Source of the DNA: a virus
DNA: 47,184 nt
Virus record (IMG/VR): IMGVR_UViG_3300020057_000051
Location: 1-47,184 of that record
Strand: one strand, 5' to 3'
The position numbers and the translations under genes were made by a program. A model generated the notes under the pieces. The model was not told the DNA's origin, did no database searches, and saw only the letters and a list, made by a program, of their open reading frames with translations. Shown in pieces: positions 1-47,184 of the stretch (position 1 is its first letter; every line of letters begins with the position of its first letter).

Positions 1-159
1 CCCCCCCATCGCAGACGTGGCTGCCGTGGTGCCGACGTCGAGGTCCAGGATGTCGCCGCCGGTGGCATACGATGCCGATCCGACGCACGAGATGATGGCC
101 TTCTTTTGTCCGCCGCTGACGCCGACGCTGAGGACCGTTGCTTCTGCAAATGTACCCAT
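1..159 (-). CDS. N-terminal part of a virion protein cut by the window edge (decoration/head-fibre-like, paralogue A)
   Basis: The frame opens at ATG 159 and stays open to base 1: 53 codons starting MGTFAEATVLS and containing CVGSASYATGGDILDLD. The codon boundary falls exactly at base 1, and the frame at the right end (47184 down to 46987) continues it without a break. The joined product of 118 residues aligns along its length with the 114-residue protein at 46640-46984 (shared VGSASYAT, NSKY, YVRAA, DD.IQATPAE.ANATDLS). It lies directly downstream of the major capsid gene, where siphophages often keep decoration proteins, but no family is recognised. The function is inference; the gene call is firm. 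Confidence 0.8.
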   Translation of the reverse strand, partial: MGTFAEATVLSVGVSGGQKKAIISCVGSASYATGGDILDLDVGTTAATSAMGG

Positions 160-265
160 TGAAATACCCTCGGGAGAAACAAGGGCGCGACGGCCGCCGA
201 AGCGATGCGCGCCCGTTGAGAATGCGAAACGTGAGGTGCGGCGATCGACAGCGCCGCGGCTGTGA

Positions 266-1222
266 CTAGGCCGTTACGCCCGTCATTTTGCCGTGCTTGT
301 TGCGCTCACGGATCTTGAGCGCGAACGCAACGGACAGCTGCAGCTGGTCCATCTCGACGTTGCCTACGATCGGCGCGAGTTCGAGATCGCGATGGATCAG
401 AAGCTCCCATCCGGTGAGGTCCAGGAGATAGATCTCGGTGGACGTGATTCCGCGCACGCGCTGAATCGGGATCTGGTTGAAGAACTTCCCAATCGCGCCC
501 GTCTGACCGAAGTCCACGTTCTGGCCGGGACCGTGCGTGAACGTCGAGCCGCTCGATGCCGCGGCGCCGATGGTGTTCACGTAATTGGTGATCTGGTTGA
601 CGGGCATGACCCAGTCGGTGGGTGATGCGTCGCGAGGCACGCTGGACACCGTCGCCGAGGTCATCTCCTCGTAAAGGTCCTGCATGTCGTCGAGGCCGAG
701 GATGCCGATGCTGCCGTTCTCCTCCGAGGCCCACACCGCAACGCTCGATTGCGCGAGCCCGGCGTAGGTACCCGTCGAGTCGATACACGACGCGATCCCG
801 CGGTCGGCGGTCGAACCACACAGTTCGTCATCGACCTTCTTGAGCACGTCTGCCTCGAGCAGCATCCGCTCGATGTCGAGGGGATCGTTGCCCGGGTAGA
901 ACCCGCCCTTCCTAATGTTGTCGCGAACGTGCCCGCTGATGCCGCACGTGCCGCGCACATAGAACGCGGAAACGCTTGCCTGCGAGTTGGTCTGGCGTCC
1001 TGCGACAGGCGGCGCCTGACCCTCGGCAAATACCTCGGTGCTCGAGTTCGCGGCGGTCAGGACGTTCCACTTGTACGGACTGCCTCCAACGCCGTCGCGA
1101 ACGCATCCGCGTGCACGAAGCAGGTTGAGGAAGTCCGCCTTGCGGAACATAAGGTCGGTTGCAGGACCCTGGACGTTCGGGCGGAGAAAGTTAGAAACGA
1201 GAGACTCAGTGATTCCGGCCAT
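266..1222 (-). CDS. Major capsid protein (HK97-fold type, probable)
   Basis: 318 residues. It starts MAGITESLVSNFLRPNVQG and follows the order portal, head genes, coiled-coil scaffold, this gene. The size fits a phage major capsid subunit that assembles into the icosahedral shell. Features typical of such proteins are the long N-terminal arm, a central acidic helix region (DPLDIERMLLEADVLKKVDDEL, residues about 110-131) and a beta-rich C-terminal half ending in basic residues. The ribosome site GGAG precedes ATG 1222. No separate maturation protease gene was recognised. The assignment rests on size, position and general sequence character, not on a diagnostic motif. Confidence 0.8.
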   Translation of the reverse strand: MAGITESLVSNFLRPNVQGPATDLMFRKADFLNLLRARGCVRDGVGGSPYKWNVLTAANSSTEVFAEGQAPPVAGRQTNSQASVSAFYVRGTCGISGHVRDNIRKGGFYPGNDPLDIERMLLEADVLKKVDDELCGSTADRGIASCIDSTGTYAGLAQSSVAVWASEENGSIGILGLDDMQDLYEEMTSATVSSVPRDASPTDWVMPVNQITNYVNTIGAAASSGSTFTHGPGQNVDFGQTGAIGKFFNQIPIQRVRGITSTEIYLLDLTGWELLIHRDLELAPIVGNVEMDQLQLSVAFALKIRERNKHGKMTGVTA

Positions 1223-1328
1223 GGCGGTTTACTCCGGACGCGCCTAAGGCAGCGCCGGTGGTGGATCGCGAGGACACGCGCAGTGAGTGCGCTGTTACGC
1301 GTCCGATCGAGTTGTCAGCGCTCTCGCG

Positions 1329-1934
1329 CTACTGCTTCGTGGTCGTGTTCGCGGCGAACCATTCGCGCGCACGCTCGTGGAACGCAGCGGTCGCGCCTTC
1401 GCGCGTGGTCATGTCGTGATTGCTAGGCGCCCTGTGGGCCTGCGGTGCAGAGCCAGGCGTCGGCGATGCGCCGCTACCTGATGCTGTGCGCGGCTTCTGC
1501 AGATGAACGTTCGTGTCGAGGAAGCTCTTCACGTGCGCGTCGATATCGATCTTCGGATCGGCCGACGAGACGATGCGGCCGTCTTCGGCAATCGATAGTT
1601 CGTCGTGCAGTAGCTTGTAGACCTGGTCTTCGTTGTGCGCGCCGTGCTTCACCGCGGACGCGCGCAGCTCGTACTTCACGCGATCGCGTGCGCGTTCTGC
1701 GGCGAGGCTTTTCTTCTCGCCGTCGGTCAGCTGTACCTGCTCGGTAAGCTTGGCGATCGAGACCTTCATCTCCTCGAGTGACTTGTCACGCGCCTTGAGT
1801 TCGGCTTCAAACGCACGCGCGCGCTCGCGCTCTTGCACGAGTTCGTTGACCGCAGCATTGGTGCTCGCCACGCGCGATGGCTGCGCAACGGTCGGCGGCA
1901 TGCGCTTCTTCCCAAGGTCCTTGTAGCCCATCAC
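1329..1934 (-). CDS. Probable capsid scaffold protein
   Basis: 201 residues immediately upstream of the capsid gene. Residues about 28-90 are strongly charged and heptad-like (ELVQERERARAFEAELKARD and onward), predicting a long coiled coil. The C-terminal part is Pro/Ser/Ala-rich with a final basic helix. A helical, Glu/Lys-rich protein directly before the capsid gene is the usual form of a scaffold that guides shell assembly and then leaves. ATG 1934 overlaps the stop of the preceding gene (ATGA), so the two are translationally coupled. No protease-like motif was seen. Confidence 0.65.
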   Translation of the reverse strand: MMGYKDLGKKRMPPTVAQPSRVASTNAAVNELVQERERARAFEAELKARDKSLEEMKVSIAKLTEQVQLTDGEKKSLAAERARDRVKYELRASAVKHGAHNEDQVYKLLHDELSIAEDGRIVSSADPKIDIDAHVKSFLDTNVHLQKPRTASGSGASPTPGSAPQAHRAPSNHDMTTREGATAAFHERAREWFAANTTTKQ

Positions 1935-2227
1935 TCAGCAGCTTCTTCCTCGACGTACTCTTCGTCGTCGGACTCGATATTGCTCTCGACGTCATCCGCT
2001 GCGATCACGTGTTCGGAATCGCCACACTTGACCGTGACTGCGTCGCCATCGAGCCCAGCGAACGAGATCGCGTCGCCCGGCTCCATGCCTTCGTCCAGCG
2101 CGATCGCGAGCGCGCTTGAGATGATCGCAACGAACGCTTCCTTTTCCTCGCTGCTCGCCGGCTCGGCCGCGGGCGCCTTCTTCTTCGGCGGGACTTTCTC
2201 TTCTGTTACGGGTGCTTCGTCAGCCAT
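1931..2227 (-). CDS. Small acidic head-region protein, unknown function
   Basis: 98 residues. The N-terminus is Lys/Pro/Ala-rich (PPKKKAPAAEPAS). A short folded middle follows (residues about 29-75, with GDAISFAGLDGDAVTVKCGD), and the tail is very acidic (ESDDEEYVEEEAAE). It lies between head-completion genes and the scaffold gene and overlaps the scaffold start by ATGA. It may be a minor head or assembly factor. I do not recognise a family, and the role is inferred only from position. Confidence 0.6.
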   Translation of the reverse strand: MADEAPVTEEKVPPKKKAPAAEPASSEEKEAFVAIISSALAIALDEGMEPGDAISFAGLDGDAVTVKCGDSEHVIAADDVESNIESDDEEYVEEEAAE

Positions 2228-2237
2228 CGGGTGTCCT

Positions 2238-2525
2238 CTACCGCTGTTCGCGGAGCTTCTCTTCGACTTGGTTACGGACCATCTTCGCGAGCGACTCGGC
2301 GGTCATCGTGCCGAGTGAGTAAGCGCCATCGACGCATGCCTCTGCGCGGCCGTGCGGGCGCACGCTCACGAAGTAGCAGCGACTGCGCTCGGTGTTCTTC
2401 TGCGCCCAGTGCCGAAGCTGTGGGCGGCGGATGTCGACGCGGGCACCAGGCACTGCGTACCGCAGGACCTGCGCGACCTCTTCGTGCGAGCGAAGGATTG
2501 TGCTCTCGACCTGCGTGACCTTCAC
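2238..2525 (-). CDS. Head-region protein, unknown function
   Basis: 95 residues if started at GTG 2525, which overlaps the stop of the upstream gene (GTGA). The frame is open further upstream, but that extension lies antisense-like inside the previous gene and has no ribosome site, so the coupled GTG is preferred. The sequence is basic and mixed alpha/beta (VARY-like core around RVDIRRPQLRHW, C-terminal helix ending KLREQR). It belongs to the run of small genes between portal and capsid, probably connector or head-completion functions. No family is recognised. Confidence 0.55.
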   Translation of the reverse strand: MKVTQVESTILRSHEEVAQVLRYAVPGARVDIRRPQLRHWAQKNTERSRCYFVSVRPHGRAEACVDGAYSLGTMTAESLAKMVRNQVEEKLREQR

Positions 2526-2893
2526 CGGCGGCTCCTGCGCGAGTAGCTCGGCAGCGCAGCGACCATGTCCGCGAGCGCTGTGGGCTCTGGCACTTCCTCG
2601 AGCGGTGCGGGTGGCAGCGTCTCGGCGAGCACCGGGGCAGGCTCGGTCTCTGCGACAGGAGGCTGTTCGCGGCGCACAAGCCGCATGGCACGACAGTGCT
2701 TGTCGATGTCGATACGCTCGGCAAGGCTCTCGTCGTCGACGAAGACGATTGCTTCGTGCTCGCCGTTCTCCAGGCCACGCACTTGCGTGCCCTTCACCGG
2801 CGCGTGAGTCAGCTCTCGCGCCCATGCGCGTGCGCAGCCGAGCGCGCATTCCGCGGCGCCAGGTGCGTTTACGAAACGGATAACGAGTTCCAC
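2522..2893 (-). CDS. Head-region protein, unknown function
   Basis: 123 residues starting MELVIRFVNAPGAAECALGC. The N-terminal half is folded-looking, with beta-strand-like ENGEHEAIVFVDDESLAER at about 44-62. The C-terminal half is Pro/Ala/Glu-rich (EPAPVLAETLPPAPLEEVPEP) and ends in a basic patch (YSRRSRR). It is coupled to its downstream neighbour by GTGA and sits between a morphogenesis-type protein and the scaffold block. Position suggests head completion; I cannot name a family. Confidence 0.55.
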   Translation of the reverse strand: MELVIRFVNAPGAAECALGCARAWARELTHAPVKGTQVRGLENGEHEAIVFVDDESLAERIDIDKHCRAMRLVRREQPPVAETEPAPVLAETLPPAPLEEVPEPTALADMVAALPSYSRRSRR

Positions 2894-2894
2894 T

Positions 2895-3383
2895 TCAACC
2901 GACCTTTCGTGTCACGACGCGTGCGTCTGCCATCGAGTGCGACAGATGCCCCGTGTCGATGCCAACCTGTGCGTGGCCCTTGCGCTCAATCGTCGAAGGC
3001 CGCAGCGGGTTCATCGAGACGTCGGGCGGCCCGTGATCCGTGGTCTTCTGGAAGCGCTCGACGATGTGATCGAGCACGCCCTCACCAACCATCTTGATTG
3101 CGCCTGCGATGGGCAGCGCGTTCTCAATCAACGCATCGAGCGCCTCGGTCATCGCGCGCGCTGCAGCCGATTCGAGCTGCGGTGTGATCGCGAGGAAGTC
3201 GCGGTCTCGCGCTGCGAGATACCCGAGCTTCCGCGCGTTCGAGATCTCTTTCGGCCCGGTGTTGCCAGCGGGCGTGATCGTGATCCCGAAGGAGCCAGCG
3301 AAGAGTTTTGTGATCTCATCGAGCATCGGTGAGATCGTGTCGTGTCCGCCGCTGCCATCAGCTGCGGGGGGAGGCGGGGACAT
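2895..3383 (-). CDS. Virion morphogenesis-type protein (Mu gpG / HK97 gp10-like, tentative)
   Basis: 162 residues. After a Pro-rich N-terminus comes a helical central part (AARAMTEALDALIENALP). The C-terminal pattern RPSTIERKG...GIDTGHLSHSM (residues about 128-152) matches the T..RKG...L.dTG.L..S signature of tail-completion and virion morphogenesis proteins that shape the head-tail interface. It follows the portal-side gene at 3448 by 64 bases, which has a related C-terminal pattern. Assignment to this broad family is by motif only; the exact connector role is inferred. Confidence 0.55.
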   Translation of the reverse strand: MSPPPPAADGSGGHDTISPMLDEITKLFAGSFGITITPAGNTGPKEISNARKLGYLAARDRDFLAITPQLESAAARAMTEALDALIENALPIAGAIKMVGEGVLDHIVERFQKTTDHGPPDVSMNPLRPSTIERKGHAQVGIDTGHLSHSMADARVVTRKVG

Positions 3384-3447
3384 GGGTACCTCCGCTGCTC
3401 ACGTTGTCTTGTTCGTGGCAGCCCGCGTGTCCGCGGTTTCGATGGTG

Positions 3448-4221
3448 CTACGCGGCAACTTCAACGGTGGCGTTCGCGACGCTTCCGCGCCACGCGCCCG
3501 TCTTGCGGCCGATGTGCGAGCTGTATCCGTGCGCTGACTTCCAGCTGCGATAGTCCGGGTCGAGCGGTGTGAGGTCGACGTCGAGTCCCTGCTCGTCGAT
3601 GCGCCGCACGATCCACTCGCGCACCGCTCTGGCGGTCACTACGACGGCCCGCTCGTGGTCCCACGCCGACGATGCGAAGGCTGCGGTCAGTCGCTCGCGG
3701 ACGTGGTCTCGTAGCTGCGGTGTGTCCTGGGCGAAGGGCCTGCCCTGCGCTTCGAGGACCTCGAGAAGGTGTTGGTTGCTCAGCCCGCTGTAGTGCGTGC
3801 CTGGTATCGCGAGTGACCAGTGAAAGCTCTGTGCGAAGTCCGCTGCGAGTCGCGCTGTGTCTTCGCGGCCGCGGCGTGGAGCCTGCCCACGAGCCTCGTC
3901 AAGCAGCGCCTGGAGTGCGTCCGCGCGGCGGTTGCTGCGCGCGACGCCGAGACCGAATCGCGTCTCTGCGACACTCGCGTCGCCGCGAAGCTCGCTGACC
4001 GTAAGCCCTTGCAGACCTTCGTCGCCAGAGACCTCGCGCAGCGGTGCGCGTGCTAGGAGACCGCCCGTGTAGCGCTGCGTGATCGAGCGGTCGTCTGCGT
4101 TGACGCGGATGCTGCCGACGGCGCTGCCGCCCGACGCGGACGATGCGCCAAAGAGCCGCGCCCACCAGCTACGGGATTGGCCGAGTCTCGGCGTCGCGAG
4201 GATCGATGGAGGCATTTGCAC
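3448..4221 (-). CDS. Minor head / morphogenesis protein downstream of portal
   Basis: 257 residues from GTG 4221; ATG 4215 two codons later is an equal choice. The start overlaps the end of the portal gene by about 50 bases. The C-terminus (PLDPDYRSWKSAHG...IGRKTGAWRGSV, about 214-247) resembles the Y..WK...G....G..TG.W..S pattern of virion morphogenesis proteins and parallels the next gene at 2895. The middle contains basic helices (DHVRERLTAAF). A gene immediately after portal is normally a minor capsid or morphogenesis protein. Family membership is tentative. Confidence 0.55.
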   Translation of the reverse strand: MQMPPSILATPRLGQSRSWWARLFGASSASGGSAVGSIRVNADDRSITQRYTGGLLARAPLREVSGDEGLQGLTVSELRGDASVAETRFGLGVARSNRRADALQALLDEARGQAPRRGREDTARLAADFAQSFHWSLAIPGTHYSGLSNQHLLEVLEAQGRPFAQDTPQLRDHVRERLTAAFASSAWDHERAVVVTARAVREWIVRRIDEQGLDVDLTPLDPDYRSWKSAHGYSSHIGRKTGAWRGSVANATVEVAA

Positions 4222-5836
4222 TCACTTGTGCCTTAGTGGCTGCAATCCTAGCCGCGATCGTCGCTGCGTTCGCCTCGCGCTGACCTGCGAAGTCCTCCGC
4301 GTCGGCCACGAGCATCGCTTCGATCTCTTCGCGCACTGCAGTCTGCTGTTCGTCGCTCAACACGATGCTCGCGTTGATCGCCTGCATCTGCGCCGCGATG
4401 CGAGCTGTCTTGCCGATCTCGAACGGTGCAGCAAGGATCTTCAACGCGCGATCGAGATCCGCGGTCAGGTCAGGCAGCGTGAAGCGCTTCGGGTACGTGA
4501 CGGTGATCGCGTCGATGGGCTCGCCTGCGAGCAGTGCGTAGAGCCTGAGGCACGCGAGTTCGTCGCGGGCCAGGTTGCGCGCGAACCGAGCCGCGCGCTT
4601 ATCGTAGTCGCGGCTCTTGATCCGCAGCGCTTCACCGCTCTGGGCCTGCGCACTCGCGTCGGCCGCCAGCTCGAGGCCCGCGCTGCGCATTGCGAACTGG
4701 AAGTCTGCCATCGACGACTCGCGCAAGTCCTTCGCCCACTCGCTCGACGGCTGGATCCAGCTCGGTGCGCCAGTCGATGAGTCGTAGCCGATGCCCTTGC
4801 TCGGTCCGATCGCCGCAGTGGTGTTCGCATCGAGCATGCCGCCCGTCGCCTTCATCGGGATCGCGAGCGTCGGGAAGCCTGCCTCGCGTGCGATCTGCTG
4901 TTCCCAGCTGCGCTTGTTATAGATGCACCGTGCGAGCATCGCCGCGTCTTCGACGAGCGAATCGCCCAACGGGTAGCGTGATGTCGTGTCACGCTGATAC
5001 GCGAGGAAGCGCACCGGGATCTCGCCTTCGAGTACCGCGGGCAGCTCGCCCTCTTCGACGATTGTGCTGAACGAGCCACGCTGCTTCTCGAGGCCTCCGG
5101 TCGTGGTGATCGTGCCCTTGCGGACCTGCCACGCGCCGCGTGGATGCTGCTCGCACGCGCCGAGATAGACGCGCACGGTGACATCGCGGTCGCGGCTCAT
5201 GCTATTCGCAGAGACGCTCTCAACGTACGGCTCGTCCACGTATGCGAACTCAGTCACGTGCCCGATTGCGTCGACGTCGACCCATGCCCACGCGGTCGGG
5301 TGGACCACGATGCAATACGGCCTGATCTTCGCGGCGAGTTCCTCCGCGCGGTTCTTCGCGGTGTTGACCTTCGGTGCGTCGATGATCGTCGCGAGGATCC
5401 CGTAGACGCTGGCCCATCGGGCCTTGTCCTCGGTCAGCTCGCCCCAGGAATTGCCTCGCAGGTCGACGTCGTCCATCTGCGCCGCGAGTCCGTCGCTGCC
5501 AAAGTTGCGCTGCACTTCGCCCGTACAGCCCTGTGCGTACGCGTCGACGATCAGCTGTACAGGATTCACATACGTCGCGAGCTGGCAACGCAGGTCGAAC
5601 GAGCGGTCATCCTCGGCCGGGAACGGCACGAGGTAGCTGACGCGCGACGCGGTCGCATCGCGGAACATGCCAGAGACCTGCTGCCCGCTCTCGGTGATCG
5701 CCTGTCGCCACAAGAGCGACGCGTTCGAGAGCACGGTGGCGCTCGGGTTCGCCCACGCGAATCCGCCGCGGTACGCGTCGTGGACAAGAGTCCAACGGGC
5801 GCGGCGTGAATCGTAGTTGGCTCCAGTGGATTGCAA
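4169..5836 (-). CDS. Portal protein
   Basis: 555 residues, the usual portal length, directly after the large terminase with no gap. The portal forms the dodecameric ring at the capsid vertex through which DNA enters and to which the tail joins. The N-terminal part has the aromatic, beta-rich wing (YVNPVQLIVDAYAQGC, about 87-102). The long helical stem/clip part follows, with WIQPSSEW and DYDKRAARFARNLAR. The C-terminus is a Gln/Ala-rich helical barrel (RIAAQMQAINASIVLSDEQQ). Gene order terS-terL-portal supports the call. A DUF4055/SPP1-type portal seems likeliest. Confidence 0.8.
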   Translation of the reverse strand: MQSTGANYDSRRARWTLVHDAYRGGFAWANPSATVLSNASLLWRQAITESGQQVSGMFRDATASRVSYLVPFPAEDDRSFDLRCQLATYVNPVQLIVDAYAQGCTGEVQRNFGSDGLAAQMDDVDLRGNSWGELTEDKARWASVYGILATIIDAPKVNTAKNRAEELAAKIRPYCIVVHPTAWAWVDVDAIGHVTEFAYVDEPYVESVSANSMSRDRDVTVRVYLGACEQHPRGAWQVRKGTITTTGGLEKQRGSFSTIVEEGELPAVLEGEIPVRFLAYQRDTTSRYPLGDSLVEDAAMLARCIYNKRSWEQQIAREAGFPTLAIPMKATGGMLDANTTAAIGPSKGIGYDSSTGAPSWIQPSSEWAKDLRESSMADFQFAMRSAGLELAADASAQAQSGEALRIKSRDYDKRAARFARNLARDELACLRLYALLAGEPIDAITVTYPKRFTLPDLTADLDRALKILAAPFEIGKTARIAAQMQAINASIVLSDEQQTAVREEIEAMLVADAEDFAGQREANAATIAARIAATKAQVSANASIDPRDAETRPIP

Positions 5837-7108
5837 TTAGTACTTCCTCAGCGCTGCGATTGCGTACCGTGCCGCGTCGACGCAATGGTCATTCTGCTTC
5901 GTCGGCTCTTCGACCGTGACGCCGCTGACCTCACGCCACACGTAGCCTTCGATCTCGCGGATGAACACCTGGCACGCGTCACTGACGATCAGGCCCGGTG
6001 ACTTGTCTTGCCGTGGCAACAGCGCGATCGACACACGGCGTATGCCCTCGGCGACTTCGTTGTGCGCGTTCTCGACGACGGTCGGTGATATCGCGATGCG
6101 CAGTGCCTTAATATTTCCAGGCTCGCTTGGGTCTGCGGTGAAGCGCTCGATGGGCCCGAACTTCGACCGCAGCTCACGCGCGATCCTCAGCCACCCGAGG
6201 TCCGCCACGAGCGTCTCGGTGTGCACTTCTTCGTGCACTACGACGATCTGCCCTGTGCCTGTCTCGCCAACCACGAGCATGACGCCTGGGTTCGTAAGTC
6301 CCCAGTCCACGCCAATGATCACGCGGCGAAAGTTCCAGCGACCTGTGGGGCAGTGCCGCCGCACGATCTCCGCGTGCGCGACGACGTGCTCGCGTCGCGT
6401 GAAGCCGTCGTAGACGCGGCCCGCGAGGCTCTCGAACGTGCTCTCGTACTCCTGCCGGTACACACGCGCAGGCAGATCGCGCTTGGCCTCGGCTATGTCG
6501 GTCGCTGCGACGAAGCCGCCCTCTGCGGTCGTATACAGCCACGAAGACCAGCCCTCTTGCTTGGTCGCGCCGGTGCCGCGGTCGTAGAAGTCTTTGAGGT
6601 GGTTGTGCCCACGCGGCTTTCCGCAGAAGAGCACTCGGCCGCGATTGTCGGAGAGCGCAGGACGCAGCGACTTCTCCCACGCTGCGAGCTTCATGCGGCC
6701 GAACTCGTCGCACACGCAGGCTACGAGGCCAACGCCCTCGAGCGTTTCGGGATCGTCTGCGCCCTTGAGCACGATGCGTCGCGCTCCGGGGAGCGTGACC
6801 GTTAGCTCTGAGATATTAAAGCCAGTGCGAATGCCGCGGGTTGCATCGAGCAGAAGCTCCCATGCGATCGCCTTTGCCATCGCTCTGTACGGAGCGACGT
6901 AGTACCCGAGTGCCCCCGGCTTCGCGTTGATCACCTCGCTCAAGAGCCAGGTGATCGCGAGCACTGTCTTGCCGAAGCGCCGACCTGCGACGAGCACGCA
7001 GTACCTACTCGGGCAGCGAAGGATCTCGCCCTGGCGGCGCGTCAGCTTGTACTTCCAACGGATCGCCCTCGACGGCGATGATGAGGCTGATGTCGCCGGT
7101 TGGTGCAT
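5837..7108 (-). CDS. terL: Terminase large subunit
   Basis: 423 residues. This is the ATPase-nuclease that packages DNA. Walker A is AGRRFGKT at 41-48. Walker B is VACVCDEFG at about 129-137. The C-terminal RNase H-like nuclease begins at IIGVDWGLTNPG (264-275, Asp268 a candidate metal ligand), with a later NDHCVDAARYAI near the end. The frame overlaps the small terminase by about 100 bases. No later ATG precedes Walker A, so the start is 7108 or a nearby non-ATG codon. It stops one base before the portal start. Confidence 0.93.
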   Translation of the reverse strand: MHQPATSASSSPSRAIRWKYKLTRRQGEILRCPSRYCVLVAGRRFGKTVLAITWLLSEVINAKPGALGYYVAPYRAMAKAIAWELLLDATRGIRTGFNISELTVTLPGARRIVLKGADDPETLEGVGLVACVCDEFGRMKLAAWEKSLRPALSDNRGRVLFCGKPRGHNHLKDFYDRGTGATKQEGWSSWLYTTAEGGFVAATDIAEAKRDLPARVYRQEYESTFESLAGRVYDGFTRREHVVAHAEIVRRHCPTGRWNFRRVIIGVDWGLTNPGVMLVVGETGTGQIVVVHEEVHTETLVADLGWLRIARELRSKFGPIERFTADPSEPGNIKALRIAISPTVVENAHNEVAEGIRRVSIALLPRQDKSPGLIVSDACQVFIREIEGYVWREVSGVTVEEPTKQNDHCVDAARYAIAALRKY

Positions 7109-7526
7109 TGGTTCGGATTGCAGCGGTCTCAGCCTTCGTCTTGGCGCGAGTCGCCTGCTGCGACTTGCGTCTGTCCTCGCGATCCGCGAGGTTGATGCGT
7201 GTGTCCGTCATCTTCGAGAGCGCGTTCGCAAGCGCCGCGATGTCCTTCGGCTCAAGCGACACACCGGCGTTCGTCTCGGTCGTGAGCACGCGCTCGATGA
7301 AGGCAGCGACGCGCTGCACCTGCTTGCGTGCCTCGCGCAGCCCTCGCGCGCATGCGAGCGTGTGTAGCTGGACTCGCGTTGACTGGCCTCTGCGAATCAG
7401 TGCGCGTCTCGTCCCCGAGATCGTCGCGCCAATCGCCTCGGCTGCAGCGCTGTAGTTGCCCGTGCGTGCGTAGACCGTCGTGGCTTCCTCCAGCTGCTCT
7501 GGAGTGAGCGGGACTCCTCGTGCCAT
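7005..7526 (-). CDS. terS: Terminase small subunit (probable)
   Basis: 173 residues immediately upstream of and overlapping terL. The N-terminus has a helix-turn-helix (LTPEQLEEATTVYARTGNYS...AAEAIGA, about 7-35) as in small terminases that bind the packaging site. A helical oligomerisation region follows (VAAFIERVLTTETNAGVSLEPKDIAALANAL), then an acidic, Pro-rich tail of the kind that contacts the large subunit. No other gene in the window fits this role. The 342-base gap upstream of it is the natural place for the packaging signal. Confidence 0.75.
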   Translation of the reverse strand: MARGVPLTPEQLEEATTVYARTGNYSAAAEAIGATISGTRRALIRRGQSTRVQLHTLACARGLREARKQVQRVAAFIERVLTTETNAGVSLEPKDIAALANALSKMTDTRINLADREDRRKSQQATRAKTKAETAAIRTNAPTGDISLIIAVEGDPLEVQADAPPGRDPSLPE

Positions 7527-7868
7527 TCGGACTCGTTAGCGCTGCCCAGCGCCGTGCGGCGAAGCGAGCGCGGTGAGAGGACAGGCGACGTATCCGCGGG
7601 TGCGGACGCCCTTCGCTCGGGCGAGCGACGCGCTGCGGGCTAGGAGGCGTGAGTAGTCGGGCGCGAGGCGGCATCTCGCCGCAGTTTGCATTGTGCTGGC
7701 GTGTGACGCTGTGCACCGACGCCCGAGTCTGCTCGCGATGCCGCAACGCTGTCGAGGAGTGGGGCGTTCGGTCTTCGTGGGCAGGCTGGGAAGTCGGGTC
7801 GGTCGTATCGGCGATGGGACAAACTGATCCGCAGTCTCGCGCAGCTTGCGACCGCGACACGCCAATAG
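7527..7868. other. Gene-free gap upstream of terS; candidate packaging site
   Basis: I see no credible gene here on either strand; the open frames are Arg/Ser/Pro-rich shadows. The gap holds two short GC hairpins: TCCGC-GGGT-GCGGA at 7593-7606 and CGCTCG-GG-CGAGCG at 7614-7627. In many phages the cos or pac site lies just before the small terminase gene. That makes this the best candidate, but no known cos or pac sequence is visible. Confidence 0.4.
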
Positions 7869-8072
7869 TTAGGCAGCAATCGAGTCGTCGACGAGTGCGC
7901 GCAGTGCGGACACTCGGACGCGGTACTGACCGCCTGGTGTTCGCGCCGAAGCGAGCCGCTTGAGGCTGCACCAGAGCCGCACAGTGTTCGCGGCGACCGC
8001 GATTCCGTGGTCGGCAAGCCACCTTGCAGCGGCACTCGTGGACATCGACGGATCGCTCGTTAGGCTCACGCG
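7869..8072 (-). CDS. Small helix-turn-helix DNA-binding protein (excisionase/MerR-like)
   Basis: 67 residues from GTG 8072, preceded by an AGAGG ribosome site; ATG 8045 is an in-frame alternative. The sequence STSAAARWLADHGIAV...NTVRLWC followed by ARTPGGQYRVRVSALRALVDD has the layout of winged helix-turn-helix proteins of the excisionase/MerR type: an N-terminal HTH, a wing with GGQYR, then a short helix. It likely binds near the terminase gap or its own promoter. It stands just before the packaging-site gap and downstream of a 14-base direct repeat pair. Its target is unknown. Confidence 0.65.
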   Translation of the reverse strand, partial: RVSLTSDPSMSTSAAARWLADHGIAVAANTVRLWCSLKRLASARTPGGQYRVRVSALRALVDDSIAA

Positions 8073-8097
8073 TGTACCTCTCCGAGTCTGGTAATTT

Positions 8098-8127
8098 AAA
8101 GTATCCTGATGGCGCGTTTGGCGGCAA
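8098..8127 (-). promoter_or_regulatory. Possible promoter for the HTH gene at 7869-8072
   Basis: On the minus strand TTGCCG (8127-8122) is followed after 18 bases by TACTTT (8103-8098). The -10 lies in a short AT-rich patch that stands out in GC-rich DNA. It would start transcription about 20 bases before GTG 8072. The match is moderate and not tested. Confidence 0.35.
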
Positions 8128-8151
8128 GGGGGAACATTGGCGCGTTTGGCG
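8110..8151. repeat. Pair of perfect 14-bp direct repeats
   Basis: TGGCGCGTTTGGCG occurs at 8110-8123 and again at 8138-8151, 28 bases apart start to start. The first copy overlaps the -35 region of the candidate promoter for the small HTH gene. Direct repeats spaced about 2.7 helical turns apart suggest binding sites for a DNA-binding protein on one face of the helix, perhaps the HTH protein itself. Confidence 0.6.
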
Positions 8152-8173
8152 AGCATGGCTGCAAAGCGACCGT

Positions 8174-8815
8174 TCACTTGCCATTCTCATACGCCCGCGT
8201 CGCCTCATCGAGCAATCGTCTACCTAGTCGTCCAGGTGCACCGCCCTTGAGAATTCTCGACGGGTCCTCTCGCCACTTCTGTCGAATCGCAGGTGTCGCG
8301 AAAGCCATGCCGACCTCCTCCGCGCGCGCTTCACGCTTTGTCCGTTCGGCGTACTTTGCGCCGCGCTCCACGCCACGATCGAGAAACGCGAACCGCAAGA
8401 CAGCACAGTGCATCCGACCCGCCTCCGTCGCACGAAGCCCGTCGACTCGCTTGTGAATCTCGACGGCCAACGCATGCTCCCGTGCGTGGTTGTCGACCGA
8501 ATCACTGCGCCCGTTTCGCGCGGATCCACTACGGACCGTGGGCTCTGTGGACGCGGCGTGTCCCTCGATCGCCGGCAGGAACCGCGCGAGCAGTGGCATG
8601 TCTATCTCGACGCTCCACTCCTTCGGCACTTCCCGCCTGTTGCGCTCCGGCTGCGGGTCCAGGCGCTTCGTCACGCTGGCGGTGCGTTGCGGAACAGGCA
8701 GCGTCTTGTGCTCGTCGGCGACGTAGTCAACGCCGCACAGTGCACACTGCGAGATCCGGTGGCGCCGCGCGACGCGAATGGCAGCGAGGCAGCCGGGGCA
8801 GTCGGGCGCGGTCAC
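8174..8815 (-). CDS. Zinc-ribbon protein, unknown function
   Basis: 213 residues from GTG 8815, coupled to the preceding gene by GTGA. The N-terminus has two cysteine pairs, CPGC (5-8 region) and CALC (23-26 region), forming a probable zinc ribbon. The rest is charged and largely helical, with SVEIDMPLLARFLPAIEG in the middle and an Arg-rich C-terminus (KKWREDPSRI-like region). A zinc ribbon near terminase genes could mean DNA binding, but no family is recognised. Confidence 0.6.
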   Translation of the reverse strand: MTAPDCPGCLAAIRVARRHRISQCALCGVDYVADEHKTLPVPQRTASVTKRLDPQPERNRREVPKEWSVEIDMPLLARFLPAIEGHAASTEPTVRSGSARNGRSDSVDNHAREHALAVEIHKRVDGLRATEAGRMHCAVLRFAFLDRGVERGAKYAERTKREARAEEVGMAFATPAIRQKWREDPSRILKGGAPGRLGRRLLDEATRAYENGK

Positions 8816-9342
8816 GACACACGCTCCTCCGCGCGCATAAGCACGACGTCGATCGCGGCAATCTCTGCGAGCACAAAGCGCACCTCGCCAGGCACGCGGA
8901 ACTCAAGCATCGTCGCGTGCTCGACGAGCCAGTCGCGAACAAGCACGAGCGCTTCGTGCAGTCGGTCTCGATCGGTGACTCGCGCGTCGCGCGCTTCGTC
9001 CGCCAGGCCGCGCGCAGTCGCAGCGTCGACGCTCTCGCGAATGCCGCGCTCCTCGAGGAACGAGTCGAAGCTCGAGCCGACGCATGTGCGCAATTTCTGC
9101 ACGCTCTCGCTGGCGCTATCCGCCTCGCCAGCGGCCTCCCGCGGCGCGCTCGCAGCGATAGCGGGCGCTGGCTCCGCTGGCACGGGCGCGGCCTCCTGGC
9201 GCGACTGCGTGGCTATCGCGGCGCTGCGTGCCTCCAGCTCGCGGACTCGGGCGAGTGCGGCGTCGCGCTCGGCGACCACGCGGCGGATCTCGCCGGCGAT
9301 GTACTCGGCTGGGTCCACTCGCCGCTGTTGAAGATCGATCAT
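8812..9342 (-). CDS. Coiled-coil protein, unknown function
   Basis: 176 residues from ATG 9342 (TGATG overlap with the membrane protein upstream). Residues about 15-42 form a charged coiled coil (EIRRVVAERDAALARVRELE). A Pro/Ala-rich linker follows (PVPAEPAPAIAASAP), then a helical C-terminal domain (RDRLHEALVLVRDWLVEHAT). Long readings starting further upstream run through the next gene and are rejected. It lies in the accessory block between rusA and terminase. Function not recognised. Confidence 0.55.
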   Translation of the reverse strand: MIDLQQRRVDPAEYIAGEIRRVVAERDAALARVRELEARSAAIATQSRQEAAPVPAEPAPAIAASAPREAAGEADSASESVQKLRTCVGSSFDSFLEERGIRESVDAATARGLADEARDARVTDRDRLHEALVLVRDWLVEHATMLEFRVPGEVRFVLAEIAAIDVVLMRAEERVS

Positions 9343-9575
9343 CACCACTTCCTCGCCAGCGCAAACATCGCCGAGAGCACGGCTCTGGTAGTCAAGCCGA
9401 TCGCAATGGCGGCGCACGTCTGCTGGTACGTCATCGCTTCCATGTGCAGCGCCTGCGCCATTGTGTTCCACACACAACACACGAGCGCAGCGACGACGGC
9501 CAAAACAGCAGCCACCGAGCAGAACACCACCGTCCACTCCAGCACTTCCCTGCCTAACGAAAAGTCTTCCATCAC
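9342..9575 (-). CDS. Small membrane protein
   Basis: 77 residues from GTG 9575, or 76 from ATG 9572. A strong hydrophobic segment (VVFCSVAAVLAVVAALVCCVW, about 16-36) predicts one transmembrane helix, and a second weaker one may lie at AAIAIGLTTRAVLSAMFA. The start overlaps the stop of a vestigial rusA 3' end (TGATG). A role in the membrane is likely; superinfection exclusion is a common task for such phage proteins, but nothing here shows it. Confidence 0.55.
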   Translation of the reverse strand: MMEDFSLGREVLEWTVVFCSVAAVLAVVAALVCCVWNTMAQALHMEAMTYQQTCAAIAIGLTTRAVLSAMFALARKW

Positions 9576-9655
9576 GCTCCTGCCTTCCGTTCAATCCGCA
9601 CACGCACGCCGAACACCGGCGCGATCTCTCTCGCGTATCGCCACTCCGCTTCGTC
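9572..9655 (-). pseudogene. Ghost of the rusA-like gene 3' end
   Basis: About 84 bases encode DEAEWRYAREIAPVFGVRV and the following RIERKAGA, then stop. This matches the last 27 codons of the intact rusA-like gene (DEAEWKYARELAPMFGVRV), whose corresponding DNA is 10192-10276, at roughly 80% identity. In frame upstream there is a stop after a few codons, so only the 3' end survives. Both copies are followed by TGATG and the start of a next gene. The two copies bracket the plus-strand XRE gene. Confidence 0.75.
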
Positions 9656-9744
9656 AGTCGGGGTTGCCGCTCATTGCCGCATGATCGCCACATCCGAAAA
9701 GATCTGGGCGGAGTACCTCCGCGAAACGGAGCATTGAGGGAGCC

Positions 9745-10047
9745 ATGGGACACAAGCGCTGGGCGGACATTAAGAAGGGCAAGCTCTCGCCAGAGCAGGA
9801 ACGCGAGGTCGACGAGGCCGTACGCCGCGAGTCCGTTTCGATCACGTTGCGCGAGCTGCGTGAGGCCGCAGGCAAGACGCAGGTTGAGACGGCGAAGATT
9901 GCCGAGATCACGCAAGCGGAGCTGTCGCGCTTCGAGGCGCGCGACGATCGAAAGATCTCGACGCTTCGACGCTTCGTTGAGGCCCTCGGCGGCCGGCTCG
10001 AGATCACGGCCGTGATGAACGGGAAGCGTGTCCTGTTGGAAGCCTGA
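9745..10047 (+). CDS. XRE-family HTH protein (HigA-antitoxin-like)
   Basis: 100 residues, ATG 9745 preceded by GAGGGAG. The HTH runs through LRELREAAGKTQVETAKIAE and ITQAELSRFEARDDRKIST (about 36-75), with the C-terminal FVEALGGRLEITAV seen in phage-derived antitoxin-like regulators. It points against its neighbours and sits between a rusA ghost and rusA, which marks it as inserted cargo. Such proteins usually pair with a HigB/RelE toxin encoded just upstream. None is intact here; only an 18-codon frame (9681-9737) precedes it. It could be an orphan antitoxin or regulator. Confidence 0.75.
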   Translation: MGHKRWADIKKGKLSPEQEREVDEAVRRESVSITLRELREAAGKTQVETAKIAEITQAELSRFEARDDRKISTLRRFVEALGGRLEITAVMNGKRVLLEA

Positions 10048-10049
10048 GT

Positions 10050-10193
10050 GCTAATGTGCAAATTCTGCACGCTCGCATTCGCGCCAAGATGGCCTGTCCG
10101 TGGCCGCGTCGGGCCGAGCGTGTCGATATAGCGCCACGCCTGCGAGCGCGCCTGCTTGGTGCCGTCCCGTGGCGGCGCGGCTATGCCGGCCAT
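10050..10193 (-). pseudogene. Truncated 5' part of a gene formerly downstream of rusA (possible winged-HTH protein)
   Basis: ATG 10193 overlaps the rusA stop (TGATG), and the frame begins MAGIAAPPRDGTKQARSQAW then RYIDTLGPTRP. The helix pattern ARSQAWRYIDTLGP looks like the start of a small winged helix-turn-helix. After about 48 codons the frame runs into the antisense of the inserted XRE gene and becomes Arg/Ser-rich. It therefore looks like a gene start cut off by the insertion. Confidence 0.45.
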
Positions 10194-10726
10194 CACGCTT
10201 CCGCCTTTCGCTCGATGCGCACGCGCACGCCGAACATCGGCGCTAGCTCTCGTGCGTACTTCCACTCCGCTTCGTCGTCGTCGCCGTCGTCGATGCCCGC
10301 GGCGCCTCGCGCGTTGGGCAGCCACTTCGCGATCGTGTCGCGGCAGAACTTCATCGATATGCACGCCGCATCGCTGTCCATGCGCTTCGGTCCCAGTCGC
10401 GTCATCGTGATCACGTACGTCGGTCGCAGCGCATCACGCACTTCGCGCGGCACCATCGCCGCGAGCACGCTCGATGTCGTCGACTTCTGCTCTTGCTTGC
10501 GATCGGTCAGCTTCCAGCGATTGCCGCGTACGTTCATCTCGCTGTACGTGCGCACCGGTAGATCAATCTCGAGCACGTAGCCGACGACGCCGCGCATGAG
10601 CCCGAGGAACGCGTCGCCCTCGGCAAACACCGGCGTGATGCGCGCAGCCTGCGGTAGCAGCGGCGTCTGCTTTCGCGGCTTGCGTGCGCGCTTCATCGAC
10701 GGCGCGAGCTTGCGTGCCGCGCTCAC
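10193..10726 (-). CDS. rusA: RusA-like Holliday junction resolvase (probable)
   Basis: 177 residues. RusA nucleases cut branched DNA made during phage replication and recombination. The core pattern is visible: VITMTRLGPKRMDSDAACIS, then KFCRDTIAKWL, then an IDDGDDDEAEWKY segment. The Asp pair in MDSD and the following Lys/Asp are the likely metal-binding and catalytic positions, equivalent to the D-x-D...K of RusA. A basic N-terminal extension (KLAPSMKRARKPRKQ) of about 25 residues is longer than usual. It is coupled to its upstream gene by ATGA. Confidence 0.65.
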   Translation of the reverse strand: MSAARKLAPSMKRARKPRKQTPLLPQAARITPVFAEGDAFLGLMRGVVGYVLEIDLPVRTYSEMNVRGNRWKLTDRKQEQKSTTSSVLAAMVPREVRDALRPTYVITMTRLGPKRMDSDAACISMKFCRDTIAKWLPNARGAAGIDDGDDDEAEWKYARELAPMFGVRVRIERKAEA

Positions 10727-10899
10727 GTGCTCACCCCGCTCCAGCGCATCGCGCCGTGGTTTCCTGGCGCGGATCGACGATGCGTGCCGTCGTGTCCAGG
10801 AGCCAGCTCACAGCGGCGTTCTTGCGTGGTCGGATGCAGCGACGGGTCTGTCTCTGGGCAGCGTTCACTCTTCTCCGCTGGCTTACTCTGCTGCGTCAC
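10723..10899 (-). CDS. Small protein with a Cys-His motif, unknown function
   Basis: 58 residues from GTG 10899, where a GAGG ribosome site is positioned; ATG 10953 would overlap dnaB by about 70 bases. The C-terminal half has CELAPGHDGTHRRSAPGNHG and ends in MRWSGV. The C....GH.G.H...W arrangement recurs in small proteins of GC-rich phages and may bind metal. It lies between dnaB and rusA and is coupled to rusA by ATGA. Function unknown. Confidence 0.55.
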   Translation of the reverse strand: MTQQSKPAEKSERCPETDPSLHPTTQERRCELAPGHDGTHRRSAPGNHGAMRWSGVST

Positions 10900-12253
10900 G
10901 GTCGGCCTCGCTCCAGTTGTGGTCGTACGGCGTTTCACTGCGTTGCTCTCCAATGTCCTCGAAGCGCGTCGACTCGCGCACGAAGCGCACGAGCGCGGTG
11001 TCGGTCGGCCCGTTCTTCTGCTTCGCGATGATGAACTCCGCGCTCAGCTGGTCGGCGTGTGGGTCGTACATCGCGTCGCGGTACATGAACGCGACCACGT
11101 CGGCGTCCTGCTCGATGCTTCCGCTGTCGCGCAGGTCTGAGATCTTCGGTCGGTGATCCTTCACGGTGCGTCCTTCCGGTCCGCGATTGAGCTGCGCGAG
11201 TGCGACGATTGGCACACCGAGTTCCTTCGCGAGCGCTTTGAGACCGCGCGAGATGCGTGCGACCTCTCGCTCACGCGAGGCGCTGTCGTCGCGGTCCGAG
11301 AGCATGAGCTGCAAGAAGTCGATCACGATGAGATCAAGCCCGTGCTTGAGCTTGTGTGCGCGTGCCTTGCGTCGCAGCGTCGCGCCCGATAGTTCGTAGC
11401 CATCGTCGAAGTGCAGCGGCAGCCGGAACAGCGATGCACCTGCGCGCGTCAGCCGATCGAACTCGCGCTGGTCGACGGTGCCCTTTTGCATCTTGGCAAC
11501 GTTGACGCTTGCGTTCATGCACAGCAGCCGATCGCCAAGGTCTTCCTCTTTCGTCTCGAGCGAGAAGAACAGCACGCTCTTGTTCGCGAGCGCGGCGTTC
11601 ACGCACCACCGCGTGACCATCGACGTCTTGCCGCTCGATGGGCGACCGCCGACGACGATGAGTTGCCCTGCTCGCATCGGGTTCAGCACGGCGTCGATCG
11701 CTTCGAATCCGGTGACAACGCCCGGCATCGATGCGCCGTCCATGCGTGCCTCGATGCGTGCGAACGCGCCTTCGACCATCGCGCTCACGTGCGTCGGGCC
11801 CTTCTCGCTCGAGCGCGACGACGCGACCATCGCGAGCTTCGCCGCGGAGTCCGCGAGCTTCTCGCCACGAGCGCCGCTTTGCGCTTCGGCGATGAGCCGA
11901 TGCGCATCGAGGATCACGCGACGTGCGATCGCAAGCTCTGCGATTAGCGCCGCGTGCCGTGCGACGTGCGCCGTCGTCGGGATCTCGTCGGTCAGGTCGC
12001 TGATCGCGCCTTGTCCGCCGACGCCCTCAAGCCTGCCGCGTGAGCGCAGTTCTGCGCCGAGGGTCACCGGGTCGACGGGCTCGCTGCGAGCGAAGAGCGC
12101 GGCCATCGCGGCGAACATGTGCGAGTGCGCCGCGTCGTGGAAGTCCGCGGCGGTGACTACGCCTTCGATCTCGACCCAGGCGGAGTTCTCGAGCAGCACC
12201 GCGGCGAGCACTGAGCGCTCCGCAGGGGCGTCGTGCGGAAGCGGACTAGCCAT
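10883..12253 (-). CDS. dnaB: Replicative DNA helicase, DnaB family
   Basis: 456 residues, the full family length. The N-terminal helical domain (MASPLPHDAPAERSVLAAVL) is followed by a linker and the RecA-like ATPase. Walker A is GGRPSSGKT at 202-210, Walker B is LIVIDFLQLML, and the arginine-finger region contains QDADVVAFMYRD. It would be the hexameric helicase loaded at the phage origin, probably by the initiator-like protein encoded just upstream, whose stop its start overlaps by 8 bases. Confidence 0.95.
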   Translation of the reverse strand: MASPLPHDAPAERSVLAAVLLENSAWVEIEGVVTAADFHDAAHSHMFAAMAALFARSEPVDPVTLGAELRSRGRLEGVGGQGAISDLTDEIPTTAHVARHAALIAELAIARRVILDAHRLIAEAQSGARGEKLADSAAKLAMVASSRSSEKGPTHVSAMVEGAFARIEARMDGASMPGVVTGFEAIDAVLNPMRAGQLIVVGGRPSSGKTSMVTRWCVNAALANKSVLFFSLETKEEDLGDRLLCMNASVNVAKMQKGTVDQREFDRLTRAGASLFRLPLHFDDGYELSGATLRRKARAHKLKHGLDLIVIDFLQLMLSDRDDSASREREVARISRGLKALAKELGVPIVALAQLNRGPEGRTVKDHRPKISDLRDSGSIEQDADVVAFMYRDAMYDPHADQLSAEFIIAKQKNGPTDTALVRFVRESTRFEDIGEQRSETPYDHNWSEADRDAAE

Positions 12254-13520
12254 TGGCTGCCCTCATGGCTTCGCGGGCCCTGCGGGCCTTGTCAGCGATG
12301 GCGGACCGGTCCTGCGCCGATGGCATCGCCGATGTGTTCGTGTGCACCGCGGCGATCTTTGGTCGAGCCTTTGCCTTCCACCCTCGCGCAGCTTCGAGCG
12401 ATCGGATCAGTCCGCGGGCTGCGATGCCTCCGCCGCCATCGTGCTTGCCCAGCAGCGTGCGCATGTTCCAGTCGCCGTCCCACCAGGTCGCTGCGCCGGC
12501 CTTGACGCATTCGCCAAGGGCAACGAAGTCGGCGAGTGCAAAGCCCTGTCCGGCAAGCGAGCGAAGCACTGCTGCCCACTCGCGTTCGTCCGTGCCGCCC
12601 ATGGCAACCGAGATTCCGCCGGCTGCTAGCGCGTCGCGGGCCGCCCAGTCGTCGATGGGTCCGCGAACGATCGGGCGCTCGACGGTGATCTCCCCGGCGT
12701 CGCTGTCGTCGGCCTTGCTCTCGTCGTCGCGCGCGTCGGATCCACTCCGATCCTCTCCGATCCCTTCGGATCCTATCCCACCAGGAGCCCTCGTCGAGGG
12801 CTCGTCGAGGGCTCGTCGAGGGCTCGGCGAGGGCTCGTCGAGGGCTCGTCGAGGGCTCGCGGGGGTCGCGCTACTTGACTCGTCCGGCCCGGGGCACTTC
12901 GGCTTTGAAGGCTTGTCTATGCGCTGGTGTTTGTTGAAGTTACGCAGCAGGCAGTCGTCGGCCTCGCTCTCGTCGTCGCGCGCGTCGGATCCACTCCGAT
13001 CCTCTCCGATCCCTTCGGATCCTATCCCACCAGGAGCCCTCGACGAGGGCTCCTCGAGGGCTCGTCGAGGGCTCGGCGAGGGCTCGTCGAGGGCTCGTCG
13101 AGGGCTCGTCGAGGGCTCGGCGAGGGCTCGTCGAGGGCTCGTCGAGGGCTCGTCGAGGGTCGCGCTACTTGACTCGTCCGGCCCGGGGCACTTCGGCTTT
13201 GAAGGCTTGTCTATGCGCTGGTGTTTGTTGAAGTTACGCAGCAGGCAGTAATCCTGACCGCGAACCGTGTAAAACTGGACGACGTTGGCTTCGATGAGTT
13301 CGCGCAGCGCCATCGCGACTCGGTCCCGGGTGTTTGTTGACCCGTCTGGGGCGCCCCAGAATACCTGGCCCATGAGGTACCGAGTGTCAGCGCGGAGCCG
13401 TCCTGAGTCGTCCGCGAGGAGGATCATTCCAGTAAACAGCCTGAACGCCCCGTCGGACAATTCGGCAATGCGGGCATCCTCGAGCATCTCTGGCTTGATC
13501 GATCGAATGCGGCCGCTCAC
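12246..13520 (-). CDS. Replication initiator-like protein with internal duplicated repeat region (phage O-like)
   Basis: 424 residues. The N-terminus (RIRSIKPEMLEDARIAELSD, then RLFTGMILLADDSGRLRAD) is the winged-helix region typical of phage replication and DnaD-like proteins. Residues about 112-235 are two copies of one segment (CLLRNFNKHQRIDKPSKPKC ... IGSEGIGEDRSGSDARDD), each containing Pro/Arg/Ser-rich 11-residue repeats such as LDEPSTSPRRA. The C-terminal domain (AARDALAAGGISVAMGGTDE...WWDGDWNMRTLL) probably contacts DnaB. The position directly before dnaB supports a role in initiation. The in-frame duplication is unusual and described separately. Confidence 0.7.
   Translation of the reverse strand: MSGRIRSIKPEMLEDARIAELSDGAFRLFTGMILLADDSGRLRADTRYLMGQVFWGAPDGSTNTRDRVAMALRELIEANVVQFYTVRGQDYCLLRNFNKHQRIDKPSKPKCPGPDESSSATLDEPSTSPRRALAEPSTSPRRALDEPSPSPRRALEEPSSRAPGGIGSEGIGEDRSGSDARDDESEADDCLLRNFNKHQRIDKPSKPKCPGPDESSSATPASPRRALDEPSPSPRRALDEPSTRAPGGIGSEGIGEDRSGSDARDDESKADDSDAGEITVERPIVRGPIDDWAARDALAAGGISVAMGGTDEREWAAVLRSLAGQGFALADFVALGECVKAGAATWWDGDWNMRTLLGKHDGGGGIAARGLIRSLEAARGWKAKARPKIAAVHTNTSAMPSAQDRSAIADKARRAREAMRAANG
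12705..12953. repeat. Large direct repeat, copy 1 (249 bp)
   Basis: The segment begins GTCGTCGGCCT, passes through the shared GTCGGATCCACTCCGATCC block and an 11-bp array, and ends TACGCAGCAGGC. It is followed at once by a second, longer copy (12954-13249). Outside the arrays the copies are almost identical. Both lie in frame in the initiator-like gene. Confidence 0.9.
12793..12858. repeat. Tandem 11-bp repeat array 1 (6 units)
   Basis: Six head-to-tail copies of GTCGAGGGCTC, one with GG in place of GT at its start (12826-12836). Because 11 is not a multiple of 3, three units encode one 11-residue protein repeat on the minus strand. The period is close to one turn of B-DNA. Candidate initiator-binding iterons or simply an expanded minisatellite. 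Confidence 0.85.
12954..13249. repeat. Large direct repeat, copy 2 (296 bp)
   Basis: Second copy of the segment at 12705-12953. It is longer by four 11-bp units plus one base (45 bases, 15 codons), which keeps the reading frame. The shared 3' block contains CTTGACTCGTCCGGCCCGGG and ends GCAGCAGGCAGT. Confidence 0.9.
13042..13151. repeat. Tandem 11-bp repeat array 2 (10 units plus a partial)
   Basis: Ten copies of GTCGAGGGCTC with variants GACGAGGGCTC and CTCGAGGGCTC at the left edge and two GGCGAGGGCTC units (13075-13085 and 13119-13129), then a partial unit. The GG variants sit four units apart, which suggests expansion by duplication of multi-unit blocks. Confidence 0.85.
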
Positions 13521-14278
13521 AAAGCACCTCCAACGATGGACCGCAGGGCAATGCGCAAGCGCTCGACCTGTTGCCGATTAAGTTTCGAAGCTAGCCGCAC
13601 GATCTGCGCGACGGGATCAGATTTCTGATCAAGCATCTCGCGCACACGTTCGTTCACCTCGCGCTGCACTCGCGGCTTCTCAAGCTCCATTGCTGGCCGC
13701 GTCGTGGAACGCACCGCCTCGGTCACTTCTGCGATCCGCGCCGCCTGCTCGGGCGATGGACGGTCAGGGCCCAGCTTCGCCGCGACCTTCTGCCCAATGA
13801 GCCCGTCGCGATACAGCTGCTGAATCGGCTGTGGTGCGCGGAGGATTGCGCGGAGCAAAGGAGCGGTGTGATCACGTGTAAACTCCGTCGACTCGGTAGA
13901 CGTTGTTTTGTTCCCTCTGCCTGGCCCCGCCTTTGGTTCCTGCGCTGGCCTCACCGTCTCCAGCTGCACCGCGCGTTTGCCGTGAAGGGCTTCGAGGTAC
14001 GGGACAATCTCGGTGTATGGGCGGCCAAGGCCCCACGGCTCTGCGGCCTCGCAGAATTCCTCGAAGGTCTTGAACCGTCCGCCGTCCTGGCGGTTCATTA
14101 GCGTCCACGCGCGGTGCTCCTGGCAAAGGCGGACGTAACCCTCGAAGCGCTCTGGCGCCTTTGGGAGATTTTTCACAATCGACTGCATCTCGAGGCGCAC
14201 CCGCTGTGCCCACACCTCCGTACCAATTGGTGCGTTGACGACTTCGCCGCCTGGATCCGAGAATGCCCTGGCGTTCAT
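13517..14278 (-). CDS. Probable DNA-binding replication accessory protein, unknown family
   Basis: 253 residues, start ATG 14278 coupled to the helicase gene upstream (ATGA), stop overlapping the initiator-like gene. Residues about 45-110 contain aromatic, helical sequence (RFKTFEEFCEAAEPWGLGRP, then YLEALHGK). The second half has HTH-like helices (IQQLYRDGLIGQKVAAKLGP then SPEQAARIAEVTEAV), in the style of ParB/KorB-like helix pairs. The C-terminus is basic and helical. Its place between helicase and initiator suggests a role in replication initiation; the family is not established. Confidence 0.55.
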   Translation of the reverse strand: MNARAFSDPGGEVVNAPIGTEVWAQRVRLEMQSIVKNLPKAPERFEGYVRLCQEHRAWTLMNRQDGGRFKTFEEFCEAAEPWGLGRPYTEIVPYLEALHGKRAVQLETVRPAQEPKAGPGRGNKTTSTESTEFTRDHTAPLLRAILRAPQPIQQLYRDGLIGQKVAAKLGPDRPSPEQAARIAEVTEAVRSTTRPAMELEKPRVQREVNERVREMLDQKSDPVAQIVRLASKLNRQQVERLRIALRSIVGGAL

Positions 14279-16170
14279 GTGCCGGTGCCTTCTTCGACTT
14301 CGGAGACGAGGAAGTTCAGCACGCGCTGAAGCTCTGAAACTCCCATCTCCTCGCGTGACTTCCCGAAGTGCCGAAGCAGCATCTTGTTTGTCGTGCCGAA
14401 TTGGAAAGCCCGCTGCCTATCGCGTGCAGTGCATACGCCCTGAATCTTCTTTCGCAGGCTCGCTTCGTCGTCGACCGGCGGCGCCACTGGCGGTGCCGTG
14501 TTTGATGGAGCGAGGGAGAACCACGTTCGGACCGCACGCATGATGTCTTCGGCTGGAGCGTGTGCGAGCGACGGCATCGACTTACGGACTTCCTCAACGC
14601 GGCGCGAATCATCGGAACTCATACGGCCATCAAAGGTGCCGTGTGAGATTGACCCCTCGTCAGCCCCCAGAGCTGCGAAGATCGATTCCTGCCGCGGCGC
14701 AGCGGCTGACGCTGGCGGATCGCGTTCGTCGCGCTCGCGAATACCGTCGGCTTGTTCCGCCTTCATCCGATCAACGACCTCGCGCATGCGAATGTCGTCA
14801 GGCACAAACACGAAGGCGAACTGGCGTGCGTACTCGATCCCGGCCGCCGTTGCTTTGTAGTCAACTCGCGTCACACGAGCGAACGCTTGTTCCAACCACG
14901 GCACTGATCGAGTGTTGGTCAGACAGAGAAGGTGCGAACAGTCCGGAACGTCGAGCCCCTCGTATGCCATGCCGACGGTAACAAGCACCTTGCCGCGCTT
15001 GCCCTGTCGGAACTGCTTCAACGTTCGCTGCGAGTCAGCATCCTCGGAGATCGCGAGTGCGACCTGAACGCGATAGACCGAAGCGATGAACTCCCGCACT
15101 TCCTTCGCGTGTGTCTGGTTCGCGCAGATAACGATCGCTCGTGACGGGTAGACGTTGGCCGAGTGCGCCATCCAGTGATCGAGACCGCGTCGCAGGAACG
15201 CTTCGCGGTACTCAGTCCGCCCGAGAAACGTCGCGATGACTTTGCTAACGTCTTCGTCTAGGGCTTTCGAGATCTCGACGCGGCGCTCCTCACCACCGTC
15301 GCAGAAGTGCGCCCATCCATCTACATAGGTGAAGTGGATCGGCAGGACGGACCGCTCCTTGAGAGCATCACGTCGTTTGTACTCGACATGAACAGCCGGA
15401 AACCGGCGTCCGTCGCGTTCGGTGTAGTCAATGAAAGGAATTGGTTCGCCATCGTGGCGCTCGATTGTGCCGGTCATCAGCAGAACGTGAGCAGCCCGGT
15501 CGAACAGCGGACGGATCGCGCGTACCCAAGCGCGGCCATCTGCGTCTGCCATATGGTGCGGCTCGTCGAGCACCAGAAGATACTTGCCGCGATCAAGTTC
15601 GTCCCGATGCAGCTCAGGGCATGCAGAAACGCCTTGATACGTGGTTGTGTACGCGATGCAGCCAAGCGCCTCGTCTCGAATGAGCGGCGGCGTGTTGTCC
15701 GCACGACGAGCGCGGAATGCTGGATTGTGCTCCGCATCCCAAAAACCCTCGGCTGCCTGCGCCGCGAGTGAGGTGCGGGGCGTGACCCAGCACACCCGAT
15801 CGGCAATACCCTGTTCAATCAGAACGCGAGCGAATACCGCCGCAGCCAATGACTTGCCGCCGCCGGGCGTCACTTCGGCGACCGTGACTCGATCCTTCGT
15901 CCGACCGCTCGCGATATCGGCAGCGCGCTCGCGAAGATCCTGCTGATGCTGACGTAGCTCCCTCGGCATCGTGGCCCCTTTCTTCAAGTTGCATCGACCG
16001 CAGAGCGCGGCCATTTCGTGAACATTCGTGCGCCGCGTAACCGTCCACGGCTTCGTGTGATCTGCGTGCCATCCGGCCTGCAGATCGACGCCGCAGCGCT
16101 GGCAGTGACCGCGTGCAGAGATCCAGAGCGCGGCGCGTAATCGCTTTGACGTAAGAGCCCTTCCACTCAC
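14275..16170 (-). CDS. HNH endonuclease-SF2 helicase fusion
   Basis: 631 residues from GTG 16170, coupled by GTGA to the gene upstream. Residues 20-65 form an HNH module: C23 and C26, HADH at 35-38, and CGRCN at 57-61. The superfamily 2 helicase follows: motif I TPGGGKS (101-107), motif II DEPH (202-205), motif III-like LLMTGTIE, and C-terminal motifs with GMAYEGLDVPD and QAFARVTRVD. The helicase should unwind or translocate on DNA using ATP; the HNH part may nick or cut it. Neighbours are replication genes, so a role at origins, forks or branched DNA is inferred. Longer upstream readings have shadow composition. Confidence 0.85.
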   Translation of the reverse strand: MSGRALTSKRLRAALWISARGHCQRCGVDLQAGWHADHTKPWTVTRRTNVHEMAALCGRCNLKKGATMPRELRQHQQDLRERAADIASGRTKDRVTVAEVTPGGGKSLAAAVFARVLIEQGIADRVCWVTPRTSLAAQAAEGFWDAEHNPAFRARRADNTPPLIRDEALGCIAYTTTYQGVSACPELHRDELDRGKYLLVLDEPHHMADADGRAWVRAIRPLFDRAAHVLLMTGTIERHDGEPIPFIDYTERDGRRFPAVHVEYKRRDALKERSVLPIHFTYVDGWAHFCDGGEERRVEISKALDEDVSKVIATFLGRTEYREAFLRRGLDHWMAHSANVYPSRAIVICANQTHAKEVREFIASVYRVQVALAISEDADSQRTLKQFRQGKRGKVLVTVGMAYEGLDVPDCSHLLCLTNTRSVPWLEQAFARVTRVDYKATAAGIEYARQFAFVFVPDDIRMREVVDRMKAEQADGIRERDERDPPASAAAPRQESIFAALGADEGSISHGTFDGRMSSDDSRRVEEVRKSMPSLAHAPAEDIMRAVRTWFSLAPSNTAPPVAPPVDDEASLRKKIQGVCTARDRQRAFQFGTTNKMLLRHFGKSREEMGVSELQRVLNFLVSEVEEGTGT

Positions 16171-16376
16171 TTCGCTCGCCTCCCGTTCGCTGCCCGCACC
16201 GAGGCCCACGCCGCCTGCACATCGGCCGCCGTCGCCAAAGCTCCGCCCATCACGAGCGCACGCTGCGCAGGCACACGGATCGCGTCCGCGAGCTGCTCTG
16301 CGCGCTCGTGTTTCACCAGTGAGCGGCTCTGTCGCCGCTCGCGTCTCCGCGCTTGCAGCGCTTGGCGGGCGCTCAT
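16167..16376 (-). CDS. Small basic helical protein, unknown function
   Basis: 69 residues from ATG 16376 (MSARQALQARRRERRQSRSL). It is rich in Arg at the N-terminus, with a helical C-terminal half (AAWASVRAANGRRAK). The upstream frame remains open but loses gene-like composition, and 16377-16572 is comparatively AT-rich and appears non-coding. It is coupled to the HNH-helicase gene by GTGA and could be a nucleic-acid-binding partner. An earlier ATG (MVPIAGRAM) is possible. Confidence 0.5.
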   Translation of the reverse strand: MSARQALQARRRERRQSRSLVKHERAEQLADAIRVPAQRALVMGGALATAADVQAAWASVRAANGRRAK

Positions 16377-16572
16377 TGCGCGACCCGCAATTGGCACCAT
16401 GCCTGAACAATTTCGGTTTGGCAGGAGGCGCTGAAATTTTGTGTTCGCGTCATTGTCGACAGAACACCCGCCGCACTGCTGCGACACGACGAATTTGCCG
16501 AGGATTCGTGCTGTTCGCGTGCGTCTCGTGGTGCCGCGTTGAGTTGACAGAAGCTCGTGCTTTTTGTTGCGC

Positions 16573-17094
16573 TCACTTCTCCACCTCCGGTCCTTGACGC
16601 TTCGCGTTATGCTTCGCGGTGTCCTCGCGCCGGCAGGCGATGCACTTGCGCTGGCCGTAGTGCCCGAAGGCGACGTAATCGCCGTACTCGTGGCCTCGAG
16701 CGCAGTGCGTTCTCGCCAGACCGCGAGCGCGTGCGGCCTCGAGGCGCTCGGTGCTGATGCTGTTGCTCGCAAGCGTGCTGCCCACGCTGACCGCTGCCGC
16801 GCCTGCGGCTGGCCGACGCGTCAAAGCAACGGGATTGTTTGCGAGGCTCGTGTTTCTCGGCGGCGACGCACCAACGCGCTCGAGTACGCTGTGCCCCTGC
16901 GAGCAATCGCGGCATAGCGCCAGCGTCTCTGACTTGCTGATGCTCTTGCCGTCGCCGTTGGTGAGTACCCGGCTATCGCGCTGGCGATCAGCGCACACAC
17001 CGGCGCGGCAGATCACCCTTAGCTGCACGCAGCGAATGCGATCCGATCGCGAGGTGAGCGCCTCGGCTGGAACCCATTCCAGCTCCGCGCTCAC
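16573..17094 (-). CDS. Zinc-finger / HNH-like small protein
   Basis: 173 residues from ATG 17094 (ATGA overlap upstream). It has several Cys/His pairs: CRDCSQGH in the middle, and CARGHEYGDY followed by RKCIACRRE near the C-terminus. The latter arrangement, H-x-Y then CxxC with a basic tail, is common in small HNH or zinc-finger proteins of GC-rich phages that bind DNA. A complete HNH active site is not evident, so it may be only a zinc-binding protein. It stands alone before a 196-base gap. Confidence 0.55.
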   Translation of the reverse strand: MSAELEWVPAEALTSRSDRIRCVQLRVICRAGVCADRQRDSRVLTNGDGKSISKSETLALCRDCSQGHSVLERVGASPPRNTSLANNPVALTRRPAAGAAAVSVGSTLASNSISTERLEAARARGLARTHCARGHEYGDYVAFGHYGQRKCIACRREDTAKHNAKRQGPEVEK

Positions 17095-17351
17095 GAGTGC
17101 ACCGCCGCTTCGAGCGCATCGACAGCTAGCAGCAAAGCTGCGACGCGTCCGGGCTCGGCGATCGCACGCATGCCGGGCGTGAGGCCCTCGAGTTCGTGGA
17201 CGTCGATCAAACAGTCGTAGACGGCCTTAAACTCTGGCGTGTCCCAGCGGCTATGGCCGTCGGTCTTCGCGCGATGGATCGCCTCGCGCGTGTGGCGCAC
17301 TGCGGCGTTCGCGTTGTTCGGACGCGGCGCTGGTGCGAGCTGTGGTCTCAC
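17091..17351 (-). CDS. Small protein, unknown function
   Basis: 86 residues from GTG 17351, overlapping the previous stop (GTGA). The N-terminus is Pro/Asn-rich (RPQLAPAPRPNNANAA); the rest is folded and helical (EFKAVYDCLIDVHELEGLTP, then AALLLAVDALEAAV). It is part of the chain of overlapping small genes after the repressor. No family is recognised. Confidence 0.5.
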   Translation of the reverse strand: MRPQLAPAPRPNNANAAVRHTREAIHRAKTDGHSRWDTPEFKAVYDCLIDVHELEGLTPGMRAIAEPGRVAALLLAVDALEAAVHS

Positions 17352-17575
17352 GCCGACGCTCCGTTCCCGGACCGCATCGCGCTCATCTCGATCTCGTCGA
17401 GCAGGTCTTCGAGCTGGCGAATCTTCGCGCTCAGTCGCGTGAGCACAGCGCGTGCGCCCGGGACCTCGTTGAGCGTGAGCTTGTGGTCCGTGAGCGACCG
17501 CGCGAGTTCGGCGATCGCGTCCGTGCAGTGCACGAGCCCGCTCGTGCACGCGCCCAGCACCGCGAACGCGAGCAT
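17348..17575 (-). CDS. Small protein with possible lipoprotein signal
   Basis: 75 residues from ATG 17575 (TGATG overlap). The start MLAFAVLGACTSG contains a good lipobox (LGAC). An upstream GTG would add Arg residues and make a better signal-peptide n-region. After the Cys comes a helical, heptad-like stretch (LTRLSAKIRQLEDLLDEIEM) predicting a coiled coil. If exported it would be a small membrane-anchored coiled-coil protein; if not, the LGAC is coincidental. Function unknown. Confidence 0.45.
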   Translation of the reverse strand: MLAFAVLGACTSGLVHCTDAIAELARSLTDHKLTLNEVPGARAVLTRLSAKIRQLEDLLDEIEMSAMRSGNGASA

Positions 17576-17790
17576 CACGACGCGCACCCGCACACGCGCC
17601 CGTCGCGCGCGTCGCCGAGCACCACGGCCGAGCCCGCGTCGCCGCAGCGACGGCACTGCGGCGCGTCAGTGAGATTGCGCATGGCCGCGCTTGCACCAAG
17701 TGCGATGCGCGGCCCATGGTGCGACTGCGTCGAAGCGAGCGCGTGATGCGAGCGCGACGCCAGCGGAAGCTGCGTGAAGCGGGGGTGCAT
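17575..17790 (-). CDS. Small CxxC protein, unknown function
   Basis: 71 residues from ATG 17790, right after the upstream stop, with AGAAGG as ribosome site. An alternative start at ATG 17682 would give only the 35-residue C-terminal part. That part has CRRCGDAGSAVV and CGCAS, a single zinc-knuckle-like cluster. The N-terminal 36 residues (Ser/His-rich) look poorly folded. Probably a small metal-binding protein of the early replication block. Confidence 0.4.
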   Translation of the reverse strand: MHPRFTQLPLASRSHHALASTQSHHGPRIALGASAAMRNLTDAPQCRRCGDAGSAVVLGDARDGRVCGCAS

Positions 17791-18348
17791 TTAGGCTGCC
17801 TTCTGGGCGAGCACGCCCCATTCGCGAACAGGGATTCCGTAGAGCCGCTCGACCGCGAGCGCGTCGATCACCGATGGCGCGTTGTCCATGAGGCAGTCGC
17901 GGGCCGGCGCTGGCGTCCTCGCGAGGATGCACGGATCCGCCACGCCGAACTCGACGAGCCGCGCCAGGCGTTCGGCAGCAACGCTGCGAACCATGCGGCC
18001 AGCCGGGATCCATGCGACACGCCTGCGGCCACCGTCGCCGAGCACGATCTCGCGGCCGATGCTGCGGATGGACGCAGGCAGCGCGTTGCAGCTCGCGACG
18101 GTCTCGAGGCGCAGCGCGTCCGCCATCTTGAGCACGCGTTCCGACGGGGCGAACCACTCGCGGCCGATGAGTTCAGCCGCGAACATGTCGTGGAACATCC
18201 GCTCGACCCACTCTTCGCCGGGCCACTCAGCGATGGTCTTCACAACGCAGCCACGCAGCCTCGCAAGCGTGACCACCCGCGAGTGCACGTGGTGCGCGCG
18301 TCCGATCTTGACGGCGCCATCGGCCGCCTGCGCGAAGTAGACACTCAT
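17791..18348 (-). CDS. GIY-YIG-type (T5orf172/Mug113-like) protein
   Basis: 185 residues from ATG 18348, which overlaps the repressor stop (ATGA). Residues 1-75 carry VYFAQAADGAVKIGRAHHVHSR, then LRGCVVKTIAEWPGEEWVER and the downstream LIGREWF. This matches the YF....G.vKIG.t.....R..., ...H..f......EWF pattern of the T5orf172 branch of GIY-YIG nucleases. Phages often fuse this module to DNA-binding parts; here the C-terminal half (about 100-185) is unrecognised. It is co-transcribed with the repressor, so it may act on DNA in the control region or in host takeover. Confidence 0.7.
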   Translation of the reverse strand: MSVYFAQAADGAVKIGRAHHVHSRVVTLARLRGCVVKTIAEWPGEEWVERMFHDMFAAELIGREWFAPSERVLKMADALRLETVASCNALPASIRSIGREIVLGDGGRRRVAWIPAGRMVRSVAAERLARLVEFGVADPCILARTPAPARDCLMDNAPSVIDALAVERLYGIPVREWGVLAQKAA

Positions 18349-18629
18349 TCGCCGCATGCCTTCGCCGCGGTTGATGCGTCTTCATCAGCAACACGCTGCG
18401 CATTCGCCACAGCCTCTCGCTCGCCGCTGATGAGCCATTCGTCTGGCGCGATCAGAGCAAGCGTCGCGATGACGTCGCGCAAGAACAGCTTTGGGCGGCT
18501 CTCGCCCACGAGCCATTCGCTGACGGATGGCTGCGAGATTTTGAGCTGTCCAGCCAGCCACGCCTGGCTTCGGCCTGTTCGCTCCAGATACGCCTTGAGC
18601 CGACGACGGCCCTCGGTGTCGTACTTCAT
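18345..18629 (-). CDS. XRE-family repressor (CI/Cro-like)
   Basis: 94 residues from ATG 18629 (MKYDTEGRRRLKAYLERTG). The HTH is SQAWLAGQLKISQPSVSEWL, followed by VGESRPKLFLRDVIATLALI. There is no C-terminal peptidase domain, so it is shorter than lambda CI. The start at 18629 fits a promoter whose -10 ends 8 bases away, making the mRNA essentially leaderless as for lambda cI from PRM; ATG at 18647 would fall inside that promoter. Operator-like repeats lie beside this promoter and in the rightward early promoter. It could be the lysogeny repressor or a Cro-like protein. Confidence 0.75.
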   Translation of the reverse strand: MKYDTEGRRRLKAYLERTGRSQAWLAGQLKISQPSVSEWLVGESRPKLFLRDVIATLALIAPDEWLISGEREAVANAQRVADEDASTAAKACGE

Positions 18630-18636
18630 GATCGAA

Positions 18637-18665
18637 TAGGTATGCATTTGCCACTTGATCGTCAA
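18637..18665 (-). promoter_or_regulatory. Promoter of the repressor/leftward unit
   Basis: On the minus strand TTGACG (18665-18660) is followed after exactly 17 bases by TACCTA (18642-18637). Transcription would start at about 18630, one or two bases before ATG 18629. The -10 overlaps a degenerate half-site (ATAGGTATGC on the plus strand) related to the operator at 18674-18688, so the repressor may control its own gene. Confidence 0.65.
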
Positions 18666-18673
18666 GCCGAAAC

Positions 18674-18688
18674 TACAGGCTTACCTAT
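18674..18688. promoter_or_regulatory. Operator-like site near the repressor promoter
   Basis: TACAGGCTTACCTAT is an imperfect dyad (ACAGG-CTTA-CCTAT). Its reverse complement shares 13 consecutive bases, AGGTAAGCCTGTA, with the site inside the rightward early promoter 2.4 kb away. A shared dyad at two divergent control points is the hallmark of a phage repressor operator. Confidence 0.7.
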
Positions 18689-18820
18689 CGATCGGTCAGC
18701 TGGCGGGTGTATGTTCGTCGTGTACGATGCTGGTCGGTACCGGGTTGTTACCGCGTACCAGATGTCCCATGAAAAGGCAGAGTCCGCTCTTTCTCGGTGG
18801 GTACCCAGGCGATCAATCTG

Positions 18821-19183
18821 ATGAATATTACTCCAGAAGAGTTTCTCCGCAGTCTCGAAGAGAGCGTCAGGGAACTTCCCAGCGTGCTCCGAGAGTGGGA
18901 CCAGATCGACGGAGACTTGCGCGTCGAGTACGCAGACCAGCTCGCGTGGCTGCTCGACCACGAGCAGGAGGCGCTCGAACGCGCACGCAAGCACGGCAAC
19001 GTTCGTCAGTGGCCGACCGCGATGCGTCTCGCCGTGGCGAATCGCGTATTGTTCGATCTCGCGGATGTCATCCGTGAAAAGATGGGCATTCGTGTCGATG
19101 GCCTAACGCGCGGCCTGACCGCCTCCCCGCACGGCGCGGATGCTCGGGCCGCCGACGAGCCTCAGCTGGCGATGGCAATTTGA
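18821..19183 (+). CDS. Acidic helical protein of the lysogeny region, unknown function
   Basis: 120 residues from ATG 18821 (MNITPEEFLRSLEESVRELP); GTG 18797 is an in-frame alternative. It is largely helical and acidic (EYADQLAWLLDHEQEALERA), then more basic. It is the first plus-strand gene after the repressor promoter region and lies between the two operator-bearing promoters, where genes are often expressed in the lysogen. The upstream stretch 18690-18820 has several GGTAC-containing dyads but no convincing promoter. No family is recognised. Confidence 0.55.
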   Translation: MNITPEEFLRSLEESVRELPSVLREWDQIDGDLRVEYADQLAWLLDHEQEALERARKHGNVRQWPTAMRLAVANRVLFDLADVIREKMGIRVDGLTRGLTASPHGADARAADEPQLAMAI

Positions 19184-19386
19184 TGCGTCGGCACTGTGTC
19201 GATCGCAATGGCAGCGCGTACTTCAAACCCTGCGTTGCCGTCGGGACCTAGCTTCCCTGTCTCGACAACATCGACGACCGCGATCTGAAGTCGCAGAAGA
19301 TACTTCTGCCCGTCCTCTGCCGTAACTTCAACGACAGTCGGCATCCCACTCGAGCTTGAGAACGGAATCGATTTCGGCTCGCTCAT
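19162..19386 (-). CDS. Small beta-rich protein, unknown function
   Basis: 74 residues, ATG 19386 preceded by GGAGG at good spacing. The sequence alternates polar and hydrophobic residues (QKYLLRLQIAVVDVVETG then AGFEVRAAIAIDTVP), predicting beta strands. It converges with the 18821 gene, their 3' ends overlapping by 22 bases. It lies in the lysogeny island. No function is recognised. The 189 bases between its start and the next gene hold only a weak promoter-like TATGAT (19525-19530) and a GC-rich dyad. Confidence 0.55.
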   Translation of the reverse strand: MSEPKSIPFSSSSGMPTVVEVTAEDGQKYLLRLQIAVVDVVETGKLGPDGNAGFEVRAAIAIDTVPTHQIAIAS

Positions 19387-19575
19387 CGTGTACCCACCTC
19401 CATGGTGCCATCCAACGACGTGTCGAGGTACACGAATCGCAAAAACTCATGGACTGGCCGGCGCGGTCGCGCTTGCGCTGCGGCGCAGCCGGCGCAAGAT
19501 TCTGCGTGAGCTTGGTGCTGATGTTATGATCACCAGGATACTTCGAGCATATGCTGAACATATGGAGAGTGCGCC

Positions 19576-20130
19576 ATGCCTCAGCCCATCCATTTCGACG
19601 AGACAAAATTCCAAGAGCTAATGCTCTACATTGCGAAGAAGTGCGAAGCAGATGGCCGCTTCGGTGCGACCAAGCTCAATAAGATTTTGTTCTTCGCTGA
19701 CTTTAGTTCTTACATGGAACGTGGCGTGCCGATCACCGGCGCTGACTACCAGAAACTCGAGCACGGCCCAGCACCCCGTCATTTGATCGCTGCGCGGAAT
19801 GCCCTTGTTGCAAGCGGCGCTGCGCACGAGGTCTCGCGGGCGATGCTGACGCGCTCTCAGCGTCGGCTGGTTGCGACGCGCGATCCAAACCTCTCTCTAT
19901 TTTCCGGCGAAGAGATCGCGATCGTAGACCGCGTCATCGATGACCTGCGCTCGATGACCGCTCAAGAAGTCAGCGATCTTTCGCACGAGCTGCCGGCGTG
20001 GAAACTTGTAGATGTCGGCGAGAGCATTCCGTACTACTTGGCTCTGATTTCGAAGGAGCCGCAGCCGCTGACTGACGACGAGGTTGCATACGGTCAGACG
20101 GTCGCTGCGCAGATCAACGCCGCCGCCTAG
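19576..20130 (+). CDS. Panacea/SocA-like (DUF4065) protein
   Basis: 184 residues, ATG 19576 preceded by GGAGAG. The N-terminal sequence FQELMLYIAKKCEADGRFG, then TKLNKILFFADFSSYMERG, and YQKLEHGPAPRHLIAARNA match the Panacea domain found in SocA-type antitoxins and many phage-borne antitoxins. Such proteins neutralise diverse partner toxins. No obvious toxin is adjacent: the next gene downstream starts directly after the stop and encodes a zinc-ribbon HTH protein. It may be an orphan antitoxin, an anti-defence factor, or act on one of the unknown small proteins nearby. Confidence 0.8.
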   Translation: MPQPIHFDETKFQELMLYIAKKCEADGRFGATKLNKILFFADFSSYMERGVPITGADYQKLEHGPAPRHLIAARNALVASGAAHEVSRAMLTRSQRRLVATRDPNLSLFSGEEIAIVDRVIDDLRSMTAQEVSDLSHELPAWKLVDVGESIPYYLALISKEPQPLTDDEVAYGQTVAAQINAAA

Positions 20131-20667
20131 ATGCGCACCATCGTTGAGCAGCCGCCTGACATCCAATGCCCAATCTGCGGGTCGCCTGACGTCGACCAAC
20201 AGAACGAAGTTCGCACGTATGCTCCGCCGTTCGGCACGCCACACACCTACTCAATCGAGATCGCTCACTGTCGTTCGTGCGGCGAACGCGGCGACTTCCG
20301 CGGCAATGGAAGTAAGGCTGCAGCAGCAGCGATTGAGATTGCAGACCGAGAATCACTTGATGCGATTCTAGGCTCGCTTGCAGCTGACGGTTTTTCTATG
20401 GCGTACATCGAACGCGCGTTGCGATTGCCTGCTCGAACGGTGGCGCGGTGGAAGACCGGCGAGTATTCCAAGGCCGGGCTCGCACTGATGCGAATCGTTC
20501 GCGCGGTGCCGTGGATCTTGGAAGTAGCTGACGCGAATTTTACGCAGCGTGCAGTCAGCGACGCGCTGCTTCCGGCCGCGGTCGATGCACTACGTCGGCG
20601 CGCGCTTGCCGCACCCGATCTCGGGCCCGAGCGTGTATCGCCGAATCGCGCACCTCGCGCTCGCTGA
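20131..20667 (+). CDS. Zinc-ribbon plus HTH regulator (MqsA/YgiT-like layout)
   Basis: 178 residues beginning on the base after the Panacea stop, so likely translated from the same message. CPICGSPDVDQQNEV and the later CRSCGERGD (about 14-55) form a zinc ribbon. The HTH DGFSMAYIERALRLPARTVA then RWKTGEYSKAG follows at about 88-118. This order resembles MqsA/YgiT antitoxins and some transcriptional regulators, but a toxin partner is not visible. The C-terminal tail is Arg/Pro-rich. Together with the Panacea protein it makes a two-gene cassette. Confidence 0.6.
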   Translation: MRTIVEQPPDIQCPICGSPDVDQQNEVRTYAPPFGTPHTYSIEIAHCRSCGERGDFRGNGSKAAAAAIEIADRESLDAILGSLAADGFSMAYIERALRLPARTVARWKTGEYSKAGLALMRIVRAVPWILEVADANFTQRAVSDALLPAAVDALRRRALAAPDLGPERVSPNRAPRAR

Positions 20668-21004
20668 GCATGGGCTCGACCCGCTCGGGGATCCGGAGCA
20701 GCTGGCGCTGGCGGAGGGCCTGCGGGTCTCGTGGCGCGGCGCGAAGGCCGGTTGCGGCATCCACGTGCCTGGGCGCGTCGTCGTGCGCTGGGACGGCGAC
20801 GCACGCGAGCGCGGCCTCGTGATCGCCCACGAGCGCGCGCACCACCACCTGCGCCGCTACGGGGCGCCGCTGGCGAACGAGAGCGACGCCTGGCTAGTGA
20901 CGCTCGAGCTCGTGCTCCCGTGGCGCGAGCGAGCGCGGTGGCCAGAGGCCAGGCATGCGCCCGAATGGCTGATTGGGGTCATGGGCATGCGGAAAGCTGC
21001 GTGA
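20585..21004 (+). CDS. ImmA/IrrE-like metallopeptidase
   Basis: About 139 residues from ATG 20585; GTG 20633 would shorten the 82-base overlap with the preceding gene. The motif VIAHERAHHHL holds HExxH (zinc-binding His and catalytic Glu), followed by NESDAWLVTLELVLP, which supplies the third ligand in the ExxA...LP pattern of the family. ImmA-type proteases cut XRE repressors such as ICEBs1 ImmR to induce mobile elements. Lying just before the early promoter, it is a natural candidate to cleave the repressor at 18345-18629. That target is inference. Confidence 0.7.
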   Translation: MHYVGARLPHPISGPSVYRRIAHLALAEHGLDPLGDPEQLALAEGLRVSWRGAKAGCGIHVPGRVVVRWDGDARERGLVIAHERAHHHLRRYGAPLANESDAWLVTLELVLPWRERARWPEARHAPEWLIGVMGMRKAA

Positions 21005-21048
21005 ATTCGATATGGAAAGGTGAACCAAATAAAACGACCCAGCGATCC

Positions 21049-21077
21049 TTGACAGTCAACAGGTAAGCCTGTACATT
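21049..21077 (+). promoter_or_regulatory. Rightward early promoter
   Basis: TTGACA (21049-21054) is a perfect -35; after 17 bases comes TACATT (21072-21077), four of six matches to the -10 consensus. The expected start is near 21084, giving a leader of about 37 bases before ATG 21121. The operator dyad fills the spacer, so repressor binding would block RNA polymerase. Confidence 0.85.
21059..21072. promoter_or_regulatory. Operator in the early promoter
   Basis: ACAGGTAAGCCTGT is a dyad with perfect five-base arms (ACAGG/CCTGT) around TAAG. It lies between the -35 and -10 and shares 13 consecutive bases (including the next A) with the inverted site at 18674-18686. Confidence 0.8.
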
Positions 21078-21120
21078 CGCTCCACCGCAGCAGGCACTCA
21101 GCCGCCGCGATGGAGCAGCC

Positions 21121-21180
21121 ATGAACCTCTCGAGCACAGTCAAAGCCTTCGCGAAACTCGGCATCGAGGTGTCGCTGTGA
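21121..21180 (+). CDS. 19-residue leader peptide gene
   Basis: ATG 21121 is preceded by GGAGCAGCC and encodes MNLSSTVKAFAKLGIEVSL, then TGA. The stop overlaps the GTG start of the next gene (GTGA). As first frame of the early message it may be a functional micropeptide, or it may exist to couple translation into the next gene. The amphipathic helix character is mild. Confidence 0.5.
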   Translation: MNLSSTVKAFAKLGIEVSL

Positions 21181-21407
21181 CCGGCCCGCTCGTGATCACG
21201 CAGCACGTGTGCGCGGCGTGCGAGTCCGAGATCGTCGCGAGTGCGCACGCCGTGTGCGACTCGTGCGAAGACCGCTGTGAGCACTGCGGGCAGAGCACCG
21301 ACGAGTGCCCGTACGAGTCGCCTCTGGATTGCGAGGAAGCGGACGCCGCGGACTACGGCGGCGAGTGCCGCGCGGAGTCGCTGCGAGAGATGGACGGTGC
21401 GCTGTGA
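21177..21407 (+). CDS. Cys-rich zinc-binding small protein
   Basis: 76 residues from GTG 21177. Four cysteine pairs appear in order: CAAC, CDSC, CEHC and later single Cys residues (DECPYESPLDCEE, GECRAES). The first three resemble a double zinc ribbon. The tail is acidic. It is embedded in the early operon by GTGA overlaps at both ends. A small zinc protein in an early operon might modulate host factors, but no family is recognised. Confidence 0.6.
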   Translation: MTGPLVITQHVCAACESEIVASAHAVCDSCEDRCEHCGQSTDECPYESPLDCEEADAADYGGECRAESLREMDGAL

Positions 21408-21628
21408 TCGCGCTGCACATGGACGCGCTCGAACTCGCGCGGCAGTTTCACCGAAGCCTGGTCGTGCAGTGCGACGAGGCATTGGACCTCGACGAGACAG
21501 ACCGCGCGCATCAGCTCGAGGACGCGGCTGCGTTGCTCGCGAAAGCTGAGGCGTGCCTCTCGGGAAAGCTGGAGCGCACGGAGCCGATGCGTGCGCCGTG
21601 GGTTGAAGGGCTGAGGGCACGCTCGTGA
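21404..21628 (+). CDS. Small helical early protein, unknown function
   Basis: 74 residues from GTG 21404 (overlapping the previous TGA); ATG 21419 is an alternative. It is helical and acidic (MDALELARQFHRSLVVQCDE, then HQLEDAAALLAKAEACL). It is coupled to the following gene by GTGA. No known family is evident. Confidence 0.55.
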   Translation: MIALHMDALELARQFHRSLVVQCDEALDLDETDRAHQLEDAAALLAKAEACLSGKLERTEPMRAPWVEGLRARS

Positions 21629-21825
21629 GCGCGAGCGAATCGAACTATTCGGAATGGCCGAATAGTTGCGGCGTAAGTGCGCGCTGCGACGCAGCGAACG
21701 ACAACGCGGACGACTGGTGGCTCAACGGCGTGCAGCTGCTGGACCTGGGGCCGCCGATGGCGCGGTGGGGCGTGCGGATCAACCGGCAGTGGAAAGCGCC
21801 ACGGGCGCAGATGGGACGTGTGTGA
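21625..21825 (+). CDS. Small early protein, unknown function
   Basis: 66 residues from GTG 21625. The N-terminal part (SASESNYSEWPNSCG) is encoded by the arms of a perfect 10-bp inverted repeat. The rest is Trp-rich (DDWWLNGVQLLDLGPPMARW). Its stop overlaps the recT start (TGATG). Function unknown. Confidence 0.5.
   Translation: MSASESNYSEWPNSCGVSARCDAANDNADDWWLNGVQLLDLGPPMARWGVRINRQWKAPRAQMGRV
21643..21667. repeat. Perfect 10-bp inverted repeat inside an early gene
   Basis: AACTATTCGG and CCGAATAGTT flank a five-base loop (AATGG). It is AT-richer than its surroundings and could form a stable RNA hairpin 18 bases into the small early gene, or be a protein-binding dyad. Confidence 0.75.
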
Positions 21826-22946
21826 TGGCGACGAACGGGATTCAGATTCACGAACACCTAAGTCTCCTACCGCACCTCGGAGAGGTACAGGCGCTCGCGA
21901 AGTCGGCTGCGTCGACTGGCTTCTACGGGATGACCCCCGACCAGGCGCTGATGGTCATGATGCGCGGCATGGAGATGGGTCTCGGCCCGTCGACGTCGCT
22001 CTCAATGTTCGACGTAATCAAGGGCAAGCCCGCGCTCAAGGCCGACGGCCACGTTGCTCTGTGCGTGCGAAAGCAGGAGATCTGCGAGTACTTCACGTGC
22101 GTCGAAAGCACCGACAGCGAGGCTGTCTACGAGACCAAGCGACGCGGCGCACCAAAGCCTGTTCGGTTCTCGTTCACGATTGCGGAAGCGACGCGCGCTG
22201 AGCTTCTCAAGAACGACACCTGGCGCAAGTACCCGAAGACGATGCTGCGTCGGCGATGCGCCGCGATGCTCGCGCGCGACGTGTACCCAGATCTTTGCGG
22301 CGGCCTGCACTCGGACGAGGAAGTGCAGTCATTTGCCGATGAGCCAGCGCAACGCGAGCCCGTGCGCGCCACGGTCACGCAGGCCGCGCCGGTCGTTGAC
22401 GTCGCTGGCGACATCGCGCAGTGGACAAAGCTCTTCGCTGAGTGCGAGACGGTGGCGGATCTCTCGGCGCTCGGGCTCGAGCTGCGCAAGGAGCCCGAGG
22501 CGATCTCGAAGCACCCGCCGTTGCGCAAAGCGTTCGCCGATCGTAAGCGCGTGCTCGAAGGCCGAGAGCCTCCGCCCAACGGCGGCGGTGCACCGAAGCC
22601 AGACGTCGTGGTCGCGACCGAGGCACGCGGCGACGCGTACGAGGGCGAGGACGCAGCGACACAGGCGGTCGCAGTCGCAAGCGGCCCGACGCTCGCGGAG
22701 CAATGGGACGCAGGCACGGTCTCGCGTGAGACCTGGCGGGCGCACCTCGCGACGAAAGACGCGGCGCAGGCCGTGGCCAATAGCTACGCCGCACACGAGC
22801 ACCGCTTCGGCCGCGACAATAAGAAGAGCGTGTTCCGCGGCGTCGCGCTTGATCGGACGCGCGCCCTTGGCGTCGACGATGCCGACGCGTCGGGGATGTT
22901 CGACAAGGCGATCCGCGCGCGTTCGGCGAAGCAGGTCGCGGCGTGA
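21825..22946 (+). CDS. recT: RecT-type single-strand annealing protein
   Basis: 373 residues from ATG 21825. The core MTPDQALMVMMRGMEMGLGP, then STSLSMFDVIKGKPALKADG, and the later WRKYPKTMLRRRCAAMLARD with YPDLCGG...SDEEV follow the order seen in RecT-family annealases: quick start at a substrate-level helix, the alternating beta core, then the conserved W..YP..ML.RR. These proteins coat ssDNA and anneal complementary strands during phage recombination. The C-terminal third (after about 200) is Ala/Pro/Glu-rich and less conserved. It is followed directly by its expected partner exonuclease. Confidence 0.75.
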   Translation: MATNGIQIHEHLSLLPHLGEVQALAKSAASTGFYGMTPDQALMVMMRGMEMGLGPSTSLSMFDVIKGKPALKADGHVALCVRKQEICEYFTCVESTDSEAVYETKRRGAPKPVRFSFTIAEATRAELLKNDTWRKYPKTMLRRRCAAMLARDVYPDLCGGLHSDEEVQSFADEPAQREPVRATVTQAAPVVDVAGDIAQWTKLFAECETVADLSALGLELRKEPEAISKHPPLRKAFADRKRVLEGREPPPNGGGAPKPDVVVATEARGDAYEGEDAATQAVAVASGPTLAEQWDAGTVSRETWRAHLATKDAAQAVANSYAAHEHRFGRDNKKSVFRGVALDRTRALGVDDADASGMFDKAIRARSAKQVAA

Positions 22947-24037
22947 GCAATCAGCCAACAGGCCAGGCCGCGAGACCGACCGCGTCAGGCATTAGCCGCG
23001 CCCACGCGTGCCCAGCGGCGTACGCATTGCCTGCGACGTGGGAGGAATCAGGCCCAGCGGCTTTGCGCGGACAGCACGGCCACACGTTCCTTGAGGCGCT
23101 GCAGTCGACCACGCGCGAGGCAGCGCTAGCCGCTGCACCCGAGGACCTGCGTGAGCAGCTCGCGGCACTCGACGTGAGTAACGTCGCCCGTGGCGATGCG
23201 GAGGTCGGGTTCGCGGTCGACGTACCCACCAATCAGGCAAGACCGCTTGGGCACATCAGCGGCCGAAAGTACCCGACGCTTGCGTTGAGCGAGATTGGCG
23301 GCATCGCGGATCTTGTGGTCGATGGCGGTAGCGGGGTGATCGATTGGAAATTCGGCAACATCGACTACGTCGAGCCTGCGGCAGACTCGCACCAGCTCGC
23401 GTTTCACGCGCTTGCTTTGTCGCGTGTGCACGGCCTCGATAGTGTTCGCGTTGCGATTGCGCACGTCGACCTCGACGCATCACGCATCACCTACGACTGG
23501 CACGAACATGACGCGATGTCACTCGAGTGGATCGCGAACGATTTGCGCGAGATCCACGCGAGCGTACGGAAGGCTCGCGAGCAATTAGCCGCTGGCGTCG
23601 TGCCGCAGACGAACCCAGGCGCGCACTGCAAGTGGTGTCCTGCGGCGAAGGCGTGCCCATCGATGGCTAACGACGCGCGTGCGCTCGCGACCGTGGCCGA
23701 GTCGACGTGGATGGCGCGCGTGAACACCGAGCTTGACGAGCCGGGCGGCATTGAGCGCTGGCACCTGCGGCTCCCAATCCTACGCAGCATCGTCGATGCG
23801 ATCAGCGATGAGGTGCGGGCGCGGGTGAAGGTCGAAGGCCCGATCGCGCTCGCCAACGGCGGCACGCTCACGATCGAGAAGCGCACGCGTTCGAGCACGG
23901 ACCACAAGGCCGTGTTCGCCGAACTCGTCGCGGCGGTCGGTCCCGACGCAGCCGAAGCGATCGCGGCGCAGAGCACGAAGACCACGCACTACGAGCAATT
24001 AACAGAGCGCAAGGCGCGCAAGGGAACGACGACGTGA
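22943..24037 (+). CDS. PD-(D/E)XK exonuclease with Fe-S-type cysteines (Cas4/AddB-like)
   Basis: 364 residues from GTG 22943. The nuclease core shows GGIADLVV (Asp123) and VIDWKFG (Asp134, Lys136), then QLAFHALAL as the helix of motif IV. C23 near the N-terminus and the C-terminal CKWCPAAKAC (C-x2-C-x5-C) match the four-cysteine iron-sulphur signature of Cas4 and AddB nucleases. It likely resects double-stranded DNA to give the ssDNA that the RecT protein anneals, as lambda Exo does for Bet. The genes overlap by GTGA. Confidence 0.8.
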   Translation: MSNQPTGQAARPTASGISRAHACPAAYALPATWEESGPAALRGQHGHTFLEALQSTTREAALAAAPEDLREQLAALDVSNVARGDAEVGFAVDVPTNQARPLGHISGRKYPTLALSEIGGIADLVVDGGSGVIDWKFGNIDYVEPAADSHQLAFHALALSRVHGLDSVRVAIAHVDLDASRITYDWHEHDAMSLEWIANDLREIHASVRKAREQLAAGVVPQTNPGAHCKWCPAAKACPSMANDARALATVAESTWMARVNTELDEPGGIERWHLRLPILRSIVDAISDEVRARVKVEGPIALANGGTLTIEKRTRSSTDHKAVFAELVAAVGPDAAEAIAAQSTKTTHYEQLTERKARKGTTT

Positions 24038-24522
24038 CAGAGCAAAAAGAATTGGCGATGCACTTCCAGCGACTCGCGGAGACAATGCTCTCGATCGCGA
24101 CCGCGCTCAACGGCGGCAAGCCTCTCGCTGCGGCGAACGGCACCGGCTACGCATCCGTTGCTGCTGGCGTGATCGCGGATGATCGCGAGCTGGACTCGGA
24201 CAAAGGCGACCCCGAAGTCCGCAAGGATCCGAAGCGCTGGAACGGCGAGTCGATGGTCGGACGTCGCTACAGCGAGTGTCGAAGCGAGTTCCTTGAAGTA
24301 CTCGCCTCGTTCAAAGAATGGAGCGCTGCGAACCCGCGCGAGGGCGCGGACCCGAAGTACGCTGACTATGACCGCCGCGATGCTGCGCGCGCTCGCGGAT
24401 GGGCACGGAGGAACGGCGGCAAGAGCATGCCCGCAACGGCCGCGCCCATGACGCCGCCGTTCGGTAGCGATCAAAGCCTCGAGAGCCATGACGGCATGCC
24501 CGACGACGGAATCCCGTTCTGA
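24034..24522 (+). CDS. Early protein with SSB-like C-terminal tip
   Basis: 162 residues from GTG 24034. The C-terminus ends SHDGMPDDGIPF, close to the DDDIPF tip by which bacterial SSB recruits repair and replication proteins. A flexible Pro/Thr/Met-rich linker precedes the tip, also as in SSB. The first 125 residues (helical start, then DPKRWNGESMVGRRYSECRS, EFLEVLASFKEWSAANP) do not show a clear OB fold. It could be a divergent ssDNA-binding protein or a factor that mimics the SSB tip. Its place after the annealase and exonuclease fits either. Confidence 0.6.
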   Translation: MTEQKELAMHFQRLAETMLSIATALNGGKPLAAANGTGYASVAAGVIADDRELDSDKGDPEVRKDPKRWNGESMVGRRYSECRSEFLEVLASFKEWSAANPREGADPKYADYDRRDAARARGWARRNGGKSMPATAAPMTPPFGSDQSLESHDGMPDDGIPF

Positions 24523-24630
24523 CCCTGCCGCCAGGACCGGCGCGTAGGCGCGGTCGTCCCAGGTGCGAGCCCTGGGCGGTCCTCCAACGATGACTCGAGC
24601 GCCAGCATACGGGCGCGATGGAGATGCAGC
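24523..24630. other. Intergenic segment with hairpin in the early operon
   Basis: This is the only gap of more than a few bases in the early operon. It can fold through GACC-G-GCGC and GCGC-GGTC around 24537-24558, with a bulged G and no T-run after it, so it is not a standard terminator. It might mark an RNA processing or attenuation point. No gene was seen. Confidence 0.3.
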
Positions 24631-24879
24631 GTGAAGAAGATCCCGAACGTATTCCAACGCAGCGACGATGGCCGCTCCATCATCCGCGACGCAGAGGCGC
24701 GGGGGATGCGCCGCGCGTCCGAGATAGCCCACGACCGCGCGTATCAACGGCGACTACAGGCTGGCGGTCTCGAAAGCGAAGGCGAATCGTTCCAGTGGGT
24801 GATGCTCAAGGCTGGCGAGGTGGATGCGGTCGGCGCGCTCATCGATCGCGCGATCGCAGCGGCGGAGGCGGGACGATGA
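24631..24879 (+). CDS. Small early protein, unknown function
   Basis: 82 residues from GTG 24631, preceded by GGAGATG. It is basic and helical at the start (RRASEIAHDRAYQRRLQAGG), then a short strand (FQWVMLKAGEVDAVGALI). It is coupled to the next gene by ATGA. No family is recognised. Confidence 0.55.
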   Translation: MKKIPNVFQRSDDGRSIIRDAEARGMRRASEIAHDRAYQRRLQAGGLESEGESFQWVMLKAGEVDAVGALIDRAIAAAEAGR

Positions 24880-25223
24880 CTGCGGTGAACTGGGATGAGG
24901 CGCTAACAAAGCTACTGACCGCGGTCGACGGATGGGACGGATACGGGTCGCTCGCCCCATCGTTTAAAGCAATCGCCATCGGGCGCCATGTCTGCAAATC
25001 GCTTGACGGGCTTGGGCTCCCGCCGACCTACGTCGGCGCAGATGCGATGGGAGGCGTTGTGCTCGAAATCGAACGCGGCGGCCGGCGCGTCGACATCGAA
25101 TGCTGCAACTCCGGGCGAGTGTACCTGTTCGAGATTGACGGCGACAAAACGCACAGCTGCCGTGAGGTGCAGGCCGAATACGCTTCGGACGAAGCGATGA
25201 AGTTCCTTGAGGCGACGCGATGA
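24876..25223 (+). CDS. Small early protein, unknown function
   Basis: 115 residues from ATG 24876 (MTAVNWDEALTKLLTAVDGW). It has an N-terminal helix with DGWDGYGSLAPS, then a beta-rich centre (GGVVLEIERGGRRVDIECCN, SGRVYLFEIDGD) and a final helix. The WDGYG plus beta-sheet layout recurs in small phage and toxin-antitoxin-linked proteins of unknown role. It overlaps both neighbours by ATGA. Function not known. Confidence 0.55.
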   Translation: MTAVNWDEALTKLLTAVDGWDGYGSLAPSFKAIAIGRHVCKSLDGLGLPPTYVGADAMGGVVLEIERGGRRVDIECCNSGRVYLFEIDGDKTHSCREVQAEYASDEAMKFLEATR

Positions 25224-25414
25224 GCGACACAGGAAAGCAGCGGTGGATTGCGACGCTGGCGGAAGCGGCTCGAGTGCAGTTGCAGCAGCACCTTGTGCTG
25301 GAAATTGCCGAATGCACCGACCACTTCGGCGAGCTTGAAGAGTACGACGAGTCGAAACACGGAACGAGCGGAGCGCTGACTCTGGTGCGCGCAGCGCTTA
25401 GGAGGGCGACGTGA
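25220..25414 (+). CDS. Small helical early protein, unknown function
   Basis: 64 residues from ATG 25220 (MSDTGKQRWIATLAEAARVQ). It is mainly helical and acidic in the middle (CTDHFGELEEYDESKHG). Coupled by four-base overlaps on both sides. No family is recognised. Confidence 0.5.
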   Translation: MSDTGKQRWIATLAEAARVQLQQHLVLEIAECTDHFGELEEYDESKHGTSGALTLVRAALRRAT

Positions 25415-25614
25415 TGCGCTGCATTGTGCCTGCAGATGATGGCCCGTGGTTCTACGTCGAGTGCGGGCCTGTCGGCTGCTTGAAGGCGAGCGAGCGAGCG
25501 ATGGCCGCTGAAGACGCGATCACAGCGGCGGTCGACGCCGGGTTCGTCTGCGTGTTTGGCGCGTGGGTTTGCGGTCGGTGCCACGCGGAAAAGCAGCAAG
25601 AGGTTCCACGATGA
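25411..25614 (+). CDS. Small early protein with Cys pairs, unknown function
   Basis: 67 residues from GTG 25411. It has a beta-rich N-terminus (GPWFYVECGPVG) and a C-terminal CGRCHAEKQQ cluster that may bind metal with an earlier Cys. Its last codons overlap the integrase fragment start. It does not supply the missing N-terminal half of that integrase. Confidence 0.5.
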   Translation: MMRCIVPADDGPWFYVECGPVGCLKASERAMAAEDAITAAVDAGFVCVFGAWVCGRCHAEKQQEVPR

Positions 25615-26078
25615 TGCGCCATCTCCTCAGCGACGACGCGCTCGAGATCTTCGCGCGCGAGCTGCGCCAGACGCTCGACGACGGTCCGATGGCCACAGCC
25701 TGGACGTCGAAGGGCAAGCGTGAACGCAAGATCCCCGCGCCCGTAGAGGTGGTCGCAGCGGCGCGAGAGCTAGTCGCTTGGCGCAAGGAGCACAACTGGC
25801 GGCTCTCGGACCACAGCGTCGGCGACAATCTGCGCGACGCCGCGAAGCGCGTTGGGATCACGCTGAGCGGGATGCATGACTTTCGGCGCACGTTCGCGAC
25901 CGAGTGCGTACGCGCCGGGATCGCTCTGACGCAGGTGCAGCAGTGGATGGCGCACCGGTCGATCCGCACGACGCAGCGCTACGCCGACGGCCGCAGGGCC
26001 GACGCGGATGGTCGGTGCGAATCAACGCCGCTTTTACCTCCACACGCGGGGAGGCCTCGTATTGCGACCGAAGCCTAG
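25611..26078 (+). CDS. Tyrosine recombinase catalytic fragment (integrase remnant)
   Basis: 155 residues from ATG 25611 with AGAGG upstream. Visible catalytic boxes: the beta-hairpin Lys region (TAWTSKGKRERKIPAP), HDFRRTFATECVRAG (HxxR), AHRSIRTTQRYAD (box-II His and the nucleophilic Tyr). The core-binding domain and the box-I region with its first catalytic Arg (usual TGxRxxE/GL) are absent, and the protein is less than half normal length. It is probably inactive as an integrase, or works only with a partner. It is the last gene of the early operon, 7 bp before the convergent lysis genes. It suggests a temperate ancestor. Confidence 0.75.
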   Translation: MMRHLLSDDALEIFARELRQTLDDGPMATAWTSKGKRERKIPAPVEVVAAARELVAWRKEHNWRLSDHSVGDNLRDAAKRVGITLSGMHDFRRTFATECVRAGIALTQVQQWMAHRSIRTTQRYADGRRADADGRCESTPLLPPHAGRPRIATEA

Positions 26079-26085
26079 CACGGTG

Positions 26086-26223
26086 TTACTGCGCTTCGCT
26101 CGCGTCCTCCGCAGCAGCGTCGACCGCAGCGGCGTCAACGGTCGCATCGGGCGCGGGTGGCGCGCCGGGCAGGCACGCGGTGGCGATCATGGTAGAGAGG
26201 AGAGCGAGGAGCAGTGGGCGCAT
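26086..26223 (-). CDS. Short lipoprotein, possible outer-membrane spanin (Rz1-like)
   Basis: 45 residues from ATG 26223 with AAAGGA as ribosome site. A signal peptide (MRPLLLALLSTMIATAC) ends in a lipobox Cys. The mature part is Pro- then Asp/Ala-rich (LPGAPPAPDATVDAAAVDAA). It directly follows the endolysin gene, the place where Gram-negative phages keep Rz1-type spanins that fuse the outer membrane during lysis; Rz1 proteins are likewise short lipoproteins rich in Pro. An inner-membrane partner was not identified with confidence. The Asp/Ala repeat style recalls Myxococcota lipoproteins. Confidence 0.6.
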   Translation of the reverse strand: MRPLLLALLSTMIATACLPGAPPAPDATVDAAAVDAAAEDASEAQ

Positions 26224-26273
26224 TCGTGTGGTCCTTTGGGTGAAGTGGGTGACTTGAAGAAACCTCAAGTGGG

Positions 26274-27215
26274 CTACGAGACGCCGAGAGCAGCGCGCGT
26301 GAGCGGGCCCGCGACGCCGTCGTCCTTGAGGCTGTGGGCGCGCTGGAATTCCTTGATGCCATCGACGCCGTGATGCCCGAGCCGCCGCAGCGCGCACGTC
26401 GTGAGCACCGCGAGTCGGCCCTCTGCGTCGATGCGCGACGGCGCCGCCCAGAACGCGACGACGGGATGCGCCATCGCGAGGCGCACCGTGTCGACCGCTG
26501 GGACCGAGTGCGCTTGGACGTACGGGTACCAGTCGAGGTCATCGGCTGTGTCAGGCGTGACGTCGGGCCGTATCCAACCCTTGCGCACAGCGACCTGCCA
26601 CGAGCGCAGCGACGCAGCCTCTCTCTTGGCGAGCGCGCCGCGGTGGGCCTGCACGTGATCGCCGCCACCAGGAGCCGCGTAGACCTGCGGCAGTGCGAAC
26701 GACACAGGCGAGTCGGGACCGAGCCACGCGCGCCACGGATAGGTGCTGTGGTACGTCGGGTGATCGTAGGCGGTGTGCCCCTGCGCGAGGCCTGGGTAGC
26801 GGATCGCGCACACGCGCACGATCTCGGCTGCGATCTCCGCGGAGTCGTCGGGGTGCGTCTTCCAAAAGCTCTCGGCGTTCCAGACGACTGCCTCGGCGTC
26901 CATCGAACTCGCGAGGTCCGCGGCGCTCAGGATCTTCTCGATGGCGCGCGGCCGCCCGTGTTCGCCAGCGTGGTAGCCGCGTAGCCAGCCGTCGCAGCCG
27001 ACGCCGATCCAGATGCGAGCACGCGGCACGATGAGCCGCACAGCCGTCGCAACGTAGCGCGCGTCCTGCGCGAGCATCGTGGGCCCTGCGTGGATCTGCA
27101 CCACGTCGGGCTGTGCCTGCGCGAGTAGCTCGCGTGCGCCCGAGAGCGCTGGGCGTAGGCCGCCGGCGTGCCAAAGCGTAAGCGCCACGGCGGGCGCGAT
27201 GATTTGCTGGCTCAA
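26274..27215 (-). CDS. Endolysin with C-terminal peptidoglycan-binding domain
   Basis: 313 residues from TTG 27215, placed 6 bases after GAGGAGGT, a far better start than the upstream ATG. The N-terminal part looks like a glycosidase-type barrel: ALTLWHAGG, DVVQIHAGP, IWIGVGCDGW, AVVWNAESFW, then HPTYHSTYPWRAWLG. The C-terminus is a peptidoglycan-binding repeat (VDGIKEFQRAHSLKDDGVAG then PLTRAALG, about 285-311). It should hydrolyse host cell wall at lysis. The glycosidase assignment is by fold pattern only; Asp/Glu candidates are E in WNAESFW and D in the strand ends. Confidence 0.7.
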   Translation of the reverse strand: MSQQIIAPAVALTLWHAGGLRPALSGARELLAQAQPDVVQIHAGPTMLAQDARYVATAVRLIVPRARIWIGVGCDGWLRGYHAGEHGRPRAIEKILSAADLASSMDAEAVVWNAESFWKTHPDDSAEIAAEIVRVCAIRYPGLAQGHTAYDHPTYHSTYPWRAWLGPDSPVSFALPQVYAAPGGGDHVQAHRGALAKREAASLRSWQVAVRKGWIRPDVTPDTADDLDWYPYVQAHSVPAVDTVRLAMAHPVVAFWAAPSRIDAEGRLAVLTTCALRRLGHHGVDGIKEFQRAHSLKDDGVAGPLTRAALGVS

Positions 27216-27229
27216 TATGACCTCCTCGG

Positions 27230-27418
27230 TCAGTCGCAATCGTGGTCGTCGCGGACGCACTCGTGCGGCGTGCCGCGTGTCGGTGTGCACACGCACACAA
27301 TCAGCTGCGAGCCGTCGCGTGGATCAGGCGGCATCACAGCGGGCGACTTCGCAAAGCGCCCGTGCAGCTGTTTCGGCGCGGCTGCCTTGCGGCGCGCGCG
27401 TTCGTGCTGGCGGTTCAT
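27230..27418 (-). CDS. Small basic protein, unknown function
   Basis: 62 residues from ATG 27418, overlapping the stop of the Ntn-hydrolase gene (ATGA). The N-terminus is Lys/Arg-rich (MNRQHERARRKAAAPKQ), and the C-terminus has CVCTPTRGTPHEC and ends DDHDCD, possibly metal-binding. It precedes the endolysin gene. Function unknown. Confidence 0.5.
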   Translation of the reverse strand: MNRQHERARRKAAAPKQLHGRFAKSPAVMPPDPRDGSQLIVCVCTPTRGTPHECVRDDHDCD

Positions 27419-27954
27419 CGCCTGGCACGCTTTGGCGGTGTGGCCACGAAGGTCACGTGGAACGGGCTGCGAACGATCGTGCAGTGCTTCGCAGCGGCCT
27501 CAAGCGCAGCGCGCACGCGTGCCTCTGGCGGTCGCCCTGCGGATGTCGCTAGCGAACCTGCGGCGAACTGCTCGCCGGCGCCTGCGCAGACGTATCCATA
27601 CAGCGAACGGTGCACACCATAGTCGTCGCCAATCCAGTACGCGCGGCCGTTGTACGCTACGACAAACGAGTCGCCGTCGAGCTTGGTGCCCGTCGCGCGG
27701 TGCACAACGCGAATCGGCTCCGCAACGGCGATCACCACGTATTCGAGATCGCTCTCGGTCTTGCGCTGTGCGCGGAACTGCACGCCGAACTCGGCGACTT
27801 GACCGGCGTAGACGCTGCCTGCGGACGCGACGAGTAGCGGCCCACGGCGGAACCACTTCTCCGCCATCACGTCGCGATTCGCGCCATCGCCGACGTAGCT
27901 ATCGCAGCCAACGTGCACGCCAGTCTCGGACTCAAGCGCAACGAGGACCGTCAC
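27415..27954 (-). CDS. HslV/proteasome-like Ntn hydrolase
   Basis: 179 residues from GTG 27954 (GTGA overlap with the phosphoesterase gene). The start MTVLVALESETGVHVGCDS aligns with the HslV start: Thr2 would become the N-terminal nucleophile after Met removal, Asp18 and Lys33 (AEKW) match the conserved catalytic Asp and Lys. GYVCAGAGEQFAAGSLAT corresponds to the glycine-rich turn of HslV, and the final helix and strand also match. HslV cuts proteins with the HslU ATPase; no ATPase partner is seen here. A phage use in virion maturation or host proteolysis is inference. Confidence 0.75.
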   Translation of the reverse strand: MTVLVALESETGVHVGCDSYVGDGANRDVMAEKWFRRGPLLVASAGSVYAGQVAEFGVQFRAQRKTESDLEYVVIAVAEPIRVVHRATGTKLDGDSFVVAYNGRAYWIGDDYGVHRSLYGYVCAGAGEQFAAGSLATSAGRPPEARVRAALEAAAKHCTIVRSPFHVTFVATPPKRARR

Positions 27955-28757
27955 GCGTTCCCGTCGAAGGTGAGACCGCCCCAAGAGAAGCGGCCGTCGA
28001 GCATCACGATGAGGTGCGGCGTCGCGACCTTGTAGTCTGGCGCCGCCAGCTCGTAGATCGAGAACCCCTCCTGGCAGTCTCCGTCGGGGTTGTACTCCTG
28101 CATGCTGACCATACATGGATTGGCCACGGCGATCGCTGTGCGGCCGTGCGACGTTTGGCAGGTGATCGCGGCACGATGATGGTGGCCGAACGATTCTGAG
28201 ACGCCCATCGACTTGGTGAGGCGATTGGCAGTCAGGTGTTTCGCTCCGCCGTGTTTGCCCGCTTGTTTGTGACCATGTCGGAACAAGAATTGGCCGAACT
28301 GGATCCCGCGGTTCTTCGTGCTCTCGCGGTTCCATTCAACATCATCACGAAGTCCGTGCGCGCGACACTGAGCTTGCAGGTCAAGGCCGAGTGCGCCGCG
28401 AAGTGCGCCTGCGGGCGCTGCGCCAACGATGCGGGTCCAGCGTGCTTCGTGGTTCCCCTCCATGAAGATCAGGCGTCCGCACTCTTCGCGCAGCTCGTTC
28501 GCCTCATGGACGAATGTCTTGATCTGCTCGATGGCGAAAAGCGGCGCGTCTTCTTCCTGTGGGTAATGCGAGAGCATCCCGAGGTCGATCATGTCGCCGT
28601 TCATGACGAGGATGTCTGGCCGAACAAGCGCGTGCCATTGGCGAAACGCCGCCCATGCCTTCACGTCATGGATGTCGAAGTGGACATCCGAAACGCATGC
28701 GATGACCTTCGACGGCAACGGCGACGCCGCTGCTTTGGAACGCGGTCGTCTCGGCAT
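27951..28757 (-). CDS. Calcineurin-like metallophosphoesterase
   Basis: 268 residues. All metal-binding motifs are present: SDVHFD (about 23-28, D-x-H), NGDMID (GD), MEGNHEARW (GNHE), and two C-terminal His motifs (FRHGHK and FGHHHRAA). This superfamily hydrolyses phosphomonoesters, diesters or nucleotides; the substrate cannot be read from sequence. It may act on DNA ends, cyclic nucleotides or NAD-derived signals. It forms a pair with the HslV-like gene, coupled by GTGA. The N-terminus is basic (PRRPRSKAA). Confidence 0.85.
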   Translation of the reverse strand: MPRRPRSKAAASPLPSKVIACVSDVHFDIHDVKAWAAFRQWHALVRPDILVMNGDMIDLGMLSHYPQEEDAPLFAIEQIKTFVHEANELREECGRLIFMEGNHEARWTRIVGAAPAGALRGALGLDLQAQCRAHGLRDDVEWNRESTKNRGIQFGQFLFRHGHKQAGKHGGAKHLTANRLTKSMGVSESFGHHHRAAITCQTSHGRTAIAVANPCMVSMQEYNPDGDCQEGFSIYELAAPDYKVATPHLIVMLDGRFSWGGLTFDGNA

Positions 28758-28841
28758 AGGGCTCCGTTCGTGGTTCGCGAAGACGTGAACTCGCCTGAGT
28801 GTCCATGCTTACGGGCATGATCGGACGACGAGCGACCTCGC

Positions 28842-29066
28842 TCAGTAGGCGTCGAGGAACTGCTTTTCGGTGATACCGGCTTGCTTGAGTAGCGCCCGCA
28901 TCGTGCCTTGCTTGATCGACTTCCCGCGATGGACCGGCACGGTCAACGGCATGTAGCCTTCGCGCTTCAAAACGTGATGGCTACCAACCACCCGGTGTTC
29001 GAACCACCCGAGTCGGAGCAGCGCGCGAAGGACTCGCTTACCGTCGAGATCGTTGAGCGATCCCAC
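28842..29066 (-). CDS. hicA: HicA-type mRNA interferase toxin
   Basis: 74 residues if started at GTG 29066; a TTG at 29093 would add nine. The core GKRVLRALLRLGWFEHRVVG then SHHVLKREGYMPLTVPVHRG matches HicA: a dsRBD-like fold with the catalytic His in GSHH, followed by the helix TMRALLKQAGITEKQFL. HicA cleaves mRNA unless held by HicB. The gene overlaps the 3' end of the MerR-HicB gene, giving the order antitoxin then toxin. Usual length for the family is 60-80 residues. Confidence 0.85.
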   Translation of the reverse strand: MGSLNDLDGKRVLRALLRLGWFEHRVVGSHHVLKREGYMPLTVPVHRGKSIKQGTMRALLKQAGITEKQFLDAY

Positions 29067-29709
29067 GGCCCGTATCTCGGCGTTCGTGAGCAACTGCAGC
29101 TAGCCAAGCAAAGATCGCTTCGCGGATCATTCGCTTCGCTTCGGCGAGCGTGTCGCCCTGTGAGATACATCCAGGAAGACTAGGGCACTCGGCCACCCAG
29201 CCACCGTCCTCCAAGTCTGGTGTGAGCGTGACGGCGTAGTTCTTCCCGCCGTGGCGAACCTCGAACGCACGAGGATCCGAGATTCGCGCCAGTCCAGACT
29301 GTGTCTCATTCCAGACAGAGGTCAGATTTATGACAAAAACCACGACCTGCCCCCCTTGGAGCAGGTCCTCTACAGCGTTCGTGTCGTCCAAGATCCGAAA
29401 CACTGTCGCGCCATCTGTGACAAGACGGTGCTGTGCAAGTGGCCGCCGAAGCTCACGGTGATGGCGATGAAGATGGGCTACTACCTTGCACACCTTCTGA
29501 AGGGATAGGCCAGTCTCGCGAAGGCGCGCGATGACCCGCAGGTCGAGCAGATCCTCGAACGAGTAGCGGCGCCGAGATCCACGCCCCCGAGCGGCCTGTA
29601 CCGAAGGCGCGACAAGTCCCGCCTTATCCCAGTACTGGACCTGCCTCTTCGACACGCCGCTGATCTTGCTCGCCGCCTCAACGTTGAAGGACGTGGCGGC
29701 GACGCTCAT
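29038..29709 (-). CDS. MerR-HicB fusion: antitoxin/regulator
   Basis: 223 residues. Residues about 8-75 are a MerR-type winged HTH (AASKISGVSKRQVQYWDKAG, RGSRRRYSFEDLLDLRVIAR). The middle (DGATVFRILDDTNAVEDLLQ, GGQVVVFVINLTSVWNE) matches the C-terminal part common in this MerR subgroup. The last 80 residues are HicB: YAVTLTPDLEDGGWVAECPS, LPGCISQGDTLAEAKRMIRE. HicB normally neutralises HicA and carries its own small DNA-binding part; here a full MerR regulator replaces it. HicA follows with overlap. The start at ATG 29709 has no ribosome site and sits at the predicted transcript start. Confidence 0.8.
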   Translation of the reverse strand: MSVAATSFNVEAASKISGVSKRQVQYWDKAGLVAPSVQAARGRGSRRRYSFEDLLDLRVIARLRETGLSLQKVCKVVAHLHRHHRELRRPLAQHRLVTDGATVFRILDDTNAVEDLLQGGQVVVFVINLTSVWNETQSGLARISDPRAFEVRHGGKNYAVTLTPDLEDGGWVAECPSLPGCISQGDTLAEAKRMIREAIFAWLAAVAHERRDTGRGIAQRSRR

Positions 29710-29715
29710 GCGCAG

Positions 29716-29744
29716 AAGATGACATGCGTGTCATCAGTGGTCAA
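29716..29744 (-). promoter_or_regulatory. Promoter and dyad operator of the merR-hicB/hicA pair
   Basis: TTGACC at 29744-29739 is followed 17 bases later by CATCTT (29721-29716), or by 19 bases to TCTTCT. Between them lies a perfect dyad, GATGACA-TGCG-TGTCATC (29718-29735). MerR proteins bind dyads in such spacers. Transcription would begin at about ATG 29709. Confidence 0.65.
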
Positions 29745-29785
29745 CGCGACGCATGCTCCGCGCTAGGCTGCGCGCACGGGTCTGG

Positions 29786-30352
29786 CTAGTTGCCGCTGGA
29801 GACCGGCTCTCGCGACACCGCGGTGCCGTGGCCATCGGCGTCGACCACGACGAAGTCAGCGCTCGGCGTCAGCCGCACGAGCACGCACGCAGCGCGTGCT
29901 ACGGCTACGGGGAACGAAGCGCCGTCGATCGTAATCGCCACTGCGGTGCCCAGCGGCCCGTCGACTGCGTCGCATGCTGCGATCGCAGTGGCGCGCGCCA
30001 TCTTGTAGACATCGCGCGGCGTGTACGGGCGCCCGCTGGCGTGCGTGCATCCAGTGAAGGCACCTATCGCCAGCGCGAGCATGATCGCTCCGGCGAGCGC
30101 CACGAGCACGCCGCACAGTGCGACGACCCAACGCGGGCGCGAGACCGGTGCGCGGACTGCGTCGACAATCGTATCGCGTGCGACATCTGGGATCATGCGG
30201 CGTGCTCCTTCGCGGGCGAGTGAAGCGCACCAGTACGGCGCGCGTTCGGTGACTTGGAAGACGCGGTAGTGGGCGAACACGTACGCGGCCGAGACCATCG
30301 GCCGTCGCACAAGGCGAATGCCGGTGACTGGCGTGTCATCGAACTCGCTCAT
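29786..30352 (-). CDS. Membrane-anchored protein of the lysis region
   Basis: 188 residues from ATG 30352 (ATGA overlap). A hydrophobic segment at about 75-100 (WVVALCGVLVALAGAIMLAL) ends near FTGCTHASG, which might act as a lipobox if a later ATG (MIPDVARD) is used. The part after the membrane segment contains TPRDVYKMARATAIAAC and beta-rich sequence and would lie in the periplasm. It stands in a cluster of short membrane proteins next to lysis genes; an inner-membrane spanin or holin-associated role is possible but not shown. Confidence 0.5.
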   Translation of the reverse strand: MSEFDDTPVTGIRLVRRPMVSAAYVFAHYRVFQVTERAPYWCASLAREGARRMIPDVARDTIVDAVRAPVSRPRWVVALCGVLVALAGAIMLALAIGAFTGCTHASGRPYTPRDVYKMARATAIAACDAVDGPLGTAVAITIDGASFPVAVARAACVLVRLTPSADFVVVDADGHGTAVSREPVSSGN

Positions 30353-30576
30353 CGCGGCTTCGGCGGAGCGTTATGCGCGGGCGTGCCGGGGGCCTTCCAG
30401 GTGCCGTTCGCGTCTTTGAACCGCGAATTAGCGACGTAGCCCACAGCGCGCCAGAACTTGCTCGTGGCCATCGACTGCGGCAGCAGGCCGACCACGAGCG
30501 TCGCGAATTGCTGCAGCGCGAAGACCGCCTCAAGCAGCGCTGTCTTGTGCGTGAAGATCCAATTGAGTGCGGTCAT
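30349..30576 (-). CDS. Small membrane protein, possible holin component
   Basis: 75 residues from ATG 30576 with GGAGG upstream. The N-terminal half (TALNWIFTHKTALLEAVFAL, QQFATLVVGLLPQSM) is hydrophobic and may form one membrane helix or an amphipathic hairpin. The C-terminus is Pro/Lys-rich (APGTPAHNAPPKPR). The size, charged C-tail and place among small membrane proteins fit a holin-like role; no specific family is recognised. Confidence 0.5.
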   Translation of the reverse strand: MTALNWIFTHKTALLEAVFALQQFATLVVGLLPQSMATSKFWRAVGYVANSRFKDANGTWKAPGTPAHNAPPKPR

Positions 30577-30577
30577 G

Positions 30578-30673
30578 TCACGGCCTCCAGATGTGGTGCA
30601 TTGCGCCAACGAGTGCAGCTCCGAAGAGCACGTAGACAAGCAGAGTGAGAGCGATGCGGTCGCTGATGCTCAT
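30578..30673 (-). CDS. 31-residue single-span membrane peptide
   Basis: ATG 30673 is preceded by AAAGGA at seven bases and encodes MSISDRIALTLLVYVLFGAA then LVGAMHHIWRP, stop. Almost the whole length is one hydrophobic helix. It overlaps the previous stop (ATGA) and ends one base before the next start. The ribosome site and coupling support a real gene; its role may be in holin function. Confidence 0.6.
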   Translation of the reverse strand: MSISDRIALTLLVYVLFGAALVGAMHHIWRP

Positions 30674-30873
30674 GCACGATCCTTTAATAGGATTGAATAT
30701 CTGTGCGCCCATCGGCGTATCTCGCTTGGTGAGCTGCCTACGTTCATGCGTTCCAGTTCCTGGAACACGTCGATGGCGTGCGTGAGTGGCAGCGCGTCGG
30801 GCGGAAGGCCATCACGCGCACGCAGCTGCGCTTGGACGCGAGCGATCGCGACTTCAAGGTGACCGCGCGTCAC
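30670..30873 (-). CDS. Small helical protein, unknown function
   Basis: 67 residues from ATG 30873. A helical N-terminus (RGHLEVAIARVQAQLRARDG) is followed by an HTH-like second half (SSPSEIRRWAHRYSILLKD). Coupled on both sides by ATGA overlaps. No family is recognised. Confidence 0.5.
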   Translation of the reverse strand: MTRGHLEVAIARVQAQLRARDGLPPDALPLTHAIDVFQELERMNVGSSPSEIRRWAHRYSILLKDRA

Positions 30874-31148
30874 TTAAGGATATCGCTGACGGGAATCTTT
30901 ACGGTGACCGCGTCGTTCGTTGCCACTGCGGCCTCGTTTGCTTTTGATCGATCCACGCCCGCGTGGAAGTACTTCCAGCCAAGATCCAGGAGTGCGCTCT
31001 TCGCGCGTGTGCCGATCGCTCTCGCAGCGAACTCAGGGAAGCACTCAGGCATCTCGACGCCGCCGCGGCGCGCCTCTTCGAGCACCTCGCGTGCGACCGC
31101 TGCGATGGCGAGCTGCGCACGCGCCACAACGGCCGAGTGCGCGGTCAT
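30870..31148 (-). CDS. Small protein, unknown function
   Basis: 92 residues from ATG 31148. Helical N-terminal half (SAVVARAQLAIAAVAREVLE), then ECFPEFAARAIGTRAKSALL and a polar tail. Coupled by ATGA to both neighbours in the membrane/lysis cluster. Function not recognised. Confidence 0.5.
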   Translation of the reverse strand: MTAHSAVVARAQLAIAAVAREVLEEARRGGVEMPECFPEFAARAIGTRAKSALLDLGWKYFHAGVDRSKANEAAVATNDAVTVKIPVSDILK

Positions 31149-31516
31149 CGCTGCCGCGTACGGCCCGAGTCCTCGATGCGCGTCACTCGCTCGCGGATCT
31201 CCTGCGTCGCGCCAGCCTGCGTCTCGACCTGCATCCGGATCACGCGCACGTCAGCACGCAGCTCGCCAAGAACAGAGCCAGCGCCGTGATGGAATGGCTG
31301 CCCCTCGTGCGCGGCCACGGCGCGTTCGATCTGATCGAGTCGCGCGTGGTCCGTGATCGCCATCGTAGAGAAGCCGCCGATGCCACCAATCGCGAGAGCG
31401 AGCACCCAGCCGACCATGGTCTTGATGGTCTTCAGCTGCGTCGTAAACGTCTCGACTTCGCTGAGACGAGTCTCGTGGTCCTGCAGCATGTACGTGTCGC
31501 GCTCCGCGACCGCCAC
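31145..31516 (-). CDS. Coiled-coil membrane protein, XhlA/holin-like
   Basis: 123 residues from ATG 31516. An N-terminal heptad helix (LQDHETRLSEVETFTTQLKT) leads into a membrane segment (VGWVLALAIGGIGGFSTMAI, about 36-55). A second coiled coil follows (VIRMQVETQAGATQEIRERV). A helix-membrane-helix plan resembles XhlA and other phage lysis-associated membrane proteins, though usual XhlA is shorter and has its membrane span at the C-terminus. It may hold the holin or anchor a lysis complex. Confidence 0.5.
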   Translation of the reverse strand: MAVAERDTYMLQDHETRLSEVETFTTQLKTIKTMVGWVLALAIGGIGGFSTMAITDHARLDQIERAVAAHEGQPFHHGAGSVLGELRADVRVIRMQVETQAGATQEIRERVTRIEDSGRTRQR

Positions 31517-31518
31517 GG

Positions 31519-31752
31519 TTACACGGCCCCGTCTGGCATCGGCTCGCCGGTGCGCGCGTCGACAACGGAGCCGAACGGTAGCGCGCCGTCGACGAGCACA
31601 ACCGACTCGCTCGCAGCGTCCACGCCGGCGTCGCCAACGAGCTTCACGAGCACGCGCTCCGCCGCCTGCACGACGGCCATCGCTTCGTCGCGCTGCTTAA
31701 TCGCGCGGTAGATGCGCAGCGCGACTAGCTCAGGGAGTATGCGCGGCGCCAT
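31519..31752 (-). CDS. Small protein, unknown function
   Basis: 77 residues from ATG 31752, which overlaps the preceding stop (TGATG). Its first half is a helix (LVALRIYRAIKQRDEAMAVV), the second a strand-like stretch (ASESVVLVDGALPFGSVVDA). It lies between tail-fibre and lysis genes. No family is recognised. Confidence 0.5.
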   Translation of the reverse strand: MAPRILPELVALRIYRAIKQRDEAMAVVQAAERVLVKLVGDAGVDAASESVVLVDGALPFGSVVDARTGEPMPDGAV

Positions 31753-31994
31753 CAGACGAAGCTCATCTTCGGCTTTGCTTTGGCGAGAAACCCAAGCACG
31801 ACGTTGCGTAGAGCTGTTCGCTCGGCGCCAGAAAGCTCTGACGCCGTGTCGATCGTGCAGCTACTGACGATCCCGGTTGTGCGATCGGAGTGGCTGATTG
31901 CGACGGTGAAGCCGCCTTGTGTGCGAGAGACGTTGAGCGAGAGACCGTCTGCGGTCTCGTCGAAGTCCTGAACTACGAGCGTTCGAGTTGCCAT
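31752..31994 (-). CDS. Small protein after the fibre gene, unknown function
   Basis: 80 residues, ATG 31994 with AGGAG upstream. Beta-rich start (TRTLVVQDFDETADGLSLNV), hydrophobic strands (GFTVAISHSDRTTGIVSSCT), and a C-terminal helix (LRNVVLGFLAKAKP). It may be a fibre chaperone or small virion component by position. No family is recognised. Confidence 0.5.
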   Translation of the reverse strand: MATRTLVVQDFDETADGLSLNVSRTQGGFTVAISHSDRTTGIVSSCTIDTASELSGAERTALRNVVLGFLAKAKPKMSFV

Positions 31995-32003
31995 GCGATC
32001 TCC

Positions 32004-32963
32004 TTATGCGCTGGTGACGGCTTCCCAGGTCGCGCCGTTGTAAAAATTCAGCTTGTTCGTGCTGGTGTTGTAGATCGTCCACCCTGCAGCCGGAGTGAGC
32101 GCGTCTCTGGCAGCCGTCGTAAAGCTGCCGGGAATGAACGGCAGCGCCGCAGTGATCACCGTCGATGCGATCGTGAGACGCGTCGTGAGCGTCTGCGTGG
32201 TCGTGCCCGAGCCGAGCACCGTCGACGTTTGGAACGCAATCGTTGGCGGCGTCGCTGCACCAGTGCCAGCGCCCGCGGCAACGACGATGTTCAGCCCGAC
32301 CCTGTCGGTGCCGCCGCCGTTCGCTGCGCGGAACGTGAACGCGCCCGAGAGCGCGCTGCTCGTGTCGTCGCCCCAGACTGCGCCGGTCGTATTCAGTGTG
32401 AGCGCAGTTGAGCTTGCGCCGTTCTGGAAGTTCCAGTTGGTGAGCGATCGCGCGCGCCAGTTCTGCGAGACGTTGCCGACTACGGTCTCGCCGTTCGAGC
32501 CGACGCCGACGAGGTTGTAGAAGCTGTTGCTGTACGCGCCCTGCAGGTAGCGTTCGTTCGCTACGCAGACCATCCCCTGCGCAGCCGCGACCGTCGTGAC
32601 TGGCGCGCCGATCTGCACGCCGCCTGCGGACGTGAGGGACAGCGCCGTCACGCGCGTGCCGCTGACGTTGACGTCGCTCGAGAAGCGCAGCAGCGACGTA
32701 GGCGACGCCGCGCCCTGTACGGGCTCGAGCTGCACGAACCAGTCGCACTGCTGCGAGCCAGCAGTCGCGTCCGTTTTCCAGCCGTTGCCGATGAGCTTCA
32801 GGCCGGGGCTGAACTCCTGCGCGCCAACGGTCGCCGCAGTCGTGTTGCTCAAAGTGAGCGCGGCTGTTTGCGTGGCGGCGATCGTGGTGTTCGTCACCGT
32901 GACGACGGAGCCCACACCGCCGCCGGCGAAGCCCTGGCCGCGCGCGCCGTTTAGGACGCCCAT
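32004..32963 (-). CDS. Tail fibre-like protein
   Basis: 319 residues from ATG 32963. Strongly biased to Thr, Ser, Gly, Ala and Val with beta-repeat texture (VTVTNTTIAATQTAALTLSN, TTGAVWGDDTSSALSGAFTF), as in phage fibre shafts and receptor-binding tips. The C-terminus (AGWTIYNTSTNKLNFYNGAT then WEAVTSA) matches the Tyr/Asn-rich end common to fibre proteins that trimerise. It would contact the host surface. Its stop lies before the small genes leading to lysis functions. Confidence 0.7.
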   Translation of the reverse strand: MGVLNGARGQGFAGGGVGSVVTVTNTTIAATQTAALTLSNTTAATVGAQEFSPGLKLIGNGWKTDATAGSQQCDWFVQLEPVQGAASPTSLLRFSSDVNVSGTRVTALSLTSAGGVQIGAPVTTVAAAQGMVCVANERYLQGAYSNSFYNLVGVGSNGETVVGNVSQNWRARSLTNWNFQNGASSTALTLNTTGAVWGDDTSSALSGAFTFRAANGGGTDRVGLNIVVAAGAGTGAATPPTIAFQTSTVLGSGTTTQTLTTRLTIASTVITAALPFIPGSFTTAARDALTPAAGWTIYNTSTNKLNFYNGATWEAVTSA

Positions 32964-33412
32964 TAGCGCACCGCTCGCCGACTCGCGAGCGTGATCACCA
33001 GCGCGCCAGGCGTGCCCGTAACGCCGCTCTCAGCGCCGAGCACCTTGATATGCGTGAAGCACGAGACGTCGAGCGGCGGGAGCATCCACTCTTCCGCAGT
33101 CGCGCCAGTCGACACCGGCAGGTTGCGCTCGTCAGAGTAGCTGGGCATCGCGGCCGATGGCGTCGTGCCGTCGGTCACAAGGACCGTCGCGTACGTCGTG
33201 CCGTCGTCGGCGCTGGCGATGACCTTGACCTTCGCTCGGCCATCTGCGGCGCCACGCGTGTACGTGCACCAGATCGACACGAAGTCGCGATCAAGCACAG
33301 ACACCGCCGTTGCGGTCCCCGCGGTGTCGTAGGCACCTGCAGCGGGCAGCGCTGCGCTCGCGCGTGCAACGGTGCCGGCGACGATCTTGTAGCTGGGTAC
33401 GGATTCAGCCAT
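32963..33412 (-). CDS. Tail-region structural protein, unknown function
   Basis: 149 residues, ATG 33412. Beta-rich with Gly/Thr/Ala turns (DRDFVSIWCTYTRGAADGRA, KVKVIASADDGTTYATVLVT). A single small beta-sandwich domain is likely. It overlaps the fibre gene by one base (TAATG). It may be a fibre-base or tail-tip adaptor. Confidence 0.55.
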   Translation of the reverse strand: MAESVPSYKIVAGTVARASAALPAAGAYDTAGTATAVSVLDRDFVSIWCTYTRGAADGRAKVKVIASADDGTTYATVLVTDGTTPSAAMPSYSDERNLPVSTGATAEEWMLPPLDVSCFTHIKVLGAESGVTGTPGALVITLASRRAVR

Positions 33413-33433
33413 GGCGGCGTGCTCCTGAAGTGC

Positions 33434-33467
33434 GAAAGCCCCGCGCCGTCACAAGGACGGGCAGGGC
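33434..33467 (-). terminator. Possible hairpin terminator between tail genes
   Basis: On the minus strand GCCC....CCGTC pairs with GACGG....GGGC, followed by TTTCG. The stem has a 3-by-3 internal loop and the T-run is only three bases, so termination would be partial. It sits in the 99-base gap between the tail genes at 33512 and 32963, one of the few gaps in the tail operon. Confidence 0.3.
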
Positions 33468-33511
33468 GTTGGGTTGCGGATGCGTGTGCGAGCTAGGTCA
33501 GCGGCGGTGGA

Positions 33512-34582
33512 TTACGATTCGTTCTCCAAAAGGCGCGCACGACTCACGTACAACGTGCCTGCGGTCGTCTTGCCCTCGATCTGAATCGTCACTTCCTGAT
33601 CGGTCGCGCCGTTGCACGGGATGTTCACCGCGAACGGCGTGCACTCGGCGTACGACGCGGACGTGATGTCGCCGCTGTTGTACTCGACGCCGTTGATCAG
33701 GAAGCGGATGCGCGCTAGGCCGCCGCCGGTGACCTTGTAGCGGAACGCGCCGAGGTACACGTTGTTCGCGGCCGTCGTGTAGAGCCGACGTGCACGAAAG
33801 CGCCACGTTGGATTGCGCGCAGCGTGTGCGGCCATCATCGACGCGTACGGCGCGCTCGTCGTTGTGAACGCGTCGGCGTCCAGCTCACTCGTACCCACCT
33901 GCCACTGGCGCTTGTTGCCGATGCGGCACTTGTCGATCTGGTTGCGCAAGCGGGCCATGCCGCGCGCGCTGGTCGTCGTTTCCGTTGAGATCGCTTCGCC
34001 AGATCGATAGCTATCGCCCTCGAGGCCAATCTCCTCCGTAGGCGCTCGCGCTGGATCGGTCGTACCGATCGGCACTTCGAAGATAGTGAGCTTCGCGATG
34101 CCGTTGCAGTTCGCGACATTCACAAACGCGAACTTGAGATCGTAGGTCGTACCGACCGTGAGGCCGGTGACGTTGAGAAAAGCACGATGCTTGCGGCGGT
34201 GGATGTTGTCCGTGGAGTGCGCTGTGAACGCGCTCGCTGTACCGGAGAATCCGTATGACTGCCCCGCCGCGACCCATGCGATTGTCCCTGCACTCGACGT
34301 GACGGTGACGGTCCCGTTCGCGCCGAGTGCCGTGCCCTTGTGCGCTTCTGCTTCGATCATCAGAACGCTGACGCCTGGGTTCCGCGTGTAAGAGATCCAA
34401 GTGGTTCGCGATGTCGTGGCAGAAAGCACGTAGCGCTGCGAGACGATCTGCTGCGTGTTCTGTCCGAGAAGGAATCCGACGTCCCAAGCCCAACGCAGCA
34501 TGTGCGTCCCGCTGACGGGACTCGCGACGCAAAAGGCGTCCAGCGTGCCAGTAGATGGCTTCGGCATGATCGCGGTGCTCAT
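33512..34582 (-). CDS. Tail tip/fibre structural protein
   Basis: 356 residues from ATG 34582, which overlaps the previous stop (ATGA). It is beta-rich and Thr/Ser-rich throughout (GANGTVTVTSSAGTIAWVAA, TAHSTDNIHRRKHRAFLNVT, WQVGTSELDADAFTTTS). The C-terminal third (FRYKVTGGGLARIRFLINGV) looks like a carbohydrate-binding-style sandwich. A receptor-binding or baseplate-periphery role is likely from position and composition. No enzyme motif is visible. Confidence 0.6.
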   Translation of the reverse strand: MSTAIMPKPSTGTLDAFCVASPVSGTHMLRWAWDVGFLLGQNTQQIVSQRYVLSATTSRTTWISYTRNPGVSVLMIEAEAHKGTALGANGTVTVTSSAGTIAWVAAGQSYGFSGTASAFTAHSTDNIHRRKHRAFLNVTGLTVGTTYDLKFAFVNVANCNGIAKLTIFEVPIGTTDPARAPTEEIGLEGDSYRSGEAISTETTTSARGMARLRNQIDKCRIGNKRQWQVGTSELDADAFTTTSAPYASMMAAHAARNPTWRFRARRLYTTAANNVYLGAFRYKVTGGGLARIRFLINGVEYNSGDITSASYAECTPFAVNIPCNGATDQEVTIQIEGKTTAGTLYVSRARLLENES

Positions 34583-35328
34583 GCCGGGTCGATCCTTGAC
34601 TCCCACGCACAGAAGCCGTTGATTGCGTTAGCCGTCCCATATCCAATGAACTTCCACCCGAACCACAGAACGATTGGGATCATGTTGCCCATCATCTCGC
34701 CGTCATACGTTCGCTGGCGCGCCTGCATGGCTTCGTAGTGCGCGAGCGTGATAGGCGTGTCGCTAGAGAGTGTGGCTGTGACGATCTGACTTCCGGTGCC
34801 TAGGCTCCCTGAGCCGTAGAAAGCGAGGTAGTCGCCATCGCGAAGTCGCTGCGGACTGTCGTGCGTCGTGATCGCAAACCCGACCGACGTGCTCGAGTTG
34901 GTCGCGTCCGCCGTGAAGTCGATCGAAAAGCGAATGGACCGGATCGTTTCTCGGCCGTCCGAGTTCTGTCGGTCTGCGATGGTGAACGCCGAGAACGTTT
35001 CAGAGACACGCGGATCCCACGGCAGCGCCGTTGAGCCAGAGATGTACAAGACGTCGGTTGCTGCCGTGTAAAAGCCAGTGTCCTGTATTCCTCCGAACAG
35101 AGTCGCAGGCGTTTTGTAGGACAGCGCGGTGCCTGTCGGGCCTGTGCCAGGCGACTGCACGAGATTCCGCGTCGACTCCATGCACATGTGTCCGAGGTTG
35201 TTCGTCACGAGCATCGACGTACCAGCGTCGACCGGCTCGCCGTTTGTCAGCGGGCCCGTCGTTGCTGCAGCAGCGTGCTTGATGTAGCGCGTGTATCCGC
35301 GCTCAGCGATGTTCCAAAGAACCGTCAT
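34579..35328 (-). CDS. Tail tip-associated structural protein
   Basis: 249 residues from ATG 35328, overlapping the stop of the 894-residue tail protein (ATGA). It is beta-rich: SIRFSIDFTADATNSSTSVG and GDYLAFYGSGSLGTGSQIVT; with a hydrophobic C-terminal stretch (MIPIVLWFGWKFIGYG). It is probably part of the tip or fibre-attachment complex. Family not recognised. Confidence 0.6.
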   Translation of the reverse strand: MTVLWNIAERGYTRYIKHAAAATTGPLTNGEPVDAGTSMLVTNNLGHMCMESTRNLVQSPGTGPTGTALSYKTPATLFGGIQDTGFYTAATDVLYISGSTALPWDPRVSETFSAFTIADRQNSDGRETIRSIRFSIDFTADATNSSTSVGFAITTHDSPQRLRDGDYLAFYGSGSLGTGSQIVTATLSSDTPITLAHYEAMQARQRTYDGEMMGNMIPIVLWFGWKFIGYGTANAINGFCAWESRIDPA

Positions 35329-38009
35329 GGCGCGTACCTCTTCACGGCGTCGCTGCTCGTGTCGATGACCTCGGTGGCCTCGTCGCCGACGAACGCGAAC
35401 AGCTCTTGCGCTGCGGTCAACACGGAGCCGTTGCCGTACTTGCGAAAGATCATGTCGACGATGCCGCCGCCTGCGATGATCGCTTGCCATGCGGCGTTCG
35501 GAGACCCTGTCAGCGTGATCGTGCGAGTCCCAGGAGCCGTATTCACAGAGCTGACCGTGAACGTTTCTGGCGCTCGCGGACTCGTGTTGTCGCGCTCAAC
35601 GAGTTGCACTTCGTACGTAGCGGCAAACCATGACGTGCCGCCATCGACGTACGTGGTGCCGCCGCCGGTTGTGGCGTAGCGATAGGACGTTCGGTTTGAC
35701 CCGGCGTAGTCAGTGGCCGACGTGGCCGACGTCAGGTATGCCGTGCCGACGGTGCAGACCGCGCCCGTGATGTCGGTAACGCGTACGCACGGCGCATACC
35801 CCGCAAGATTGCGATGCGGGTAGAGCAGCGCTTCCAGCTCCAACGAACCTTCGCCCGTCTTCGGAATGGTGATCTTGCGCCCGATGACCTGCCCACGAGC
35901 GGCAGCAAGACCACGCGTACCGTCGCCGACAGGCGCGCCGTATTCGGAGATCTCGACGATGTCGCCGAGGTACACCGTCTCGAGGTTGGCGATAGACGTC
36001 TTGACCGTGCACGACGACGCCGGGTCAGACCACAGACCCGTCACGCGCTGCATTGCGTATCGCGCAATCGCGTCTGGAGTCTCGCTAGTCGCGGCCCCGT
36101 TGATCTCAGACAGGTTGAGTTCGATCGGTCTGGCGTGTCCGTAGAGATCCGACGAACGCAGGTCGTTGACAACCACGTCCGTGTGAGCGCCTTTGACACG
36201 CACCGTATTCACGATGCCGTCGTCCATCGCAGACCACGACGGAGGGCCGAGCAGTGACGCGGACGTCACCGTGAGCACAGGCGTGTCCTGCGCCATCGGG
36301 ACGACGAACGGGAAGATCGACATCTTCGAGCCGCGCAGACCCACGCCGCAGCCGTGCAGTCGGCACATGTCGCCGAGGCTGTCGTCCAGGTTCTGATTCC
36401 CATCCAGGTACAGCACGCGACTCGTCGGCCCGCCCGAGGTGGCCGCAATCACTCGCGACTGGAACGACCAGTCCCACGAGTTCCCGTCCACGCCACCGTT
36501 CACGATGCCGGTGTTCATGATCACGCCGTAGCGAAGAGCCAAGAACCAATGCGTGGACTCGACCTTTGCATTGAGCTGCAGATTCACGGCTTCTTGGATC
36601 CAGACGCCGCCGCTGTTCAGGAATTCGTTCGGCTCTCGCGGTCCTTGCCACGCACGCAGCGGAGGCCCGCCAACGGTGACGTTGCCCGTGACGGTCGGAC
36701 CTGTCGGCGTCGTGCCGGTCGTGGTCGGCTCGATGACCAGTGTGTTGTCGCCGAACACGCCGCGGAGCACGTAGCGTATTGAAGTCGTCACGCCGTTCGT
36801 GGTGTTCGGTGTGTCTGTCCATGTTGCTGGCAATCCGTCGATGCGGGACACCGGCACAGGCTGATAGGGGATCGGCTTGTAGAGGGCGCCCGGCGCGCCG
36901 TCCAACACCACGGTGACGTATCGCGGAAGCGTGACCGAACCGTCGCCTGTCGATCCCGTTACAGATCGCGAACCGACGATCAGCGTGACGATCGGCGATG
37001 CGAAGGACCCCTGCACCTTGGCGAAGCTGAACGAGCAGGCGTTCCGGCTGCCCACGATCGAAACCTCAGCTTCGATGACAGGACTCTCTGCCGCAAGAGC
37101 GCTCCGCAGCGCCTCCGTCGTGATCTGGCATGCGCCCTCGAACGTGCTTGCAACATAGTCGGTGCTCGTTGCGAAGCCGCCGAGCTGCCCCATCTGCAGC
37201 CACATCGGCGACGGCGTGGCGCCTGGGTACGAGACGCGCGGGATGATCCCGTACGCGTTGAACCCGCGCAGCGTCGTGCTGAATGCTGGCACGCCGAGCG
37301 GCCGCTGACGCTCGAGATTCCACAGGTGGCCCGCGGCGAACTTGTACGCCGTCTTCTCGCCGTCATAGGACGGATTGCTAGTGACGTACCCGCGCCAAAT
37401 GGAAGTAGCTACACCAGCGTCGGTCACCTTCCACAGCACGCACTTGCGTCGGTAGAATGTGGGGAACTGCAGGAAGGCGACTGGCCTGTGGTCCGGGTTC
37501 GTGCGGACGATGTGCGGGCGCTGCTCTGTGCCATAGTACGCCCGTCCGCCTGGCGCGATCGTCGCGACGCCGGTGCCCGTGTCGAGGGCACTTATGCTGA
37601 TCGCTTCTTGGTCGATATAGACGGGCTTCGGATACGAGCCCGCGGAGATGGCGAGCGGATTGTCGACCGTGAAGCTCGTTAACTCCAGCTGGCTGATCGT
37701 GCTTGTCAGCCGCGTGAACCCGATGTTGTTGGCTGTGCGCGTTCCCAGCCACGTGATCGGCCGCGCGTTGCTGAGCACGCCGCTCGTGACGGGGAAGTCG
37801 AACACAACAAACGAGAGCCCGGAGCAATCGAGCGAGCCTTCGATGGGTGAGACGCGCTCAGTCCACGACCAGCCGGTGTACTCGAGGTACCCACGAAGAT
37901 GCGTCGCCAGTGTCGGCCAGTCGGCCTCGCTTGACGTCGGCGGGCTCGCAACGCCTTGTGTGCTGAAATAGAATGGGCACGCGCCGAACGTGATAACGAA
38001 GCCGCTCAT
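35325..38009 (-). CDS. Large tail tip/hub protein
   Basis: 894 residues. Order after the tape measure and the 306-residue protein suggests the tail hub or central tip protein. Visible parts: an N-terminal beta domain (ATHLRGYLEYTGWSWTERVS), a hub-like centre with repeated GxV strands (RSVTGSTGDGSVTLPRYVTV), ALRYGVIMNTGIVNGGVDGN then WDWSFQSRVI (about 490-520), and a C-terminal fibronectin-like domain (VQLVERDNTSPRAPETFTVS). Many Trp/Tyr-rich turns fit a receptor-facing structure. It is coupled at both ends by ATGA. The hub role is inferred from gene order. Confidence 0.7.
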   Translation of the reverse strand: MSGFVITFGACPFYFSTQGVASPPTSSEADWPTLATHLRGYLEYTGWSWTERVSPIEGSLDCSGLSFVVFDFPVTSGVLSNARPITWLGTRTANNIGFTRLTSTISQLELTSFTVDNPLAISAGSYPKPVYIDQEAISISALDTGTGVATIAPGGRAYYGTEQRPHIVRTNPDHRPVAFLQFPTFYRRKCVLWKVTDAGVATSIWRGYVTSNPSYDGEKTAYKFAAGHLWNLERQRPLGVPAFSTTLRGFNAYGIIPRVSYPGATPSPMWLQMGQLGGFATSTDYVASTFEGACQITTEALRSALAAESPVIEAEVSIVGSRNACSFSFAKVQGSFASPIVTLIVGSRSVTGSTGDGSVTLPRYVTVVLDGAPGALYKPIPYQPVPVSRIDGLPATWTDTPNTTNGVTTSIRYVLRGVFGDNTLVIEPTTTGTTPTGPTVTGNVTVGGPPLRAWQGPREPNEFLNSGGVWIQEAVNLQLNAKVESTHWFLALRYGVIMNTGIVNGGVDGNSWDWSFQSRVIAATSGGPTSRVLYLDGNQNLDDSLGDMCRLHGCGVGLRGSKMSIFPFVVPMAQDTPVLTVTSASLLGPPSWSAMDDGIVNTVRVKGAHTDVVVNDLRSSDLYGHARPIELNLSEINGAATSETPDAIARYAMQRVTGLWSDPASSCTVKTSIANLETVYLGDIVEISEYGAPVGDGTRGLAAARGQVIGRKITIPKTGEGSLELEALLYPHRNLAGYAPCVRVTDITGAVCTVGTAYLTSATSATDYAGSNRTSYRYATTGGGTTYVDGGTSWFAATYEVQLVERDNTSPRAPETFTVSSVNTAPGTRTITLTGSPNAAWQAIIAGGGIVDMIFRKYGNGSVLTAAQELFAFVGDEATEVIDTSSDAVKRYAP

Positions 38010-38926
38010 GCGCGTGTCTCGCGACCGATCTTCGTGACCTCGAGGTCGACGCGATCAGTGAGCTGAATCCATGGCGGGCGACACACGGCGATGCCGCTGG
38101 TCAGCGTCTTCGCGGTCCAGCTGCCGGTGTCGTAGTACGTTTGCGTGCCTGCGATGTGTTGCTGAAACTCGCTGAACGTGAACCCCAGCTCCTTGCCCAT
38201 CGACGTCGCGACGAACTGGTGGATCGACCACGGCAGTGCAGTCCCCGCAGGCGTGGCTGTCGGCGCGAGCCACAGCGTTGCCTGCACCTCATCAGGGTAG
38301 ATCGCGGTTGCCGACGCCATGCTGAGCGCCGTCGCGTCTGTCGGCGTACGCGGGTGACCACGCAGCGAGAACGAGCGCTTGAAGCGCTGATAGCCGTCAC
38401 CGAGATAGTCAACGCGACCGTCGGGTAGCTCGCTCACCGCGGCGCCGACGAACTCAGGCGTCCAGTCCTGCGGCGATTCGCGCCAGTGCGAGAAGATGCA
38501 ATGCGTCGGCGGGTAGACGCCGTCCTGCGTGCTGCCTGCGCCAACGAAGGACAGCGACGTGCCCGACATGCCGAGCAGGGTGCGGATCTCCAGCGCATTG
38601 TTGCCGATGCCAGGATTGAAGTTGATGATGCCCGTACCGGTTCCGGCGTACGTGATCCGCACCACGCCGTTGGCGCGAAGCGACGCGGACCACAGCCCGC
38701 CAATCGCGCCGATGATCGAGACGAAGTACGCGATGAACTCTTTTGGGATGTCCTGTGTCGCGCCGGTCTCGCCCGTCTTCGCGAGGTACATGCGGTACCA
38801 CACCGTGCCTGTTGGGTTGACCACGACGGTGCGCGGCGAGCTGACGTGCGAGTCTGTGATAATCAGCGTGTACGGCAGCGCGAGAGAGAACGGCTGCGCG
38901 AACATCGATGTAATCGTCTCAGCCAT
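38006..38926 (-). CDS. Distal tail-type protein
   Basis: 306 residues. It follows the tape-measure gene (interrupted only by the opposite-strand toxin-antitoxin-like pair) and precedes the hub gene, the normal place of the distal tail protein that caps the tail tube. Beta-rich domains: SLALPYTLIITDSHVSSPRT, WYRMYLAKTG, ANGVVRITYAGTGTGIINFN, and QRFKRSFSLRGHPRTPTDAT. No decisive motif; assignment by order and length. Confidence 0.55.
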   Translation of the reverse strand: MAETITSMFAQPFSLALPYTLIITDSHVSSPRTVVVNPTGTVWYRMYLAKTGETGATQDIPKEFIAYFVSIIGAIGGLWSASLRANGVVRITYAGTGTGIINFNPGIGNNALEIRTLLGMSGTSLSFVGAGSTQDGVYPPTHCIFSHWRESPQDWTPEFVGAAVSELPDGRVDYLGDGYQRFKRSFSLRGHPRTPTDATALSMASATAIYPDEVQATLWLAPTATPAGTALPWSIHQFVATSMGKELGFTFSEFQQHIAGTQTYYDTGSWTAKTLTSGIAVCRPPWIQLTDRVDLEVTKIGRETRA

Positions 38927-38943
38927 GGTGCGTTCTCAGTCGA

Positions 38944-38971
38944 CTTGAAAGCGTTTCAAGCGTGCTACACT
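38944..38971 (+). promoter_or_regulatory. Promoter and dyad operator of the tail-region TA-like pair
   Basis: CTTGAAA-GCG-TTTCAAG (38944-38960) is a perfect dyad containing TTGAAA as possible -35. TACACT (38966-38971) preceded by TG at one base distance forms an extended -10. The spacer of 15 is short, but the extended -10 can compensate. Transcription would start at about GTG 38978. The dyad over the -35 suggests autoregulation by the HTH partner. Confidence 0.6.
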
Positions 38972-38977
38972 GTCTCG

Positions 38978-39238
38978 GTGGAAGGTGATGCGGAGCTACA
39001 GCTCATCAAGCAGCTTGCTGCAGACGGGCGCATCTCGATTGAGGGCGACGCCAATTGGCCGATGGGCGCTTGGGGCATGACAACAACGGACGTCAGGAAT
39101 GCCCTACTCACGGCAACGGCGTGCGAGGACCACGGCACTCGAACTCACGTCATCGGCGGCACGGACCTCGACGGGAATCCCGTCAACATCGTCCTGCGGA
39201 TGTTCCCCGATGACGTCAGCATCGAGGGCTTTTTCTAG
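38978..39238 (+). CDS. Small toxin-like protein of a TA-type pair (DUF4258-like, tentative)
   Basis: 86 residues from GTG 38978, at the predicted transcript start. The sequence ELQLIKQLAADGRISIEGDA, then WGMTTTDVRNALLTATACED, GTDLDGNPVNIVLRMFPDDV and IEGFF has the layout of small RelE-fold/DUF4258 or MqsR-like toxins: N-terminal helix, middle helix, C-terminal beta sheet. It is followed at 14 bases by an HTH gene, the order toxin then antitoxin seen in HigBA and MqsRA. Catalytic residues cannot be assigned. It lies antisense inside the tail operon, which marks it as inserted cargo. Confidence 0.6.
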   Translation: MEGDAELQLIKQLAADGRISIEGDANWPMGAWGMTTTDVRNALLTATACEDHGTRTHVIGGTDLDGNPVNIVLRMFPDDVSIEGFF

Positions 39239-39252
39239 AGGAGACGGCGGCA

Positions 39253-39663
39253 ATGGCGACGACAACTATTCACAAGTTCTCAGTCGATGATGTCGTGTTC
39301 GTGGTGACAGTTCCTGCCGTTGTGCGGGCTGGCAGCAAGTTCTCGACGATGGCGGATGTCAGCCATGCTGAGCTTCGCGTCGCGAGCGAAGTGGTGAAGC
39401 TTGGCATGGTGAGCGGCGCGGCCGTCCGGTTCATCCGAAAGTCGCTCGGGTTCACAGCGAAGCAACTTGCTGAGCTGCTGAGCCGCGGCCCAGAGACCGT
39501 CTCACACTGGGAAACCGGGGCCACACCTGTCGATCGCCTTGCGTGGGCCGCGCTCGCATCGCTGGTGTCCGAGCGGCTCGGCGAGGCAAGCACGACGCTG
39601 AAAACCCTAGAAGCCGCGGCACACCCGCCCAGGCATCCGCGGGTCATCGAACTTAGTCCGTAG
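39253..39663 (+). CDS. HTH antitoxin-like protein (MqsA/YgiT-type HTH)
   Basis: 136 residues, ATG 39253 preceded by AGGAGA. The N-terminal 40 residues are beta-like (FSVDDVVFVVTVPAVVRAGS) and lack the Cys pairs of MqsA. The HTH is VRFIRKSLGFTAKQLAELLS then RGPETVSHWETGATPVDRLA (about 58-98), a close match to the YgiT-type HTH with the typical RK.LG.....LA.LL...P.TVS.WE.G. It should bind the dyad at 38944 and neutralise the protein encoded upstream. Confidence 0.75.
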   Translation: MATTTIHKFSVDDVVFVVTVPAVVRAGSKFSTMADVSHAELRVASEVVKLGMVSGAAVRFIRKSLGFTAKQLAELLSRGPETVSHWETGATPVDRLAWAALASLVSERLGEASTTLKTLEAAAHPPRHPRVIELSP

Positions 39664-39676
39664 CGCGCGGCCACGA

Positions 39677-41911
39677 CTACCGCCGCATCTCGGTCGGCAG
39701 CGAGTCGGTGCGCGCGAGTCGCTGCACGCCCTCGCCAACGGCCTGGTCGAAGCCCTCGCGGTCGATGATGCTGCCGCCCACGTTCACGACGTAGGTGATG
39801 TTGCCGCTGTTGCCTGCGGAGCCGCTTGCGCCTGGGCCTGCGGCGGTCGGCGAGAAGCCGCTGCCGGCGCCTGCGGCGGCACCAGCGCCGGTTACGGCTG
39901 GCGAGTGAAGCGCTGCGGCTGCGAGGCCAGACGTTGCAGCAATGCCGGTGTAGAGCGCGGCGGATGCAAAGTGCTGGCTCGCGCTAACCGTCGCGCCTCC
40001 ATCGGCGCCGTACGAGCCGGCCGCGCGGCCGAGCATCGAGAAGCCGGCCGCGAGTTCCATGATGGCTTTGCCAGCCGCCTCAACGGCGAGCGAGAGTGTG
40101 ATCTCTTGGGCCATGCCCTTGAGGGCCTCAGCAAGCGTCTCCTTGCCGGTGATGACAGCGGCGAGATGTTGCTTGAACGAACCCATCGCCTGGCCGAATG
40201 CGGCGGTGCTGAACTTCGAGAACGACTGCGCTGCGGTCGTGTTCGTTCCAAGCGTCGTAGTCCATTCGCTCGACATCTGCATCCGGACGTCGTGCGCGTT
40301 CATGTCGGCTTCGAGCCCTGCCTTGCGCGCCTGGTTCTGCTCGCCATCATTGCGGCGTAGCTCCTGGGTGTGTTCGGCCTCTTTGTCCGCCATCGCGACA
40401 GGGCCAAGCGACCTTTCGATCGCTGCTTTGCTCTCGACGCGGCCCGTCCTCGCGACATCTATCCACTCCTTCTCAAGCGCAAGCGTCCTCTCGATCTGGT
40501 CTTGCAGCTCTTCGTGATCGTGCGCCATAGCCTGCGCGACGCTTTCTCGCTGCGCTTCGCGCTCTTCGCGACGGGCCACGTTCGCGAGGTGTTGCGCGTC
40601 TCCTAGTCGCTTCACGTAATGTGCGAGCGCCTCGTTACGCTGGCGCGTGAGCGCGACGTACGCGACCGCGCTGCCCATCTCGATCGCAGCGGTGTCGCGC
40701 TCAAGCTGCAGTCGACGCTCCAGAGTATGAAGACTCGGGCCGCTGCCACCGCTGCTGCTAATCCCAGCTGCACCTCGCGCTGTCACCCTATCAGCTCCGT
40801 GGTACTGCGCGTTGATCACCTTCCCGAGCGCTATGTTTTCTGTTCTCACGCCGCGCGCTGTTGCGACGGCCTGCACGATCCCTTCGAGTCTTCGCGCCTG
40901 GTGAGCAAGTGAAGTTTCCCCGGCCAGGAACTCGGTGTTCAACAGGTTCATCGCGGTCTTGGTGTTGTTGACCGCATCCGCCGCGACGCGTTGCGCGCTG
41001 CTGAACTTCTCGAGCGCGGTGTTCTGCCGATCGACGGTCTGCAGACTGACTACGCCAGCTTGGCGATGCAGCTCGGCTGCGGTCGTCGCGGTATTCGTAT
41101 GCACCGCCGCAGCGCTGAGTCTCGAACCCAGTATGTGATACGCGGCGAGCGCCTGGTGAACTTGTGGGATGTTCATCACCAGCGTGCGCCCGAAGTTCGC
41201 CATCGCGCGATTGACGACGTCAGCCTCCTCGCCGGCGCTGCGAGAGAGCACCGGCATGCGGGCTTGCTCCGCATTGAGCCGACGCAACCCCGCGTGGACA
41301 TCGCCTAGCGCGCCTGCCTGTGTCTTGAGTCGCTCAATGATCGTGGTCGCCGCAGACGCAGCGTCACCACCGTGCACCGCCGCATACTCACGGGCAGCGC
41401 GTGCGACTGTTCCTAGCTCTTCTGCAGTCAGCGAGAGGTGGTGCGTATACGCGGCCTCGACAATTGCCGCTTCGTCGGTGAGCGACAACGTGCCTTGTGT
41501 CGCGGCTTGCATTGTTCGATGCGACGCACCGAGCAGAACGAGTTGTTCACGCTCGGACTGTGCCGCGATCGACGCGGCGTGCAGCGCGGCAGCAACCTGC
41601 ATCGCGGTTTGCGCGTACCCACTAGCGAGTCTCGCTCCGATGCCGATCGCGCCCGCGAGCGCGCCCATGCGATCCTTCGTCGAGTTCGCCTTGTCGCCCC
41701 AGATCTCGAAGCCCTTGGCGATGTCCTTCGCCTTCTCTGCAAGCTCGCCGCCGCCGATGCCCTTGCGAAAGATCTCGGTCGCTTTCTCGGCGTCGCGAGC
41801 CATGGCCTGCGCGCTCTTCGAAACGTCGGCGATCCCGCCCTTGAGCTGAGCGAGCGCACCTGTGGCTTGCGAGCTGTTTAGCGAGACGTTGAGATTTAGG
41901 TTAGCTGCCAT
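39677..41911 (-). CDS. Tape measure protein
   Basis: 744 residues. The long Ala/Gln/Glu-rich helical sequence includes repeated heptads (LERRLQLERDTAAIEMG, then ARREEREAQRESVAQAMAHD). A hydrophobic Gly/Ala-rich segment near residues 600-690 (AVEAAGKAIMELAAGFSMLG, AAGAGSGFSP) is the membrane-active part used in DNA delivery. Its start overlaps the second chaperone gene by 11 bases. Using the usual 0.15 nm per residue, the tail would be about 110 nm. The C-terminus (GGSIIDREGFDQAVGEGVQR) is the segment that contacts the tip. Assembled inside the tail tube. Confidence 0.9.
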   Translation of the reverse strand: MAANLNLNVSLNSSQATGALAQLKGGIADVSKSAQAMARDAEKATEIFRKGIGGGELAEKAKDIAKGFEIWGDKANSTKDRMGALAGAIGIGARLASGYAQTAMQVAAALHAASIAAQSEREQLVLLGASHRTMQAATQGTLSLTDEAAIVEAAYTHHLSLTAEELGTVARAAREYAAVHGGDAASAATTIIERLKTQAGALGDVHAGLRRLNAEQARMPVLSRSAGEEADVVNRAMANFGRTLVMNIPQVHQALAAYHILGSRLSAAAVHTNTATTAAELHRQAGVVSLQTVDRQNTALEKFSSAQRVAADAVNNTKTAMNLLNTEFLAGETSLAHQARRLEGIVQAVATARGVRTENIALGKVINAQYHGADRVTARGAAGISSSGGSGPSLHTLERRLQLERDTAAIEMGSAVAYVALTRQRNEALAHYVKRLGDAQHLANVARREEREAQRESVAQAMAHDHEELQDQIERTLALEKEWIDVARTGRVESKAAIERSLGPVAMADKEAEHTQELRRNDGEQNQARKAGLEADMNAHDVRMQMSSEWTTTLGTNTTAAQSFSKFSTAAFGQAMGSFKQHLAAVITGKETLAEALKGMAQEITLSLAVEAAGKAIMELAAGFSMLGRAAGSYGADGGATVSASQHFASAALYTGIAATSGLAAAALHSPAVTGAGAAAGAGSGFSPTAAGPGASGSAGNSGNITYVVNVGGSIIDREGFDQAVGEGVQRLARTDSLPTEMRR

Positions 41912-42341
41912 TGGTGTGCTTCTTCGCCTCTGCGCGCATGCGCTCGAGTTCGTGCGATTGCCGTCGAGCGCATCCGCTATCGATGGCTTCGACCTGCGCG
42001 ATCAGGAGAGCCGGGAGCGCGCGCGGTGCAGTGGCCTGGAGCCAGTGCTTCTCGCGGCGCTCGCGCCACTTGAAGGCCGTGAAGATGTCGACGCGCCGCG
42101 TGTACGCGCATGGGCACGTGGTCAGCTTGCCGGTGCCGGTGAGCTGCTCCACGAGTTCGAGTGCGCGCTTGCCGCGCGGCGAGAGGTCGCTGGTATCCCG
42201 CGGAAAGCCTCGACCGCCGGCGATAGGGCAGCGCCATTCGCGCTGCCACTCGCGACCAGCTGTGACGTGAATCTCGCGGTTCGCGCCGTCGATCTTCTTT
42301 GCTTCCTGCAGCTTGTCGCAGCCGCAGGGGAGCGGATCCAT
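41901..42341 (-). CDS. Tail assembly chaperone, second frame (lambda T-like)
   Basis: 146 residues if started at ATG 42341. Basic, helical C-terminus (HELERMRAEAKKHTNGS), Cys pairs in the middle (TTCPCAYTRRVD) and N-terminal CGCDK. It lies between the first chaperone gene and the tape measure, where lambda gpT is made by frameshifting. The frame is open upstream of ATG 42341 to the T-run at 42383-42387, so it can be fused to the first chaperone by a -1 shift. Also usable as a separate protein. Confidence 0.65.
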   Translation of the reverse strand: MDPLPCGCDKLQEAKKIDGANREIHVTAGREWQREWRCPIAGGRGFPRDTSDLSPRGKRALELVEQLTGTGKLTTCPCAYTRRVDIFTAFKWRERREKHWLQATAPRALPALLIAQVEAIDSGCARRQSHELERMRAEAKKHTNGS

Positions 42342-42349
42342 CGCCTCGG

Positions 42350-42838
42350 TTAAGGCGTCGGAGCCGGTCCATCCGCAGAGAGAAAAACGCCGCGCTCGTC
42401 TTCGGGGAGCGCCGCGAGATCAGCCGCGACGCGACCGATTGCGAGGCACACTTTTGCGCCGAGTTTGTTTACGCATTGGTTCCACCACGCGAAATCTGCG
42501 ACGGCGGTATCGAACGCGCTGTCTACGATCTGACTCGCGAGCGGCTTCATGATCGCGCCGTTGGGCAGCTTGATCTCGTGGCACGAGGCGACGAACGCCT
42601 GCATTGCACGCGCGTCGCCGTCGAAGCGGCCCAGCACGCCCACGATGAACGAGCCGTTGATGTGCTGTAACGTGAACCAGCGCGGCATGCGGCCAGGCTG
42701 GATCACGCCGTCGGCCTTGATGATCTCGGGCGCGTAGCTCTTGCGGTAGTCCGCAAGCTGGCGCGCAGTGAGCTTGAGCGCGGGGTCACGGCATTCGTCA
42801 TCAACGCAGACGACTGCGATAGGCACCATCGGATCCAT
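42350..42838 (-). CDS. Tail assembly chaperone, first frame (lambda G-like)
   Basis: 162 residues from ATG 42838. It sits between the tail tube and the tape measure, the invariable place of the G/GT chaperones that keep the tape measure soluble. It has a mixed alpha/beta sequence (WFTLQHINGSFIVGVLGRFD, then AFDTAVADFAWWNQCVNKLG) and an acidic C-terminus (AALPEDERGVFLSADGPAPT). The T-run near its end allows a -1 shift into the following frame. Identification rests on position and this overlap. Confidence 0.65.
   Translation of the reverse strand: MDPMVPIAVVCVDDECRDPALKLTARQLADYRKSYAPEIIKADGVIQPGRMPRWFTLQHINGSFIVGVLGRFDGDARAMQAFVASCHEIKLPNGAIMKPLASQIVDSAFDTAVADFAWWNQCVNKLGAKVCLAIGRVAADLAALPEDERGVFLSADGPAPTP
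42383..42389 (-). other. Candidate -1 frameshift site
   Basis: On the minus strand the end of the first chaperone frame reads GGC GTT TTT CTC, with five consecutive T. A one-base backward slip in the T-run moves ribosomes into the frame of the 41901-42341 gene, which is open through to its stop. It is not a canonical X-XXY-YYZ heptamer, so efficiency is uncertain. Confidence 0.4.
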
Positions 42839-42900
42839 GCGGTGTTCGATCTTTCTCGGCCGCTTGCGAACGCGTGCGCGTCGTGCGGCTCGGTTGCGAT

Positions 42901-44133
42901 TCAGATAACGGCGACTTTGACGGGCGAGCTAGCGGTCTGGGTGCTGCCTGCGGTGATCGTGTCTTCGATAGGCTGCCAGACGAGGTTTGTCGTGAGGCGA
43001 TCGCCCTCGTACGTAGGCTGCTCCACAAGCACGCACGACGGCGCGTCGAACACGACGAAGCGCTTCGTCGTGCCGCTGCCGGTGGGGATAATCGTCATGA
43101 TGCTGTACAGCGTCCCTGCGGTGAACACCGCTTCCCACTGCGAGTCCGCTCGCACCTTCGTCTTGATGCGGTGTGCGTCGCGATCGGGCATGCGCACGAC
43201 GCCGACGGCGTTCTCGAGCTGCCCGCCCATCTCCATAATATGCTCGTTGCCGCACGCGACCGAGTACTCCACGCCGCCCTGCTCGAACGGGTAGTGCGTC
43301 GGTACCGTCGTCACAGACGCTGGGAACAGGTACGTGTACGCCTGGTTCGCGAGCATGTGCGACGCGAGCGTCTCGCTGAACTCTGCGACGGTGATCGCTG
43401 GCGACTGAGCAGCGATGGCGCCAAACGTCCAGCGTGGGAACTTCAGATCGAATACCGCTTGCACGAGCTTGTTCGTGTCGAATCCGAACGAGACGTTCCC
43501 AGTGCCGCCGACAGCGGTCCAAGAGAAGTTCGTGTCGTTCGCCTTCGCGTGCTGGAGCGTGACGCTCTGCGTGTTCGTCGAGGTGAGGTAGAACGTGCTC
43601 GAGTTGATGACGACCGCGCCGATGCTTGGCGCAGCACTGAACGCCGGGCGCACCGTGACCGTGTCGGTCGCCACCGATGTCACGCGTCGTGCTTCGAGCG
43701 TCCCGCCGATATCAACCGCTACCCAAGCGCCGGCTGTGAATTGCGGACCGTCGCCTGCGTCGACGACAAACACCGTGGCGCTCGTCCCCGTCGCAACGAT
43801 ACTTCCCTCGCCACGGGATTCTCCGCCCATGATGGCCTTGAGCATCACGCTCAAGTAGTTGTCGGTGCCGACGACGCCGTTGGCGAGCCGCGCCGTTGGC
43901 GGCCGCATATGGATCGCGACCTTCGCCGTGGCGCTCTTTGGCCCGAGGATCGGCGCGACGGCGTACCACGGCCGGGTGCGCTCATCCTTGATCGGGATCA
44001 CCGCGCGCGCTGGTGTGATCGACGATGCGTTAGGGTCAACGGCAGCGTGCTGAATCGTGCCGGTGGTGCCGAAGGTCGAATCCAGCGAAACGCCGGTCCA
44101 GCCTTGCTTAGCGAAGAAGTCCGATGCGGCCAT
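42901..44133 (-). CDS. Major tail tube protein
   Basis: 410 residues, long for a tube subunit, so it likely carries an extra Ig-like or insertion domain. Start MAASDFFAKQGWTGVSLDST. The order connector genes, this gene, two chaperones, tape measure is standard. Beta-strand-rich with alternating hydrophobics (RVTSVATDTVTVRPAFSAAP, GTGNVSFGFDTNKLVQAVFD), and the C-terminus (ITAGSTQTASSPVKVAVI) ends in a strand. The DNA-binding tube that encloses the tape measure is its probable role. Confidence 0.75.
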   Translation of the reverse strand: MAASDFFAKQGWTGVSLDSTFGTTGTIQHAAVDPNASSITPARAVIPIKDERTRPWYAVAPILGPKSATAKVAIHMRPPTARLANGVVGTDNYLSVMLKAIMGGESRGEGSIVATGTSATVFVVDAGDGPQFTAGAWVAVDIGGTLEARRVTSVATDTVTVRPAFSAAPSIGAVVINSSTFYLTSTNTQSVTLQHAKANDTNFSWTAVGGTGNVSFGFDTNKLVQAVFDLKFPRWTFGAIAAQSPAITVAEFSETLASHMLANQAYTYLFPASVTTVPTHYPFEQGGVEYSVACGNEHIMEMGGQLENAVGVVRMPDRDAHRIKTKVRADSQWEAVFTAGTLYSIMTIIPTGSGTTKRFVVFDAPSCVLVEQPTYEGDRLTTNLVWQPIEDTITAGSTQTASSPVKVAVI

Positions 44134-44201
44134 AGGCGTGCGCTCCCGATCGCGTTCGCGGCATCAGCCGCACGCGTGCGTGGTGTGAGAGAAGGCGAAA
44201 G

Positions 44202-44291
44202 TCAGTTCGGCGCGAGCGTCGCGGCGTGCGCGATGCAGAGGCGCCAAAGCTTGGCGAGGAACATGCGACGCATGCCGTCGCGGGTGATCAC
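44202..44291 (-). CDS. Possible 29-residue peptide between connector and tube genes
   Basis: GTG 44291 opens a frame encoding MITRDGMRRMFLAKLWRLCI then AHAATLAPN. It lies in the 165-base gap before the tail tube gene. No ribosome site is strong and it could be non-coding; the basic amphipathic helix is the only notable feature. Confidence 0.25.
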   Translation of the reverse strand: MITRDGMRRMFLAKLWRLCIAHAATLAPN

Positions 44292-44298
44292 AGTGGCG

Positions 44299-44532
44299 CT
44301 AGTTCGCGTGCATCGCGCGAACGCGGAAGCACTCGCCGATCTCACGACGGAGCGATGCTTCGTTGTCGTCCATCTCGTCGAGGATCTCGGCACAGCGGAT
44401 CATCACGTGGAAACGAACGCTCTCAGGCAGGAGCCAGTCCAAACGCTGGAAGAAGCGCACGGCTTTGCGAAAGTAGCCGCGGTTCTCCTCGAGCGTGGCG
44501 AGTCGCTTCTCGAGTTCAGCGAGCGTGCGCAT
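44299..44532 (-). CDS. Small helical connector-region protein
   Basis: 77 residues from ATG 44532, which overlaps the preceding stop (TGATG). Helical throughout (ELEKRLATLEENRGYFRKAV then CAEILDEMDDNEASLRREIG), with an aromatic middle (FFQRLDWLLPESV). Position between tail terminator-like and tube genes suggests a small head-tail factor. Family not recognised. Confidence 0.55.
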   Translation of the reverse strand: MRTLAELEKRLATLEENRGYFRKAVRFFQRLDWLLPESVRFHVMIRCAEILDEMDDNEASLRREIGECFRVRAMHAN

Positions 44533-45077
44533 CACGACGTCACCGCAGACGATCCCATCGTGACGTTCGCCATCATGCGGTAGAAGAATTCGTAGATGTA
44601 CTTGCCGCCGCTGAACACGCCTGACGGTGACGTCTCGAGGTTCTCGTACGCACCGATCATCGTGCAACCGGTCAGCGCGACGCCCGACGTGTTCTCATGC
44701 CACGACACGACGCGAGCAATCTCCACGCGGTCTGACTCGGCGCGGTCGCGGATCGCGTCTACAGTGCCAGGGCCGCCTTGCTCTGCGCTCGACTCCACGA
44801 GATTACCGCCGGCGTTGGTCAGCGTGTACGTGAGGCGGAACGTGACGTCGTACGGCGTGAGCTGGAAGCCATCGATTGGGTTGTAGATCTGACCACCGGT
44901 CGCGCGACGCAGCACGACTTCGAGCTTTCGCTCCGCGCTGTCATCGGGCTGGTCTTCCAGCGTGCCGCCCAGCGCGTGGAGCGCGAAGCGGCCTGGCGTG
45001 ACCGTGCGCGTGGTGCCCACGGTGCCGAGGATCAGATCCTCGAGGCGTTGGCGGAGCGTGGTCTCAAAGCTGGCCAA
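44532..45077 (-). CDS. Tail terminator-like protein
   Basis: 181 residues from ATG 45077. It starts with a helix (FETTLRQRLEDLILGTVGTT), then beta-rich stretches (ERKLEVVLRRATGG, YDVTFRLTYTLTNAGG) and a C-terminal strand-helix (KYIYEFFYRMMANVTMG). This plan, with its position just before the tube gene, fits the gpU/terminator family that stops tube growth and joins the head. Assignment by order and plan. Confidence 0.55.
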   Translation of the reverse strand: MASFETTLRQRLEDLILGTVGTTRTVTPGRFALHALGGTLEDQPDDSAERKLEVVLRRATGGQIYNPIDGFQLTPYDVTFRLTYTLTNAGGNLVESSAEQGGPGTVDAIRDRAESDRVEIARVVSWHENTSGVALTGCTMIGAYENLETSPSGVFSGGKYIYEFFYRMMANVTMGSSAVTS

Positions 45078-45080
45078 AGG

Positions 45081-45944
45081 TCATCCTCGTTGCACGGTGA
45101 TCGTGCGGGGCTTCCACCCCTCGTTGGCTTCGACGTTGCCATCCTGGTCGTCGTCGATCGGGCCCGCCGCGAGGTGCGCGTCGAGTTCTTGCTGGAAGCG
45201 CTCCGCGAGCGCCTTGCGCATGTCGTCGAACTCGCTGCCCGCGTTCTCGAGGCACAGCGCACGCACGAGGTAGCTGTGCGGGATCGTGAGGTCGCGCGAG
45301 CCGAGCACGGCGCCTGGCGACATCTTCACGGCGATGCGCGCGCAGATCATGTCCCATGCGCGGTCAGCCAGCGCGGGGAACCACACGCCTGCTGCAAGGC
45401 GCTTGGCGAAGATCGCGTCAAGGTCCGCGACATCGTCCGCGCGCAGGTAGGTGACGGGCGCAGTGCGCACCACGTCGAACGGGAACACCGCGATTTGCTG
45501 ATACGCGGTGCCCACGAGGTAGGTGACCTCGATGCGGTAGCCGCGGCCGATGCTGCCGACCGCGGCAGCGGTGATCGCGCATGTGAAGCGCGTCGATGCG
45601 AACGTCGCGCCGCTCGCGTGTGCGAGCATCAGCGGACGCACCAGCGTGATCGTAGTGCTCGCGATCGACTTCACTGTGACGAACTCGCCGCCGACTGCAG
45701 CCGCGCCCGTGAGCAGGTACTTACGCCCGCGCACAATGCCCGTGGCGCTCGTGACCGTCACGGTCGACGCACCGGCTGCGGCCGCACCGCTGAGCGTGGT
45801 GTTCACCGTGTCGAGCGTGACGGCCGTCGCGGACAGCGTGAGACCGCCCGTAGGAGCACGCACAGCGAACGTGGGCGTGGCGTCTGCGCGCTGCTCAAGC
45901 TCGAGCGCGACGGTTGTCAGGGTGCTGCGTTCGACAAAGCGCAT
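45081..45944 (-). CDS. Head-tail connector protein with inserted beta domain
   Basis: 287 residues from ATG 45944. The N-terminal 110 residues are Thr/Ala/Val-rich beta repeats (GASTVTVTSATGIVRGRKYL, SIASTTITLVRPLMLAHASG). The C-terminal half is helical (DDVADLDAIFAKRLAAGVWF, AWDMICARIAVK, FDDMRKALAERFQQEL) as in gp6-like adaptors. It lies between the decoration-like genes and the terminator-like gene. The two-domain form is longer than a usual adaptor. Confidence 0.55.
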   Translation of the reverse strand: MRFVERSTLTTVALELEQRADATPTFAVRAPTGGLTLSATAVTLDTVNTTLSGAAAAGASTVTVTSATGIVRGRKYLLTGAAAVGGEFVTVKSIASTTITLVRPLMLAHASGATFASTRFTCAITAAAVGSIGRGYRIEVTYLVGTAYQQIAVFPFDVVRTAPVTYLRADDVADLDAIFAKRLAAGVWFPALADRAWDMICARIAVKMSPGAVLGSRDLTIPHSYLVRALCLENAGSEFDDMRKALAERFQQELDAHLAAGPIDDDQDGNVEANEGWKPRTITVQRG

Positions 45945-45950
45945 TGCGTG

Positions 45951-46613
45951 TTAGGCAGCCTTTGTGGACTTCGCCGCGGGGCGTGTGCGCTCTTCGTCGA
46001 GCATCGCTTGCGTGACCTCTTCAATGGGCCAAAGATCCACGCGGCCATCTCGCTCGAGCTTGACACCACGCACTTCGGCGCCGACTTCTCGGCCTCGACG
46101 ACGCCATCGCTCCGCACTGACGCCCAGGCCCCACTTACGAAGTAGCGGGATCGCGTCTTCGATTGCGACATGCTGTGGCTCGCGCGTGATATCAAGCGTG
46201 TGCTGTATCTTGCCAGCGCGGTACAGCGCATCGCGCGCGGGTCCTGAATACCGAACTGCTTCGATCTCCGACGGAGGTGGCTGTCCCTCTTTCGCACCGC
46301 CGCGCGGCCCGAGGCCCACGCGGAAGACTCTGCCGGCAAGGTCCTTCGGCATCGGCCTTCCGCATGGATCTATGTCGCGCACGACCGCGTCGGACGTGAG
46401 TCGGAGCATGACGCTCGAGACGCCCATGTCGCGCCGTAAGACGCTGACGGCGAGATCCTGCTGCTCAACAAACGGCGCCGTGAGCGCCGTCAGCAGCAAC
46501 GGCGCGCCCGAAGCGCGGAGGCGCTCCAACTCTTGGAGTACGTAGTCGCGTTGTCGTGCGGGGTCGACGTGTCGATCCCAGTCCGCGAGCCACTCGATGC
46601 GCTTCGGTTCCAT
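45951..46613 (-). CDS. Virion region protein, unknown function
   Basis: 220 residues from ATG 46613. Start EPKRIEWLADWDRHVDPARQ, a helical N-terminal region, then a beta-rich middle (DLAVSVLRRDMGVSSVMLRL), a Gly-rich loop (VGLGPRGGAKEGQPPP), and a helix-rich end (LWPIEEVTQAMLDEERTRP). Gene order places it between the paralogue pair and the adaptor. It may be a head-tail joining protein; no family is recognised. Confidence 0.55.
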   Translation of the reverse strand: MEPKRIEWLADWDRHVDPARQRDYVLQELERLRASGAPLLLTALTAPFVEQQDLAVSVLRRDMGVSSVMLRLTSDAVVRDIDPCGRPMPKDLAGRVFRVGLGPRGGAKEGQPPPSEIEAVRYSGPARDALYRAGKIQHTLDITREPQHVAIEDAIPLLRKWGLGVSAERWRRRGREVGAEVRGVKLERDGRVDLWPIEEVTQAMLDEERTRPAAKSTKAA

Positions 46614-46639
46614 GCTTTGCTTTCTGTGAGGCGAGACGG

Positions 46640-46984
46640 CTATTCGCCGTAGGCCACGCCAATGAACGTGACGGCCGAAAGATCGGTGGCGTTTGCGAGT
46701 TCGGCAGGCGTCGCCTGAATAAGATCGTCGAACTTGACGAGGCCTGTTGCGGACGCGCCAGCAGCAGCGCGAACGTATGTGCCGCGATACTTGGAGTTCG
46801 CAGCGCCGCCAGTCGGCACACCGCGAAGGATCACGAGGTCCGTGCGCACCGGGAAGTGCGCAGAGAGATCGAGCGTGTCGCCGCTGGTCGCGTAGGAGGC
46901 GCTTCCAACGACGGTGAACGTGATCATCTTGAGCTTGTCGACGCGACTCGTCCCAAGGACGGTCGGCGCTGCGAAGGAGCCCAC
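46640..46984 (-). CDS. Virion protein, paralogue B (decoration/head-fibre-like)
   Basis: 114 residues from ATG 46984. Beta-rich with MITFTVVGSASYATSGDTLD, NSKYRGTYVRAAAG, TGLVKFDDLIQATPAELANA and TDLSAVTFIGVAYGE. It aligns along nearly its full length with the split paralogue A (159-1 and 47184-46987). Two tandem paralogues after the capsid gene suggest decoration or head-tail fibres built from related subunits. No motif defines a family. Confidence 0.65.
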   Translation of the reverse strand: MGSFAAPTVLGTSRVDKLKMITFTVVGSASYATSGDTLDLSAHFPVRTDLVILRGVPTGGAANSKYRGTYVRAAAGASATGLVKFDDLIQATPAELANATDLSAVTFIGVAYGE

Positions 46985-46986
46985 GA

Positions 46987-47184
46987 CTAGCGACCCGTGA
47001 CTTCGAAGTAGAACGTCTGTCCGCTGAGATCCGTTGCGTTCGCGATCTCTGCTGGCGTCGCCTGAATCATGTCATCGATCTTGATCAGACCGGTAGCCGG
47101 TGCGCCCGATGCGGCACGCACGTAGTGGCACTTGTACTTCGAGTTCGCGGCGGTCGCGGCATAGCCGGTAACAAAGTCCACGAC
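46987..47184 (-). CDS. C-terminal part of the split paralogue A
   Basis: The frame is open at the window edge: codons from 47184 read VVDFVTGYAATAANSKYKCH, then YVRAASGAPATGLIKIDDMI and end EVTGR, stop. The gene's start is not in this part. Joined to codons 1-53 at the other end (159-1) it gives one 118-residue protein. Its stop is 2 bases before paralogue B's start. A start inside this fragment (GTG 47181) would be only an artefact of the edge. Confidence 0.8.
   Translation of the reverse strand, partial: VVDFVTGYAATAANSKYKCHYVRAASGAPATGLIKIDDMIQATPAEIANATDLSGQTFYFEVTGR

Follow-up and report, generated by a model that had tools for sequence, protein, structure and literature searches.

A palindrome present at two divergent early promoters of a phage points to a lambda-type switch with a Cro-like XRE protein

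The window analyzed here, a stretch of 47,184 bases that makes up a whole IMG/VR virus record, carries the same putative operator in two early promoters that point in opposite directions. The two copies probably correspond to OR and OL of a lambda-type switch in which the XRE protein is Cro-like, a reading drawn from gene order and promoter position (Table 1). Genetic switches of this layout are well known; the phage group that carries this one is little known.

Table 1. Features of the control region and of the two early operons, with coordinates in the window.
Feature	Position	Strand	Details
DnaB-like replicative helicase	10883..12253	-	phrog_19 E=2e-95
Replication initiation protein	12246..13520	-	phrog_2149 E=5e-32
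HNH + DNA helicase	14275..16410	-	leftward operon
MUG113/T5orf172-type (GIY-YIG-type) protein	17791..18348	-	ATGA overlap with XRE
XRE protein	18345..18647	-	100 aa (ATG 18647) or 94 aa (ATG 18629); HTH regulator, first gene of leftward operon
Degenerate site	18636..18649	+	ATAGGTATGCATTT; 4/14 mismatches to the dyad
Alternative XRE promoter TTGACG-17-TACCTA	18637..18665	-	rank 166; choice of the first-pass annotation
PR-like candidate promoter CTGACC-18-TAGTTT	18670..18699	-	rank 122; site 1 in its spacer
Site 1 (OR-like putative operator)	18675..18688	-	ATAGGTAAGCCTGT; 13/14 identical to site 2
Gene divergent from XRE	18824..19183	+	in the CI slot of the relatives; helical in low-confidence model
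SocA/Panacea antitoxin domain protein	19576..20130	+	PF13274 E=2e-18; cargo between operators
Zn-ribbon + HTH protein	20131..20667	+	distantly MqsA/YgiT-like; TIGR03830 E=9e-4, below cut-off
ImmA/IrrE-like HExxH protein	20549..21004	+	HERAH ... NESDAWLVTLELVLP; uncertain start; lies just upstream of the PL-like promoter
PL-like early promoter TTGACA-17-TACATT	21049..21077	+	rank 1 of 471,540 hexamer pairs; predicted driver of RecT/Exo/integrase operon
Site 2 (OL-like putative operator)	21059..21072	+	ACAGGTAAGCCTGT; perfect 5-bp arms ACAGG-N4-CCTGT
RecT-like annealing protein	21825..22946	+	phrog_4171 E=4e-16
PD-(D/E)XK exonuclease	22943..24037	+	Pfam PF12705 E=1e-11; phrog_69 E=2e-20
Tyrosine integrase, C-terminal catalytic part	25611..26078	+	155 aa; phrog_216 E=8.5e-17, profile 116-225 of 301

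The 13-mer AGGTAAGCCTGTA occurs exactly twice in the record, once per strand (18674-18686, minus; 21061-21073, plus), in mutually inverted orientation, and the positions reported for it in a first-pass annotation of this DNA proved exact. That annotation had suggested a search for further copies; none was found in the 47-kb record within 2 mismatches (the shuffle mean was 0.11, and no shuffle had 2), and a 14-mer search allowing 3 mismatches still picks out just these two sites in the window. The dyad reads ACAGG-TAAG-CCTGT at site 2 and ATAGG-TAAG-CCTGT, with a single arm mismatch, at site 1, and the likeness reaches 20 of 24 bases when the two sites are extended. A 13-base match between the two promoter neighborhoods arose in none of 1000 dinucleotide shuffles (the longest was 11 bases), and the similarity of the dyad pair was attained in none of 150. 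Each promoter has one strong site, the next best matches being near chance level. Viral contigs were scanned for further operator copies with a 15-mer, and five retrieved loci that contain two perfect dyads were then inspected; none of these lies at a phage control region, and most of the copies, among the matches listed, fall in coding sequence. The promoter-plus-dyad pattern had 3 matches in viral contigs, and in none of them did the retrieved DNA contain another copy.

Promoters were scored with an approximate sigma-70 matrix, applied to the hexamer pairs of the window. The top-ranked pair, TTGACA-17-TACATT, is also the sole match of a consensus scan in 17000-22500; site 2 lies inside its 17-bp spacer, with the first T of the -10 common to both, which bears out the first-pass description of a near-consensus promoter with the element in its spacer. 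At the other end, site 1 had been placed beside an XRE promoter, TTGACG-17-TACCTA. The position of the site stands, but the promoter is outranked by CTGACC-18-TAGTTT, which contains the site. We take CTGACC-18-TAGTTT to be the likelier XRE promoter of the two because of its slightly better score, its site 2-like register and the same following TTCG: at both sites the operator copy supplies the TA of the -10, and TTCG comes next, a register coincidence with a chance probability of about 0.018 (about 2%), given the shared TA. The location of the operator within early promoters in four relatives (see below) lends support to this choice. The promoter TTGACG-17-TACCTA would yield a near-leaderless mRNA from ATG 18629, and the occurrence of near-leaderless cro starts in some relatives argues in its favor; this possible downstream alternative and the weakness of CTGACC-18-TAGTTT by consensus are both points against our preferred explanation. 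A degenerate half-site had also been described as overlapping the -10 of TTGACG-17-TACCTA. Its mismatch level is reached at 11 other places in the 47 kb, the two main sites aside, and we rejected it as not clearly distinguishable from chance, which is probably its origin.

Leftward from site 1, the genes follow in the order XRE, MUG113/T5orf172, HNH-helicase, replication initiator and DnaB, in a mostly tightly spaced chain with ATGA overlaps, in which no gap up to DnaB exceeds 253 bases; terminase and portal genes lie further along the minus strand, beyond larger gaps after DnaB. The ATGA overlap of the XRE gene with the MUG113/T5orf172 gene suggests that the two are co-transcribed. Rightward from site 2 there are small genes, followed by RecT, the exonuclease and the C-terminal part of the integrase. 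Because XRE heads a replication operon leftward, and RecT, exonuclease and integrase lie rightward, we read the two sites and their promoters as OR/PR and OL/PL, and this gene order in all likelihood puts XRE in the Cro position and excludes it from the CI position. The plan of the genome suggests that the phage is likely temperate, but the integrase, recognizable only as a C-terminal piece and either truncated or encoded by a split gene, weighs against this.

In the proposed mechanism, leftward transcription from PR would cover the Cro-like XRE gene first and the replication genes after it, and PL would transcribe rightward RecT, the exonuclease and the integrase piece. We infer that XRE would bind the dyad; judging from the position of the sites, a dimeric HTH protein on a 14-bp dyad would cover the spacer and block RNA polymerase at either promoter. 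After infection, XRE made from PR would act as Cro and turn down both early operons, its own included, as gene order and the relatives suggest. A lysogeny repressor recognizing the same dyad would be encoded between the sites, with the Zn-ribbon/HTH gene as the HTH-like candidate, and the ImmA-like product may inactivate this repressor on induction. Looping between the sites, which are 2.4 kb apart, is conceivable.

The window has the lambda PR/PL plan in mirror image. Similarly to lambda and the lambdoid phages 434 and P22, two operators on divergent PL and PR flank the immunity genes, with PR leading into a small Cro-type gene and replication genes and PL into recombination genes and integrase. 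The operator of 434 is likewise 14 bp in size. In lambda, OL and OR are ~2.3 kb apart (PMC5880393), a distance close to that found here. While lambda has three operators per promoter, the window has one strong operator at each, so that it is lambda-type by layout and not a strict lambdoid operator array. Moreover, XRE is likened to Cro by position and not by sequence homology, and the CI slot of the window is without a recognizable CI, the region holding Panacea, Zn-ribbon/HTH and ImmA-like genes. A comparable arrangement is found in an annotated phage, Komagataeibacter phage phiKX1 (LC644975), which has a Cro-like XRE gene leftward, CI between, an antirepressor/RecT/integrase operon rightward, and an inverted 13-nt element common to both sides of CI. 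In phiKX1, by contrast, CI is an S24-peptidase repressor, the operators are 0.7 kb apart, RecT is only ~30% identical, and the common element adjoins the -35 of the promoters and is not clearly in their spacers.

RecT served to find related prophages in genomes of the phylum to which a Labilithrix MAG belongs (Myxococcota group). These genomes were reached with an MglA sequence used as a probe only, and the choice of Myxococcota was a hunch from the GC content of the phage and a lipoprotein-like gene. The best RecT relatives in them have 41-45% identity. No relatives of RecT or the GIY-YIG-type protein were found in viral contigs; TerL had none in genome contigs, and its search of viral contigs returned a 99-100% identical 7.6-kb piece without the control region. 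XRE had no relatives in viral contigs or phage collections and just two weak ones in genomes, and the operator could not be traced in a close relative because no close XRE relative was found.

Four of the related prophages (L217, L231, L232, and L234) have an intact control region. In each, a Cro-like XRE gene is followed by an operator, a CI-like HTH gene, in some cases additional genes, an ImmA-like gene, the other operator and the RecT operon. The CI-like HTH gene of these prophages is separate, divergent from the Cro-like XRE and on the opposite side of the operator, and, as read from translations, the Cro operons of L231 and L234 continue into helicase and replication-type genes. In all four, the Cro-side and RecT-side promoter regions have a dyad in common that is specific to the locus: GTTACGCTCGTAAC / GTTACGAAGATAAC in L217, where the promoters rank 2 and 5 of the 199,700 promoter-like pairs in the slice, ACTACGTCCGTAAC / ACTACGTCCGTAAA in L231, ATTACGACGGTAAT / ATTACGCCAGTAAT in L232, and GTAGCAGTAGCTAC, twice, in L234. 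Shuffles reached the observed dyad similarity in 0 of 150 cases for L231 and for L234 and in 1 of 150 for L217; the L232 pair was recognized on inspection and from the presence of three copies within 20 kb. The pair in L222 is suggestive but not significant (13 of 150 shuffles), and L235, with a long enough RecT locus, has no common dyad pair; L221, L233, L236, and L237, all from contig ends, are too short to be judged. In L234 (6679-6728) and L232 (7468-7514), the side of the Cro promoter that faces CI has a second operator copy, 36 bp from the first in L234 and 33 bp in L232, with no clear counterpart in the window.

The four prophages resemble the window in gene order, in the operator-in-promoter design and in the ImmA-like gene beside PL, and differ from it in their operator sequences and in having a separate CI-like HTH gene. 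Their cargo also differs, with a HipA-like kinase and DUF3037 in L217 and a holin-like membrane protein in L231. Thus, prophages that carry RecT in a bacterial group with little-studied temperate phages repeat the lambda layout of one operator per early promoter, each with an operator sequence of its own, which provides ready-made operator predictions.

Between the two sites, the window has no recognizable CI, the weak Zn-ribbon/HTH candidate being the only one. No HTH was found in the 18824-19183 gene, which has no match in 379 Myxococcota-group genomes. Single-sequence structure models of this gene product and of the Zn-ribbon/HTH protein are of low confidence (mean pLDDT 52 and 53, respectively). 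Panacea proteins neutralize many unrelated toxins and occur in prophages (PMC8832971). The ImmA-like protein has no Pfam hit of its own, and its HExxH and acidic third-ligand motif align with the PF06114 protein between the L231 operators; it also has a 32% tblastn match in L232. Among the ImmA-like proteins, L231:6676-7236 alone reaches the Pfam PF06114 score (E=7e-17), while the other calls rest on alignment and HExxH-type motifs, with that of L217 the most divergent.

One refinement of the preferred explanation, compatible with it, is that the Zn-ribbon/HTH protein is the lysogeny repressor and is inactivated by the ImmA-like protein, leaving XRE only the role of Cro. We put this forward tentatively, as somewhat less than an even bet. 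The gene is the sole HTH-like repressor candidate between the operators and sits just upstream of the ImmA-like gene, the place that CI occupies in L234 and L232, but its HTH assignment and structure model are both weak, and its distant relatives in L238 and L239 resemble ordinary antitoxins, so that it may be no more than a companion of the Panacea gene. In ICEBs1 and related ImmR/ImmA modules, an identified XRE repressor is cleaved by ImmA. The window resembles these modules in having a candidate repressor gene near a putative ImmA/IrrE-type metalloprotease gene in its immunity region, whereas cleavage of the repressor is here hypothetical. A broader proposal, in which the lysogeny repressor is this antitoxin-type protein beside the Panacea gene, is controlled by the ImmA-like protease, and forms part of immunity cassettes swapped as blocks between the two promoter operators in this phage group, seems to us doubtful. 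The recurrence of the layout in the relatives makes the repressor question in the window phage directly testable.

The first-pass annotation had named XRE as the immunity repressor, shutting the early operon. One operator common to two early-control promoters does mark this as the switch region, and that part of the claim holds; that XRE is itself the lysogeny repressor, acting at both sites and autoregulating, we consider improbable. XRE is the HTH protein adjoining site 1, the PHROG family that it matches best carries the name 'transcriptional repressor' (phrog_2328, E=3e-8; XRE also matches HTH_31 at E=3.7e-5, below the gathering score), and the window phage is without a clear CI between the sites. 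XRE heads the lytic replication operon, however, so that a lysogen expressing it steadily would turn on the replication genes as well; the four related prophages have a separate CI-like HTH gene, and the absence of a C-terminal domain from this protein of 94-100 aa is Cro-like. The XRE gene at this switch should be called the repressor only after a test, which corrects a likely mis-annotation.

Host-regulated prophage promoters exist, and the dyad could in principle be the site of a host regulator (e.g., the SOS repressor) on both early promoters; we judge this very unlikely because related prophages from a single bacterial order have completely different dyad sequences, as expected for phage-specific immunity. 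Least credible of all is a chance repeat without function: palindrome pairs are common in the GC-rich window (57-130 per shuffled window), and a whole-window count of them is not selective, but both copies lie at early promoters with 13 exact bases in common, which shuffling did not reproduce, and the arrangement recurs in the four relatives.

Several other elements were observed in the window. The XRE/18824 intergenic region contains repeats of GGTCGGTACC and GGTGGGTACCCA at 18732-18741 and 18796-18807, a possible second regulator site, and just upstream of the Panacea gene GAGCATATGCTGAACATATG at 19545-19564 forms a dyad with a direct repeat, possibly a separate autoregulatory site of the Panacea cassette. 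Further rightward, 28842-29709 includes a HicA-like toxin gene beside a gene fusing a MerR-like N-terminus to a HicB-like domain, and a lone MqsA-type HTH gene on the plus strand (39253-39663; TIGR03830 E=1.8e-9, below cut-off) stands amid minus-strand tail-region genes. On the leftward side, the stretch 9660-10190, with an HTH (HigA/HipB-like) gene at 9745-10047 on the plus strand, is missing from contig L122, which is otherwise 99-100% identical; in the window, a 92-bp direct repeat (83% identity) lies on either side of the stretch. Within the replication initiator gene, 12790-13159 holds an 11-bp repeat in two arrays as well as an internal duplication of ~249 bp, giving a repeated SPRRALDEP-type peptide.
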